Part shown: positions 1 to 43,408 of the stretch, one piece after another
Position numbering within the stretch: position 1 is the first letter of the stretch
Layout: each line of letters begins with the position of its first letter
Virus record (IMG/VR): IMGVR_UViG_3300022413_000018
Location: 1 to 43,408 of that record
From: a virus
Length of the DNA: 43,408 nt
Reading direction: 5' to 3' (one strand)
Translations under genes and position numbers: made by a program
Notes under the pieces: generated by a model
What the model was told of the DNA's origin: nothing
The model's input: the letters and a program-made list of their open reading frames with translations, nothing else
The model's database searches: none

Positions 1-87
1 GACACCGTTCTCGACGACGAGTACGCCGATGTGTTGGTTCCGATGCGGGCCGTCATCGCTATTCGGGGGTGCGCATGGAGACGCTAG
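1..87 (+). CDS. 3' end of a CDS truncated by the window edge
   Basis: Frame 1 is open from the first base and closes with TAG at 85-87, giving 28 residues that begin DTVLDDEYADVL. There is no start inside the window. The stop lies inside the next gene, whose ATG is at 75, the same coupled arrangement seen for most genes here. The truncated CDS at 42782-43408 ends exactly on a codon boundary, so if the sequence is circular the two pieces would fuse into one protein of about 237 residues. Function unknown. It could instead be the tail of a gene lying outside a larger contig. Confidence 0.55.
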   Translation, partial: DTVLDDEYADVLVPMRAVIAIRGCAWRR

Positions 88-176
88 TGGTGACGCTTGG
101 CGGGTACGGGTTCGGGGGGTTCGGGTTCGGGTCCGGGTTCGGGTCCGGGGACGGGGAGCATGATGCCGAAGCGTAA
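75..176 (+). CDS. small Gly/Phe-rich protein, 33 aa
   Basis: The ATG at 75 follows a G-rich stretch (GGGGGTGCGC) that can serve as ribosome binding site, and the frame closes at 174-176. The protein starts METLVVTLGG and then has alternating Gly-Phe and Gly-Ser steps before an acidic tail, DGEHDAEA. Glycine-rich segments of this sort occur at flexible ends of virion proteins, but this is a separate tiny ORF and I assign no function. It overlaps the preceding stop and the following start, which supports translation. It could be a by-product of the GGGTTC repeat it spans. Confidence 0.4.
   Translation: METLVVTLGGYGFGGFGFGSGFGSGDGEHDAEA
102..152 (+). repeat. imperfect GGGTTC/GGGTCC hexamer repeat
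   Basis: The plus strand runs through about eight imperfect copies of GGGTTC or GGGTCC. Read as protein in the frame of the gene at 75 it gives the Gly-Phe/Gly-Ser steps. Such a G-rich tract could slip during replication. No other repeat of this type was seen in the window. Confidence 0.7.
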
Positions 177-321
177 GTACGTCCGCCTCAGCTTCTGCGA
201 CGACGCCGTCCAGGTGGCAGTGCGCGCCAGGAGGAGGGACTTCGCCGAGAGCTACCAGCTAACACTAAGGTGCATCCGCGCGCTCGGAGCCCACCCCGGA
301 CGCAGAGGAGAAGGCCGATGA
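160..321 (+). CDS. small basic protein, 53 aa
   Basis: The start is one of two adjacent ATGs at 160 and 163, behind GGGGACGGGGAGC, a good purine-rich binding site. The same frame is open upstream from a TTG at 97, but that part only translates the hexamer repeat, so I prefer the ATG. The product, beginning MMPKRKYVRLSF, is rich in Arg and Lys and has a helical stretch around RRRDFAESYQLTLRCIRALG. That pattern would fit a small nucleic-acid-binding or regulatory peptide, but no family is recognised. The stop TGA at 319-321 overlaps the next start. Confidence 0.55.
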   Translation: MMPKRKYVRLSFCDDAVQVAVRARRRDFAESYQLTLRCIRALGAHPGRRGEGR

Positions 322-407
322 CCTGTTGCGACAAACCCATGATCGTCTGGAGCGCCCTCGGAGACTGGTCCGAGTGCCGCTGCATCAACTGCGGGGCGCG
401 CTCGTGA
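318..407 (+). CDS. Cys-rich micro-protein, 29 aa
   Basis: The ATG at 318 overlaps the previous TGA (ATGA), and the stop at 405-407 overlaps the GTG of the next gene (GTGA), so it sits in a coupled chain. The sequence has CC near the N-terminus and C-x-C-x2-C near the C-terminus (CRCINCG), which looks like a half zinc-binding knuckle. It has no relatives I can name. Coupling at both ends is the main reason for calling it. Confidence 0.5.
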   Translation: MTCCDKPMIVWSALGDWSECRCINCGARS

Positions 408-1105
408 AGCCCTGCCCGACGTGTGGAGAGGGTGTGGCGATGCGGGGCTTCATTTCCCTGCGATTGAAGGATGGCGACCTCGGCGGATTCGACGAGTGCC
501 AAGCCGGCGAGGTCCAGGTGGAAGCCGGCGAGACCAAGGAAAGGGACGGTTCGAGTCCGTCGCCGCCCGGCTCGTCCCCTCCCCGCACGCTGGCGGAGGA
601 GGCGCGGGAATGTCCGCCGAATCTCCAGCGCTTTCTGAGCACCGGCGAGTGGCTCGTGCATCGCCCGACGTGCCCGGTTGACAACGGAGGATTGGATTGC
701 CCTTGCGGCCTTGACGCAGTGCGTCGAAACGCCCGTCAGGAACTCGACATTCTCTTAGAGGAGTTCGACGCTCATGGAGCGATGCTCCTGGAGTTCGTCA
801 GGCTGGGCGCGCATCCAGAAGAGGACGTCGTCGCCTTCGCCGAGCGCCACGCCAGAGAAGCGGTGGAGCGGGACCGCTCGAAGCGCGACGCCTTCCTGGA
901 CTGGTACTTCGATTGCTTCTGGGATAGCACGCCCGACGAGATCGAGGTGCAGGAGAAGGCCACGGAGCTGGGCCTGCTCGTCAAGGTCGCGTACGACCCC
1001 GAGGAGCACCACGATGCAACGGGATGCTGCGAAGGGGGAGACGACTTCTACGAGTACACGTTCCGCGCCCGCGGCGGGGACGGAGGGGAAGCCGATGCTG
1101 AGTAG
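404..1105 (+). CDS. hypothetical protein with N-terminal CPTCG knuckle, 233 aa
   Basis: The GTG at 404 overlaps the preceding TGA. The N-terminus reads VKPCPTCGEG, a zinc-knuckle half-site, followed by a Ser/Pro-rich linker (residues ~50-65). A second Cys cluster (CPVDNGGLDCPCG) lies around residues 95-107. The C-terminal half is acidic and helical, with Glu/Asp/Arg-rich segments typical of a soluble helical bundle. The two Cys clusters may together hold one metal. Position among small coupled genes before the replication genes suggests an early host-takeover role, which is inference. An upstream in-frame start at 326 is less likely because it would overlap the 318-407 gene extensively. Confidence 0.65.
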   Translation: MKPCPTCGEGVAMRGFISLRLKDGDLGGFDECQAGEVQVEAGETKERDGSSPSPPGSSPPRTLAEEARECPPNLQRFLSTGEWLVHRPTCPVDNGGLDCPCGLDAVRRNARQELDILLEEFDAHGAMLLEFVRLGAHPEEDVVAFAERHAREAVERDRSKRDAFLDWYFDCFWDSTPDEIEVQEKATELGLLVKVAYDPEEHHDATGCCEGGDDFYEYTFRARGGDGGEADAE

Positions 1106-1382
1106 AGGACGAACGCTCGACCTGTGGGCGGAGTGCGGGGGTCTTCACGCCGAATCGATGCACCCCGACGACATCGTATGCACCATCCGCTTCGCCCGCC
1201 TGGTCGCTGCGGCGGAGCTGGAGAACGCGGCGGTGAACCGATTTCGACCGCGCGCCCCCTGGTGGGCATCGGGTGAGGCTCCGAGCCAGATCGAACGCCA
1301 GGTATGGGAGGAGGCGCGCACCCGATGGCGCGGTTACCTCCGCGCCCGCGCCCGCAAGCTGAGAGAGGCTGCCGAGAAGTGA
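1095..1382 (+). CDS. hypothetical protein, 95 aa
   Basis: The ATG at 1095 follows GGAGGGGAAGCCG, a strong binding site, and overlaps the end of the preceding CDS. The product (MLSRGRTLDLWAECGG at the N-terminus) has a central helical segment, then a very Arg-rich C-terminus (TRWRGYLRARARKLREAAEK) that would suit RNA or DNA contact. No family recognised. The stop at 1380-1382 overlaps the next GTG, keeping the coupled chain. Confidence 0.6.
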   Translation: MLSRGRTLDLWAECGGLHAESMHPDDIVCTIRFARLVAAAELENAAVNRFRPRAPWWASGEAPSQIERQVWEEARTRWRGYLRARARKLREAAEK

Positions 1383-1669
1383 CGAAGAGGGCACCGAGGA
1401 AGAAGTACGCGGTCAAGCTCAGCCCGCGCATGCTGGAATGTATCCGCTTCATGCAGAAGGGGGCTCACCTGCGACGTTGGGGCGGGCTCGATCCAATGCA
1501 GTCGACGTTCTACGAGGACCCCGACGGGTCACGGGAGACACACATCGTGCACACGCTGAGCTTCGTTGCGCTGAAGGAGCGCGACCTGATCGAGAAGTCA
1601 CCTGGACAGGACCCGTACGCTTACCCGGTCATCTGGCGACTGACCGATGCCGGAAGGGCCATCGAATGA
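1379..1669 (+). CDS. small winged-helix-like protein, 96 aa
   Basis: The start is the GTG at 1379, overlapping the previous stop. The sequence runs from a basic N-terminus (VTKRAPRKKYAVKLSP) through a helix ending ALKERDLIEKSP to a C-terminal strand with VIWRLTDAGRAIE. The pattern 'aL..rgLIek....y.lTdaGr' is the recognition-helix-plus-wing pattern of small winged-helix DNA-binding proteins. That similarity is read by eye only. It lies immediately before the Snf2 helicase gene with an ATGA overlap, so it may belong to the replication unit. Confidence 0.65.
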   Translation: MTKRAPRKKYAVKLSPRMLECIRFMQKGAHLRRWGGLDPMQSTFYEDPDGSRETHIVHTLSFVALKERDLIEKSPGQDPYAYPVIWRLTDAGRAIE

Positions 1670-3114
1670 AGGGCCGGTCCTGGGCCCACCAGACGGCCGC
1701 TGTCGACTTCTGCCGCGAGCGCCGCGCGTCCGTGCTCAACATGGGCCTGCGCACCGGAAAGACCCGCGTGGTGATCGAGCTCTGGGAGGAGTGGAAGCCG
1801 AAGCTCACCGTGATCATCGCGCCCAAGCGCGTCATGCCCGTGTGGCCACAGCAGTTTGCGCTGCACTCGGACGAGGACGTGCTCGTCTGCGAGCCCCGGG
1901 GCTCGTCATCGCAGAAGGCCACGTCGTGGATGAAGCACGTCCGCAGATTCAAGCCGCATGGGCCGTCCGTCGCCGTGCTCAACTACGAGTCGTTCTGGCG
2001 CGGCATGCTCGGAGAGCTCCTGCTCTCCATGCACGTCGACCTGCTCGTCTTCGACGAGGTCCACAAGATCAAGTCCCCGATAGGAAAGGCATCCAAGTTC
2101 GCGCAGCGGCTCGCCCCGCAGTGTGAGCGGGTGCTGGGACTGTCGGGGACGCTCATGCCGCACTCCCCGATGGACGCGTGGGCCGTCGGGATGGTGATCG
2201 ACCCGAACGTACTGGGGCGCTCGTTCACCGTCCACCGCAACACCTACGCGATCGTGAGGAAGCAGACGGTGCGTCAGAAGGGCCGCGTGCGCGAGGTGCC
2301 CATCATCGTGGGCTACCGCAACGAGGAAGACCTCGGCCGGCGCCTGGCGAAGTTCTGCTACTCGGTCGACCGTGACGTGCTCGACCTCCCGCCGGCCACG
2401 CACGAGATCGTGGAGTGCGAGCTCTCGAAGGATTGCCTGCGCATCTACGAGCCTCTGGCGGCCGGCTTCTCCGCGGAGTGCAAGTCGGGCGTGATCAACC
2501 CCGCTAACGCTCTCGTGAAGTTCACGCGCCTCGCGCAGCTGACGGGCGGCTGGGCTGCGGTGGACTCACAGACCGGTGAGCGTGTAGATAAGGCGAAGAT
2601 GGAGGCCACTCAGGAGCTGATCGAGCTCGCGGGCAAGGAGCCCATCGTGGTCTTCGCGATGTACAAACACGACCTCGCGCAGATCCGCAACGCAGCAGCG
2701 CTTGCGTTCGGCGAGAGCACCAAGCCGAATCCCGACATCACCCGCGTCGGGCAGAAGATGTGGTACGAGCTCTCTGGCTCCGTGGACGAGCTCGACCTGT
2801 GGAAACAGCACGGCGGCGTGCTCGCCTGCCAGATTCGCTCGGGCGGCATTGGCATCGACCTGACCGCCGCGCGATACTGCGTCTTCTACTCGGTGGGCCA
2901 CTCGCTCGGTGACTACGAGCAGGCCCTCGCGAGGATCCACGGACCGGACCGGCACGACCCGGTCACCTACTTCCACCTCGTGGCACCGGGAACGGTCGAC
3001 GAGGCTGTCTATGAAGCCTTGCAGTGTCGCAAGGACATCATCACCACCGTTGTCGATTCAATGAAAGAGGCACAGTCCGATGGCCGAAGAGAAGAAGAGA
3101 GCGCCCCGTTCTAG
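1666..3114 (+). CDS. Snf2-like superfamily 2 helicase/translocase, 482 aa
   Basis: Two RecA-like halves are visible. Motif I is MGLRTGKT (residues 26-33), motif II is the DEVH box (130-133), and motif III is LSGT (159-162). In the second half, motif V is the GGIGIDL region (~393-399) and motif VI is QALARIHGPDR (~419-429). The R-I-H-x-x-x-R pattern and the closing TVDEAVYEAL are typical of phage Snf2/ERCC-type proteins. It should couple ATP hydrolysis to movement on duplex DNA during replication or recombination. The start ATG at 1666 overlaps the previous stop. The frame is open further upstream to 1438, but that part lies inside the preceding gene and lacks helicase sequence. The 3' end overlaps the next gene by 35 bases. 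Confidence 0.92.
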   Translation: MKGRSWAHQTAAVDFCRERRASVLNMGLRTGKTRVVIELWEEWKPKLTVIIAPKRVMPVWPQQFALHSDEDVLVCEPRGSSSQKATSWMKHVRRFKPHGPSVAVLNYESFWRGMLGELLLSMHVDLLVFDEVHKIKSPIGKASKFAQRLAPQCERVLGLSGTLMPHSPMDAWAVGMVIDPNVLGRSFTVHRNTYAIVRKQTVRQKGRVREVPIIVGYRNEEDLGRRLAKFCYSVDRDVLDLPPATHEIVECELSKDCLRIYEPLAAGFSAECKSGVINPANALVKFTRLAQLTGGWAAVDSQTGERVDKAKMEATQELIELAGKEPIVVFAMYKHDLAQIRNAAALAFGESTKPNPDITRVGQKMWYELSGSVDELDLWKQHGGVLACQIRSGGIGIDLTAARYCVFYSVGHSLGDYEQALARIHGPDRHDPVTYFHLVAPGTVDEAVYEALQCRKDIITTVVDSMKEAQSDGRREEESAPF

Positions 3115-3424
3115 CTCCGCGAAGAAGCCGGTGCGCCGGCGTAACCTGGGGGTGGCCGAGGTCACCGAGATCGTGGGGGAGTTCTCCCCCACCAAGCTGA
3201 TCGAGTTCACCGAGGGGCTGATCAAGAAGTACTCCTGGTCAGCCGGCATCATGCGTTCGCGCTTCGTCGCTGGCGCTGTGGCCTCGCACGAGGACGCCAT
3301 CGCGGAGCGCGGTGAGGACCCGGGGGTGGTGAAGACGGAGAAGGCGCCGCCTCCGGTGCGCACCAGCGCGTCACAACGGCGCCGCGAAGAGATCGCGGCC
3401 ATGGCGCAGGCGGAAGGGCGATGA
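3080..3424 (+). CDS. basic hypothetical protein, 114 aa
   Basis: The ATG at 3080 lies 35 bases inside the helicase gene, so the two are translated in different frames over the overlap. The N-terminus is lysine/serine/arginine-rich (MAEEKKRAPRSSSAKKPVRR). The middle has an ordered segment (LGVAEVTEIVGEFSPTKLIE), and the C-terminus is charged and helical. It looks like a small DNA-associated accessory protein in the replication operon, but no family is recognised. The stop at 3422-3424 overlaps the next ATG. Confidence 0.7.
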   Translation: MAEEKKRAPRSSSAKKPVRRRNLGVAEVTEIVGEFSPTKLIEFTEGLIKKYSWSAGIMRSRFVAGAVASHEDAIAERGEDPGVVKTEKAPPPVRTSASQRRREEIAAMAQAEGR

Positions 3425-3840
3425 AGCAATCCATCAACCTGGAGAAGTTCCAACGCCTCGTGCGGCTCTACCGCACGAAGGCGGTCCTGAGGGAGAAGGT
3501 CAGTGTCCTCAACAAGGAGATCGACGAGGTCGCCACGGAGGTAGAGACCGACCTCATCCTCAGCGGGGTGAAGAACCTGCCGTTGACGGTCGACGACGAC
3601 CCGGCCCTCGTCTACGTCTGGTCGCAGTCCCAGCCGAAGTTCAAGGAAGGTTTCGATCGCTCCGCGGTCGCGGCCGCGATGAAGGAGCGCGGGGTCGGCA
3701 TCGTGAAGGACGCGTGGGTCGACCCCGGCGCATTCGGCTCGTGGTGCCGCGAGATGTTCAAGGACGGAGAGCCGCCGGAGTGGCTCTCCAAGATGGTCGA
3801 GATGGAGACCGTGTCGACAGCACGGGTACGAAAGGCTTAG
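3421..3840 (+). CDS. hypothetical replication-operon protein, 139 aa
   Basis: ATG at 3421 in an ATGA overlap. The first 60 residues are predicted helical (FQRLVRLYRTKAVLREKVSVLNKEIDE looks coiled-coil forming). The C-terminal part contains an ordered segment with Trp and Gly (DAWVDPGAFGSWCREMFKDG). The length and helix-then-compact-domain layout resemble small phage proteins found beside ssDNA-binding or recombination genes, but I cannot name a family. Two bases separate it from the next CDS. Confidence 0.7.
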   Translation: MKQSINLEKFQRLVRLYRTKAVLREKVSVLNKEIDEVATEVETDLILSGVKNLPLTVDDDPALVYVWSQSQPKFKEGFDRSAVAAAMKERGVGIVKDAWVDPGAFGSWCREMFKDGEPPEWLSKMVEMETVSTARVRKA

Positions 3841-3842
3841 CA

Positions 3843-4565
3843 ATGGCGAAGAAGAAGACAGAGGCGTTGGCCGTGATCGAGGACTCTGCGTTTCCCATGC
3901 TCGCGGACAACGCGATCCAGCGGGTGGGCGGACTGCTCACCAACTTCAACCGCTTCGAGCTCTTGCAGCTCAAGGTCCCGTTGGGCGGAGGCAAGCTCTG
4001 GGAGCTGCCCTCGCTCTCGGGTGAAGCGGAGGGCGCCGCGACGGTCGACGTGATCATCGCGGAGATCCACGCGAAGCAGAAGAAGTACTGGGTCGAGCAG
4101 GACGACGTGAGCGGCGCGCCGCCCGACTGTTCCAGTCCCGACTCGGTGACGGGCTACGGAACACCCGGAGGTTCGTGCGACGCGTGCCCACACAACCAGT
4201 TCGACGACGGCGGCGGGAAGGCCTGCCATGATTTTTGGACGATGTACGTTTTCATGGAGGGTGGCCGTGTGCCGCTGCTCTTGAGCGTACCGGAGCGTTC
4301 CACGAAGAACGCGAAGAAGTACTTGATGGAGTTGATGAACCGCGACGCAGAGCCTCACGGTGTGGTCACCACGCTCGGGCTGGAGCCGGCGGTGAACAAC
4401 CAGGGGAAGCCCTACTCGAAGATCACCTTCAAGTCGGGCGCTGCGCTCACCGGGGAGATGGCGGCGCGTTCGGCCGCGATGGCCGAGCTGATGGCCGGGT
4501 ATGAGGCCGCACAGACCGACGCAGTGATCCTCCGCGCGCCGCGCGCCGCCAGCTCGGAAGAGTAG
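3843..4565 (+). CDS. phage Cys-motif protein, possible ssDNA-binding or recombination protein, 240 aa
   Basis: The start is the ATG at 3843, two bases after the previous stop (MAKKKTEALAVI). Residues ~90-130 contain a conspicuous motif, G-G-S-C-D-A-C-P-H-N-Q-F-D, then KACHDFW, so three Cys with a CxxCP pair. This CxxCP...K-x-C layout occurs in a widespread family of phage proteins next to primases and helicases. The family is often annotated as hypothetical and sometimes proposed to bind ssDNA. The flanking regions are beta-rich (VPLLLSVPERS, YSKITFKSGAALTG), compatible with an OB-type fold. Genomic position directly before the primase supports a replication role. The exact function is inference. 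Confidence 0.8.
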   Translation: MAKKKTEALAVIEDSAFPMLADNAIQRVGGLLTNFNRFELLQLKVPLGGGKLWELPSLSGEAEGAATVDVIIAEIHAKQKKYWVEQDDVSGAPPDCSSPDSVTGYGTPGGSCDACPHNQFDDGGGKACHDFWTMYVFMEGGRVPLLLSVPERSTKNAKKYLMELMNRDAEPHGVVTTLGLEPAVNNQGKPYSKITFKSGAALTGEMAARSAAMAELMAGYEAAQTDAVILRAPRAASSEE

Positions 4566-4574
4566 GCACCAGGC

Positions 4575-6320
4575 GTGACACCGGGGGAGTTCTTCGACCT
4601 CCTGTTCGGGGAGGCGGTCGGCGAGGACGCGCAGATAGTGCTCTTCACCGGCCGCCAGCCCTCGTGGACGTGTCGATGGTTCGAGGAAGTGGACGCCGCG
4701 GCCGAGTGCGCGGCGTCACTGGAGGGCGAGGAGGTCTACTTCGGGACCTCGCTGCAGAACAAGGCGGCGGCCATCGAGCGCGCGACGAAGGAGGGGGAGC
4801 CGCCCCGGCCGGAGTCGCGGGTGCGTGGCCACGCGTCAACGGCGGTCGGGATCCCGGGGTTCTGGCTGGACCTCGACTGGGTGGATCCGGCGCACAAGAA
4901 GGAGAACTACCCGCCGAACAAGGCGCAGTGCCTGCGTCTTGTGGCGGAGCTGCCGGCGCCGCCGACTCTGATCCTGGACACGGGCGGCGGCCTGCACCTG
5001 TGGTGGCTGTTCAACGAGTTCTGGCACTTCCTGGACGACCCCGACCGTGTGCGTGCGGCGGACCTGTCGGCCAAGTGGCAGATCTTCGCGCACGAGACGG
5101 CCCAGCGGCTGGGGAAGTGGAAGGTGGACAGCACCTTCGACCTGGCCCGGGTGATGCGCATCCCGGGGACGGTCAGTCAGAAGCACGGTCGGGTGATCAC
5201 GGTCGAGGCGCTGCGGGACGAGGCGCGCTACGAGCCCGGGGACTTCGAGGAGTGGTTGCCCCACGAGCCGCTGGTGAAGTCGGTCGACGCCTGTGGGGCC
5301 CTGTCGGGGGACACGGTGATCCAGTCGGCGGCGGAGCCGCCGGGGTCGAAGGTGATGCTGCTGACGGAGCTCGATGCGGACTTCGCCCGGACGTGGGAGC
5401 GGCGCCGGACGGACCTGGCCTCCGCCAGCGAGTACGACCTGTCGCTGCTGACGATCGCGGCCAAGGCCGGGTGGACCGAGCAGGAGCTGGTCGACCTCGG
5501 GATCGCCTTCCGGCGCAAGTACGGGGAAGACCTCAAGCTGCGCGACACGTACTGGGGCCCCACGGTGGCCAAGGCCATCGCGGCGGACAAGGGGCGCAAG
5601 GCCTCTGAGTGGCTCCAGGAGAGCCTGGCCGCCCCCAAGCCGGCGGGCGACTCGGAATCCGAGTCGCTGCGCCAGGAGCGCCTGCGTGCGCTGAGCGAGC
5701 TCCTGGGCGCTCCTGTGCCCTTCTCGATCAAGGCCATCATGAAGTTCGAGGGGGAGCCCCCGACGTACCGGATGGTGGTGGCCCTGGCGGATCGCGCCGT
5801 GGACATGCCGCTGAGGGAGGGCGCGCAGACCTTCGCGGTGCACAACAAGCTGCGCATGGCGGTGATGACGGCCTGCCAGGTGGACCTGCCGCCGATCAAG
5901 CCGGCCGCGTGGCGCCCGAACGTACAGCCGCTCCTGGAAGCCATCGAGGTGGTCTCGGTGGGCCCCTCGGACTCGGTGGCCTCCCAGATCACCTCCTGGC
6001 TCCTGCAGTACACGCAAGGGGTCGTGGTGGCTCCGAACCCCACAGAGGGTTACACGGGCAGAGGGGTCTTCACAGACCCGCAGGGGCGCCTGTGCGTGAC
6101 GATCAACAAGTTCGCCCAGTGGCTCCTGATGCGCGGGGAGCGCTACGGGGAACGGCGGCTGGGCACCGAGCTGCGCATCGCCGGCTGCCTGCCCGTCCAG
6201 TTCGCCTACGAGCGCGAGCTCGCGGACGGATCCACGACCCGGGGGGTGTTTCGCGCCTGGGCGCTGCCGGCTGACAGCAGCACAGCCCATAAGCAGAGAA
6301 AAAGCATGCCCTCGAAGTGA
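4575..6320 (+). CDS. archaeo-eukaryotic-type DNA primase (possible primase-polymerase), 581 aa
   Basis: The start is GTG at 4575. The N-terminal 210 residues carry the landmarks of the AEP primase fold: a metal-binding LDLDW (D99, D101), the GGGLHLWW strand (137-144, with H141), an acidic residue in KVDSTFDLAR (D185), and the RVMRIPGT segment (192-199) typical of phage and plasmid prim-pol proteins. A helical middle segment (LSLLTIAAKAGWTEQELVDLG) resembles a primase C-terminal helical domain. The last 200 residues are not recognised and may bind DNA or act as a loader. It would make primers and perhaps extend them. No Walker A is visible, so it is not a D5-type primase-helicase. It is the only candidate DNA-synthesising enzyme in the window. 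Confidence 0.88.
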   Translation: MTPGEFFDLLFGEAVGEDAQIVLFTGRQPSWTCRWFEEVDAAAECAASLEGEEVYFGTSLQNKAAAIERATKEGEPPRPESRVRGHASTAVGIPGFWLDLDWVDPAHKKENYPPNKAQCLRLVAELPAPPTLILDTGGGLHLWWLFNEFWHFLDDPDRVRAADLSAKWQIFAHETAQRLGKWKVDSTFDLARVMRIPGTVSQKHGRVITVEALRDEARYEPGDFEEWLPHEPLVKSVDACGALSGDTVIQSAAEPPGSKVMLLTELDADFARTWERRRTDLASASEYDLSLLTIAAKAGWTEQELVDLGIAFRRKYGEDLKLRDTYWGPTVAKAIAADKGRKASEWLQESLAAPKPAGDSESESLRQERLRALSELLGAPVPFSIKAIMKFEGEPPTYRMVVALADRAVDMPLREGAQTFAVHNKLRMAVMTACQVDLPPIKPAAWRPNVQPLLEAIEVVSVGPSDSVASQITSWLLQYTQGVVVAPNPTEGYTGRGVFTDPQGRLCVTINKFAQWLLMRGERYGERRLGTELRIAGCLPVQFAYERELADGSTTRGVFRAWALPADSSTAHKQRKSMPSK

Positions 6321-6619
6321 CAAAAAGAAAAAAGGAACGCGCTATAGTGCTACACAACTGCACAGTAAGGACTTATGACGTCGGGATAGTGCTACATACG
6401 CGCTACCGTGATGCTACACGTGCTACAGAGTCGGACTATTCGCTCGGATTCCCACGTTCGGGATGGTTGAAACGTTTCAAGGTTGAACACTTTGGAAAAG
6501 GGTGCGTAAGTTTTGGCCATCCGGAGGCCTTTGGGGGCCAAATCTGTAGCGGCAAAGTCTGGAGGGCGGAAATAAGCCCTTACGGGGCTCTAAAGCCGGT
6601 TTTTGGGGTCTGGAGGTGA
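6317..6619 (+). CDS. doubtful small ORF over a repeat-rich region, 100 aa
   Basis: An open frame starts at a GTG overlapping the primase stop (GTGA at 6317-6320) and closes in a GTGA overlap with the next small ORF. That is the coupling seen between real genes here. However, its base composition is clearly less GC-rich than the neighbours, and it lies across repeated TGCTACA words and a 14-bp palindrome. The protein (VTKRKKERAIVLHN at the start) has no visible domain. Either this is a real, unusual gene that contains a DNA site, or the region is a non-coding origin/regulatory segment that happens to be open. Confidence 0.4.
   Translation: MTKRKKERAIVLHNCTVRTYDVGIVLHTRYRDATRATESDYSLGFPRSGWLKRFKVEHFGKGCVSFGHPEAFGGQICSGKVWRAEISPYGALKPVFGVWR
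6344..6427 (+). repeat. cluster of TGCTACA repeats, candidate iterons
   Basis: TGCTACA occurs at 6348-6354, 6390-6396, 6412-6418 and 6421-6427, with a variant CGCTACC at 6401-6407. Starts at 6390, 6401 and 6412 are 11 bases apart, about one helical turn, and the next follows after 9. The first two copies sit in a longer shared word, ATAGTGCTACAYA (6344-6356 and 6386-6398). ACGCGCTA also repeats at 6337 and 6398. The site lies directly after the primase gene. Repeats on one face of the helix are typical of initiator-binding iterons or regulator sites. Function is inference. Confidence 0.6.
6467..6480. promoter_or_regulatory. perfect 14-bp palindrome, candidate operator or origin element
   Basis: TTGAAACGTTTCAA is its own reverse complement and is followed at once by GGTTGAAC, which repeats one arm. 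It lies 40 bases after the TGCTACA cluster, in the same lower-GC stretch. An inverted repeat TTTGGCC/GGCCAAA follows at 6512-6518 and 6536-6542. A dimeric DNA-binding protein could use the palindrome. Confidence 0.5.
6575..6604 (+). terminator. weak hairpin plus T5, possible terminator or attenuator
   Basis: AGCCC (6575-6579) can pair with GGGCT (6585-6589) around a 5-base loop. After a 10-base gap comes TTTTT at 6600-6604. The stem is short and the T-run is displaced, so this is at best a weak signal. It lies inside the doubtful ORF at 6317. Confidence 0.2.
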
Positions 6620-6717
6620 CTCTACCCCGGTGGTTCGTGTGGAAGAGCGGGCGCATGGAGCGGCTGCTGATCGAGGCTGACGCTACACCCTTCCGTCTCT
6701 ACCTGGGGGGGCGATGA
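6616..6717 (+). CDS. micro-protein, 33 aa
   Basis: The GTG at 6616 overlaps the preceding TGA and is preceded by TCTGGAG. The stop TGA at 6715-6717 overlaps the ATG of the next gene. The peptide (VTLPRWFVWKSGRMERLLIEAD at the N-terminus) is amphipathic and basic. Overlap at both ends is the evidence that it is translated, since it is too short to judge otherwise. It may serve mainly to couple translation across the low-GC region. Confidence 0.4.
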   Translation: MTLPRWFVWKSGRMERLLIEADATPFRLYLGGR

Positions 6718-6974
6718 GCTTCGAGCCCAGGTTCATCCACCACGAGGTGATCGTCCCCGCCAACCGCGAGATAGCACGTCAGGAGGGCTACGGGTGGCCG
6801 GTCTGGCTGGTCCCTACCAGCTGGGGTCCGACCGGTCTCGATGAGCGGCGGAGCATGATCATGACCTCCGCGGCGCACCCCACCGAACCGGTGGGGCGGG
6901 TACTGGCGGAGCTGCGCCGGCAGAATGAGATCGACATCCAGGCGATGGCGGAGAGGGAGGGGGTCTGGCGATGA
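6714..6974 (+). CDS. hypothetical protein, 86 aa
   Basis: ATG at 6714 behind CTGGGGGGGCG. The product begins MSFEPRFIHHEVIVPANREI, has a Trp/Pro-rich middle and a helical C-terminus. No signal peptide, membrane segment or metal site is visible. It overlaps the UvrD-like helicase start by four bases (ATGA), so the two are probably translated together. Confidence 0.65.
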   Translation: MSFEPRFIHHEVIVPANREIARQEGYGWPVWLVPTSWGPTGLDERRSMIMTSAAHPTEPVGRVLAELRRQNEIDIQAMAEREGVWR

Positions 6975-8584
6975 ACGAGCACCTGATCATCGGGCCGCCC
7001 GGTACGGGGAAGACCTGGAAGACCACGCAGTGGGTCGCCGACGCGGTGAAGAAGTTCGGACCCACCCGGGTCCTCGTCTCCTCGTTCACGAAGGCGTCCG
7101 CCATCGAGCTCGTCTCCCGGCTGGGTGACGTGGACATCGACCCGGCCAACGTCGGCACCCTACACGCGGTCTGCTACCGGGCTTCCGGGCGTTCACAGGT
7201 GGCGGAGGGCAAGCTGAAGGAGTGGAACGAGGCTCACCCGCTCTTGACCCTGGAGAATTCCGGACCGGATCCTGACGAATCGAATTCTCTGTATAGCGCT
7301 GACGCTGCTACTGGGAACGCGCTCATGCAGACAGCGCAGAGGCTGCGCGCGCTCATGGTCCCGCGCGACACCTGGCCCGACGAGGTGGCCAACTTCCAAA
7401 AGCTGTGGGACGACTGGAAGACCGAGTGCGGGTACGTCGACTTCACGGACATGATCGAGAACGCACTGGAGGACTCCACCGTGGCACCGGGGAACCCGAC
7501 GGTGGGCTTCTTCGACGAGGCACAGGACTTGTCGAAGCTGGAACTCGCGTTGGTGCGCAAGTGGGCACGCGCGATGGAGTTCGTGGTGCTGGTTGGCGAC
7601 GCTGACCAGTGCCTCTACGGCTTCAAGGGCGCCGATCCGCGCACGTTCATCCGCTCCGACCTGCCGGAGGGGAACGTGAAGGTGTTGGAGCAGTCCTACC
7701 GGGTCCCAGCTGCCGTGCACTGCGCGGCCACGAACTGGATCGAGCGCTGCGACTTCCGGTTCCCGGCGAAGTACCTGCCGCGCGAGGAGGAGGGTGCCTG
7801 CCGAGTCATCGATTCGACGTACAAGGTTCCGTACTTCGTGGACTACGTTCTCTCCGCGGTCGCGGCGCGCGATGAGGGCACCCACATGATCCTCGCCTCC
7901 TGTGGCTACATGCTGCACGCGACGATCAGAGAGCTCCGGGTGGCCGGGGTGCCCTTCCACAACCCGTACAGGACGCGCCAGGGCGCGTGGAACCCGCTGA
8001 GGGGTGGAGCGGACCGGCTCTTCGCCTTTCTCGCACCACAGGCGAAGTGGGGCCGTCTGTGGACCTGGAGGGAGCTCTGGCGCTGGGTCGAGGTCTGCAG
8101 TGCCAAGGGCACGCTCAACACGGGGATGAAGTCCCTGATCCAGACCAAGGCCAAGGATGCGGAGTCGGGGCGGGTGACCGAGTCAGAACTGCACGCGTGC
8201 TTCGGGTCACACTGGGGGGACCTGGAGAAGGCCAGAGAGGCCGGATTGGAGCTGCACTGGCTCCAGGCCAGGCTGTCCGCAAAGGGGCGGAGCATGCTCA
8301 CCTACGCGATGACCGTCCTGAAACGCCGTGGACTGGACGCGCTGAAGGACACCCCAAAGGTGATCGTGGGCACGATCCACTCCGTGAAGGGCGGACAGGC
8401 CGACCACGTGTGGCTCATTCCCGACCTGTCGCGGTCGGGGTACGCGGAGTGGAATGGGACCCCCGGGGAGAGGGACGGCATCCGCAGGATGTTCTACGTG
8501 GGCATGACTCGGGCACGGAAGAGGCTTACCCTGCTCTCGCCGGCCAGCGCCTACTGCGCCGACGAGCTAGTGAGTGTCGTATGA
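6971..8584 (+). CDS. UvrD/Rep-like superfamily 1 DNA helicase, 537 aa
   Basis: All main SF1A motifs are present in order: Walker A GPPGTGKT (8-15), motif Ia SSFTKAS (37-43), motif II DEAQD (182-186), and motif III GDADQCLYGFKGA (209-221). QSYR (241-244) serves as motif IV, TIHSVKGGQADHVWL is motif V (~468-482), and MFYVGMTRARKRL is motif VI (~507-519). It should unwind DNA 3' to 5' using ATP, in phage replication or recombination. The 537-residue length is shorter than cellular UvrD (~720), the usual state for phage versions lacking large 1B/2B insertions. It is the last recognisable replication gene before the structural genes. Confidence 0.93.
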   Translation: MNEHLIIGPPGTGKTWKTTQWVADAVKKFGPTRVLVSSFTKASAIELVSRLGDVDIDPANVGTLHAVCYRASGRSQVAEGKLKEWNEAHPLLTLENSGPDPDESNSLYSADAATGNALMQTAQRLRALMVPRDTWPDEVANFQKLWDDWKTECGYVDFTDMIENALEDSTVAPGNPTVGFFDEAQDLSKLELALVRKWARAMEFVVLVGDADQCLYGFKGADPRTFIRSDLPEGNVKVLEQSYRVPAAVHCAATNWIERCDFRFPAKYLPREEEGACRVIDSTYKVPYFVDYVLSAVAARDEGTHMILASCGYMLHATIRELRVAGVPFHNPYRTRQGAWNPLRGGADRLFAFLAPQAKWGRLWTWRELWRWVEVCSAKGTLNTGMKSLIQTKAKDAESGRVTESELHACFGSHWGDLEKAREAGLELHWLQARLSAKGRSMLTYAMTVLKRRGLDALKDTPKVIVGTIHSVKGGQADHVWLIPDLSRSGYAEWNGTPGERDGIRRMFYVGMTRARKRLTLLSPASAYCADELVSVV

Positions 8585-8596
8585 GGATCAAGAACC

Positions 8597-10108
8597 ATGA
8601 GTGACTTCACCGCACTGCACCTGCCCAGCACCATCCCGGTCGGCGGCGTGTTCAAGACCCTTCAGAGCGGGGTGGACTACACCCTTCCTGAGGGTTCAGT
8701 GGACGGCGACGGGTTCGTGTGGCTCGCGAATTCCCGGAAGGGTGGTCGCGGCGCCACGACGCTCGGGGGCAACCAGGGTTTGAACCAAGTCTGCTGCGAT
8801 GTCGACAGCGAGGACTTCATCTCCACGGGGAGCTTCCTGGCTGGCCGTGCGAGTGGCGCCGAGGGGAGGGACTGCGGCATCAGTTTCCAGATGCTGCTGT
8901 GGACTGGAAGGACCGCGGACCCCAACCGGTTCTCCGTCCTGCTCGATGAGAGGATCGGCGCATCGACCGTGGAGACGGAGGTGACCTCTTCGTCGTTCAC
9001 GGTCACCGATCCAAACCAAGTCATGGTGTTCGTAACGGGGCAGCGGAACGTGGAGGGTGGTCGCTCCAACCCGCACGAGGGGATGTGGACAGCCGACGCA
9101 ATCAGCCAGGTCTCTGGCAGCACCTACAACGTCACGTTGCGACGCGGAAAGCAGTCCCCGTTCCTCTCCATCACGTTCTCGATCGTGGTGATCGAGTGGG
9201 GCGAGTGGTGGAAGCTACAGCGCATCGAGTTCCGAGATGATGACCCGTATCGATACGACGCAACACCAGGGACGATCCAAAGGGCCTGGACGACGGGATC
9301 GCCTGAGGAGTACGGAGTGCTCGACATCACCGCGGCGACGTTTCCACAGTCGGGGCTGGCCGCCGGGTTCGATGCGTTCGCGGACCTCGGTCGCACTCTC
9401 TTCCACCACCAGTACCGGATCGAGTCGTCGCTCAGTCAGGGCAACGATGACGCGTGGTCCTGCGTAGAGGCTGACTCCGAGGATCTGATCGGGACGAGCG
9501 CACACGTCGACCACAGCGCGCTCGGGCAGACGAAGGAGAGCTACCTGATCACGCGCAGACGCACGGCCACCGGGGAGACGCTGAAGTTCCACGTGGTGTG
9601 GGCGCTTGAATGGAACCCTCCCGAGGACGTGAAGATCGTCAGGGACATGAAGGTGCAGCACCTGCGCAGGTACTTCGACACCACGGGGGTGACCCCGGAA
9701 GAGCAGGTCGACGATTCGGATTCGACGGCGAACGCGTGGGTGCCTCTCTTCAGTCCCGTGGACACGGACAGAGCCAGCGTGTGGCAGTACGACACCAGTT
9801 CCGACGGGGCCGGTGGTGGCGTCCCACGTGGGTTCGGGGACATTCAGATCAACTCGTCCACCGTGTTGAGGATGGTCCGGTCCGAGTCGGCTCAGGAAGA
9901 ACGGGAGTACGCGCAGATCGTCGAGTGGCCAACGGTGCACTACCCGTCCGGGTCGATGCGACTGGGCGTCTCGAACGAGGGCGCAAGGATGGACGTCTCC
10001 TCGACCAAAGCCACGATGGGGGTCTCCAACGAGGGATCCACTATGGACGTGTCGAACGCAGGAGCCACCATGGGGATCTCTAACGAGGGAGCGAGGATGG
10101 ACGCATGA
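8597..10108 (+). CDS. probable virion (tail fibre/appendage) protein with C-terminal nonapeptide repeats, 503 aa
   Basis: ATG at 8597, 12 bases after the helicase stop, with GAGGATCAAG upstream. The sequence is rich in Thr, Ser, Val and Gly with few long helices, as in beta-structured tail proteins. The N-terminus (MSDFTALHLPSTIPVGG) resembles a short virion-attachment segment. From residue ~454 to the end the chain is five or six copies of a 9-residue unit, roughly TM(G/D)VSNEGA, which would form a regular beta stalk, possibly trimeric. It forms a unit with the next gene (ATGA overlap). No enzymatic domain is visible. Tail fibre or decoration is inference. Confidence 0.65.
   Translation: MSDFTALHLPSTIPVGGVFKTLQSGVDYTLPEGSVDGDGFVWLANSRKGGRGATTLGGNQGLNQVCCDVDSEDFISTGSFLAGRASGAEGRDCGISFQMLLWTGRTADPNRFSVLLDERIGASTVETEVTSSSFTVTDPNQVMVFVTGQRNVEGGRSNPHEGMWTADAISQVSGSTYNVTLRRGKQSPFLSITFSIVVIEWGEWWKLQRIEFRDDDPYRYDATPGTIQRAWTTGSPEEYGVLDITAATFPQSGLAAGFDAFADLGRTLFHHQYRIESSLSQGNDDAWSCVEADSEDLIGTSAHVDHSALGQTKESYLITRRRTATGETLKFHVVWALEWNPPEDVKIVRDMKVQHLRRYFDTTGVTPEEQVDDSDSTANAWVPLFSPVDTDRASVWQYDTSSDGAGGGVPRGFGDIQINSSTVLRMVRSESAQEEREYAQIVEWPTVHYPSGSMRLGVSNEGARMDVSSTKATMGVSNEGSTMDVSNAGATMGISNEGARMDA
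9956..10105 (+). repeat. 27-bp coding repeats (nonapeptide units)
   Basis: About five and a half diverged copies of a 27-base unit encode the alternating GVSNEGA-type and DVSN(A)GA-type nonapeptides at the end of the preceding CDS. Units alternate Gly and Asp at the third position. This suggests duplication of an 18-residue double unit. Confidence 0.8.
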
Positions 10109-10536
10109 GGAACTACTACAAGGACCACTTCACGAAGGGCGAGATCATCTGGCCCATCGCGTACGTGCCCGCACCCGACGGGACGGACGTCATCACGGGG
10201 ACACTGATCGTCGGAACCGGGAGCGCCGGCACTGGGTACGACAGATACGTGTACGACCTGACAGCCGGAGAGCGTGCGTCAGCACCCGCCACCGCGATCG
10301 ATACCATAGAGGGCGGTAACCGCGCCGAGGTGATGCAGGGCGCCGTGACCACAGGTGGGCACTGGAAGAAGGGAGGCATCGGCTACACCTTCCGCGACCA
10401 GAACGGCGTCGACATCCCGACACCTGTGGGTGCTCACACCTACCGCATCGTGTACCTGCTCAACACGACCGACTTTGGAGCGATCCCACTGGTCTGGGAC
10501 ATGACCTGCGATGGACACGAAGCAGCACCCGCCTAG
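10105..10536 (+). CDS. hypothetical beta-rich structural protein, 143 aa
   Basis: ATG at 10105 overlaps the previous TGA. The protein (MRNYYKDHFTKGEIIW at the N-terminus) has alternating hydrophobic strands and ends in VYLLNTTDFGAIPLVWDM, a pattern compatible with an immunoglobulin-like or jelly-roll domain. Its coupling to the repeat protein suggests a partner or appendage component. No family recognised. Confidence 0.6.
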   Translation: MRNYYKDHFTKGEIIWPIAYVPAPDGTDVITGTLIVGTGSAGTGYDRYVYDLTAGERASAPATAIDTIEGGNRAEVMQGAVTTGGHWKKGGIGYTFRDQNGVDIPTPVGAHTYRIVYLLNTTDFGAIPLVWDMTCDGHEAAPA

Positions 10537-10786
10537 GTTCAGCGAAGAGCAAGACGCGCGGCACGAGAAGTACTGCGAGCTCTTCGGACTGAAGATGGAG
10601 GAACTCACCGAGGCCATGACCCCGGTGGTCGACGAACTCGCAGAACGCATGGCGCGCTCTGTGGTCTCGTTCCCCGAGCTCGCGTCCACGTACGTGGACA
10701 TGGGGAACTTCGACCTGCAATACCCAAGCGAGCAAGAAGCGGTGGAATACATCGCAGAGCTGGAGGAGAAGAGTGGAACCGATTGA
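10511..10786 (+). CDS. acidic helical protein, 91 aa
   Basis: ATG at 10511 lies 26 bases inside the preceding gene. The product is strongly acidic and helical (EEQDARHEKYCELFGLKMEE; ELASTYVDMGNFDLQYPSEQ), with no membrane segment. It overlaps the GroES-like gene by 14 bases, so it may be co-translated with it and could be a small chaperone partner. That is context only. Confidence 0.6.
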   Translation: MDTKQHPPRFSEEQDARHEKYCELFGLKMEELTEAMTPVVDELAERMARSVVSFPELASTYVDMGNFDLQYPSEQEAVEYIAELEEKSGTD

Positions 10787-11099
10787 AGACTTCACACCCA
10801 TCGACGACTTCCTGTACGTCGAGGACCAGGGAGACGCCACAGAGGTGGGCGGCGTGCTCGTCCACGGGAGAACCGCCCGCGAATTCAAGGCCACAGAGGG
10901 GGCCGTGCTGGGCGTGGGTCCCGGAAGGTTCATGATGGATGGCAACCACGTGCCGCTGCCTTTTGAGGTCGGAGCCTGGATCTATTGGAACCCCGCGGCC
11001 GGTGCTTCGATCACCATCTGCGGGCAGAAGATTTTGGTGCTACACATCGGCGACGTTTACGGCTGGATGAGGGCGAAACCACAGAGAGCTGTCGAGTGA
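10773..11099 (+). CDS. GroES-like co-chaperonin (Cpn10 family), 108 aa
   Basis: GTG at 10773 behind GGAGGAGAAGA. The layout matches a 10-kDa chaperonin. An N-terminal strand comes first, then a loop region containing GGVLVHG (residues 26-32, equivalent to the GroES mobile loop with its hydrophobic tripeptide). Next is TEGAVLGVGPGR (41-52, matching the conserved 'RGEVLAVGNGR'), then EVGAWIYWN (65-73, matching 'VGDIVIFN'), and a final strand KILVLHIGDVYGW (86-98, matching 'EVLIMSESDILA'). It would cap host GroEL to fold a phage protein, as T4 gp31 does. It is the last gene before a strong terminator. Family assignment is by eye, but the motif order is convincing. Confidence 0.85.
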   Translation: MEPIEDFTPIDDFLYVEDQGDATEVGGVLVHGRTAREFKATEGAVLGVGPGRFMMDGNHVPLPFEVGAWIYWNPAAGASITICGQKILVLHIGDVYGWMRAKPQRAVE

Positions 11100-11105
11100 C
11101 CACAC

Positions 11106-11145
11106 AGCCCTGATCGGCTCTGGGAGCCAGTCAGGGCTTCTTTTT
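11106..11145 (+). terminator. strong rho-independent terminator
   Basis: AGCCCTGA (11106-11113) pairs perfectly with TCAGGGCT (11131-11138), with an inner GGCTC/GAGCC stem, followed by TCTTTTT (11139-11145). It lies 6 bases after the GroES-like gene and separates the replication/chaperone region from the late operon. Confidence 0.9.
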
Positions 11146-11252
11146 ACCCTTGGGGAACAATGTTCTTGACCCTGGATTTTTTTTGGGCGGTCTTCGAGGC
11201 ATAGAAAATCTGTGCTTAGGGGCTGACCTGCTGCAGGAAAGGAGTGGACGCG
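11146..11252 (+). promoter_or_regulatory. AT-richer leader before the late operon; possible promoter
   Basis: This 107-base gap has a TTGACC word (11166-11171), a run of eight T (11177-11184), and ATAGAAAAT (11201-11209). The spacing between TTGACC and TAGAAA is about 30 bases, so they are not a standard sigma-70 pair. A small palindrome GAACA-A-TGTTC lies at 11155-11165. Being directly after a terminator and before the packaging genes, it is the logical place for a late promoter, but no box pair can be assigned. The binding site AAAGGAG precedes the next ATG. Confidence 0.4.
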
Positions 11253-11727
11253 ATGGAGGAGAGGAAAAACGGCAACGGCAGGGCCAGGAAGGCCGCTTCG
11301 ACCGTGAAGCCTGCTCAGCAGGAGGGAACAGGGGATCCGCTGGGAACGCCCGACGATACGGGTGAGTACGTCCATGAGGGGCGGTACACCACGGGGCCGA
11401 TGCAGGGCAAGTTCGCGCCCGGCCACAGTGGCAACGCGTCGGGGAGGCCGAAGGGTCTAACGGTGCTGGGTCAGGCGAAGAAGATCCTGACTGAGGACCC
11501 CGAGCGCGCGAAGCTCCTCGCTGAGAAGTGGCTGCAGGCGGTCGAGGCGGACCCGATCAAGGGCATCGATACGCTGTTCGAGCGTCAGGATGGCAAGGTC
11601 ACGCAGCCGGTCGACCTGGCGCACACGTTGCCGCAGCTCGCGCTGCGCGACCGCACATCTGTGGATCCCCGGCTACCGCCGGGGGTGTTGGAGATCGAGG
11701 AAACCAAAGGAACGGAGGACAGCAAGG

Positions 11728-11735
<8 letters not shown>
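11253..11735 (+). CDS. DUF5681-type protein, candidate small terminase subunit, 160 aa
   Basis: ATG at 11253 is spaced correctly from AAAGGAG; a GTG at 11244 is in frame but overlaps that binding site. The middle of the protein has the DUF5681 hallmark, GKFAPGHSGNASGRPKG (~residues 50-66), followed by a helical segment ending in LLAEKWLQAVEADP. DUF5681 proteins commonly lie just upstream of large terminase genes and are treated as packaging or small-terminase-like. N- and C-termini are low-complexity and charged. Assignment as TerS rests on this motif and position, not on a recognised DNA-binding domain. Confidence 0.75.
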
Positions 11736-11924
<189 letters not shown>

Positions 11925-11928
<4 letters not shown>

Positions 11929-12137
11929 ACTCGCACGGTAGCGGCGAGTGCTGCCGCGGAGCGCTCGTGGTCACTGCGGAGTACGGCGTCTGCTCGTGGG
12001 TCAAGATGGACGGTCCGATCTGCGAGAAGACCCTGAGCGCGTTGCAGAGCTACGTGGGGCGCCCGGCGGCGTACGTGGAGGCAGCGCTCAACGAGACGCT
12101 AGGTGATCCCGATTGGGAGGTGGGGGCTCAGGCGTGA
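11925..12137 (+). CDS. hypothetical protein, 70 aa
   Basis: GTG at 11925 in a GTGA overlap. The product begins VNSHGSGECCRGALVV and has four Cys in all (ECC, VCSW, ICEK), perhaps enough for one metal site. The C-terminus is helical (LQSYVGRPAAYVEAALNETL). No family recognised. Coupled on both sides. Confidence 0.5.
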
Positions 12138-12346
12138 GCTTCGAGCGCCAGATTGCGGAGGACCAGGACACCATGCGTCGGCTCGTGCATGACCGCGGGC
12201 CGACGCCGCTTGAGCGTGCGCTCATCGAGGGCGTGCGCGAGATCTACGCGATGACTGACCCAGGAGTGAAGCGATGGACGAGAGAGACGAAGCAGGTAGT
12301 CCGGTCGAAGATCGAGGCGATCATCGAGAGGGTGGACTCGCTCTAG
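12134..12346 (+). CDS. hypothetical helical protein, 70 aa
   Basis: GTG at 12134 overlaps the previous TGA and follows GGGAGGTGGGGGC. The product (VSFERQIAEDQDTMRRLVHD) is mostly helical and ends in VRSKIEAIIERVDSL, a possible short coiled coil. Function unknown. One of several micro-genes between the DUF5681 protein and the large terminase. Confidence 0.55.
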   Translation: MSFERQIAEDQDTMRRLVHDRGPTPLERALIEGVREIYAMTDPGVKRWTRETKQVVRSKIEAIIERVDSL

Positions 12347-12362
12347 AGCTGGAGTGCGAGTG

Positions 12363-12452
12363 ATGCCCTACGCCACCGAGCTCCTGGTGATCGCTCTCGC
12401 GCTGGCCGCGGTGTACGACGGGCTGCGCTCGTTGTGGAGGCCGCGGCGATGA
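12363..12452 (+). CDS. single-span membrane micro-protein, 29 aa
   Basis: ATG at 12363 behind GGAGTGCGAGTG. The peptide has a short polar N-terminus, a hydrophobic stretch (LLVIALALAAVY) long enough to span a membrane, and a basic C-terminus (WRPRR), so the positive side would stay in the cytoplasm. The stop overlaps the next ATG. Peptides like this can act in superinfection immunity or lysis timing, but there is no direct evidence here. Confidence 0.45.
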   Translation: MPYATELLVIALALAAVYDGLRSLWRPRR

Positions 12453-12640
12453 TGGACGCCAGCAACCCCTTTGCCGACTTGGACTGGATGCCCGAGCCTC
12501 TCGACCGCCGCGATTACGAGCTCATCTATGCGCAGTGGCGCGAGGGTGAGGCATGGGGCGACGCATTGCACCGGTACATCAACTCGGACGCCTACGCCGA
12601 GCGGCAGGCGCGGCGCAGGCGGATGAGGGAAGCGGAATGA
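12449..12640 (+). CDS. hypothetical protein, 63 aa
   Basis: Two adjacent ATGs at 12449 and 12452 overlap the preceding TGA. The product (MMDASNPFADLDWMPEPLDR) is acidic at first and then Arg-rich (ERQARRRRMREAE). It ends in an ATGA overlap with the next gene. No family recognised. Confidence 0.5.
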   Translation: MMDASNPFADLDWMPEPLDRRDYELIYAQWREGEAWGDALHRYINSDAYAERQARRRRMREAE

Positions 12641-12864
12641 GGCCCAAGCGGGGCAAGGGCAGGGTCTGGGAGTCACGGCGTCAGAAGCGTGACAGGAGGC
12701 GCCCCAAGCCCTTCTCAGCCATCAGCCTGTTCGGGGAGTTCATGGACGCCAAGCAGTCCCCCACCTACGTCTGGAAGGCCATGGGGCTGTTCTCAGTTGC
12801 GCGCTTCTGGAGCAAGACTGTTGCTGCAGCAGGCCGATGGTGGGTGAATAGATCCACTAGATGA
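12637..12864 (+). CDS. small basic protein with hydrophobic C-terminal half, 75 aa
   Basis: ATG at 12637 overlaps the previous stop. The N-terminal 25 residues are extremely basic (MRPKRGKGRVWESRRQKRDR). The C-terminal half is amphipathic with several aromatics (KAMGLFSVARFWSKTVAAAG). It could bind nucleic acid or sit at the membrane. Its stop overlaps the terminase start, which supports expression. Confidence 0.55.
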   Translation: MRPKRGKGRVWESRRQKRDRRRPKPFSAISLFGEFMDAKQSPTYVWKAMGLFSVARFWSKTVAAAGRWWVNRSTR

Positions 12865-14465
12865 TCGCCACCCCCTTCGACGCTGCGCAGGTTACCGCCT
12901 ACAACGCCGGCAAGACCTACGTCGCGTACGGCGAGGGTGTGCAGATGTTCGACTGGATCGACGGGACCATCCCCGCCGACCAGGTGCCGCAAGAGGCGAT
13001 GTTCGAGGGCGTCGCCGGCTGCGGCAAGACGCGCATGGTGGGCGAGTGGATCAAGGCCATGTGCGCGGCCTTCCCGCTGTCGCAGGGCCTCGTGCTGCGC
13101 GAGACGCGCAAGAGCCTGAACGAGACCTTCCTCCCCATCTGGGAGCAGGAGGTGTGGTCCGTCGATCACCCCATCATCCTCGATGGGCCGAAGGCCGCGT
13201 ATCGCGACGAGTACAGCCACCCGATGCTCGGCGGGCGCGTCGTGCTCGGCGGCTTTGACGAGCCCCGCAAGTGGTACTCCAGCCAGTGGAACTGGATCTA
13301 CTTCTGCGAGATGCAGGAGACGTGGGCGGACAAGTGGCAGTCCCTGCACCGTGGTCTGCGCCGGCAGGGCACGCCGTTCCGCATCCTCCTGGGCGACTGC
13401 AACCCGGAAGACGAGTGGCACTGGGCCAACCAGCGCGCGATCGATGGCGTGCTGCACCGCATCGTGGGTCGCTTCGTCGACAACCCGATGCTGTTCGACC
13501 ACGACAAGTATAAGGCTTGCGGGGACGCGTCGAAGAGCTGGACGGACTTTGGGATCGAGTACCTGACGCGTCTGATCGAGACCATGGACGGGGCCATCCT
13601 GCAGCGTCTGTTCTACGGGCAGTGGTGCAGCGCAGCCGGCCGCGTGTGGCGCCCCTGGGACCCTCGCGAGCACATGATCCGGGCCGAGGTCGAGCACGAC
13701 GACGGCCGCTACTTCCTGCGCTGCCCGAGGTGGGACACCATCGACCAGGACACGGGCGAGCTGGTCGAATGCCGGCGCGAGCTCTTCAAGTTCTTCGGCG
13801 CCGCGGACATCGGGCACGAGGAGCCGGGCGTCGCTCAGGTGTGGGCCCTGGACGCTGACGATCGCATGTACATGGTCGCCGAGGTGTACAAGACCCAGCA
13901 CGACCACCGTGAGTGGGCGGAATTCTGGGCGGAATTGATGGACGAATTTCCGATCCGTTTCATCCTCACCGACCACGACCACGACTACGTGAAGGCGATC
14001 AACCACAAGCTGCGCGTGAACCCGAAAGGGAAACCGCTTGCGCGCTTCTGGAGCAAGACTCGCGGGATCACGAACGAAAAGGCCGGCATCGACGAGGCCA
14101 GGCAGAGGATGAAACAGAGGGGCGACGGCTCACGCGGGCTTTACCTGCTGAAGGACTGCCTGCGATTCGGCGTCGATCCGGAGCTCCAGCGGGCCCGACT
14201 TCCATGGCAGACCCACATGGAAATAGGCTCCTACGTCTACCCCGAGAACGTGCCAGGGAAGATCACTCCGCACGGTGGCGAGATCCCCGATCCGCGCTGC
14301 ATTGACCACGGATGCGACACCCTGAGGGGTGCCTGCACCTGGAACAGGGACCACTCCAAGGTCACACTTCCGGTGCAGAAGCACTTCGAGCCGGGGAGCC
14401 TGAACGACCGGCTTGGACTCAACGAGAAGTTCCGTCGATGGGGGATCCCCTACGGCGACAACTAA
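12861..14465 (+). CDS. terminase large subunit (packaging ATPase-nuclease), 534 aa
   Basis: The ATPase half has Walker A GVAGCGKT (50-57) and a Walker B-like strand WIYFCEMQE (145-153), the acidic pair being in CEMQE. The nuclease half has three acidic clusters of the RNase H-like fold: ADIGHEEPG (D316), ILTDHDHDY (D371/D373), and IDHGCDTLR (D482/D486). This protein cuts concatemers and pumps DNA into the prohead through the portal. Length is normal for phage TerL. ATG at 12861 is coupled to the previous gene. The portal follows after 18 bases. Confidence 0.95.
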   Translation: MIATPFDAAQVTAYNAGKTYVAYGEGVQMFDWIDGTIPADQVPQEAMFEGVAGCGKTRMVGEWIKAMCAAFPLSQGLVLRETRKSLNETFLPIWEQEVWSVDHPIILDGPKAAYRDEYSHPMLGGRVVLGGFDEPRKWYSSQWNWIYFCEMQETWADKWQSLHRGLRRQGTPFRILLGDCNPEDEWHWANQRAIDGVLHRIVGRFVDNPMLFDHDKYKACGDASKSWTDFGIEYLTRLIETMDGAILQRLFYGQWCSAAGRVWRPWDPREHMIRAEVEHDDGRYFLRCPRWDTIDQDTGELVECRRELFKFFGAADIGHEEPGVAQVWALDADDRMYMVAEVYKTQHDHREWAEFWAELMDEFPIRFILTDHDHDYVKAINHKLRVNPKGKPLARFWSKTRGITNEKAGIDEARQRMKQRGDGSRGLYLLKDCLRFGVDPELQRARLPWQTHMEIGSYVYPENVPGKITPHGGEIPDPRCIDHGCDTLRGACTWNRDHSKVTLPVQKHFEPGSLNDRLGLNEKFRRWGIPYGDN

Positions 14466-14483
14466 GAGGGTGATCGCGAAGCG

Positions 14484-16340
14484 ATGCAGACCGCCTGGAC
14501 CGACGCAGAGGCGATGATGATCCGCATCCGCCGGGATGAAACCTGGCGCGACAAGGGTCTGACGCACTTCGACGAGGCGGTGCAGCGCTACTTTGGCCCG
14601 GCCTATGAGCCTGGGACGGTCACGGACGGGCGTCACGACCCGTACAACGCGGCCTTCGGTCTGATCTCGAACACGCTGCCTTCCCTGGCGTTCGCGCGCC
14701 CCCGGGTGCACGTGAAGTCTGGCCGGCGCGGCCCCTATGGCTTCGTGGCCAAGGCCGAGCACCACTTCATCAACCGTTGGATCGTGGACACGAAGTTCCA
14801 CAAGCACCTCGAAGCGGTGGGCACGGACTACCTGTTCAATTGGTCGATGACGGGCGTGATGATGGAGCCGCGTCCGGGCTTTCTGATGCACGGCAACCCG
14901 GTGTGGTGGCCGCAGCTCTTCCGCATCCCGCAGCGCCAGTGCGGCTTCGACCACACGGCCACGAGCTGGGAGACTAAGCGCCACTCGTGGCACATGACCA
15001 TCGAGGAGATGGAGGTCATGCGCGACATGGCCAAGGCGGACGCTGAGCTTCCGCCGGCCGACCGCGAGGGCTGGGACCTCGATGCGATCGAGCACCTGGC
15101 GATCGGCGAGGGTGTGAACAAGGCCCGCCCCGAGCTCGAAGGCGACGCGGACGGGGACGTGGCGGAGCCGATCAGCTACTACACGTTCTGGGACCCGAGC
15201 GGGAAGATCGACGAGGAGAACACCGAGGAGAAGGGTTACTTCGGCACGCTGACCACGGTGGCCTGGAACACCGAGGGTGACGCGGTGTTCCTGAAGCCGG
15301 AGGTGGACTACTTCGGTCCGCGGCGCGGTCCGCACAACCTGTACGGCACGTACACAGTCCCCAACCGCCCGTGGCCCCTCTCTGCGCTCGTGGCGACCTG
15401 GGACCAGCAGCGCGAGCTGAACGACATCGCCAACGCCAACAACGCGTCGGCGCGCAAGTACAAGCGCCTGGCGCTGGCGGACGATCCGGACTTGGTGCGC
15501 CTGATCAAGTCGGGCCAGCACGACTACGCCTTCTACCACGAGGGGTTGGACAAGGACCGGGTGATGGAACTCACCATCGGCGGCCTCGACCGCCAGATGC
15601 AGGAGCAGGAGTTCCGCCTTTCGAACGTGCTCGACGAGAACCTCGGGATCACGGACACGCAGCGCGGTCAGCTGTCCGGTGACGCCACGGCGACGGAGGC
15701 GGCTATCGCCTCTGCCTCGGCCGGTACTCGCCAGGGGTACACGCAGAAGAAGTTCATCGACGGCATGGTCGAGGACTTGATGGGCATCCTGCACTTCGGT
15801 CTGAAGGACGACCGCATCTACGCGATGCTGGGCGGCGAGGCTGCGCAAGACCTGGGCATGCAGAACCCGGTCTACCGCGGAGGTGGTAACGAGCCGCTGG
15901 AGGACTTCGAGCTGACGGTTGACGTGAAGTCGTTGGCCTACAACTCGCCGGAGCAGGACAAGCAGGAGGCGTTCGAGGAGATCGAGTACGTGGCTCGCCT
16001 GAGCGAGATGGCGTACGCCTACCCTCACCTGATCATGCCCGAGTTGATCGAGCTCACCTCGGAGCGTGCCGGGTTCCCGGACGTTGCGCGCGTGTTCGAT
16101 CACAAGGTCATCCAGGACATGCGGGAGCTCCACGCGCAGCAGGCGCTGCAGGAGCCACAGGAGACGAGCGCTCCCGAAGCGCGCGTGGGCAAGAGCTCGG
16201 GACCGACCAGGCTGCTGATTGGTGGTGGTGGCGCTGCGGCGCCGAAGAGCATGAAGCCGCAGAACTCGACTTCGGACGGGCCTGGGTCGAGTGCTGACGC
16301 GATGCGGCCCGCGGCCCTGCGAGCCGGAGGTGGCGCGTGA
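14484..16340 (+). CDS. portal protein, 618 aa
   Basis: Placed directly after TerL. The sequence has the features of podovirus portals: an N-terminal helix-rich wing and a central segment with QQRELNDIANANNASARKYK (~residues 310-330). Next is a DRVMELTIGGLDRQMQEQEF helix, then a conserved segment DENLGITDTQRGQLSGDATATEAA (~390-413) that fits the tunnel/crown region. The last 70 residues are Gly/Ala/Pro-rich and probably disordered. It forms the dodecameric ring at the packaging vertex. ATG at 14484 behind GAGGGTGATCGCGAAGCG. The stop overlaps the next ATG. Confidence 0.9.
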   Translation: MQTAWTDAEAMMIRIRRDETWRDKGLTHFDEAVQRYFGPAYEPGTVTDGRHDPYNAAFGLISNTLPSLAFARPRVHVKSGRRGPYGFVAKAEHHFINRWIVDTKFHKHLEAVGTDYLFNWSMTGVMMEPRPGFLMHGNPVWWPQLFRIPQRQCGFDHTATSWETKRHSWHMTIEEMEVMRDMAKADAELPPADREGWDLDAIEHLAIGEGVNKARPELEGDADGDVAEPISYYTFWDPSGKIDEENTEEKGYFGTLTTVAWNTEGDAVFLKPEVDYFGPRRGPHNLYGTYTVPNRPWPLSALVATWDQQRELNDIANANNASARKYKRLALADDPDLVRLIKSGQHDYAFYHEGLDKDRVMELTIGGLDRQMQEQEFRLSNVLDENLGITDTQRGQLSGDATATEAAIASASAGTRQGYTQKKFIDGMVEDLMGILHFGLKDDRIYAMLGGEAAQDLGMQNPVYRGGGNEPLEDFELTVDVKSLAYNSPEQDKQEAFEEIEYVARLSEMAYAYPHLIMPELIELTSERAGFPDVARVFDHKVIQDMRELHAQQALQEPQETSAPEARVGKSSGPTRLLIGGGGAAAPKSMKPQNSTSDGPGSSADAMRPAALRAGGGA

Positions 16341-16696
16341 ATGAGTACGAGTTCGTCAACGTCGAGTCGATGGAGGATCGCGTCGTGCTCAGGATGGAGC
16401 ACGAGCCCCGCTCGTTCGATCGGGTCGAACTAGACGGCAAGACCTACGTCTACCCGGCCAAGATGCCCCAGTGTGGCCCCTCGCAGAAGGGTGCTGGCCG
16501 TGGCGCTCAGCGCGACTCGGTCACGTCTTACACGTTGCCCCTCAAGGGCACCGCGATGGCCAAGAACATGCCGCCGATCGAGAAGTTCGGCGGCGCCTAC
16601 GACGCTGATGGGGTCGCTCACTTCGAAACGAAGGGGCAGTACGGCCAGTACGCCCCGGCGACCGAGACCGAGGACGGCGGGTTCGTCCAGACCTGA
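16337..16696 (+). CDS. hypothetical protein between portal and scaffold, 119 aa
   Basis: ATG at 16337 overlaps the portal stop. The N-terminal half is a compact beta-rich stretch (VVLRMEHEPRSFDRVELDGK, then KTYVYPAKMPQ). The C-terminal half is Gly/Thr/Glu-rich and probably unfolded. Position suggests a head-assembly accessory. No family recognised. Confidence 0.65.
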   Translation: MNEYEFVNVESMEDRVVLRMEHEPRSFDRVELDGKTYVYPAKMPQCGPSQKGAGRGAQRDSVTSYTLPLKGTAMAKNMPPIEKFGGAYDADGVAHFETKGQYGQYAPATETEDGGFVQT

Positions 16697-16707
16697 GGAG
16701 AACGAAG

Positions 16708-17748
16708 ATGTACGGAGCAGACGGAGAAGTGCCCTTGGTGGAGGCGATCGGGGACACCGGCATGGGTGCCATGGGCGACCCTGAGCCGCCGAGCGCGTGG
16801 TTGGACAAGCACGATGAGGACGGCGACGACGAGGACGTCGAGCTCGGTGGCACGCGTGATGTCTTTGGCATCGAGGAGCGGGAGCCGAAGGACGAGCCGG
16901 AGACTGAAGAGCCCGAGGAGGAATCAACCGAGGAGGCCGACCCCGGCACCTCGGAGGAAGAGACCGTGGCAGGCGAGGGGGACGGCGACTACGAGCGCGC
17001 CATCTCCGCACTCCGTCGTGCCAAGATCTCGAACGGGGTGATCGGCAAGCTCACGCGCGCCGAGATCCTCGCGGATGGTGGAGCGTTGTCGGCGGCTCAG
17101 GCCGCCACCGACGCGAAGTTCGACGAGCATTCACGCACCGTACAGTCGCTGAAGGAAGGTCGCGGCAGGGACGAGAGCAGAGAGGAGCCGGGAGATGTCG
17201 AGTCCGCCGGCCACCCCTCAACTGCCACCCTCGAAGCTGCGCAGAAGACCTTCGCGGACGCGATCGGTGTGGACGAAGCAACCGTCGGGCCGGCCCTTAC
17301 GTCGTTCGGTACGGCGCTCACGGAGCCGCTGATGAAGCAGTTGAACCAGGGCATCGAAGTCCTCGCTCAGCTCGACAGCGTGCTTGGTGCGGTGCTCTAC
17401 CGGGGCGCGAGGACTGAGCTGTCGTCTGGGGACGGAGCGCCGTTCCCGCAGCTCGCTGATGCCGAGGTGTACGCCCCGGTTCAGGCCAAGGCGAAGACCC
17501 TGCTAGCGACCGGAGACTATGCGCACATGGACCCCATGGAGGGTGTCAAGGCTGCGATTTCGGACGCTTCGGGGATCTTGCTTCGGTCGGAGCTCAAGGA
17601 CGGAGCCAAGGCTGAGGTTTCGAAGGAAGCGGCCGCAAAGAAGCGTGGAAACGTGCGGCGCCCCGGCGGCAAGAGGCCCTCGGCCAAGCTCACTGAATTC
17701 GGTGCAGCTCAGTCGGTCCTCGACCGGTTGGAGGCGTCGGATCGCTGA
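16708..17748 (+). CDS. scaffolding protein, 346 aa
   Basis: ATG at 16708 behind GAGGAGAACGAAG. The N-terminal 95 residues are extremely acidic (long Glu/Asp stretches such as EPETEEPEEESTEEADP). The middle is helical, with DAKFDEHSRTVQSLKEGRGR, and the C-terminus is basic (KKRGNVRRPGGKRPSAKL). An acidic helical body with a basic coat-binding tail, immediately before the coat gene, is the usual scaffold layout. No protease is encoded nearby, so scaffold release is probably without cleavage. Confidence 0.82.
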   Translation: MYGADGEVPLVEAIGDTGMGAMGDPEPPSAWLDKHDEDGDDEDVELGGTRDVFGIEEREPKDEPETEEPEEESTEEADPGTSEEETVAGEGDGDYERAISALRRAKISNGVIGKLTRAEILADGGALSAAQAATDAKFDEHSRTVQSLKEGRGRDESREEPGDVESAGHPSTATLEAAQKTFADAIGVDEATVGPALTSFGTALTEPLMKQLNQGIEVLAQLDSVLGAVLYRGARTELSSGDGAPFPQLADAEVYAPVQAKAKTLLATGDYAHMDPMEGVKAAISDASGILLRSELKDGAKAEVSKEAAAKKRGNVRRPGGKRPSAKLTEFGAAQSVLDRLEASDR

Positions 17749-17798
17749 CCTAGCGGCGCAGTAACAGGCCGGCGCAGACCGGCTCACAGGACTCGACA

Positions 17799-18995
17799 AT
17801 GAGCATCCCGACCGTCTTTGCGGACTTCCTGCAGGCGCAGGACAGTTCGTACCTCAACACTCCCCAGAAGATGGTGGAGGCCCTCTCGTACCGCAAGTCG
17901 GCGTGGCGCCGCTTGCTGTCCGGGAAGAGCCCCCGGCACTATCTCCAGGGCGGCAAGTCGATCAAGAGCTTCATCATGCTCGACGATCAGAACTCCGCTC
18001 ACTTCTACGGCATCGGCGACGAAGAGTCTCCGAGTCAGCCGCAGACCGTGTCCTCGTGGGAAGCCTCGTGGCGCTTCATGCGCGCGAGCTACACCTACGA
18101 CGACGAGACGGTCAAGCTGAACGTCGCCGGCCTCGGCCGCACGGCGCGCCACAAGGTGTACTTCACCTTCAAGCAGCAGCTCGAACAGGCGATGTGGATC
18201 GACCAGTTCAAGCTGATGGAGCGTCAGCTCTGGGCCACGGCCAACGCGACGGAGATGGAGTCGACGACCTCGGGCAAGCAGCCCCAGTCGTTCCCCGTCT
18301 TCAACAACGAGTTCGACAACGGCCTGTGCGCCGACGGTGGCTACACCACCACGGTGCAGGGCATCAGTCGGGTCAACAAAGCGCAGTGGCGTCCGCAGCG
18401 GCTGTCGTACGACAACGATGGCACGGGCACCCCGTCCATTCTGCCGGCGATGAGCCGGATGTTCCGTCAGCTCGGCTACGACGGCCTTCCGGACATGGCG
18501 CACTTCAGCTCGAAGTCGACCATGCCTGCGGTCGTGTGGACCCAGCTCGATGGCGTCATGATGTACGAGGACTCGATGCGCACCGGTCAGGACACCTTCG
18601 TCTACACCGGTCGTCAGGACCCGGCCTACCCGAACCCGACGATCCACGGTGTGCCCGTGGAGTACGCGTCGCGTCTCGACACCGCCGCGATCTACCCGAC
18701 GGGCGGTGCCGGAGGCACGGCCACTGGCGCGCAGAGCACCTACGACGACACTTCCGGCGACGACAACTCCGGGCCGCGGTTCCACTTCTTCAACCTCGAC
18801 GATGCATGCCCGCTGTTCCACAGCGAGATGTACATGGAGAAGCACCCGCCGCAGAACCCGTACCGGCAGCCCTCGCGGCACACCGTGTACGTGGACACCT
18901 ACTACAACGTGGTGCTCCACAACGCCCGCACCCAGGGGACGCTGTACCCGTCCGACGACCAGGTCGGCTACGTCACCCCGCCCTCGACTGAGTAG
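17799..18995 (+). CDS. major capsid (coat) protein, 398 aa
   Basis: Follows the scaffold gene after 50 bases that contain a small GCCGG/CCGGC hairpin (17768-17783) and the binding site ACAGGACTC. The 398-residue size fits HK97-fold coat proteins. A helical N-terminal arm (MSIPTVFADFLQAQDSSYLN) precedes a long helix region (KVYFTFKQQLEQAMWIDQFK; a spine-helix candidate) and beta-rich domains ending near VYVDTYYNVVLHNARTQG. Codon use looks very GC3-biased, as expected for a highly expressed protein. The call rests on gene order, size and composition rather than a specific motif. Confidence 0.85.
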   Translation: MSIPTVFADFLQAQDSSYLNTPQKMVEALSYRKSAWRRLLSGKSPRHYLQGGKSIKSFIMLDDQNSAHFYGIGDEESPSQPQTVSSWEASWRFMRASYTYDDETVKLNVAGLGRTARHKVYFTFKQQLEQAMWIDQFKLMERQLWATANATEMESTTSGKQPQSFPVFNNEFDNGLCADGGYTTTVQGISRVNKAQWRPQRLSYDNDGTGTPSILPAMSRMFRQLGYDGLPDMAHFSSKSTMPAVVWTQLDGVMMYEDSMRTGQDTFVYTGRQDPAYPNPTIHGVPVEYASRLDTAAIYPTGGAGGTATGAQSTYDDTSGDDNSGPRFHFFNLDDACPLFHSEMYMEKHPPQNPYRQPSRHTVYVDTYYNVVLHNARTQGTLYPSDDQVGYVTPPSTE

Positions 18996-19012
18996 TAACT
19001 GAACCTGCACTA

Positions 19013-19041
19013 GCCGCCCGCCGGGTGTTCCGGTGGGCGGC
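19013..19041 (+). other. 12-bp stem-loop after the coat gene
   Basis: GCCGCCCGCCGG pairs with CCGGTGGGCGGC (one G-U pair) around a 5-base loop GTGTT. No T-run follows, so it is not a classic terminator. It may be a partial terminator, a stability element protecting the 3' end of coat mRNA, or an RNase processing site. A second small hairpin, CCTCG-AA-CGAGG, follows around 19055-19066. Confidence 0.7.
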
Positions 19042-19082
19042 GACTGCACTGACCTCCTCGAACGAGGAACAGGAAGAGTCTT

Positions 19083-19571
19083 ATGAGTTTCGAAAAAGCA
19101 GGTGGCGGACCCGGTGAGGGTCTCTTTCCCGCTCTGCGTCGTGTCCGTGTTCGCTTCACCGACGCTGCCGTTGTGGGCGACCACATGATGTTCGACATGG
19201 ACACCACTACGCTGACCTTCGGCGAGGGTGGCGCTCCCGGGTCGGACGCGTTCAACACGGTGAAGGACATGGCCGTCTCCGCCACTGCCCTCCGGCGTGC
19301 GGAGGGCTACTTCTACGGCTTCGCGGAAGAAGTCACGGCGGCCGGGGCCGATGGTTGGGTCACGGTCCGTGGAAAGTTCACGGGCGTGCGCGCGACCGCG
19401 GGCATGACGTTCGGTCACTTCGGTGTGCCGGACACTACGACCGATGGAACGGTGGCCGCGGCGACGGGTTCCACTGGCGGTAAGCTGATCGTGCTCTGCA
19501 CCAGCTTGGTGGCCTCGGGGCAGTGCAACGGCATTGTCAACGGTATCGAGGGGTTCGGAAACGACGTCTAG
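19083..19571 (+). CDS. probable capsid decoration/stabilising protein, 162 aa
   Basis: ATG at 19083 behind GAACAGGAAGAGTCTT. The protein is Gly, Thr, Val and Ala-rich with beta-strand character throughout (TTTLTFGEGGAPGSDAFNTV; ADGWVTVRGKFTGVRATAGM) and no long helix. A small beta-rich protein directly after the coat is commonly a head decoration protein or a minor coat component. It is isolated by strong stem-loops on both sides, which suggests separately tuned mRNA levels. No named family recognised. Confidence 0.65.
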   Translation: MSFEKAGGGPGEGLFPALRRVRVRFTDAAVVGDHMMFDMDTTTLTFGEGGAPGSDAFNTVKDMAVSATALRRAEGYFYGFAEEVTAAGADGWVTVRGKFTGVRATAGMTFGHFGVPDTTTDGTVAAATGSTGGKLIVLCTSLVASGQCNGIVNGIEGFGNDV

Positions 19572-19599
19572 ACCCCTCGGTCTCTCTCTTCTCTTCGGT

Positions 19600-19638
19600 G
19601 GTGCCGTCCGCCGCACCCCACTCGTGGCGGGCGGCACC
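19600..19638 (+). other. 13-bp stem-loop after the decoration-protein gene
   Basis: GGTGCCGTCCGCC (19600-19612) pairs with GGCGGGCGGCACC (19626-19638), with one wobble pair, around a 13-base loop. It is preceded by a pyrimidine-rich run (TCTCTCTCTTCTCTTC) and not followed by Ts. Together with the stem at 19013 it brackets the decoration gene. Confidence 0.7.
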
Positions 19639-19661
19639 CTTCAGACAACCAGGGGCAACGC

Positions 19662-20648
19662 ATGGGACTCATCGCAGGACAGATCTACAAGGAGATGACC
19701 CAGGCCCTACGTGGCCCTGGATCTGCCAATCTGTCGATGCAGGATGTGGCCAACGACATGGGCGAGTACCTGTGCTCGATGCGCTCCTGGAGATGGAAGG
19801 AGCCGCGCCCTTTCTACTTCGACCTGCGCGGCATCATCGAGGACTCGACCTGTGATTGGACGGACTCGACCAAGCTGCTGGTGCCCTCGACGGGTGATCC
19901 TTTCGCCGACTACGTCCACCTGGTGGGTGATCGAGTGCTGATCAACTCGGGTACGGGGCTTGCGACCGGCATCACCGGGAAGCGTGTGTCGGTCACGGGC
20001 ACGTCCGGTTCTGGACCGGTCAGTCTGGTTCTGGATGAGGACATCTCAGCGGCCGGCGACATCTCGTCGAGCGACATCAACGTGACCCTGCGCCTCGACA
20101 CCTTCGACGTGGACGAGACGATCAAGGAGGTCTTGAAGCTGGAGGTGACCGACGGCCTCTTCAACGGCATCACGATGGTCGACCAGGCCACGATGCTGCA
20201 CAAGCGGACGAGCGCGCTGGAGACCACCTCACCCTGGGAGTACTTCGTGTGCTTCTCGTGGCCCGAGGATGCGAACGGCATCCCGCGCCCTGTCGGTGAG
20301 GTGTGGCCCGCTCCTCAGGGTGATTCCGTGCAGGGGTTTACCGCGTGGGCGAAGACGGGCTGGGTGTACTTGTCGACCGACACGAGCTCGGTGCGTGTCC
20401 CTGATTGGCTCTACCGTCTGTACAAGAACCTCTGTCGCGAGGCCTGGATGGGTCTCCACAATCACGAGGGCGTTGGATTCGACCAGCGTATAGCGATGGT
20501 CTCCGAGTCGCACACGTACCAGATCGCACGCCAGCGCGACGCTTCCTTCCAGGTCGAGGCGGGTCCTATCTCCAACGGACACGCGGACATGGCGGGCCGC
20601 AACTTCTCTCTCTTCAACAACGATTCCCTTTCAGGGGGGCCTGTCTGA
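19662..20648 (+). CDS. head-tail connector/adaptor (tail tubular A-like), 328 aa
   Basis: ATG at 19662 behind CCAGGGGCAACGC. The N-terminus MGLIAGQIYKEMTQALRG followed by DVANDMGEYLCSMRSWRWKE gives the paired helices of podovirus adaptor proteins. A beta-rich insert follows (residues ~70-140), then helices (YRLYKNLCREAWMGLHNHEG). It would form the ring between portal and nozzle. Assignment comes from helix pattern, size and position directly before the nozzle-type protein. Confidence 0.7.
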   Translation: MGLIAGQIYKEMTQALRGPGSANLSMQDVANDMGEYLCSMRSWRWKEPRPFYFDLRGIIEDSTCDWTDSTKLLVPSTGDPFADYVHLVGDRVLINSGTGLATGITGKRVSVTGTSGSGPVSLVLDEDISAAGDISSSDINVTLRLDTFDVDETIKEVLKLEVTDGLFNGITMVDQATMLHKRTSALETTSPWEYFVCFSWPEDANGIPRPVGEVWPAPQGDSVQGFTAWAKTGWVYLSTDTSSVRVPDWLYRLYKNLCREAWMGLHNHEGVGFDQRIAMVSESHTYQIARQRDASFQVEAGPISNGHADMAGRNFSLFNNDSLSGGPV

Positions 20649-21448
20649 TGACACTCAGCGATCCGCGCATCCGCGGGAACACCTACTTCCTCGTGTTCCA
20701 GGACACGACGTTCATGTCGTCCACCGACGGGACCCTCAACACGGGTCTCGTGTATCCGTTTGACAAGTACTCCGCTGAGTTCGCCTTCAGCGGGCTGCCG
20801 ACGGCGGCCCAGACCATCACGGTGGGGAGCAACCTCTACACCTGGAGGGCTGCACCTGGAGCGGAGGAGAACGCCATTCTCATCGGCGCTGACGCCGATG
20901 CTTGTGCGGAGAACCTGCGCCAGGCACTGATCGACGGTCAGGACGCCCATAGCGATGCGACCGGCAGTGGCACGCTTTATGGTTCGGGCACGTCGCTCAA
21001 CCCGGACATCCTGCACGCCGAGCGCGGCGCATCCGACGCTAAGGTCCACGTCACCGCCGCGTCCCCGATCATCGTTTCCGAAACATCGGGCAACATGGTC
21101 CTGGCCGGATTCGATTCCGGCACCCCGAATCTGACGGGGTTCATGCAGCGGATGCACGCGGGCGATTACACGGAGATCAAGGCCCACTCGACCTGCGCCG
21201 ACTGGACCGGAGCGCTCATCACTGGCTACGGCCAGTCGGCCATTGCGAGCGGCACCCCGGCCGACGAGGTGGTCCACATCTTCGGTCACGACGGGGCGCA
21301 CGCGGCGTCGTACCTGTTTGACGCGACCGCCGGGGGCAGCCCGTTTCTGCCTGTTCAGGTCAACACACGCGACGGTGTTTCGGCGAAGCTCGCGAGCGCC
21401 ACCGACAATCAGGCGGTTGCGGTCTACTTCCGTTCCTCGATGCCCTGA
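20648..21448 (+). CDS. hypothetical tail/neck structural protein, 266 aa
   Basis: ATG at 20648 overlaps the previous TGA by one base. The start MTLSDPRIRGNTYFLVFQDT is followed by a domain with AFSGLPTAAQTITVGSNLYT and an Asn/Ala-rich helix (DADACAENLRQALIDGQDAH). That pattern, 'itvgs.tYtw....a......ig..a..ta.nL..ai', recurs in phage structural proteins that carry a small beta/alpha repeat. The rest is beta-rich. Likely a virion component of the neck or tail. The precise role is unknown. Confidence 0.65.
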   Translation: MTLSDPRIRGNTYFLVFQDTTFMSSTDGTLNTGLVYPFDKYSAEFAFSGLPTAAQTITVGSNLYTWRAAPGAEENAILIGADADACAENLRQALIDGQDAHSDATGSGTLYGSGTSLNPDILHAERGASDAKVHVTAASPIIVSETSGNMVLAGFDSGTPNLTGFMQRMHAGDYTEIKAHSTCADWTGALITGYGQSAIASGTPADEVVHIFGHDGAHAASYLFDATAGGSPFLPVQVNTRDGVSAKLASATDNQAVAVYFRSSMP

Positions 21449-24249
21449 TGTCGAGGCGAATCGAATCCCCCTTCCCGATCAAGGGCAAGTCGCGCGTGGT
21501 CAGCGCGCGCAAGCAGCCCGAGCTCACCGCGCGAGCGATCGAGAACATGCGCGGGATCTCCCCGAAGGATGGGGAGATCAAGGGGTCAAAGCGTAGCGGG
21601 TTCACCCAGTGGAACACGTCCGAGGTGCATTCCGGTCCTGCGGCCGGCTCTGAAAAGGTGCAGCTCCTCGACGCGGTGATCACGGACGACCGTCTGATTA
21701 CCTACGCGGCCATCGCGGACGGCAGCATCGTAGCGGAGTGGCAGAAGCAGCTCCCAGACACCAACGACGTGGCTGTCGCGGCGATGGACACGTCCGGTTC
21801 CCTGTACGTCGTCCACGAGAAGAGAAGCGGCGTCCCCTTGGCGTGGGCCAAGTACAACTCCGACGGGGTGCTGCTCTACACGAAGTCTCTTCCGAACGCG
21901 TCAGGTCTCGTGCGTGCGTTCACCGTGGACAGGAACAACGATGTGTACATCGGGATGAGCGAGGGTGGGAGCGTCGCCGATGCCCGCCTGTACCGGTTCA
22001 GGGCTGAACCGGACGACACGTACAGTCTGGCGTGGGAGAAGGTCGTTGAGGTCTCGTCGACCACTTCGTACGTGACCAATATCAAGATCAAGTCGGACAC
22101 GTTGTACATCCTCGCTCACGATGCCGGCGGAGCAGCGTGTGAGGTCCAGGTGTTCGAGCAGTACAGGACCACCACGGCGCCGATTCCTACCATCACGTTC
22201 TCGACTGAGATCGTGGCTCGTGGATTGGCGATCAACGATGCTGGCGAGATCTTCACCTCGGCTCAGTCGCTGAGCCCTCTCACGCCGGCACACAATCAGT
22301 GGTTGACGAAGTACGACAGCCAGGGCACGGAGATTTGGCAGATAGAGTCGCTGGCCGCCGCGACGCACACGCCCGGGACGACTCCAGCGAACTACCATCC
22401 GGGCGGCATCGGGTTCGCGTGTGAGGTCAACTCGGAGGGCGACATCTACACGTCTGGGGCGCGGGGTTCTGGCGCGACCCAGGATGCTTCGTTCTGCAAG
22501 ATCGTCGACGACGGCGACGAGCCGAACATGGATCCGACCGGGTCGACGTACTGGGAGCAGACGTGGGCTACCTCGTCGGACGTGTTGAACCAGGTGTGGC
22601 GGAACATCGCTGTCGACGAGTTCGACAACGTCTACCACCACGACGACTTCAGCAACGCGAGCACCGGTCAGGTGCAGATAGAGGGCTACGAGAAGGACGG
22701 CGCCTCAGGTGTGGCGACGCAGATGCTGTCGTACCTTCACACGGCCAGCGGCCAGTACACGAGCCGCGGTCGCGCGCTACTGCTCCCCCCCGTGCCGGAG
22801 ACGCCGGAGTACCAGGACAGCGGGCCGACGCGGCCTGAGTTCATCTACTTGCTTCAGACCGAACCGATTTCGGGGACGTCGTCGTCTTTTGCGGTGGAAA
22901 AGCTGCGCCTGGTCAGCGTGACATCCACCACGGGCTCGAACCGAAATATCACCGTAGTGACCGCGGTAGATGGCGATATTTTCAGGCTGACAGCCGGTGC
23001 GGGCGGCGGTGTGAGCCCAGTAGGCCCAAACACGATCGCGAAGCCCGAGCTGGAAACGGACCCGCAGATCATTCAGACGGCTGCGGCCTTCAACAAGCTC
23101 TTCATCGTCGACGGGGTGAACAGCCTCTACTACGACCCGGTCACTGACGAGGTTTTGAAGTGGGAATCGCAGACGGCCGGGCGCGTTCCGCCGCGCTGCA
23201 AGCTGCTCACCTTCTGGCGTGGCCGGGCCACGCTGGCGCGCGACCCGGACAACGCCAACGCGTGGCATATGGCACAGGCCTGGAAGCCGTTCAATTGGAA
23301 CGTCCTCCCGCGCGTGATCACGCAGACGCAGGCGATGACGAGCTCGTTGACGGACGGCCCTGGCGAGGTGCCCGACATCATCAATGCCCTGGTCCCTTAC
23401 GATCGCGACCTTCTGATCTTCCTGTGCGACCATCATCTGTTCGTGATGCGCGGCGACCCCGCGGCCGGCGGGCAGATCGAGCTGGCCTCGGACGTGACTG
23501 GCGGATCCCTGGGTTCTCCTTGGGTGCGCGATCCTGAGGGGGTGCTGTACTTTTTCGGATCGGAGGGCGGCGTGTACCGCTGGGTCCCCGGGTCGATGCC
23601 CGTGCGCATCTCCTCGACGTCGATCGACCGTGAGCTCTTCGACCTCGACCTGACTTCGGTGCACATCGCCATGGAGTGGTCTGTGCGCGAGGACGGCATC
23701 CGCATCGTGCAGCTGCCATTCGATGATGGAGGTGCGGAGCTGAAGGGGTACTTCTGGGAGCGCAAGACGGGCGGCTGGTTCCCCGATTCGTTCGCTGACA
23801 CCGACCACAACCCGACAGCCATCACCTCGATTGACGGTGACGACCCCACCGACCGCCTGATCCTCTACGGGTGCGAGGATGGCTTCGTGCGTTACGTCGA
23901 CGAGACGAGCTTCTCGGACGACGACGAGGCGATCGACGCGAACGTGCTCTACGGGCCGTACTTCGACGACGAGGATTACGTGACCGCCCTCGACATGTTC
24001 CGCGTCGAGCTGGATCGCGAGGGGGACGGGTGCCGCTGGGAGTGGTACGTGACGGAGTCGGTGGACGACCCCCTCGTGGACCCCCAGCAGTCGGGCAGTT
24101 GCGGTCCCGGGAACAACGCGTTCGAGCGCCCCGAGGTACGCGGGAACTACCTCTGGTTGAAACTGATCAACGCGTCGGATGGACAGTACTTCGCGATCAT
24201 CAACGTGGAGGTCTTCGTGGTCCGCAGCGGGCTGATCGAGGTGGCATGA
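21448..24249 (+). CDS. tail nozzle-type beta-propeller protein (tail tubular B-like), 933 aa
   Basis: ATG at 21448 overlaps the previous stop. The N-terminus is short and basic (MSRRIESPFPIKGKSRVVSA, then ELTARAIENMRG), as in nozzle proteins. Many repeats of the form 'hhhD..G.hYh...' follow (for example FTVDRNNDVYIGMSEGG, LAINDAGEIFTSAQ, IAVDEFDNVYHHDD), which is beta-propeller signature. A later region with LIFLCDHHLFVMRGDPAAGG resembles the nozzle/platform part of podovirus tail tubes. It probably forms the distal tail tube. The inserted propeller is larger than in T7 gp12 (~790 residues). Confidence 0.78.
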   Translation: MSRRIESPFPIKGKSRVVSARKQPELTARAIENMRGISPKDGEIKGSKRSGFTQWNTSEVHSGPAAGSEKVQLLDAVITDDRLITYAAIADGSIVAEWQKQLPDTNDVAVAAMDTSGSLYVVHEKRSGVPLAWAKYNSDGVLLYTKSLPNASGLVRAFTVDRNNDVYIGMSEGGSVADARLYRFRAEPDDTYSLAWEKVVEVSSTTSYVTNIKIKSDTLYILAHDAGGAACEVQVFEQYRTTTAPIPTITFSTEIVARGLAINDAGEIFTSAQSLSPLTPAHNQWLTKYDSQGTEIWQIESLAAATHTPGTTPANYHPGGIGFACEVNSEGDIYTSGARGSGATQDASFCKIVDDGDEPNMDPTGSTYWEQTWATSSDVLNQVWRNIAVDEFDNVYHHDDFSNASTGQVQIEGYEKDGASGVATQMLSYLHTASGQYTSRGRALLLPPVPETPEYQDSGPTRPEFIYLLQTEPISGTSSSFAVEKLRLVSVTSTTGSNRNITVVTAVDGDIFRLTAGAGGGVSPVGPNTIAKPELETDPQIIQTAAAFNKLFIVDGVNSLYYDPVTDEVLKWESQTAGRVPPRCKLLTFWRGRATLARDPDNANAWHMAQAWKPFNWNVLPRVITQTQAMTSSLTDGPGEVPDIINALVPYDRDLLIFLCDHHLFVMRGDPAAGGQIELASDVTGGSLGSPWVRDPEGVLYFFGSEGGVYRWVPGSMPVRISSTSIDRELFDLDLTSVHIAMEWSVREDGIRIVQLPFDDGGAELKGYFWERKTGGWFPDSFADTDHNPTAITSIDGDDPTDRLILYGCEDGFVRYVDETSFSDDDEAIDANVLYGPYFDDEDYVTALDMFRVELDREGDGCRWEWYVTESVDDPLVDPQQSGSCGPGNNAFERPEVRGNYLWLKLINASDGQYFAIINVEVFVVRSGLIEVA

Positions 24250-24968
24250 CCAGGCGTCGCGACATCTCCTCGGCGCCCGCGGGAGCGCGCATCAGCCACG
24301 GCATGACGCCGACGGCGGAGCGTCAGGCTCAGCAGCGGCAGTCCCGTCGCCCGGAGGACGAGGACGTGCTCGGGTACGACACGTTCGGCCGGCGCACGAT
24401 CCGCCCGGCGGTCGGGGTGAAGACCTTGGAGGGGCTGACCGATCCGACAGAGATCTCCGCGAAGGTCGACGAGCTGATCGTGAACCTGCGCGATGGCGGC
24501 TTTCTGGACGAGGAGGTTGGTGTCGGCGGCACGCCTTACACGGAGAAAGGAAACCGCAACCACATGGTGCTTTCCTTGGGGTCTCCGAGGCAAACCAGCA
24601 TCTATGCGGGCGCGGGTGAGTGGATGGCCCAGTCGACCGTGGCTTGGGGGTCGGGCGCGCGTAGGCGGGTGGACCTGCGCTTGTACGACAAGGTCCGCTT
24701 CAGCTTCTACGTGGCCAACGCCGCTGCCGGCGGATCCACAGCGGACCTGCGGTATGACACCAGCGGTACGGGCGGCGCGGGGACCCAGGTGACGGGCACA
24801 TCGCTCGATTCGGCGTCAACCGGGTACAAGTCTACGGGGTGGCTCGACCTTCCGGCGGCCGCGCAGATCGAGGATGCTTACATGCTTTTTTACGGAACCT
24901 CCTGGCTGGTCGGGACGATCATCAGCTCGCCCACGGCCGAGTTCCGTCAGAAGGAGAGCGACGAATGA
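24246..24968 (+). CDS. hypothetical virion-associated protein, 240 aa
   Basis: ATG at 24246 in an ATGA overlap with the nozzle gene. The first 60 residues are charged and flexible (MTRRRDISSAPAGARI, then TAERQAQQRQSRRPEDED), with a middle helix TDPTEISAKVDELIVNLRDG. The C-terminal half is beta-rich (VRFSFYVANAAAGGSTADLR). It may be a tail or fibre-attachment protein. No recognised domain. Confidence 0.6.
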   Translation: MTRRRDISSAPAGARISHGMTPTAERQAQQRQSRRPEDEDVLGYDTFGRRTIRPAVGVKTLEGLTDPTEISAKVDELIVNLRDGGFLDEEVGVGGTPYTEKGNRNHMVLSLGSPRQTSIYAGAGEWMAQSTVAWGSGARRRVDLRLYDKVRFSFYVANAAAGGSTADLRYDTSGTGGAGTQVTGTSLDSASTGYKSTGWLDLPAAAQIEDAYMLFYGTSWLVGTIISSPTAEFRQKESDE

Positions 24969-25366
24969 TTTCCGTGGTCAGGTCTGACGCTGAGATCGAG
25001 TCCATCTTCGCGAGGGCGAAGGAGCTCGGGAACGTCTTCGACGCGCACTGGTGCCTGCAGATGTGGAGTGGTGTCCTGGCCCAGAATCTGGGAGTGATTC
25101 TCCGCCAGCATGAGGGGGGGCGCGTGGAGGGGGCGATGGGGCTTTTGATCGCGCCTGCGCTCGATGCGGAATTGGAGTCCCGCGAGATCTTCTGGTTCGG
25201 CGGGAACCTGGCGCTCCTGCGCATGGCAGAGTCGTGGAGCGTGGATATCGGTGCGAAGCGGCTGGTCCTGGGTTGCCCGGAGAATGATCGCTATCCGGCC
25301 CTTGCGCGCGTCAGGCGGCGCGACGGGTACAAGTTGATCGAGCACATGTACGTGAAGGAGCTCTGA
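24965..25366 (+). CDS. GNAT-like acetyltransferase-fold protein, 133 aa
   Basis: ATG at 24965 overlaps the previous stop. The strand-helix order fits a minimal GNAT fold: EGAMGLLIAPALDAELESREI, then FWFGGNLALLRMAESWSVDIGA as the helix after the central strand, and KRLVLGCPENDRY followed by YKLIEHMYVKEL at the end. The usual acetyl-CoA loop (Q/R-x-x-G-x-G/A) is not clear, so catalysis is doubtful. GNAT-fold proteins often sit beside internal virion genes in podoviruses, and this position matches. Confidence 0.6.
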   Translation: MISVVRSDAEIESIFARAKELGNVFDAHWCLQMWSGVLAQNLGVILRQHEGGRVEGAMGLLIAPALDAELESREIFWFGGNLALLRMAESWSVDIGAKRLVLGCPENDRYPALARVRRRDGYKLIEHMYVKEL

Positions 25367-26043
25367 TGGGAAGCGCAGTATCTGGATTGATCGGACCCGT
25401 GGCCGGGCTGGTTGGCGGTGCGGTCGGGGAGGGCCAGGCGCGCAAGGACGCGACGAAGGCCAAGCAGCTGACCCTGAGTCAGATTGAGAAAGCCGTCGCT
25501 GCAATCTCTCAATGGTCGGGTCCGGGAGGGTTCGGGGAGCAGAACCTGGAGAAGACCCAAGGGTTCATCAGCAGCGGCTTCGACAAGGGCATCGGCGCGG
25601 CGAGCGCGATCGGTGAGTCGAACCGCCGCGACATCAAAGAGCGCGGCGCGCAGCGCACGGCCGGCATCGATGCGGACCTGACGAGCCGCGGACTGGGCGG
25701 TTCTTCGCTTGGGGTGCAGGCGTCGGCGCTTTCCGGGTCGGTGGAGAGCGCGGAGCTCGACAACCTGGCGGGCTCCCTGGCGAACACCTTCTCAGCCCTG
25801 GAGGTCGGCCGCGGTTCTGCCATGGCTAATGCTCAGTCGCACTACTCCGATTCGATGCTGAACGCACAGCAGGCGATCGGTGCACTGCACGGAGGGGTAT
25901 CCTTCCAAGGTGGAAGTGGGGGCGGCCTCGGGAGTGCGATCGGCCAGCTTGGGATGATGGCCGCGCTGGGCGGGAAGACCGGAGGCGGCGGATCGGCTAG
26001 CGCTGTGGGTGGTGGTGGATCAATCCTCGGACCGAGTTTCTGA
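25366..26043 (+). CDS. internal virion/core protein, Ala-Gly-rich, 225 aa
   Basis: ATG at 25366. The N-terminus is a hydrophobic glycine-zipper-like stretch (MGSAVSGLIGPVAGLVGGAV). It is followed by long helices rich in Ala, Gly, Ser and Gln (AAISQWSGPGGFGEQNLEKT; SVESAELDNLAGSLANTFSA) and a Gly/Ser C-terminus. Such membrane-friendly, helical proteins are ejected with DNA and help form a channel in the host envelope. The next gene, two bases away, is probably its partner. Confidence 0.7.
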   Translation: MGSAVSGLIGPVAGLVGGAVGEGQARKDATKAKQLTLSQIEKAVAAISQWSGPGGFGEQNLEKTQGFISSGFDKGIGAASAIGESNRRDIKERGAQRTAGIDADLTSRGLGGSSLGVQASALSGSVESAELDNLAGSLANTFSALEVGRGSAMANAQSHYSDSMLNAQQAIGALHGGVSFQGGSGGGLGSAIGQLGMMAALGGKTGGGGSASAVGGGGSILGPSF

Positions 26044-26044
26044 C

Positions 26045-27469
26045 ATGCCGGTAATCGAACTCCACAAGACGGGCAGCGGGTACGCGGAAGCGACCCAGGC
26101 TGCACTCCAGACCTACGTGCAGCTCTCCGCGTTGCAGATGCAGCGCGACAAGAACGAGCTCGCAAACAAGATCGCCACCAAGCAGCTGGAGTGGGCGACG
26201 GAGGACCGCGCGCGCCAGGAGCGCGAGCGCAGGGCTGACGCCGAGTTCGCTGCGCGCAAGGTTGGTGGCGTGAGTTCTCCGGCGGACATCGAGGCCGAGC
26301 GCGACGCGTCGATTGGTGCACAGATGCCGAGCGCGGAGGGCGGCTTTGTCGCGGGCGCGGAGGGTTCGGGCTCTGCGCCGGGGTCCATGGGCTTCCTCAC
26401 GGGTGGCCTGGTGGGTGCGCAGCGTGCTGTCGAGGTGGAGACTGACGCTGCGCTGAAGAAGTCCGAGCAGGACATGGCCAAGCTCACGGACCTGGTCCGT
26501 GACTTGAGCCCCGGTGCGCGTGCCCTGGCAGAGCAGCACTTCGCGCAGGAGAACGCCCGCAACGTGGGCGGCGCTGCGCAGCGCGACGTGTCGCGGGCAT
26601 TGCGTGCTGCGCTCAGGCGTCAAGTGATGCCTGGCGAGGAGGAGTGGTTGGGTTCGTTGGTTCACGCGGTCGACGCGTGGGACGCGGAGACGGGGGAGGG
26701 GCTCTCTCCGTGGGACGCGGAGGCGCAGTTCCGCGAGCGCTACAAGGAGTGGCACGAGGACCAGACCGACCGCGAGTGGCGTCAGACCCAGGTCCAAAGC
26801 ATGTCCGCCATGGTGCAGGCGATGGGCCTTGGCACCAATCGCGTGGTGATGGGCGCCGTGGCGGCGGTCGCCTCCCAGGGCCTTACCCCGGGCCAGGGCT
26901 TTCGAGCGATCCAGACCGAGTGGAACCGCGTGAACGGCGAGAAGGACGACGTGGAGGAGAAGAAGTCGACGGTCGACCTTTCTGCCTTCGGCGGAAAGCG
27001 TTCGTCGATCGAGGATCTCTTCGGCCTGCGCGAGGGTGGCGACATGGCGAGCATGACGACCGACCAGGCAGAGACGCTCGACCTGTGGGCGCGCCAGATT
27101 GCAAGCGAAGACCCTGAGGTGCGCCGCAACTCGAAGGGCGAGGTGAATTGGGAGAATCCTGAGTCGAAGGCGGTTTTTGAGCGCACCCGTTCGCGCATCG
27201 CGCGTGGGCTGGGGTGGACCGGAAGGCCGGGTGCGGCGAAGAAGCCTGAGATCGAGCCCACGGGTGTGGTGGATTTTGATCTGCACCTGCAGCGCGGCGG
27301 TCCTGGGTGGGCCGGCGCGGACAAGCGCGTGCTCACCACGCTGGTGACGCAGTTCCTCGCGACGAGGGACGTCGATGGCCTAGTCGCTGCCTTCGGGCAG
27401 ATGGGCATTCCCCGCTCCGATGTCCCGGCAGAATTCTGGGACGAGATGGCCGTGCGACTAGGGCAGTGA
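26045..27469 (+). CDS. internal virion/ejection protein, helical, 474 aa
   Basis: The start is ATG at 26045, two bases after the previous stop; a longer frame from 26009 only overlaps that gene. It is almost entirely helical with coiled-coil-like stretches (LQMQRDKNELANKIATKQLE; WATEDRARQERERRADAEFA) and no catalytic motif. Size and place, before the giant ejected protein, fit a core protein comparable in role to T7 gp14/gp15. It ends directly against the GTG of the next gene. Confidence 0.7.
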   Translation: MPVIELHKTGSGYAEATQAALQTYVQLSALQMQRDKNELANKIATKQLEWATEDRARQERERRADAEFAARKVGGVSSPADIEAERDASIGAQMPSAEGGFVAGAEGSGSAPGSMGFLTGGLVGAQRAVEVETDAALKKSEQDMAKLTDLVRDLSPGARALAEQHFAQENARNVGGAAQRDVSRALRAALRRQVMPGEEEWLGSLVHAVDAWDAETGEGLSPWDAEAQFRERYKEWHEDQTDREWRQTQVQSMSAMVQAMGLGTNRVVMGAVAAVASQGLTPGQGFRAIQTEWNRVNGEKDDVEEKKSTVDLSAFGGKRSSIEDLFGLREGGDMASMTTDQAETLDLWARQIASEDPEVRRNSKGEVNWENPESKAVFERTRSRIARGLGWTGRPGAAKKPEIEPTGVVDFDLHLQRGGPGWAGADKRVLTTLVTQFLATRDVDGLVAAFGQMGIPRSDVPAEFWDEMAVRLGQ

Positions 27470-30400
27470 GTGGCGCTCCCCGGGCAACAGGATCCGCTCC
27501 TCCGCATCCTCCGCGGTGAGGACCCGCTGACTGGTCCGAGCCAGGACCAGCTGATCGATCGGATCATGGCGGAGCGTGGCCTTGCGCGCGCGCTCGACGA
27601 GGACCGCTCGAAGCCTGACAACGAGAAGTCTCTCGATCGCCTGAGGCGCGGACTCGGCGAGGACGCCCGCAAGCGGGGGAAGGCCAGCGACCTGGCGTTC
27701 GCGAAGATGCTGGACGAGGTGACACCGCCTCCGCCCGAGCCCAGCGTTGCTGACTACGCGAAGTCCGCTGGCGTTGGCGTGCTTCAGGGCTGGACGAGCT
27801 TCGTCGACAGCATGACCAACGACATGATCGCCCTTGGGATCAGCGCGGCGGTGGACGAGCCTGGCCGTGGCCGTGGGCGCGCGCCGCGCATCCATCCGGA
27901 GAAGCGGGAGGAGGTGAAGCGCATCGCGCAGGAGTTCGCGAGCCGCACCGACGATGCGTGGGCCCGCATCGTGCCCGTACCCGAGGGGACGGAGGGGTCT
28001 TTGCCCAACGTGGTTGGCCAGGGCATCGGATCGAGCTTGGGGTTCTTCGCGAGCGTGGGGATTGGAGGGCCGGTCTCCACGGGGCTGAAGGTCGCCTCGG
28101 TGGGTGCGGCTCAGGGCCTGACGCAGGGGTACTGGGAGGCGGCGGAGTTCACCGACGATGAGACCGCGCGCTGGATGGCTGGCATCGCGAACGCCCTGGT
28201 GGGGACCAGTGAGAGCTTCCCTATCTCGGGTCAGATCTCGCGCATGTTCTCGCGCTGGGACAAGGCTTCGGGCGGTCTCTTCAAGCAGGCTCTCGCGCGC
28301 GCGGCGACCACGGGCCTGTACGAGGGCGCCGAGGAGTTCGTGCAGGAGACCGGCCAGGGTGGCCTGAACAACCTGATCATGCAGCTGGCCGGCGACGAGG
28401 ACCGGCAGCTGATGGACGGGGTGATCCGCGGTGGGCAGGGCGGTTTCCTGGCCGGCATCTTCATGTCCGCCCTGGCCAGTGGCCCCGGGCTCCGCCGGGC
28501 CTACGGCGCTGAGCAGGACCGTGGTGGGGCCCTGGTCGACGAGGCGGACCAGCTCGAAGGCGAGATCAGGCCGAAGGAGAAGGGTTTCCTCCTGCCCGAC
28601 GAGGGCGTGCCCCAATCCGGGACATCCGGTGTCCCGGACGGGACATCCGGTGTCCCGGGCGAAAATGTTCCACATGGAACACTTCCAGAGGTCCAGGCCG
28701 AGCTCGAAGCAGCGAGCGAGGGGGCGGCCGAGCCCCAGGGCGCCGCTGAGGAGGCCCAGGACGCGCTCACGGCCGCGGAGAGCCCGGAAGACGTGCGAGC
28801 CTCTCTGCAGCGCTTGCAGGCTCTGACAGGCCCGCAGCGCAAGCGGCTGCGCCAGCGGGCCCAGGCGCTGGAGGCGCGGGCCCAGCGGTTGCTCCAGGCG
28901 ACGTACGAGGCGGGGGACCCGGAGGCGCCGGCTCAGTACGAGCAGGACGTGTCTGAAGCGATCGAGGCGGGCTCGAAGGCCGGGGAGCTCCGGGCCGAGC
29001 TCGACGCGTTCGACGCCATCCAGAAGGAGATCAAGGCGCGCAAGGGCAAGCACCCGAGGGCGGACCGCCCGGTGCGGCCGGCGGGGCTCGATCCGATGGA
29101 GGCCGCGATCGAGGCCTTCGACGAGGGCCGGCTCGAAGAGGGCGGCACGCCCTACGGCGAGGAGGCCGAGGCAGCCATGGGCGGCATGCGCGAGCGCATC
29201 CAGCAGGGCCTGGCCCCGGTGCCGGCATCGCTCGAGGCGAGTGAGAACCTGCGTCTGCACGTCAACCGCACCGCGAAGGGTAAGAAGCCCTCGGGCGCCC
29301 AGGCGAACCTGCGCAAGCGCATCAAGCTGCCCGACGGTCGCTACTGGGTGGTTGGCAAGCCGACGGTCAAGGACTGGACGAGCCGGGTCGAGTCGACCCT
29401 GTCCCCCGAGCAGATCAACGAGTCTGCCCAGTGGTACGAGGGCGTGCTGGATGTCTTTACCCAGGAGTTCGGCGAGGATGGCGCGGCCTACGCGACGGCG
29501 TGGTTGATGGCCAACGTCGCCACGAACCCTTCGGGCGCGATGGGGTCCGCGCTGCGCGGCCGCGAGCAGGCGGGCGGCTTGAAGTCAGACTTCAAGGCCG
29601 GCGCTGCGTTCGAAAAGCTCGCCGGGTTCTGGAAGTTCGCGACGACCGGCGAGGACATGGGCAAGGCCGGCGGCGCGAAGATCTACGACTTCATCGACTC
29701 GGCCTTCCAGCGCAACACGCGCACCTGGATGGGCGACGACCCGCTCGGCGGGGAGCCCGTGGTCATCGACCGGCACGCGGCGCGCGACATGGGCTATGTC
29801 GACATCGCCATGATGGCGCACCTGCAGAAGGCCGGCGCCGATACCTCCCAGATCGTGCAGGACATCGCGGGCGCGCCCAATCCTGGCGCTCCGAGGGAGA
29901 CGCAGTACGAGTCGGCGGCGCAGCAGTACCGCGACCTGACGAAGAAGCTGAACAAGCAGAACTGGCAGGGCCGCTCGGACTGGACGCCACGCCAGGTGCA
30001 GGCGGTGGGCTGGATCACCACGCTGGAGTTCTTCGGTCTGGTGTCGGAGTACCCGCACGAGGCGGTCTCCAAGAACGTGCGCAACCTGTCGGTCGCGTCG
30101 GCGCCGGGCGAGGGTGCGGCGCGCTTCGGCGACGAGGCGCGCATGGACCCCACGGAGTCTGGCAAGGCCGTCGACGAGGCGGTCGCCGTACTGCAAGAGA
30201 TCGCCGACCTCCCCCTGCGCGTGCCACAGCACGGCATGGGCGGCTGGCTGGGTGGCTCCGAGCCCTCTTCTCAGATCGAGGTCCCTGCCTCGCCCGAGCA
30301 GTCGCAGGCGGCCGCGGACATCCTGGGCTACCTGCTGCGCCAGACCGCGGTGCGCGTGGAGCGCCCGCTCGCGCCAACGAAGGGCGGGGCGATCCCGGCG

Positions 30401-33400
30401 GCCGCGAACGAGTGGTTCGTCGACATCACGGGGGACTTCGACGAGGTCGTGGCCGGCGAGGCGGCGATGAGTGGCCTCACGGGCATAGAGACCGGCTACC
30501 ACCTCATCCCGGGCGGTATCCGGGTGGGCATCTCGCGCAAGGCCCTGCCGGCGGCCGCGCAGGCGAAGACGCTGGACTCGAAGGTGAGGCCGGCGCTGCA
30601 GGGTATGATGGACGCGCTCGAAGAGGCCGGCGTCACCTTCGACGTGACGGTGCGCCCGGGCGAAGCGGAGTTCCGAAGCAATGACTGGACGAAAGACACC
30701 GAGGGGGAAGGGTACCTGGCGCGGATTGGCGCCGTCTACGGACCCGGGGTACTCGACAAGCTCCGTAGTAGTCGGCGGGCTGAAGGGCGCCAAGCAGACA
30801 TCCGGCAGCTCGAAGCTGAGGCCACTGCTCCAGCCGAGCTCCCCGCCCGACTCGAAGAACCCCAGCTCGACCTATTCGGGACCGAAGAAGCCGAGCTGAG
30901 GAACGAGCGGTCGGTGTCGCGGAACTCCGCGACGCTCCCGCGCAAGGACGAGAAGCTCAAGGCACTTCTGCGCTCGGAGGGCATCGAGCTGGAGAAGGGC
31001 GAGACCGTCTCCACGCTGGTCGACGGCTACGTCGAGGCGAAGATCCCGAGTTTTGAGATGGAGGGCAAGCTGGTCTCCAGCCCGACCGACGCCGCGGTGC
31101 TCTTCGGCGCGCTGCGTTCTCCCTTCGTGGAGCGTTCAGCCTGGATGGTCGTGGACGCCGACGGAACCGTGCTCGGGAGCAGCGTCTACGCGATGGGCAC
31201 CCTGTCGAGCGCGTCGATCCCCACTACCGCGGAGGACTACGCCGGGGTCCGGGCTGCCATCGGGCGGGCTAGCGGAAAGCCCAAGCTCTACTTCTCCCAC
31301 AACCACCCCTCGGGCAACCCCGCTCCGTCGAACGCTGACTACGGCGCGTACGTGCGCATCGCGGCCGAGGCGGGCGCTCTCGGGGCCGAGTTCCACGGGA
31401 TCGTGGTGAACGGTAGCCGTTTCTCCAGTCTGAGCATCCGCCCCGAGGTGTTCGAGGACTTCGCCTCGGGGGTGATTGGCCGCGAGGCCGTGCGCCGCGA
31501 TCCCGGCATGTTCTGGCTCGCCGAGTCGCTGGAGTACGACCCGCTGAACTCCCGCTTCGATGCGACCGCGGAGCGCCGTCCGCGCGTTATGCGCGCCACG
31601 ACCGCGGCCGGGATCGCGCGCCAGATCCAGGTGGACGAGGATGCGGTGCTCGCGATCGTGCTGGATGCGGGCGCGCGCCTGCGCGCGGTCAGTTCCCTGA
31701 TGGTGAAGGGCCGCTCGGAGGTCTCTCAGCTGGCGAAGGAGCACGGTGGCGATCGGGTGATTCTGGTGACGGGCAGCCTGAAGTCGCTCGCGGTGCTGCG
31801 CCGCCAGACGTGGCCCGTGGAGGTTGTGGACATCATCCATCTGCGCGGCGACGAGGTGAACTCCGACGCCGGCAGCCACCGGATGACCCGCCAGGGCTCC
31901 GTCTACGGGCGCACCGGGCAAGAGCTCGGGTCGGGGGTGCGCGAAGACCCGGCCCGCTATGGCCGCGAGAACATCGACGACATCCGCGGCATCGCGGAGC
32001 AGGCCGAGCTCGAAGGCGAGGACACGGAGATCGGCAGTTCGGACATCCGCCGCGCCATCCCGTCCGACAGGGAGAAGGAGCGCGCGCTGTTCCGCGCCGT
32101 CGACGAGTTCAGGAACATGCACGGTGACCCGATCACGGTGCCGAACGAAAAGAGCCGAGCCTTCGCATTGCACAAGCTGATGTCGGACCCCACTGGGGTT
32201 CGAGCACTACTGAATCGCAAGATGCGGGAAGGCTCGGCTCTAAACACGTGGGAGTCGATCGCTGCTTCGAAGATCTCGCGCGAGCTCATGGCGAAGGCGA
32301 TCGAGGACGGCGACGCGTCGTCCTACCGTCAGGCCGTGAAGATGGCCGACGCCTACCGCACCGCGCGCGCGGAATCGGCGCGTGCGCTTCAGGTCGTGCG
32401 CGACCCGCTGCTCACGAAGTCGGAACGAATCAGCGAGGCCTTCACGGACATCCTCACCACGCCCGGGCGTGAGTCGCGCAGGCGCATCGCTGCCGCGGAA
32501 AAGCGCGGGCGCCACGACGCCATCGACAAGATCCTCGACGAGGAGGCGAAGAAGTTGGCGAAGGCGAAGGAGCGCCTCATCAAGGCCGGCTTCACGCTCG
32601 GGCAGCTGGACGAGGGGGTGACCTCTGACCCGGTCGCGCTGGCGCGCATCGCGCGCATCATTTCGACCTCGAAGTCGGCCTTCTGGGACAAAGGCCTGGA
32701 GTGGCAGTACGCGGTGATGCTCTCGGGCCCGCACACGCACAAGGTCAACGTGCTCGGGAACACCGGCTGGGCCGCGTGGAACCAGCACACGCAGCACATC
32801 GCGGAGGCGCTGGTCAACGTCGTCGTGCGCGACAAGAATTCGCCCGACTTCAGCGACCTCGTTGCCTTTTACAAGGGCTGGCTCGCGTCGTTCTCCGACG
32901 CGGGCGCGAACGTCGCGCGCGCCTACAAGACCGAGCAGTCGGCGTTCGAGGTCGACCTGGCCAATAAGGGTGTGCACATCGACGAGTTCGGCACGAAGAT
33001 CGAGTTTATGAAGCACGGCGCCGCGATCGGCGGGAAGCTGGGCCAGGCCATCCGCCTGCCAAGCACGACCTCGTTGCTCGCGATGGACGAGTTCTTCAAG
33101 ACGCTCGCGACCATGGGCGAGGTGCACATGCTCTCGCACATGGCGGCGAAGGCGGACGGGTTCACGGGCGCGGAGCTCGAAGCCGAGGCGTTGCGTCGGC
33201 GCGAGGACTACACCGACCCGATGTGGGAGGAGGCTCTCTACCAGGGCAAGTCCCAGGTCTTCCAGGAGGGCAAGGGCCCTGGCGAGGAGGCCGTATACAA
33301 GGTCCGCTCGTGGCTCGACAACCTCTTCGGCTGGACCCCGTGGGAGATCACGCGCATCCCGATCGGGACGATGCAGTTCCCGTTCGTGAACATCCCCTCG

Positions 33401-34588
33401 AAGATCATCAAGGTCGGGCTGCGCGAGCTGATCTCTCCGGCCACGCCGTTCGTGAAGGGCGGGTTCAGCCTGCTCAGCGCGGAGGGCCCATACCGTGGCC
33501 CCAAGGGGAAGGCCGCCGCGGTCACGGACACGGCGCGCGCGCTGAAGGCCCTGGCGTTGATCGCGATGGTCATGAAGCTCCTGGAGCCGCTCGGCGACGA
33601 CGACGAGGCCTGGCCGCAGATCACGGGGACCACGCCGGAGGACGCGGGGGAGCGTGGGTTCGCGTACCGCACCGCGCCGCCGTACTCGGTGTACCTGTTC
33701 GGGGCCTACCGCGACTACCGGCGCCTCGACCCGTTCGCGACGTTCCTCGCTCCGCTGGTCGACGCCGGGCACGCCCTCAAGAACTCCCGGGATGGGGTCA
33801 AAGCGGAACGTGCGCTCGGCGCGCTGACCAGCGGGGCCCTCCAGGCTGTCGTGGAGATGCCGTTCCTGCGCGGGATGTACGAGCTCGTGGAGGGTGTGCG
33901 TTCATCGCGCGAGTCCGGTGGCAAGTGGGACAAGAAGCTGGTGCAGTCCTGGTTCTTCACGCGCATGGTGCCGAACCTCGTGGTGCAGCCGATGCGTGAG
34001 ACCGACCCGTTCATTCGGGCGAACCAGCTGCGCCGCCACGACGACGAGTCGCTGTGGACCTCGATGCTGAAGGACTCGATCTACCGTTCGTGGCCGCAGG
34101 CGTCGAAAGCCCCGCCCGTGCGCTACGACGTGTGGGGCCGTCCGCTGACGCGCTTCGACCCGGAGGCTCCGAAGTGGCGCCGGGTGGTGGACAAGTTCAT
34201 CAACCCGATGCCCGCGCAGGGCACGCAGCTCGATGACATCTCCCGCCTGGATCTTCTGATTGACCGCTACAACCACCGGGTGGAGAGCGGAGATCTAGGG
34301 GACGTCGACGACCGCGGCCGCCCGGCCGAGAAGCTGTGGCCCCGCACGCCGCAGTACTGGTTCACGTACTCGGGCAAGACGTACTACTTCGACGAGGAGG
34401 AGTACTCGGAGCTCCAGCAGCGCGCCGGTCAGATGGCGGCGGAGGAGCTGGCGGAGGAGGGGCTGGACTACGCGAACCCCGGTTTCGAGGAGAAGGAGTT
34501 GATCAACAAGGCTCTCTCGCGCACGCGCAGGTTTGTCCGCGATGAGCTGATTGAACGGCGTGTGGCCACGGGTAGGCTGGGTCAATGA
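27470..34588 (+). CDS. giant polyvalent ejected protein with RadC/JAB metallopeptidase domain, 2372 aa
   Basis: GTG at 27470 abuts the previous TGA. N-terminal helices are followed by a Gly-rich hydrophobic zone (~180-225) and a low-complexity linker (~360-560). A domain at ~640-870 contains WYEGVLDVFTQEFGEDG and VVIDRHAARDMGYVD, of the kind found in polyvalent phage proteins. At ~1195-1330 lies a RadC/JAB domain with HNHPSG...PS..D: H1277, H1279 and D1290 give HxHx10D. After a helical middle comes the ejection-type C-terminus (~1740-2372), with MLSGPHTHKVNVLGN, MQFPFVNIPSKII and a hydrophobic helix near 2030. It is likely packed in the virion core and injected to prepare the host. Domain functions are inferred from family knowledge. 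Confidence 0.88.
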   Translation: MALPGQQDPLLRILRGEDPLTGPSQDQLIDRIMAERGLARALDEDRSKPDNEKSLDRLRRGLGEDARKRGKASDLAFAKMLDEVTPPPPEPSVADYAKSAGVGVLQGWTSFVDSMTNDMIALGISAAVDEPGRGRGRAPRIHPEKREEVKRIAQEFASRTDDAWARIVPVPEGTEGSLPNVVGQGIGSSLGFFASVGIGGPVSTGLKVASVGAAQGLTQGYWEAAEFTDDETARWMAGIANALVGTSESFPISGQISRMFSRWDKASGGLFKQALARAATTGLYEGAEEFVQETGQGGLNNLIMQLAGDEDRQLMDGVIRGGQGGFLAGIFMSALASGPGLRRAYGAEQDRGGALVDEADQLEGEIRPKEKGFLLPDEGVPQSGTSGVPDGTSGVPGENVPHGTLPEVQAELEAASEGAAEPQGAAEEAQDALTAAESPEDVRASLQRLQALTGPQRKRLRQRAQALEARAQRLLQATYEAGDPEAPAQYEQDVSEAIEAGSKAGELRAELDAFDAIQKEIKARKGKHPRADRPVRPAGLDPMEAAIEAFDEGRLEEGGTPYGEEAEAAMGGMRERIQQGLAPVPASLEASENLRLHVNRTAKGKKPSGAQANLRKRIKLPDGRYWVVGKPTVKDWTSRVESTLSPEQINESAQWYEGVLDVFTQEFGEDGAAYATAWLMANVATNPSGAMGSALRGREQAGGLKSDFKAGAAFEKLAGFWKFATTGEDMGKAGGAKIYDFIDSAFQRNTRTWMGDDPLGGEPVVIDRHAARDMGYVDIAMMAHLQKAGADTSQIVQDIAGAPNPGAPRETQYESAAQQYRDLTKKLNKQNWQGRSDWTPRQVQAVGWITTLEFFGLVSEYPHEAVSKNVRNLSVASAPGEGAARFGDEARMDPTESGKAVDEAVAVLQEIADLPLRVPQHGMGGWLGGSEPSSQIEVPASPEQSQAAADILGYLLRQTAVRVERPLAPTKGGAIPAAANEWFVDITGDFDEVVAGEAAMSGLTGIETGYHLIPGGIRVGISRKALPAAAQAKTLDSKVRPALQGMMDALEEAGVTFDVTVRPGEAEFRSNDWTKDTEGEGYLARIGAVYGPGVLDKLRSSRRAEGRQADIRQLEAEATAPAELPARLEEPQLDLFGTEEAELRNERSVSRNSATLPRKDEKLKALLRSEGIELEKGETVSTLVDGYVEAKIPSFEMEGKLVSSPTDAAVLFGALRSPFVERSAWMVVDADGTVLGSSVYAMGTLSSASIPTTAEDYAGVRAAIGRASGKPKLYFSHNHPSGNPAPSNADYGAYVRIAAEAGALGAEFHGIVVNGSRFSSLSIRPEVFEDFASGVIGREAVRRDPGMFWLAESLEYDPLNSRFDATAERRPRVMRATTAAGIARQIQVDEDAVLAIVLDAGARLRAVSSLMVKGRSEVSQLAKEHGGDRVILVTGSLKSLAVLRRQTWPVEVVDIIHLRGDEVNSDAGSHRMTRQGSVYGRTGQELGSGVREDPARYGRENIDDIRGIAEQAELEGEDTEIGSSDIRRAIPSDREKERALFRAVDEFRNMHGDPITVPNEKSRAFALHKLMSDPTGVRALLNRKMREGSALNTWESIAASKISRELMAKAIEDGDASSYRQAVKMADAYRTARAESARALQVVRDPLLTKSERISEAFTDILTTPGRESRRRIAAAEKRGRHDAIDKILDEEAKKLAKAKERLIKAGFTLGQLDEGVTSDPVALARIARIISTSKSAFWDKGLEWQYAVMLSGPHTHKVNVLGNTGWAAWNQHTQHIAEALVNVVVRDKNSPDFSDLVAFYKGWLASFSDAGANVARAYKTEQSAFEVDLANKGVHIDEFGTKIEFMKHGAAIGGKLGQAIRLPSTTSLLAMDEFFKTLATMGEVHMLSHMAAKADGFTGAELEAEALRRREDYTDPMWEEALYQGKSQVFQEGKGPGEEAVYKVRSWLDNLFGWTPWEITRIPIGTMQFPFVNIPSKIIKVGLRELISPATPFVKGGFSLLSAEGPYRGPKGKAAAVTDTARALKALALIAMVMKLLEPLGDDDEAWPQITGTTPEDAGERGFAYRTAPPYSVYLFGAYRDYRRLDPFATFLAPLVDAGHALKNSRDGVKAERALGALTSGALQAVVEMPFLRGMYELVEGVRSSRESGGKWDKKLVQSWFFTRMVPNLVVQPMRETDPFIRANQLRRHDDESLWTSMLKDSIYRSWPQASKAPPVRYDVWGRPLTRFDPEAPKWRRVVDKFINPMPAQGTQLDDISRLDLLIDRYNHRVESGDLGDVDDRGRPAEKLWPRTPQYWFTYSGKTYYFDEEEYSELQQRAGQMAAEELAEEGLDYANPGFEEKELINKALSRTRRFVRDELIERRVATGRLGQ
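28617..28660. repeat. two tandem 21-bp repeats, each containing an inverted repeat
   Basis: The 21-base units at 28619-28639 and 28640-28660 differ at one base. Each contains GGGACA...TGTCCC, and the first extends to CCGGGACA...TGTCCCGG arms. They encode a duplicated GTSGVPD/G peptide in the disordered linker of the giant protein. A DNA- or RNA-level role is possible because the protein sequence here should be unconstrained. Confidence 0.75.
28666..28681. promoter_or_regulatory. parS-like 16-bp inverted repeat
   Basis: TGTTCCACATGGAACA has perfect 7-base arms (TGTTCCA/TGGAACA). It differs at one central base from the bacterial chromosomal parS form TGTTCCACGTGGAACA bound by ParB. It lies five bases after the two 21-bp repeats, in the coding linker of the giant protein. 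No ParB gene is visible in the window. The match is seen directly. Binding is inference. Confidence 0.45.
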
Positions 34589-34854
34589 CTACCGAGCTTG
34601 GAGCGATGATCGCCCTGGTGGGTTCGTGCCTGGGCGCCCTCATGTTCATCGTGAAGTGGTTCACGCGGTCGATGGATCGTCGGGACCAGGCGCTGATCGA
34701 TTCTGTAGCAGCGCTTCAGAACGCCGTTCGCGCCTTCGACACGTTCGAGGAAGAGGAGCGGGAGACGCACCAGGCGATCAAGGACGAGCTCGGCAAGCAA
34801 ACCGAAGTGCTGACCAAGGTCGGCGAATCCCTGGAGAGACTGGAGAACAAATGA
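34585..34854 (+). CDS. probable holin-like single-span membrane protein, 89 aa
   Basis: ATG at 34585 overlaps the stop of the giant gene. Residues ~5-25 (LGAMIALVGSCLGALMFIVK) form one membrane span, followed by a basic turn (FTRSMDRRDQ) and then a charged coiled-coil tail (FEEEERETHQAIKDELGKQT). Small phage proteins with an N-terminal span and charged coiled coil, located after virion genes and before a lipoprotein, are often holin or lysis accessories. An alternative is a membrane anchor for another phage protein. Confidence 0.6.
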   Translation: MTTELGAMIALVGSCLGALMFIVKWFTRSMDRRDQALIDSVAALQNAVRAFDTFEEEERETHQAIKDELGKQTEVLTKVGESLERLENK

Positions 34855-35264
34855 AGAGACTGTTGCTGCTGGTGCCCCTGCTCTGTGCCTGCCCGTCGTT
34901 GCCCGTCAAGACGATGGATGACGCGGAGTTCGCCTTCTACCTGGACGGCGTGGGACCGCGCTGGGAGCGCCGTGCGCGCATCTGGCTCTCGGAGCACCCC
35001 GAACACGCGGAGAGTCTGGCCGGGATCTCCACGCTGCTCGTGGACGCGGCTGAAGCCGGCCTGACGGGCCAGGCGCTGACGGACGCGGTCGAGGTTGCGG
35101 CGGGGGTGGCTGGGCTGGACGCCGCGGTGACCCTGATCGTGGTGGAGATCGTGGACGCCTATGAGCAGCAGATGAGGCTGGGCGAGGAGGTGCCCGAGAT
35201 CGCGGCCCGGTGGTTTCAGATCGTGAGGGAGGCGGCGGAGGGGGTCAGGGCGGCGGCGGGTTAG
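34851..35264 (+). CDS. lipoprotein, possible outer-membrane lysis (spanin-type) protein, 137 aa
   Basis: ATG at 34851 in an ATGA overlap with the holin-like gene. The N-terminus MKRLLLLVPLLCACPSLPVK is a lipoprotein signal, with C12 or C14 as the lipidated cysteine. The mature part is acidic and helical with hydrophobic Ala/Val segments (LTDAVEVAAGVAGLDAAVTL). Lipoproteins next to holins are often outer spanins. Yet the mature domain is longer than most o-spanins and no separate inner spanin is seen. Its last 20 bases overlap the convergent minus-strand gene. Confidence 0.65.
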   Translation: MKRLLLLVPLLCACPSLPVKTMDDAEFAFYLDGVGPRWERRARIWLSEHPEHAESLAGISTLLVDAAEAGLTGQALTDAVEVAAGVAGLDAAVTLIVVEIVDAYEQQMRLGEEVPEIAARWFQIVREAAEGVRAAAG

Positions 35265-35475
35265 GAGCAGGGGCAACGGGCTTCTTTGGTGACCACCCAA
35301 GGCCCTGCGAGTGCTCGCCGCAGCCTTCGTTCATGCTGCGCTTCGCGTACCGCGGAAAACGACGACACTCACCTCTGTCGTAGTCGTACCACTCGGCCCT
35401 AAAGCCCGGGCGGGGGTGTTGATTACCCGTGAATCGCCAATGCTGGCAATGTTTGCATGTGGGGTGGTTGCTCAC
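35245..35475 (-). CDS. Cys/His-rich small protein, 76 aa
   Basis: The GTG start at 35475 overlaps the stop of the upstream micro-gene and follows GGGAGGCTGGG. The N-terminus has NHPTCKHCQHW, then GECRRFPRY and a later GCGEH, so four Cys and several His could bind one zinc. The C-terminus is proline-rich (PVAPAPNPPPP). It resembles small phage zinc-binding proteins with CxHCxxW and ECRRxP signatures. Last gene of the leftward block, convergent with the lipoprotein gene. Confidence 0.65.
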   Translation of the reverse strand: MSNHPTCKHCQHWRFTGNQHPRPGFRAEWYDYDRGECRRFPRYAKRSMNEGCGEHSQGLGWSPKKPVAPAPNPPPP

Positions 35476-35558
35476 CCCAGCCTCCCGTTCACCCACGCTG
35501 CAGCGGCCAGGGAGAGAAACACCAGGATGATCCAGGTGATGAATTGCTTGGATGTCAT
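35472..35558 (-). CDS. single-span membrane micro-protein, 28 aa
   Basis: ATG at 35558. The peptide MTSKQFITWI is followed by a hydrophobic run (ILVFLSLAAAAW) and a short polar end VNGRLG, so it would be one membrane span. Its TGA overlaps the GTG of the next gene, which supports translation. Function unknown; similar tiny membrane peptides occur in this block at 37358 and in the late region at 12363. Confidence 0.5.
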   Translation of the reverse strand: MTSKQFITWIILVFLSLAAAAWVNGRLG

Positions 35559-35562
35559 GCGG

Positions 35563-35808
35563 TCAACCCCAACGGTCTAGGCCTTCGGTGTCCTCCACGG
35601 GCACGCCCCCGAACGTCAGCTGTCCGGGGACGTCTTTCTTGCGGCGCGTCTTCTTGCGCCGCGGAGGATCGGTGAAGTTGACGACGGCACCACTGTGGAG
35701 CCGCGCTGCGTGGCGATCTGTTTTTGAAGCGCGGACCGTTCGAGCGCAGTGGGAACACTTGAGGAGAGGATCTCTTCGCGCCTCAGGTCCCAGTCTCTTT
35801 TTCGCCAT
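35563..35808 (-). CDS. C2H2-type zinc-finger-like basic protein, 81 aa
   Basis: The ATG at 35808 sits seven bases from GAGG; an ATG two codons earlier is also possible. Residues ~15-40 read LKCSHCARTVRASKTDRHAARLH, a C-x2-C-x10-H-x4-H finger, followed by a basic stretch (DPPRRKKTRRKKD). It probably binds nucleic acid. The 5' 193 bases overlap, in another frame, the 3' third of the nuclease-like gene upstream. Confidence 0.65.
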   Translation of the reverse strand: MAKKRLGPEARRDPLLKCSHCARTVRASKTDRHAARLHSGAVVNFTDPPRRKKTRRKKDVPGQLTFGGVPVEDTEGLDRWG

Positions 35809-36074
35809 GACCATACCTCGATGTGGTTGGTGGACAGCAGCAGTAGGCGGGCGAGACCCGGCCACGCCAAGACTTTTTTTCGGCGCGCCGCATGGCATGA
35901 GCGCTCCGTAGTCTGGATGTAGTAGGTCTCGCCCTCCGGCGTTATCGCATGGAAGTCGAACACGCCGTACATGTCTTTGCGTCGGTAGGTGTGCGGGAGC
36001 CAGGTCTCTACCTTCTCGCACATCCACCCCAGCCGCCCGATTTCGTCGCGCGTGCGTGAATCGAAGGACTTCAC
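35616..36074 (-). CDS. nuclease-fold-like protein (PD-(D/E)xK type), 152 aa
   Basis: GTG at 36074, one base after the upstream stop. The first 90 residues match small phage proteins of restriction-endonuclease fold: a helix (SRTRDEIGRLGWMCEKVETW), then KDMYGVFDFHAITP with the active-site Asp on a strand, and YYIQTT where E-x-K usually stands (here Q-T-T). A helix and the strand HIEVWSWRKR follow. The changed catalytic residue leaves activity uncertain. The C-terminal 64 codons overlap the zinc-finger gene, so either the protein has an unusual tail or natural selection acts mainly on the other frame. Confidence 0.6.
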   Translation of the reverse strand: MKSFDSRTRDEIGRLGWMCEKVETWLPHTYRRKDMYGVFDFHAITPEGETYYIQTTERSCHAARRKKVLAWPGLARLLLLSTNHIEVWSWRKRDWDLRREEILSSSVPTALERSALQKQIATQRGSTVVPSSTSPILRGARRRAARKTSPDS

Positions 36075-36075
36075 T

Positions 36076-37050
36076 CTAGGCGGGCGGCTTCGCTTCCGTG
36101 AGGTAGCCCGCGTTGAAGACGTACGTCCAGGTCACGTCGCCGGGCAGCATGTGTCGCTTCCCGTTCCCGTCGACGTACTTCACCAGGCCGTAGCCCTTGT
36201 TGTCCCTCCAGATGAATTCGTTGGGGATGCGCACCTCGACCTTGCCGCCCTTGATGATGTTCTTTTCGGCGATCACCTCGTCGCAGTCGTCGAAGATGAT
36301 CACGTCGCGGTTCGACGGTTGCTTGTACTCGATCAGGTTGTCGCTGAACTCCAGGTAGCGCGCGCCTTCGAACATCGCGGCGCCGTAGGACTTGTATCCC
36401 CCGGGCTGCGATTTTGCGAACCAGCCCATCTGGCTCTTGAGGTGGTTCCCGTGCGCGTGGATGGAGAGCTTCTCCACGCAGCGGAACACGGACATGGCTG
36501 ACGCCGGCCGGCTGATGCCGTGAGCGGCCCACCAGTTCCATTGCCCGCAGTGCTTGTAGAGGTTGTTGGTGATGAAGAGCTTGCCGGTGTTGCTGCGGCG
36601 CTCGGGCCAGCCGGTGTTCATCGAGCGGGACTGGGGGCCGACGAACTGTGTGCCCTGCGACATGGGCCCGTCGAAGAAGTTGCCGTCGATGACGACATCG
36701 CCGTGCTCGAAGTCGAGGTCCATGTAGACGTCGTGTTCCTTGACCTTGGATCGGAACCACGTGCGTTCGATCTTCAGGTCGCTCATCATGTACGTGCGTA
36801 TGATCCACGGCGGCTCGACGCGCCAGCGCTTCACGTTCGGCTGAAACTTACGGTGCCCGTAGAGCTCGCAGTCACGGATGCGCCAACCGACGTTCTCGTG
36901 CTTCCCGACGTTGGGGGTGATGATCACCGCCTGCGCCGCGCCGTGGATCTTTGCGTGGTCGAGGATCAGCGGGGTGCTGTCCTTGTGGTAAATCGGTCCG
37001 TGGTCGCTGACCGTCTTCGGTCTGGTGAAGTGAACGTGCCGCTTGGCCAT
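36076..37050 (-). CDS. right-handed beta-helix protein (pectate-lyase-like), 324 aa
   Basis: The start is ATG at 37050 behind AGGAGCTCAGC; the open frame extends upstream to 37305 but that part overlaps the next gene and a terminator. Repeated short strands with Asn/Asp turns (WRIRDCELYGH, VVIDGNFFDG, LFITNNLYKH, LSIHAHGNHL, LEFSDNLIEY, VIAEKNIIKG) give about ten coils typical of parallel beta-helices. Such proteins are polysaccharide-binding or -degrading, as in tail spikes. No signal peptide or virion-attachment domain is visible. It is the largest gene of the leftward block. Catalytic residues cannot be assigned. Confidence 0.78.
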   Translation of the reverse strand: MAKRHVHFTRPKTVSDHGPIYHKDSTPLILDHAKIHGAAQAVIITPNVGKHENVGWRIRDCELYGHRKFQPNVKRWRVEPPWIIRTYMMSDLKIERTWFRSKVKEHDVYMDLDFEHGDVVIDGNFFDGPMSQGTQFVGPQSRSMNTGWPERRSNTGKLFITNNLYKHCGQWNWWAAHGISRPASAMSVFRCVEKLSIHAHGNHLKSQMGWFAKSQPGGYKSYGAAMFEGARYLEFSDNLIEYKQPSNRDVIIFDDCDEVIAEKNIIKGGKVEVRIPNEFIWRDNKGYGLVKYVDGNGKRHMLPGDVTWTYVFNAGYLTEAKPPA

Positions 37051-37070
37051 GCTGAGCTCCTGTAGGGAAG

Positions 37071-37108
37071 GCGAAAACCGGCCGCCACCCGAGTGGATGG
37101 CGACCGGT
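37071..37108 (-). terminator. rho-independent terminator upstream of the beta-helix gene
   Basis: On the minus strand ACCGGTCGCCA and TGGCGGCCGGT (37108-37098 and 37087-37077) pair over 11 bases with one wobble, and TTTTC follows. A second hairpin, CCGCC-TTTGTCA-GGCGG, lies just upstream at 37137-37121. Together they would reduce read-through from the small genes into the beta-helix gene, which has its own strong ribosome binding site. Confidence 0.6.
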
Positions 37109-37145
37109 AATGACGAAAGGCCGCCTGACAAAGGCGGTCCGCACT

Positions 37146-37361
37146 CTAGCCCTTCGAGGCGGTCGTGTCTTTGGGTGCCCCGTCCCAGTCCTGAAAGGGC
37201 TCCTTCAGGACGTACCCGGACGGGGTGAGCTCTAGCTTCCCCTCCAGGAGCATCTGCACCTGTGGCTTCTTCTCGATCTGCGCCAGCGCGTCGCACACGC
37301 TGCACGCGCAGGGGTCGGGGTGCTTCGATGTCGCGAGGCAGAGGAGCTCGTAGGGGTTCAT
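37146..37361 (-). CDS. hypothetical protein with CxCxxC motif, 71 aa
   Basis: ATG at 37361 overlaps the stop of the upstream micro-gene. The sequence begins MNPYELLCLATSKHPDPCAC and continues CSVCDAL, so a Cys cluster (C-x-C-x2-C plus another) may hold a metal. The C-terminus is polar. No family recognised. Followed by paired hairpins at 37137-37071. Confidence 0.55.
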   Translation of the reverse strand: MNPYELLCLATSKHPDPCACSVCDALAQIEKKPQVQMLLEGKLELTPSGYVLKEPFQDWDGAPKDTTASKG

Positions 37362-37456
37362 GCGAAGATCCACACGGCGATGGCGAGGCCCAGCACGGTG
37401 CCGAGCAGCAGGCCGACGAAGATGTCGTTCATGAGGGGGTGGTGCGTGTCTTTCAT
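37358..37456 (-). CDS. single-span membrane micro-protein, 32 aa
   Basis: ATG at 37456 overlaps the upstream stop, and its own TGA overlaps the next ATG. The peptide begins MKDTHHPLMND and continues with a hydrophobic, Gly-containing span (FVGLLLGTVLGLAIAVWIF). Likely inserted in the inner membrane. Function unknown. Confidence 0.55.
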   Translation of the reverse strand: MKDTHHPLMNDIFVGLLLGTVLGLAIAVWIFA

Positions 37457-37995
37457 GAGAGTCCCAACCGTTCTGCCATCCGCTCCAGTGCGTTGGCTGC
37501 GAAGCGCAGGCGCCTCTCGTCCAGGAGGCAGCTGATGTACCAGCCCTTCGCGAGCTCTTTGCTGCCGTCGTTGTGGGATGCGACGGGGGCGTACTCCTTG
37601 ACGGAGCATGTGCCCACGATCCCGGCGGAGCTGAGCTTTCTTTTGCGCGACCCCTCGGAGTCCATGAAGTCCTTGTCGTTGCGGCAGAAGGCCTCCATCT
37701 GCCGGCCGCTGAATCCGTTCTCCCTCAGCACCCGCACGGCGCGGTTCATCCGCTCCAGGCCGGGGTAGTAGTCGTACATCTGCCGGGGGGTGGGCCGAGG
37801 CTCCCTCTCGTGGAACAGTTCCCGGAAGAGCGGGCGGTGCGGCTTCGCCTGCGGAACGACCTCCGGCGCCGTCGCGATTGTCTCGTTCTCCTGGGGGAGG
37901 TCCCCGGAGTAGGTGAGGTCCCCGGAGTAGTAGTGCGTCTCGGACCCCACCGTCATTCTCACGAACACGCGGAGTGCGGTTTCCAGTTTAGCCAT
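37453..37995 (-). CDS. hypothetical protein, 180 aa
   Basis: ATG at 37995; the upstream purine run AAGAAAGAAGAAGC may act as binding site. Residues ~22-34 hold a tandem YSGDLT/YSGDLP duplication. The C-terminal 110 residues are an ordered alpha/beta domain (MYDYYPGLERMNRAVRVLRE; GFSGRQMEAFCRNDKDFMDS) ending in helices (LRFAANALERMAERLGLS). No family recognised. It is the largest unknown of the leftward block and might be an enzyme or inhibitor. Confidence 0.65.
   Translation of the reverse strand: MAKLETALRVFVRMTVGSETHYYSGDLTYSGDLPQENETIATAPEVVPQAKPHRPLFRELFHEREPRPTPRQMYDYYPGLERMNRAVRVLRENGFSGRQMEAFCRNDKDFMDSEGSRKRKLSSAGIVGTCSVKEYAPVASHNDGSKELAKGWYISCLLDERRLRFAANALERMAERLGLS
37897..37929. 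repeat. tandem 18-bp duplication in coding sequence
   Basis: The 15-base word GAGGTCCCCGGAGTA occurs at 37897-37911 and 37915-37929. On the coding minus strand it encodes the YSGDL duplication. It is a recent, in-frame duplication. Confidence 0.8.
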
Positions 37996-38031
37996 GCTTC
38001 TTCTTCTTTCTTCGGTTTGCGTTGTGAAGGG

Positions 38032-38064
38032 GGGCGGAGCGCCGTCAGGAGCGACGCCCCGCCC
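38032..38064 (-). other. 10-bp GC-rich stem-loop between leftward genes
   Basis: On the minus strand GGGCGGGGCG (38064-38055) pairs with CGCTCCGCCC (38041-38032) with one G-U pair and a 13-base loop. It is followed by CCC and not by a T-run. It lies in the only real gap of this part of the block and could be an attenuator or mRNA-end element. Confidence 0.5.
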
Positions 38065-38066
38065 TG

Positions 38067-38294
38067 CTACTTCCCGATCGATCCGAACGACGCTTCGGTG
38101 GTGTTCCAGACGCTCCGCAGTGTCTCGCTGGGAATCTGGACCGTGAGCGTGTAGTAGATCGTGTTCGTGCTTGGGTCGATCCAGACTGATCGGATGACCG
38201 CGGTGCGACCCTTGAACGAATCGGGAATGCTTTCGTTTTCAGCGTCGTCGTCGATGATGACGCGCTGACCCAGGAGGTTGGTGTGGAGGAACAT
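38067..38294 (-). CDS. hypothetical beta-rich protein, 75 aa
   Basis: ATG at 38294 overlaps the upstream stop by one base (TGATG). The protein (MFLHTNLLGQRVIIDDD) alternates short strands (GRTAVIRSVWIDPSTNTIYY, TLTVQI), like a small SH3-type barrel. No catalytic residues visible. Function unknown. Confidence 0.6.
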   Translation of the reverse strand: MFLHTNLLGQRVIIDDDAENESIPDSFKGRTAVIRSVWIDPSTNTIYYTLTVQIPSETLRSVWNTTEASFGSIGK

Positions 38295-38569
38295 CAGGAG
38301 AGCTTCACTCCCAGGTAGAGGGCCTTCGCCCGGCAGACCTGGGCCTCGGGTTCGGTGATCCTTTTCACCACGTTGATGGCGGTGGCGCGGTCGACCCACC
38401 CGGCGTCGGCGCCGTCGGCCAGCCCGAGTTCCACGATGGAGACCGTCTCGATGCGCCCGCAGACCCTTCCGATTTCGAAGGCGCGAACGGCCTCGGGGTT
38501 CGGTTCGAGTTCCTGGGGAAACCCATCGGGTCTCGGGTCGTCGTCGTAGGGCACGGGTTCTTCGGTCAT
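38294..38569 (-). CDS. hypothetical protein, 91 aa
   Basis: ATG at 38569 in an ATGA overlap. An acidic, proline-rich N-terminus (MTEEPVPYDDDPRPDGFPQE) precedes a helical domain (PEAVRAFEIGRVCGRIETVS; GWVDRATAINVVKR) and a short C-terminal hydrophobic end. No family recognised. Confidence 0.6.
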   Translation of the reverse strand: MTEEPVPYDDDPRPDGFPQELEPNPEAVRAFEIGRVCGRIETVSIVELGLADGADAGWVDRATAINVVKRITEPEAQVCRAKALYLGVKLS

Positions 38570-38820
38570 ATCGGGCGCTCCTTTCCATCCTTGTCGATCC
38601 AGAACGAGCGAGTGTAGACGACGTACTCCACCCCTTTGTGGATGACCCGGTTGACGGGGTCATCGCTATACGCGGCGCGGTAGCCCGTCACCGCCGTCCA
38701 GCGCATCATGACCCACTGGGCGGATTGGCGCGCCTCGGCTTCGGTCGCGTACCGCAGCGAGTTCCCGTTGAACACGCCAGGGTCGTCGTTGATGGTCGAG
38801 ACCTGAGGGGCCCAGCTCAT
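38566..38820 (-). CDS. hypothetical protein, 84 aa
   Basis: ATG at 38820 in an ATGA overlap. The sequence MSWAPQVSTINDDPGVFNGN is followed by a helix with EAEARQSAQWVMMRWTAVTG and strands (VEYVVYTRSFWIDKDG). The arrangement helix-then-two-strands resembles small phage proteins of unknown function. No metal or membrane signature. Confidence 0.6.
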   Translation of the reverse strand: MSWAPQVSTINDDPGVFNGNSLRYATEAEARQSAQWVMMRWTAVTGYRAAYSDDPVNRVIHKGVEYVVYTRSFWIDKDGKERPI

Positions 38821-39131
38821 AGTACGGGGGGCTTCTCGACGTTCGGGCCGTCGTCGTGGTTGCCCCGAATCAGGATGTCGCCCTGGCTTGTGCGGATCGT
38901 GATCAGGTAGGCCATGTGCTCCGTCGAGCGGGGATCGCTCTCGACGGAGAGTCCGAGGAGTACCGCGGGGTTGAAGAAGTGTTGCTCTTTCACGACATCC
39001 TCTTTCTCCAGCACGGGGGGCATGGGTTCCGGTTCGATACGCGGGGGCAGGTCGCCCTTCGGCTTGTCCGTGGGTGTGATTACGGGGACGTGGAAGGCCA
39101 CGAGGAGGAGGGGGAGGGCTAGGGCTTTCAT
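38817..39131 (-). CDS. secreted/periplasmic small protein, 104 aa
   Basis: ATG at 39131 overlaps the upstream stop. MKALALPLLLVAFHVPVITP is a signal peptide (basic start, hydrophobic core); the mature part starts with a proline/lysine-rich linker and ends with a beta segment (MAYLITIRTSQGDILIRGNH). Probably exported to the periplasm. Role unknown; it may modify the envelope or block other phages. Confidence 0.6.
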   Translation of the reverse strand: MKALALPLLLVAFHVPVITPTDKPKGDLPPRIEPEPMPPVLEKEDVVKEQHFFNPAVLLGLSVESDPRSTEHMAYLITIRTSQGDILIRGNHDDGPNVEKPPVL

Positions 39132-39338
39132 GCCTGGCCCCTCGCCTTGGCGAGGCGATCGAGCGAGGCCGCTACGCCTCCCGCCATCGGGTCGCCTTGT
39201 TCGCAGCACGCGCGGCAGGTGTCGTAGGGCTTCGCGTTCGACCACGAATAACCGTCGTAGGGCTTGCCCGTGTAGGGACACGGGTCGCCCACCTTGAGGC
39301 CATCGTGGCGCTTCATGCCTGCCCCCTCGCATTGGCGA
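39127..39338. repeat. pair of 27-bp direct repeats (25/27) flanking a small gene
   Basis: Copies lie at 39127-39153 and 39312-39338, differing at two positions, 185 bases apart. Each spans the end of one gene (encoding ...ARGQA and stop) plus the overlapping ATGAA start of the next. Recombination between them would remove exactly one gene and keep the coupling intact. Confidence 0.85.
39128..39316 (-). CDS. Cys-containing micro-protein flanked by direct repeats, 62 aa
   Basis: ATG at 39316 overlaps the upstream stop. The protein starts MKRHDGLKVGDPCPYTGKPY and has PCPYTG and TCRACCEQG, enough Cys for one zinc. The C-terminus ends KARGQA. Both ends of the gene lie in 27-bp near-identical repeats, so it forms a cassette that could be gained or lost as a unit. 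Confidence 0.6.
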   Translation of the reverse strand: MKRHDGLKVGDPCPYTGKPYDGYSWSNAKPYDTCRACCEQGDPMAGGVAASLDRLAKARGQA

Positions 39339-39627
39339 TGGCGGCGCGGGCGGCGATGGGCGCATCGTTGATGAGCGCGTAATCTTGGACCGCGATGTGT
39401 CGAAGGCCGGGCATGAGCGCATCTTGAACGCGCAGCATGCCCTCCAGCGCCGCCAGCAGGTCTTTGCTGCTGTGCTCGGCGCCTGCATCCCACCCGCGGC
39501 TGAAGGCCAGGAGTGTGGAGGTGGAGGGTTCCCCGCAGGCCTTGCGTTGAGCGTCTTCGAAGGCTTGCCAGGCGAGGGCTTTAGGGCTGACGACGAAGTA
39601 TTCCGCCCCCGGCGTGTGGGCGCTCAC
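39313..39627 (-). CDS. hypothetical helical protein, 104 aa
   Basis: The GTG at 39627 overlaps the upstream TGA and is seven bases from GAGG. The product starts VSAHTPGAEYFVVSPKALAW and contains a segment AFSRGWDAGAEHSSKDLLAA, then helices to the end (IAARAAIANARGQA). 'FsrGWdAgae' is a motif seen in many small phage proteins of unknown function. No enzymatic signature. Confidence 0.65.
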   Translation of the reverse strand: MSAHTPGAEYFVVSPKALAWQAFEDAQRKACGEPSTSTLLAFSRGWDAGAEHSSKDLLAALEGMLRVQDALMPGLRHIAVQDYALINDAPIAARAAIANARGQA

Positions 39628-39791
39628 CGCGCCACCTCGTCGTAGTCGTCCGCCACGCTGTCGTCGCGGGGGTCGTCGTCGATGTAGTCCGGGCGGGCGC
39701 GCGGAGTGCATAGCTCGCAGTCACCGAAGATATCGAGCGTCACCGTGAAACCGGCGGCGTCGCACTCCTTGCAGATGTTCACGTCTTCCAT
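39624..39791 (-). CDS. zinc-ribbon-like small protein, 55 aa
   Basis: ATG at 39791 behind AAGGAGCACTGCCA, the best binding site of the block, so this is probably the first leftward gene. ICKECDAAGF and CELCTPR give two C-x2-C knuckles (residues ~7-10 and ~26-29), the layout of a small zinc ribbon. The C-terminus is very acidic (DYIDDDPRDDSVADDYDEVA). It could bind nucleic acid or a host protein. As first gene it should be expressed earliest in the leftward unit. Confidence 0.65.
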   Translation of the reverse strand: MEDVNICKECDAAGFTVTLDIFGDCELCTPRARPDYIDDDPRDDSVADDYDEVAR

Positions 39792-39844
39792 TGGCAGTGC
39801 TCCTTCGTCAAAAGGTCAGGTCTCGAACAGGGGTGCAGTCAATC

Positions 39845-39894
39845 ACTTATCGACCCACCACGCCAGGACATAAATGCGAAATTCGCAGATAAGT
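39845..39894. promoter_or_regulatory. nested inverted repeats in the divergent control region
   Basis: ACTTATC (39845-39851) and GATAAGT (39888-39894) are inverted copies 36 bases apart. Next to the inner side of the second lies TGCGAA-A-TTCGCA (39875-39887), a perfect 6-base-arm palindrome. These lie between the first leftward gene and the rightward HTH gene, where promoters and operators for both are expected. No clear -35/-10 pair could be assigned. Confidence 0.55.
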
Positions 39895-39957
39895 CAGCTG
39901 CGCGGCGCAAGTCCGCCACGCGCCCGGGGTTACGCCGCGCGCGCGAAACGCCCCGAT

Positions 39958-39980
39958 TTACATGCGATTTTTCCATGTAA
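39958..39980. promoter_or_regulatory. operator-like inverted repeat upstream of the HTH gene
   Basis: TTACATG (39958-39964) and CATGTAA (39974-39980) are perfect inverted 7-base arms with a 9-base T-rich spacer. One more position matches outside. It ends 20 bases before the ATG of the HTH protein, an ideal place for autoregulation. Confidence 0.65.
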
Positions 39981-40000
39981 GTGCGTTAGGATCCGCAGCC

Positions 40001-40273
40001 ATGAAGGGACGACCGCGCCTCACCCGCAGGAAGCACAACCGTGCGGCCCTTCGGGTTGCGATGACCCTGTCGGGGATCTCTGGCGCCAGGCTGCAGCGCG
40101 AGCTCGAAAAGCGCGGCGTGAGCCTGTCGCAGACGACGGTGTACAACTGGATGCGCGAGGACACCACGAGCGCAGACCCGTCGCCGGCGGTCATGGGTCA
40201 CATTGCGCAGATCCTCGGTCGTCGCCCCGCTTACTTCTACCGCGCGCCGTCGCGCAGGATGGTTGACCGATGA
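40001..40273 (+). CDS. HTH DNA-binding regulator, 90 aa
   Basis: The start is ATG at 40001 (MKGRPRLTRRKHNRAALRVA); a frame from 39962 would put the operator inside the gene. Residues ~24-50 read SGISGARLQRELEKRGVSLSQTTVYNWM, a helix-turn-helix with VSLSQTTVYNW as recognition helix, then a helix around MGHIAQILGR and YFYR, as in small XRE/lambda-repressor-type proteins. It probably binds the inverted repeats just upstream and controls both directions. The stop overlaps the next ATG. Confidence 0.8.
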   Translation: MKGRPRLTRRKHNRAALRVAMTLSGISGARLQRELEKRGVSLSQTTVYNWMREDTTSADPSPAVMGHIAQILGRRPAYFYRAPSRRMVDR

Positions 40274-40542
40274 GCATGTCTACACACGTAGTGGGATTCG
40301 TGGCCCCGGACGACCGCTGGAAGGCCATGGAGGCAATCTACAAGTCTTGCACGGCCGCGGGCATCGACCCCCCTAAGGAGGTCTCTGAATTCTTCGAATG
40401 GGGGGTTCCCGATTCGCTCGGCATGGAGGTCGACGTGATCCAGACGACTCCTTACGTAACCGACAGTCAGGAGGGATTCGAGCTGGACGTGTCGAAGCTC
40501 GACCCTCGGATCACCCACATTCGTTTCGTCAACTCCTGGTAG
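40270..40542 (+). CDS. hypothetical protein, 90 aa
   Basis: ATG at 40270 overlaps the HTH stop. The sequence MSMSTHVVGFVAPDDRWKAM, then helix AIYKSCTAAGIDPPKEVSEF and GMEVDVIQTTPYV, looks like a compact alpha/beta fold. It is a small early protein coupled to the regulator. It may modulate it, but that is context only. Confidence 0.65.
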   Translation: MSMSTHVVGFVAPDDRWKAMEAIYKSCTAAGIDPPKEVSEFFEWGVPDSLGMEVDVIQTTPYVTDSQEGFELDVSKLDPRITHIRFVNSW

Positions 40543-40549
40543 CCTCAAA

Positions 40550-41782
40550 ATGAAAACCCTCATCCTCATTCTCGCGCTCGCGCTTCAGGGCGGTCAAGGC
40601 GGTAACCCGCCCGGTGCCGCACTCCCCCAAGGACAGCACGGAAAGCCGCCGCCGGGAGTCGCCCTGCAAGGTGCCGGTAACGGCGGCATCCCGCCCCGCA
40701 CCATCAAACCCAACGACCTGGCGACTGGCACGCTCCCCGCGCTCACGGGTGAGTACTCGCTGACCGGCGGGATCTCGCGCTGGGCGCGAGTCGCGGTCGC
40801 AGACGATGGGACGCGCGCCTGGGTGTTCACGCGAGCGAACCAGTGCTACGCGCGGCTGCAGAACCCCGACGGGACGTGGAAGACTGGTGACATCTGGCTG
40901 ACGGCCGGCGCGCTCAAGAAGACCGACGAGTGCGAGGTGGAGGTGAGCGGCAACACGTTCTTCTTCACTGGCTCGGAGCGCTACGCCGGCTGGACCATCT
41001 CGATGAACTGCTGGGGTGCGCTGCTCCAGAGCGACGGCAGTGGGTTCATCTACATCTCTCGACTGGCGCCCTCGATCACGACCACGACGTGGTTGCCGCG
41101 GGCTGAGGCCAACCCTGACGGGAGCGGGTTCCGGGTCACGTACACCGAGGAGTGGAGCGAGGAGGCGGGGCTGTCCGACATCTTCTTCGACGGCTCGGTC
41201 AGGGAGCTCCCCAACGCGAACGCGTGGTCGGGCGCTTCTCAGAGCTACTCGATCATCACCTTCGGCCGTGGTCGGGACATCGCGTGCTGGATGGCGGCCG
41301 AGTACGGTCGGGCTTACAGGGGCCGGCTGGGCTCGCTCAAGCCGCAGGTCTTCACGGGTCCGCTCTCGTGGGAGTGCCGCATGGCGTACAAGCCGGGCGA
41401 GATTGCGACGGTGTGGCACCGTGCGGGTCGGATCGAGGGCCGGCGCCTGGAGTCGGACCTGAAGCCGCTGTACCCGATCGACTTCATCGGCTGGGGCAGG
41501 GACGCGGAGATCGGTCTTGACGGGGACGACGTGATCCTGGTGTGGGAGGGGTCCGACAACCGGGTCCAGGCGGTGCGTTGGGACGACGAGGGCGTGGGTC
41601 CGATCGTGCGCCTGAGCGGCGACCTGGGGCCGAAGCCGGGCGGGGAGGAGGGCCGTCGCACGGCCGACGTGTGGGTTCTCCCGAGTGGGTTCATCTTCTC
41701 GTGGCAGGAGACCATTCCGGGCTCTTCGAGCAACAAGCAGCAGGTCAGGATCCTCGAAGCGCCGTTGGGGTTGCTGCCGTGA
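40550..41782 (+). CDS. secreted beta-propeller-like protein, 410 aa
   Basis: ATG at 40550. MKTLILILALALQGGQGGNP is a signal peptide, followed by a Gly/Pro/Gln-rich linker to ~residue 60. The rest has repeated strand patterns with Asp-Gly turns (WARVAVADDGTRAWVFTR, WISMNCWG-like, LLQSDGSGFIYIS, IGLDGDDVILVWEG, VQAVRWDDEGVGP), as in a beta-propeller. An exported phage protein of this size may bind an envelope or surface polymer. The next gene, a lyase-like protein, is coupled to it (GTGA). Confidence 0.65.
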   Translation: MKTLILILALALQGGQGGNPPGAALPQGQHGKPPPGVALQGAGNGGIPPRTIKPNDLATGTLPALTGEYSLTGGISRWARVAVADDGTRAWVFTRANQCYARLQNPDGTWKTGDIWLTAGALKKTDECEVEVSGNTFFFTGSERYAGWTISMNCWGALLQSDGSGFIYISRLAPSITTTTWLPRAEANPDGSGFRVTYTEEWSEEAGLSDIFFDGSVRELPNANAWSGASQSYSIITFGRGRDIACWMAAEYGRAYRGRLGSLKPQVFTGPLSWECRMAYKPGEIATVWHRAGRIEGRRLESDLKPLYPIDFIGWGRDAEIGLDGDDVILVWEGSDNRVQAVRWDDEGVGPIVRLSGDLGPKPGGEEGRRTADVWVLPSGFIFSWQETIPGSSSNKQQVRILEAPLGLLP

Positions 41783-42771
41783 CCATCACCAGTCACTTCG
41801 GCGCCAATACCAAGGGCGGGGAAGGTGAGGAGTTTTCCCGAGTGGTCTACGCTGGAGGGTTCGCGGAGGCCATCGCTGCAAAGGGACCGAGGAGGGTGTA
41901 TGTCGCGGGTCAGATCGACCTGAAGGGGCAGAAGGTCAGCGCGACGAACCCGCACTTGACGGTCGTCGGACTTCCCGGTTCCAGGATCATCAATGGCGGT
42001 CTCTCAATTCGGACCAACGATGTGATCGTGCAGAACCTACGCGTGCATCGAGGCTGCCGGGTCCCGGCCGGCGACGGGATCTCGATCTGGGGTGGGGGCG
42101 CCTACAACGTCCTGGTCCAGTATTGCTCGGTCTTCCACGCGACCGACGAGAACGTGAGCGTGTCGGGTGACGACGACGTCTGGGCCATGCCGTCTAACGT
42201 CACCTTCCGGGACTGCATCATCGCCGAAGGGCTCCGGAATGCGAACCACCAGGACGGTCCGCACTCTCACGGCGCGCTGATCCGTGGGACGATGGTGGCG
42301 ATCGAGCGGTGCCTGTTCGTCAGCAACTACCGGCGCAACCCGGAGTACCGGGACGGTGCCACCGGGTTGATCGCGAACAACGTGATCTTGGGCCCGGGGA
42401 CAGCGGCGATCTACCTGGACGATACGGAGGTTTCCGTGCTGGGGAATCTGCTAGTGCCCGCCGTGTGGACGAGAGTGCCCAGTTTCCTGAGCGGGTCCGG
42501 ATTAGCGTACTCGGAGGGGAACCTTACGGTGACCGACGATTCCCTTGAGCTTGAGCACGGCAGCGCGCACTTGGTGTCCGCTCCCTACCTGCGCGAGGGG
42601 CACCCTCGCATCCGGCCTGCGCTCTCCATGGCCGGCTATGTACTGCGTAACGCGGGCGCCTTTCCAAGGGACTCGCACGACCGTCGTGCGTTGCGCGGAT
42701 TGCGCCGCATCCCCGCCGGCATCATCGATTCACCAGAGGACGTCGAATTCGACTCCGCCACAAAACCGTGA
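41779..42771 (+). CDS. pectate lyase-like (PL1 type) beta-helix protein, 330 aa
   Basis: GTG at 41779 overlaps the previous TGA. The strand order fits PL1 polysaccharide lyases: IRTNDVIVQNLRVHRG, GDGISIWGGGAYNVLVQYCS (~95-115), FHATDENVSVSG with the calcium-binding-type Asp, NVTFRDCIIAEGL, then AIERCLFVSNYRRNPEYRDG, which equals the 'hN.f....R.P..R.G' motif carrying the catalytic Arg. GLIANNVILGPG closes it. It has no signal peptide, so it is either a tail-associated depolymerase or cytoplasmic. The open frame upstream of 41779 lies inside the propeller gene and is rejected. Confidence 0.8.
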   Translation: MTITSHFGANTKGGEGEEFSRVVYAGGFAEAIAAKGPRRVYVAGQIDLKGQKVSATNPHLTVVGLPGSRIINGGLSIRTNDVIVQNLRVHRGCRVPAGDGISIWGGGAYNVLVQYCSVFHATDENVSVSGDDDVWAMPSNVTFRDCIIAEGLRNANHQDGPHSHGALIRGTMVAIERCLFVSNYRRNPEYRDGATGLIANNVILGPGTAAIYLDDTEVSVLGNLLVPAVWTRVPSFLSGSGLAYSEGNLTVTDDSLELEHGSAHLVSAPYLREGHPRIRPALSMAGYVLRNAGAFPRDSHDRRALRGLRRIPAGIIDSPEDVEFDSATKP

Positions 42772-42781
42772 GCCCCCCCAC

Positions 42782-43408
42782 ATGAAGACTTGTCTTAGAT
42801 TCCTTGGCTCGGCGATCGTGTTCGCCTTGGGGCTTGGCGTGATCGCCCTGCTCTTGCCGGAGCGCGAGGAGTCGCCTGCCGCCGAGCCCGTTGCCGCTCA
42901 CGTCGCAGAGGCGGAGGACGCTGTGGCGGCCGTGGGGCTTCAGGACATTTGGGAGCTCGCACCCGTCGAGAGGGCTGTTGTGGACGAACCGGCTGTCCTC
43001 GTCGAAGAGCCCGACCCGCCGCTGCGTTCAGGGAAGGATCTCTGGGAAGAGGAAGAGGTCGTCCGCGAGGTGACAGAGTTCGAGTGGTACGAGCAGACCA
43101 AGTGGGATCCCACTTTTGACACCTTCTTCCCACGCATGAGAGACGTCTTCAGAGCCTTTCGCGAAGTCGAGGTGCCCGAAGGCGACGAGGATTGGATCGC
43201 CGGCAAGGGCAGCCCCGAACTCTCAGAGGCAAACATCGCTCGCACTCTCGTCGAGGGCTGGGAATACGAACGTGTGCAGGAGGCTTGGGCCAAGGCGCAG
43301 GCGCTGCGCGCGGAACGACACTGGCACGTCTCCAAGAAAGGCAAGGACCCTAAGAATTTCCTCGGCCTCTTCTACGAGCAACAGTCCGAGACACTCAAGA
43401 TCTTCCAG
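42782..43408 (+). CDS. membrane-anchored acidic protein, 3' end cut by window edge (209 codons seen)
   Basis: ATG at 42782, ten bases after the lyase-like gene. Residues ~6-26 (RFLGSAIVFALGLGVIALLL) form an uncleaved signal anchor or membrane span. An acidic, Glu/Val/Pro-rich region follows (~27-110), then a more ordered segment (FEWYEQTKWDPTFDTFFPRM; GWEYERVQEAWAKAQALRAE). No stop occurs before the last base, which ends a codon. Joined to 1-87 it would make about 237 residues. Function unknown; topology suggests a periplasmic or membrane role. Confidence 0.75.
   Translation, partial: MKTCLRFLGSAIVFALGLGVIALLLPEREESPAAEPVAAHVAEAEDAVAAVGLQDIWELAPVERAVVDEPAVLVEEPDPPLRSGKDLWEEEEVVREVTEFEWYEQTKWDPTFDTFFPRMRDVFRAFREVEVPEGDEDWIAGKGSPELSEANIARTLVEGWEYERVQEAWAKAQALRAERHWHVSKKGKDPKNFLGLFYEQQSETLKIFQ

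Follow-up and report, generated by a model that had tools for sequence, protein, structure and literature searches.

We identify a pair of RadC domains, one predicted to be active and one predicted to be dead, as a conserved module of giant phage proteins that is unseen in the solo RadC proteins sampled. Our reference case is a 2372-residue protein encoded in the window, the stretch of 43,408 bases that makes up a whole IMG/VR virus record, of which its gene takes up 16.4%. The conserved pair is what is new here, and the pattern is broader and better defined than that of the sequence-only reading, which had recognized one RadC/JAB domain in an ejected protein. Its conservation in giant phage proteins suggests a tool of early infection.

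The gene runs from a GTG start without internal stop (Table 1), and the extent and 16% share of the window first given for it proved exact. The window DNA has 65-70% GC and long antisense ORFs are frequent; despite these, homology at both ends and in the middle of its product shows this frame to be the coding one. A whole-protein search of phages, IMG/VR and GTDB genomes returned no direct relatives of the 2372-residue protein, and alignments of portal, head and terminase led to relatives in L002 and L003 only, both on contigs too short for the giant gene.

Table 1. Coordinates in the window of the giant gene, its regions and neighbouring features
Feature	Position	Strand	Evidence
Giant gene, 2372 aa, GTG start	27470..34588	+	ORF reading
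Putative N-terminal ejection-type region, residues 168-409	27971..28696	+	phrog_2206; L019; hydrophobicity
Predicted active RadC/JAB domain, residues 1197-1323	31058..31438	+	PF04002; d1 profile; AF2 and Foldseek
Predicted JAMM glutamate, E1221	31130..31132	+	aligned with solo RadC; 33/34 giant proteins, one gap
Predicted JAMM HxH, H1277-N-H1279	31298..31306	+	alignment with solo RadC
Predicted JAMM S1287 to D1290	31328..31339	+	alignment with solo RadC; giant-protein conservation
Predicted catalytically dead RadC-like domain, residues 1369-1456, HxH replaced by VTG	31574..31837	+	hhalign; d2 profile; leave-one-out; AF2 and Foldseek
Region common to polyvalent protein L022, residues 1544-1684	32099..32521	+	30% identity, E 6e-5
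Putative C-terminal ejection-type region, residues 1720-2361	32627..34552	+	L022; phrog_6651; Autographiviridae matches
Major head protein, upstream	17799..18995	+	phrog_9953 E 1e-4; 83% identity to L002 and L003
Two genes just upstream (225 aa; up to 486 aa), T7 gp14/gp15-like ejection-protein position	25366..27469	+	position only

The RadC/JAB match in this protein is far above chance. In the whole protein, PF04002 (RadC) covers residues 1217-1321 with 27.4 bits (E 3.5e-6); on the isolated domain piece it scores 34.2 bits (E 2.7e-8). Both scores exceed the curated cut-off of 22.1, and a six-frame search of the record reaches E 1.1e-9. To place the JAMM residues, we aligned the domain with nine solo RadC proteins of plasmid or phage origin. 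The HxHx10D motif claimed at H1277, H1279 and D1290 is found as described, H1277 sitting in HNHPSG and D1290 closing an SNAD that begins at 1287; the glutamate expected upstream of H1277 is E1221, which aligns with the conserved Glu of the solo proteins, and S1287 takes the JAMM serine position. The predicted JAMM set (E1221, H1277, H1279, S1287, D1290) is complete. An AlphaFold model of residues 1175-1475, calculated with 34 sequences, has confident domains (mean pLDDT 77), and its top Foldseek match in the PDB is RadC 2qlc, with mostly JAMM proteins (BubCD, Rpn11 homologues, PfJAMM1) ranking below; the claimed JAB fold is present in this prediction and the claim survived the check. The domain is like RadC/UPF0758 (PF04002, 2qlc) in its fold, HNHPSG motif and complete predicted JAMM set, but is embedded in 2372 residues, is followed by the putatively dead copy and falls far short of the NCBIfam RadC equivalog cut-offs (NF000642, 27.9 vs 180 bits; TIGR00608, 22.5 vs 133.85 bits).

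That dead copy, separated from the active domain by no more than a short linker, was missed by the sequence-only reading, as was its recurrence in giant proteins. In these proteins the region after the active RadC domain repeats the secondary-structure pattern of that domain. By hhalign, the second domain matches the first with 96.6% probability and independent solo RadC proteins with 96.7% over 105 columns, against 0-0.4% for reversed, shuffled and unrelated controls. Searched against short RadC proteins, a profile built on the second domain (d2) matches their RadC domain itself. As d2 was built from the same giant proteins that it scores, a leave-one-out run was added, which recovered 21 of the 34 second domains at E < 1e-3, the window copy among them at E 4.1e-5. 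Modelled alone with AF2, the second domain has a pLDDT of 82, and its only Foldseek matches in the PDB at or near E 1e-3 are RadC 2qlc chains (TM 0.61-0.67); its next structural neighbours, nucleoside-type deaminases, are non-significant. Because profile and model match RadC while the HxH is lost, we predict that this domain has the RadC fold and is catalytically dead, its metal ligands lost. As modelled, the window protein would therefore hold both an active and an inactive JAB fold, the hallmark of MPN+/MPN- partners. In Rpn11-Rpn8 and BRCC36-KIAA0157, an active JAB domain has a dead JAB partner; the window pair resembles these in its composition but is fused in one chain, with both domains of the RadC clade. 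A literature search found no paper describing tandem RadC.

To see how the pair is distributed, we draw on a RadC-profile scan of IMG/VR that gave at least 80 loci, chosen by the HNHPSG pattern. Among the matches listed, 34 of 80 loci hold RadC inside frames of 931-5382 residues and the next longest frame has 342, a clear size gap that sets giant apart from short RadC frames; the loci most like the window, again among the matches listed, are of the giant kind. The pair occurs in all 35 large frames, the window included (uncultured phages; among the matches listed), in none of 55 short phage or plasmid RadC frames (d2 profile; among the matches listed) and in none of 81 cellular RadC frames, the latter control set coming from a genome scan with an eight-row alignment that yields solo cellular RadC only. 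When cultured phages and plasmids were searched with the L021 paired region, no record spanned both domains by tblastn, a method likely to overlook a second domain of such divergence. In a tree of the active domains, a single, weakly supported branch (76/38; 78% of bootstrap trees) divides giant from solo proteins, and the smallest well-supported set containing the window comprises 26 proteins, all giant. One giant frame (L047:6905-10921) has two active-profile RadC domains (residues 515-627 and 1031-1154), with a dead domain behind the second only.

No weight attaches to the invariance of H1277, H1279 and PSG, as the search pattern itself contains these letters. E1221, S1287 and D1290 lie outside it and are kept, among the matches listed, in 33/34 (one gap), 34/34 and 34/34 giants, respectively. 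Because they persist in proteins whose identity to the window protein is as low as about 15-25%, the predicted active site is under constraint. The combination of a JAB domain with one huge protein, singled out earlier in the window, is indeed present, but it is not unique to it and recurs in dozens of giant phage proteins.

A scan of 13 giant proteins found LPD38, ART-PolyVal, InPase, Kinase-PolyVal, PBECR5, LPD1, LPD3, LPD5, Acb1 and SNF2 domains. In seven phages a single frame has both RadC and an LPD38 match that exceeds its cut-off, and portal genes adjoin the giants in L017, L018, L022 and L048. Owing to these polyvalent domains and the portal genes alongside, the giant RadC relatives are classed here as predicted phage-type polyvalent proteins. 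For the window protein, this category, already proposed, holds in part: it is large, multidomain and encoded among virion genes, with a RadC-type JAB domain in a very large chain after the head-tail genes, but has no LPD38 or other catalogued polyvalent Pfam domain. In section 33 of the survey by Iyer et al. (2017; PMC5512222), RadC polyvalents are restricted to conjugative elements, section 16 mentions prophages, and the RadC passages hold no dead second RadC domain. Relative to those sections, a phage-type class of RadC polyvalents is an extension of the survey, contrary to the published limit to conjugative elements (PMC5512222). The proteins are like the polyvalent proteins described there in being giant, multidomain and encoded after head-tail genes, with relatives that carry LPD38, ART and InPase, and differ in the presence of RadC in phages and in the dead second RadC copy. 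In one such phage (L025, record G011:5189-5575), a separate 307-aa frame matches MPTase-PolyVal (E 2.9e-40), so that the RadC pair is in the giant and the zincin on another protein.

The ejection-type ends attributed to the window protein find partial backing in weak profile matches (phrog_2206, phrog_6651) and one long relative, L022. Residues 168-409 are Gly/Ala-rich with hydrophobic stretches at 181-199 and 318-336; phrog_2206 (N4 virion RNA polymerase) weakly matches residues 220-346 with its injection region (E 2.1e-7), and the N-terminus of L019 matches that of the window protein (E 2.6e-11). At the other end, L022 (5144 aa) is 27% identical over residues 1720-2361 (E 1e-46), phrog_6651 (internal virion protein) matches weakly (E 3.9e-5), and there are weak matches to Autographiviridae phages, one being internal virion protein D of Roseobacter phage CRP-804. 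The order of genes is T7-like, the head gene and other late genes preceding the giant gene. The window portal and terminase were recognized by order, size and the look of their sequences alone, and the two genes just upstream of the giant gene gave no family match. From this gene order after the head-tail genes and the weak end matches, the protein is likely an ejected 'pilot' protein. It shares with T7 gp16 and N4 virion RNA polymerase the post-head-tail position and very large size, and its weak N- and C-terminal similarity to such proteins may reflect homology, but its middle enzyme would be the RadC pair, and a Pfam scan of the protein found no lytic transglycosylase and no RNA polymerase domain. 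As for the WYEGVLDVFTQEFG-type domain noted from residue 655 on, the sequence exists but no homologue or family was found, residues of about 600-900 (WYEGVLDVF) having no match in Pfam, phages or fetched loci. A DNA-glycosylase-like domain in the same residues would depend on a non-significant DUF7178 match (E 0.11) and is not claimed; TetR_C_24 at residues 435-483 was below cut-off within an Ala/Glu-rich stretch and was rejected.

What might such a protein do? We give an even chance to a polyvalent podovirus pilot protein, in the position of T7 gp16 or N4 virion RNA polymerase, whose injected RadC pair acts as a hydrolase on a host protein or conjugate. The giant protein would be packaged and enter the host in threaded form alongside the DNA, after which the pair would refold in the cytoplasm. 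There, E1221, H1277, H1279 and D1290 would bind Zn and S1287 would support catalysis, JAMM sites working through a zinc-activated water, while the dead domain may hold the substrate or position the active domain, much as an MPN- subunit serves its MPN+ partner. Most probably, the pair would hydrolyse an amide-type bond, its target being a host protein or protein conjugate that would act against incoming DNA, and this step would precede phage gene expression. According to Iyer et al., characterised JAMM members hydrolyse amide or isopeptide bonds (PMC5512222).

The same survey supplies a counter-argument where it treats RadC, namely that the groove for the ubiquitin tail is missing from the family, whose substrates may be nucleic acids (PMC5512222). 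The main rival, which we regard as somewhat unlikely, is accordingly that the pair processes nucleic acid or nucleotides on the entering DNA or on that of the host, the dead copy serving as an arm that binds DNA; this rival can draw on published arguments from domain context and a deaminase-like fold (the RadC passages of PMC5512222; PMC3482391). L022, which joins RadC to SNF2/ResIII helicase domains, would fit it, as would the deaminases that come next, non-significantly, among the structural neighbours of the dead domain. Yet all predicted JAMM positions are kept, serine included, and we know of no demonstrated RadC nuclease. Further, a DALI search with a RadC-like domain returned metalloproteases and no nucleases (PMC11981726). 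Alternatively, the pair could be the giant's own processing peptidase, freeing its domains after ejection. Polyvalent proteins are thought, in the passages of PMC5512222 on this point, to be cut by zincin MPTase domains; the window protein is without HExxH, and of the 34 records with tandem RadC just one has MPTase-PolyVal, on a 307-aa frame of its own (a count that covers RadC giants only); this lack of the usual zincin is what favours self-processing. However, no cleavage site is known and the usual substrates of characterised JAMM enzymes are conjugates or C-termini; we consider self-processing unlikely. That the RadC domains are purely structural, folding or anchoring the protein in capsid or channel without catalysis, is quite improbable given the strict retention of E1221, S1287 and D1290 across proteins of such low identity to the window protein.

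Returning to the injected hydrolase, its boldest form is a virion-delivered deconjugase of active and dead RadC domains, common to uncultured phages, that would, within minutes of the start of infection, remove a protein modification or conjugate used by host defences; this we put forward as doubtful. RadC proteins are very widespread in bacteria and are not known to have an activity, and a deconjugase with a fused regulatory partner would, if true, be the family's first real function. Confined in our sample to giant phage proteins, the pair places the family in a concrete context, that of early infection, and its active and dead domains offer compact constructs for testing RadC.

Several other features of the window may be recorded. 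Its early half encodes a SNF2-type helicase (1438-3114, +), a primase/polymerase-like protein (4575-6320, +) and a second phage DNA helicase (6971-8584, +). The gene at 8597-10108 (+) has imperfect short repeats at its C-terminal end (GVSNEGARMDVSSTKATMGVSNEGSTMDVSNAGATMGISNEGARMDA), and an ORF at 11590-11928 (+) terminates in a long acidic repeat (EESEDEE...). Between the tail-region and ejection-position genes, 24839-25366 (+) has a weak acetyltransferase match (phrog_1249, E 0.04). Over 35300-39700 the AT skew is reversed and there are reverse-strand ORFs (e.g. 36076-37305, 38067-38663, 38817-39488) with no Pfam match. Finally, 41749-42771 (+) encodes a right-handed beta-helix/pectate-lyase-like protein, a candidate tail spike or depolymerase.
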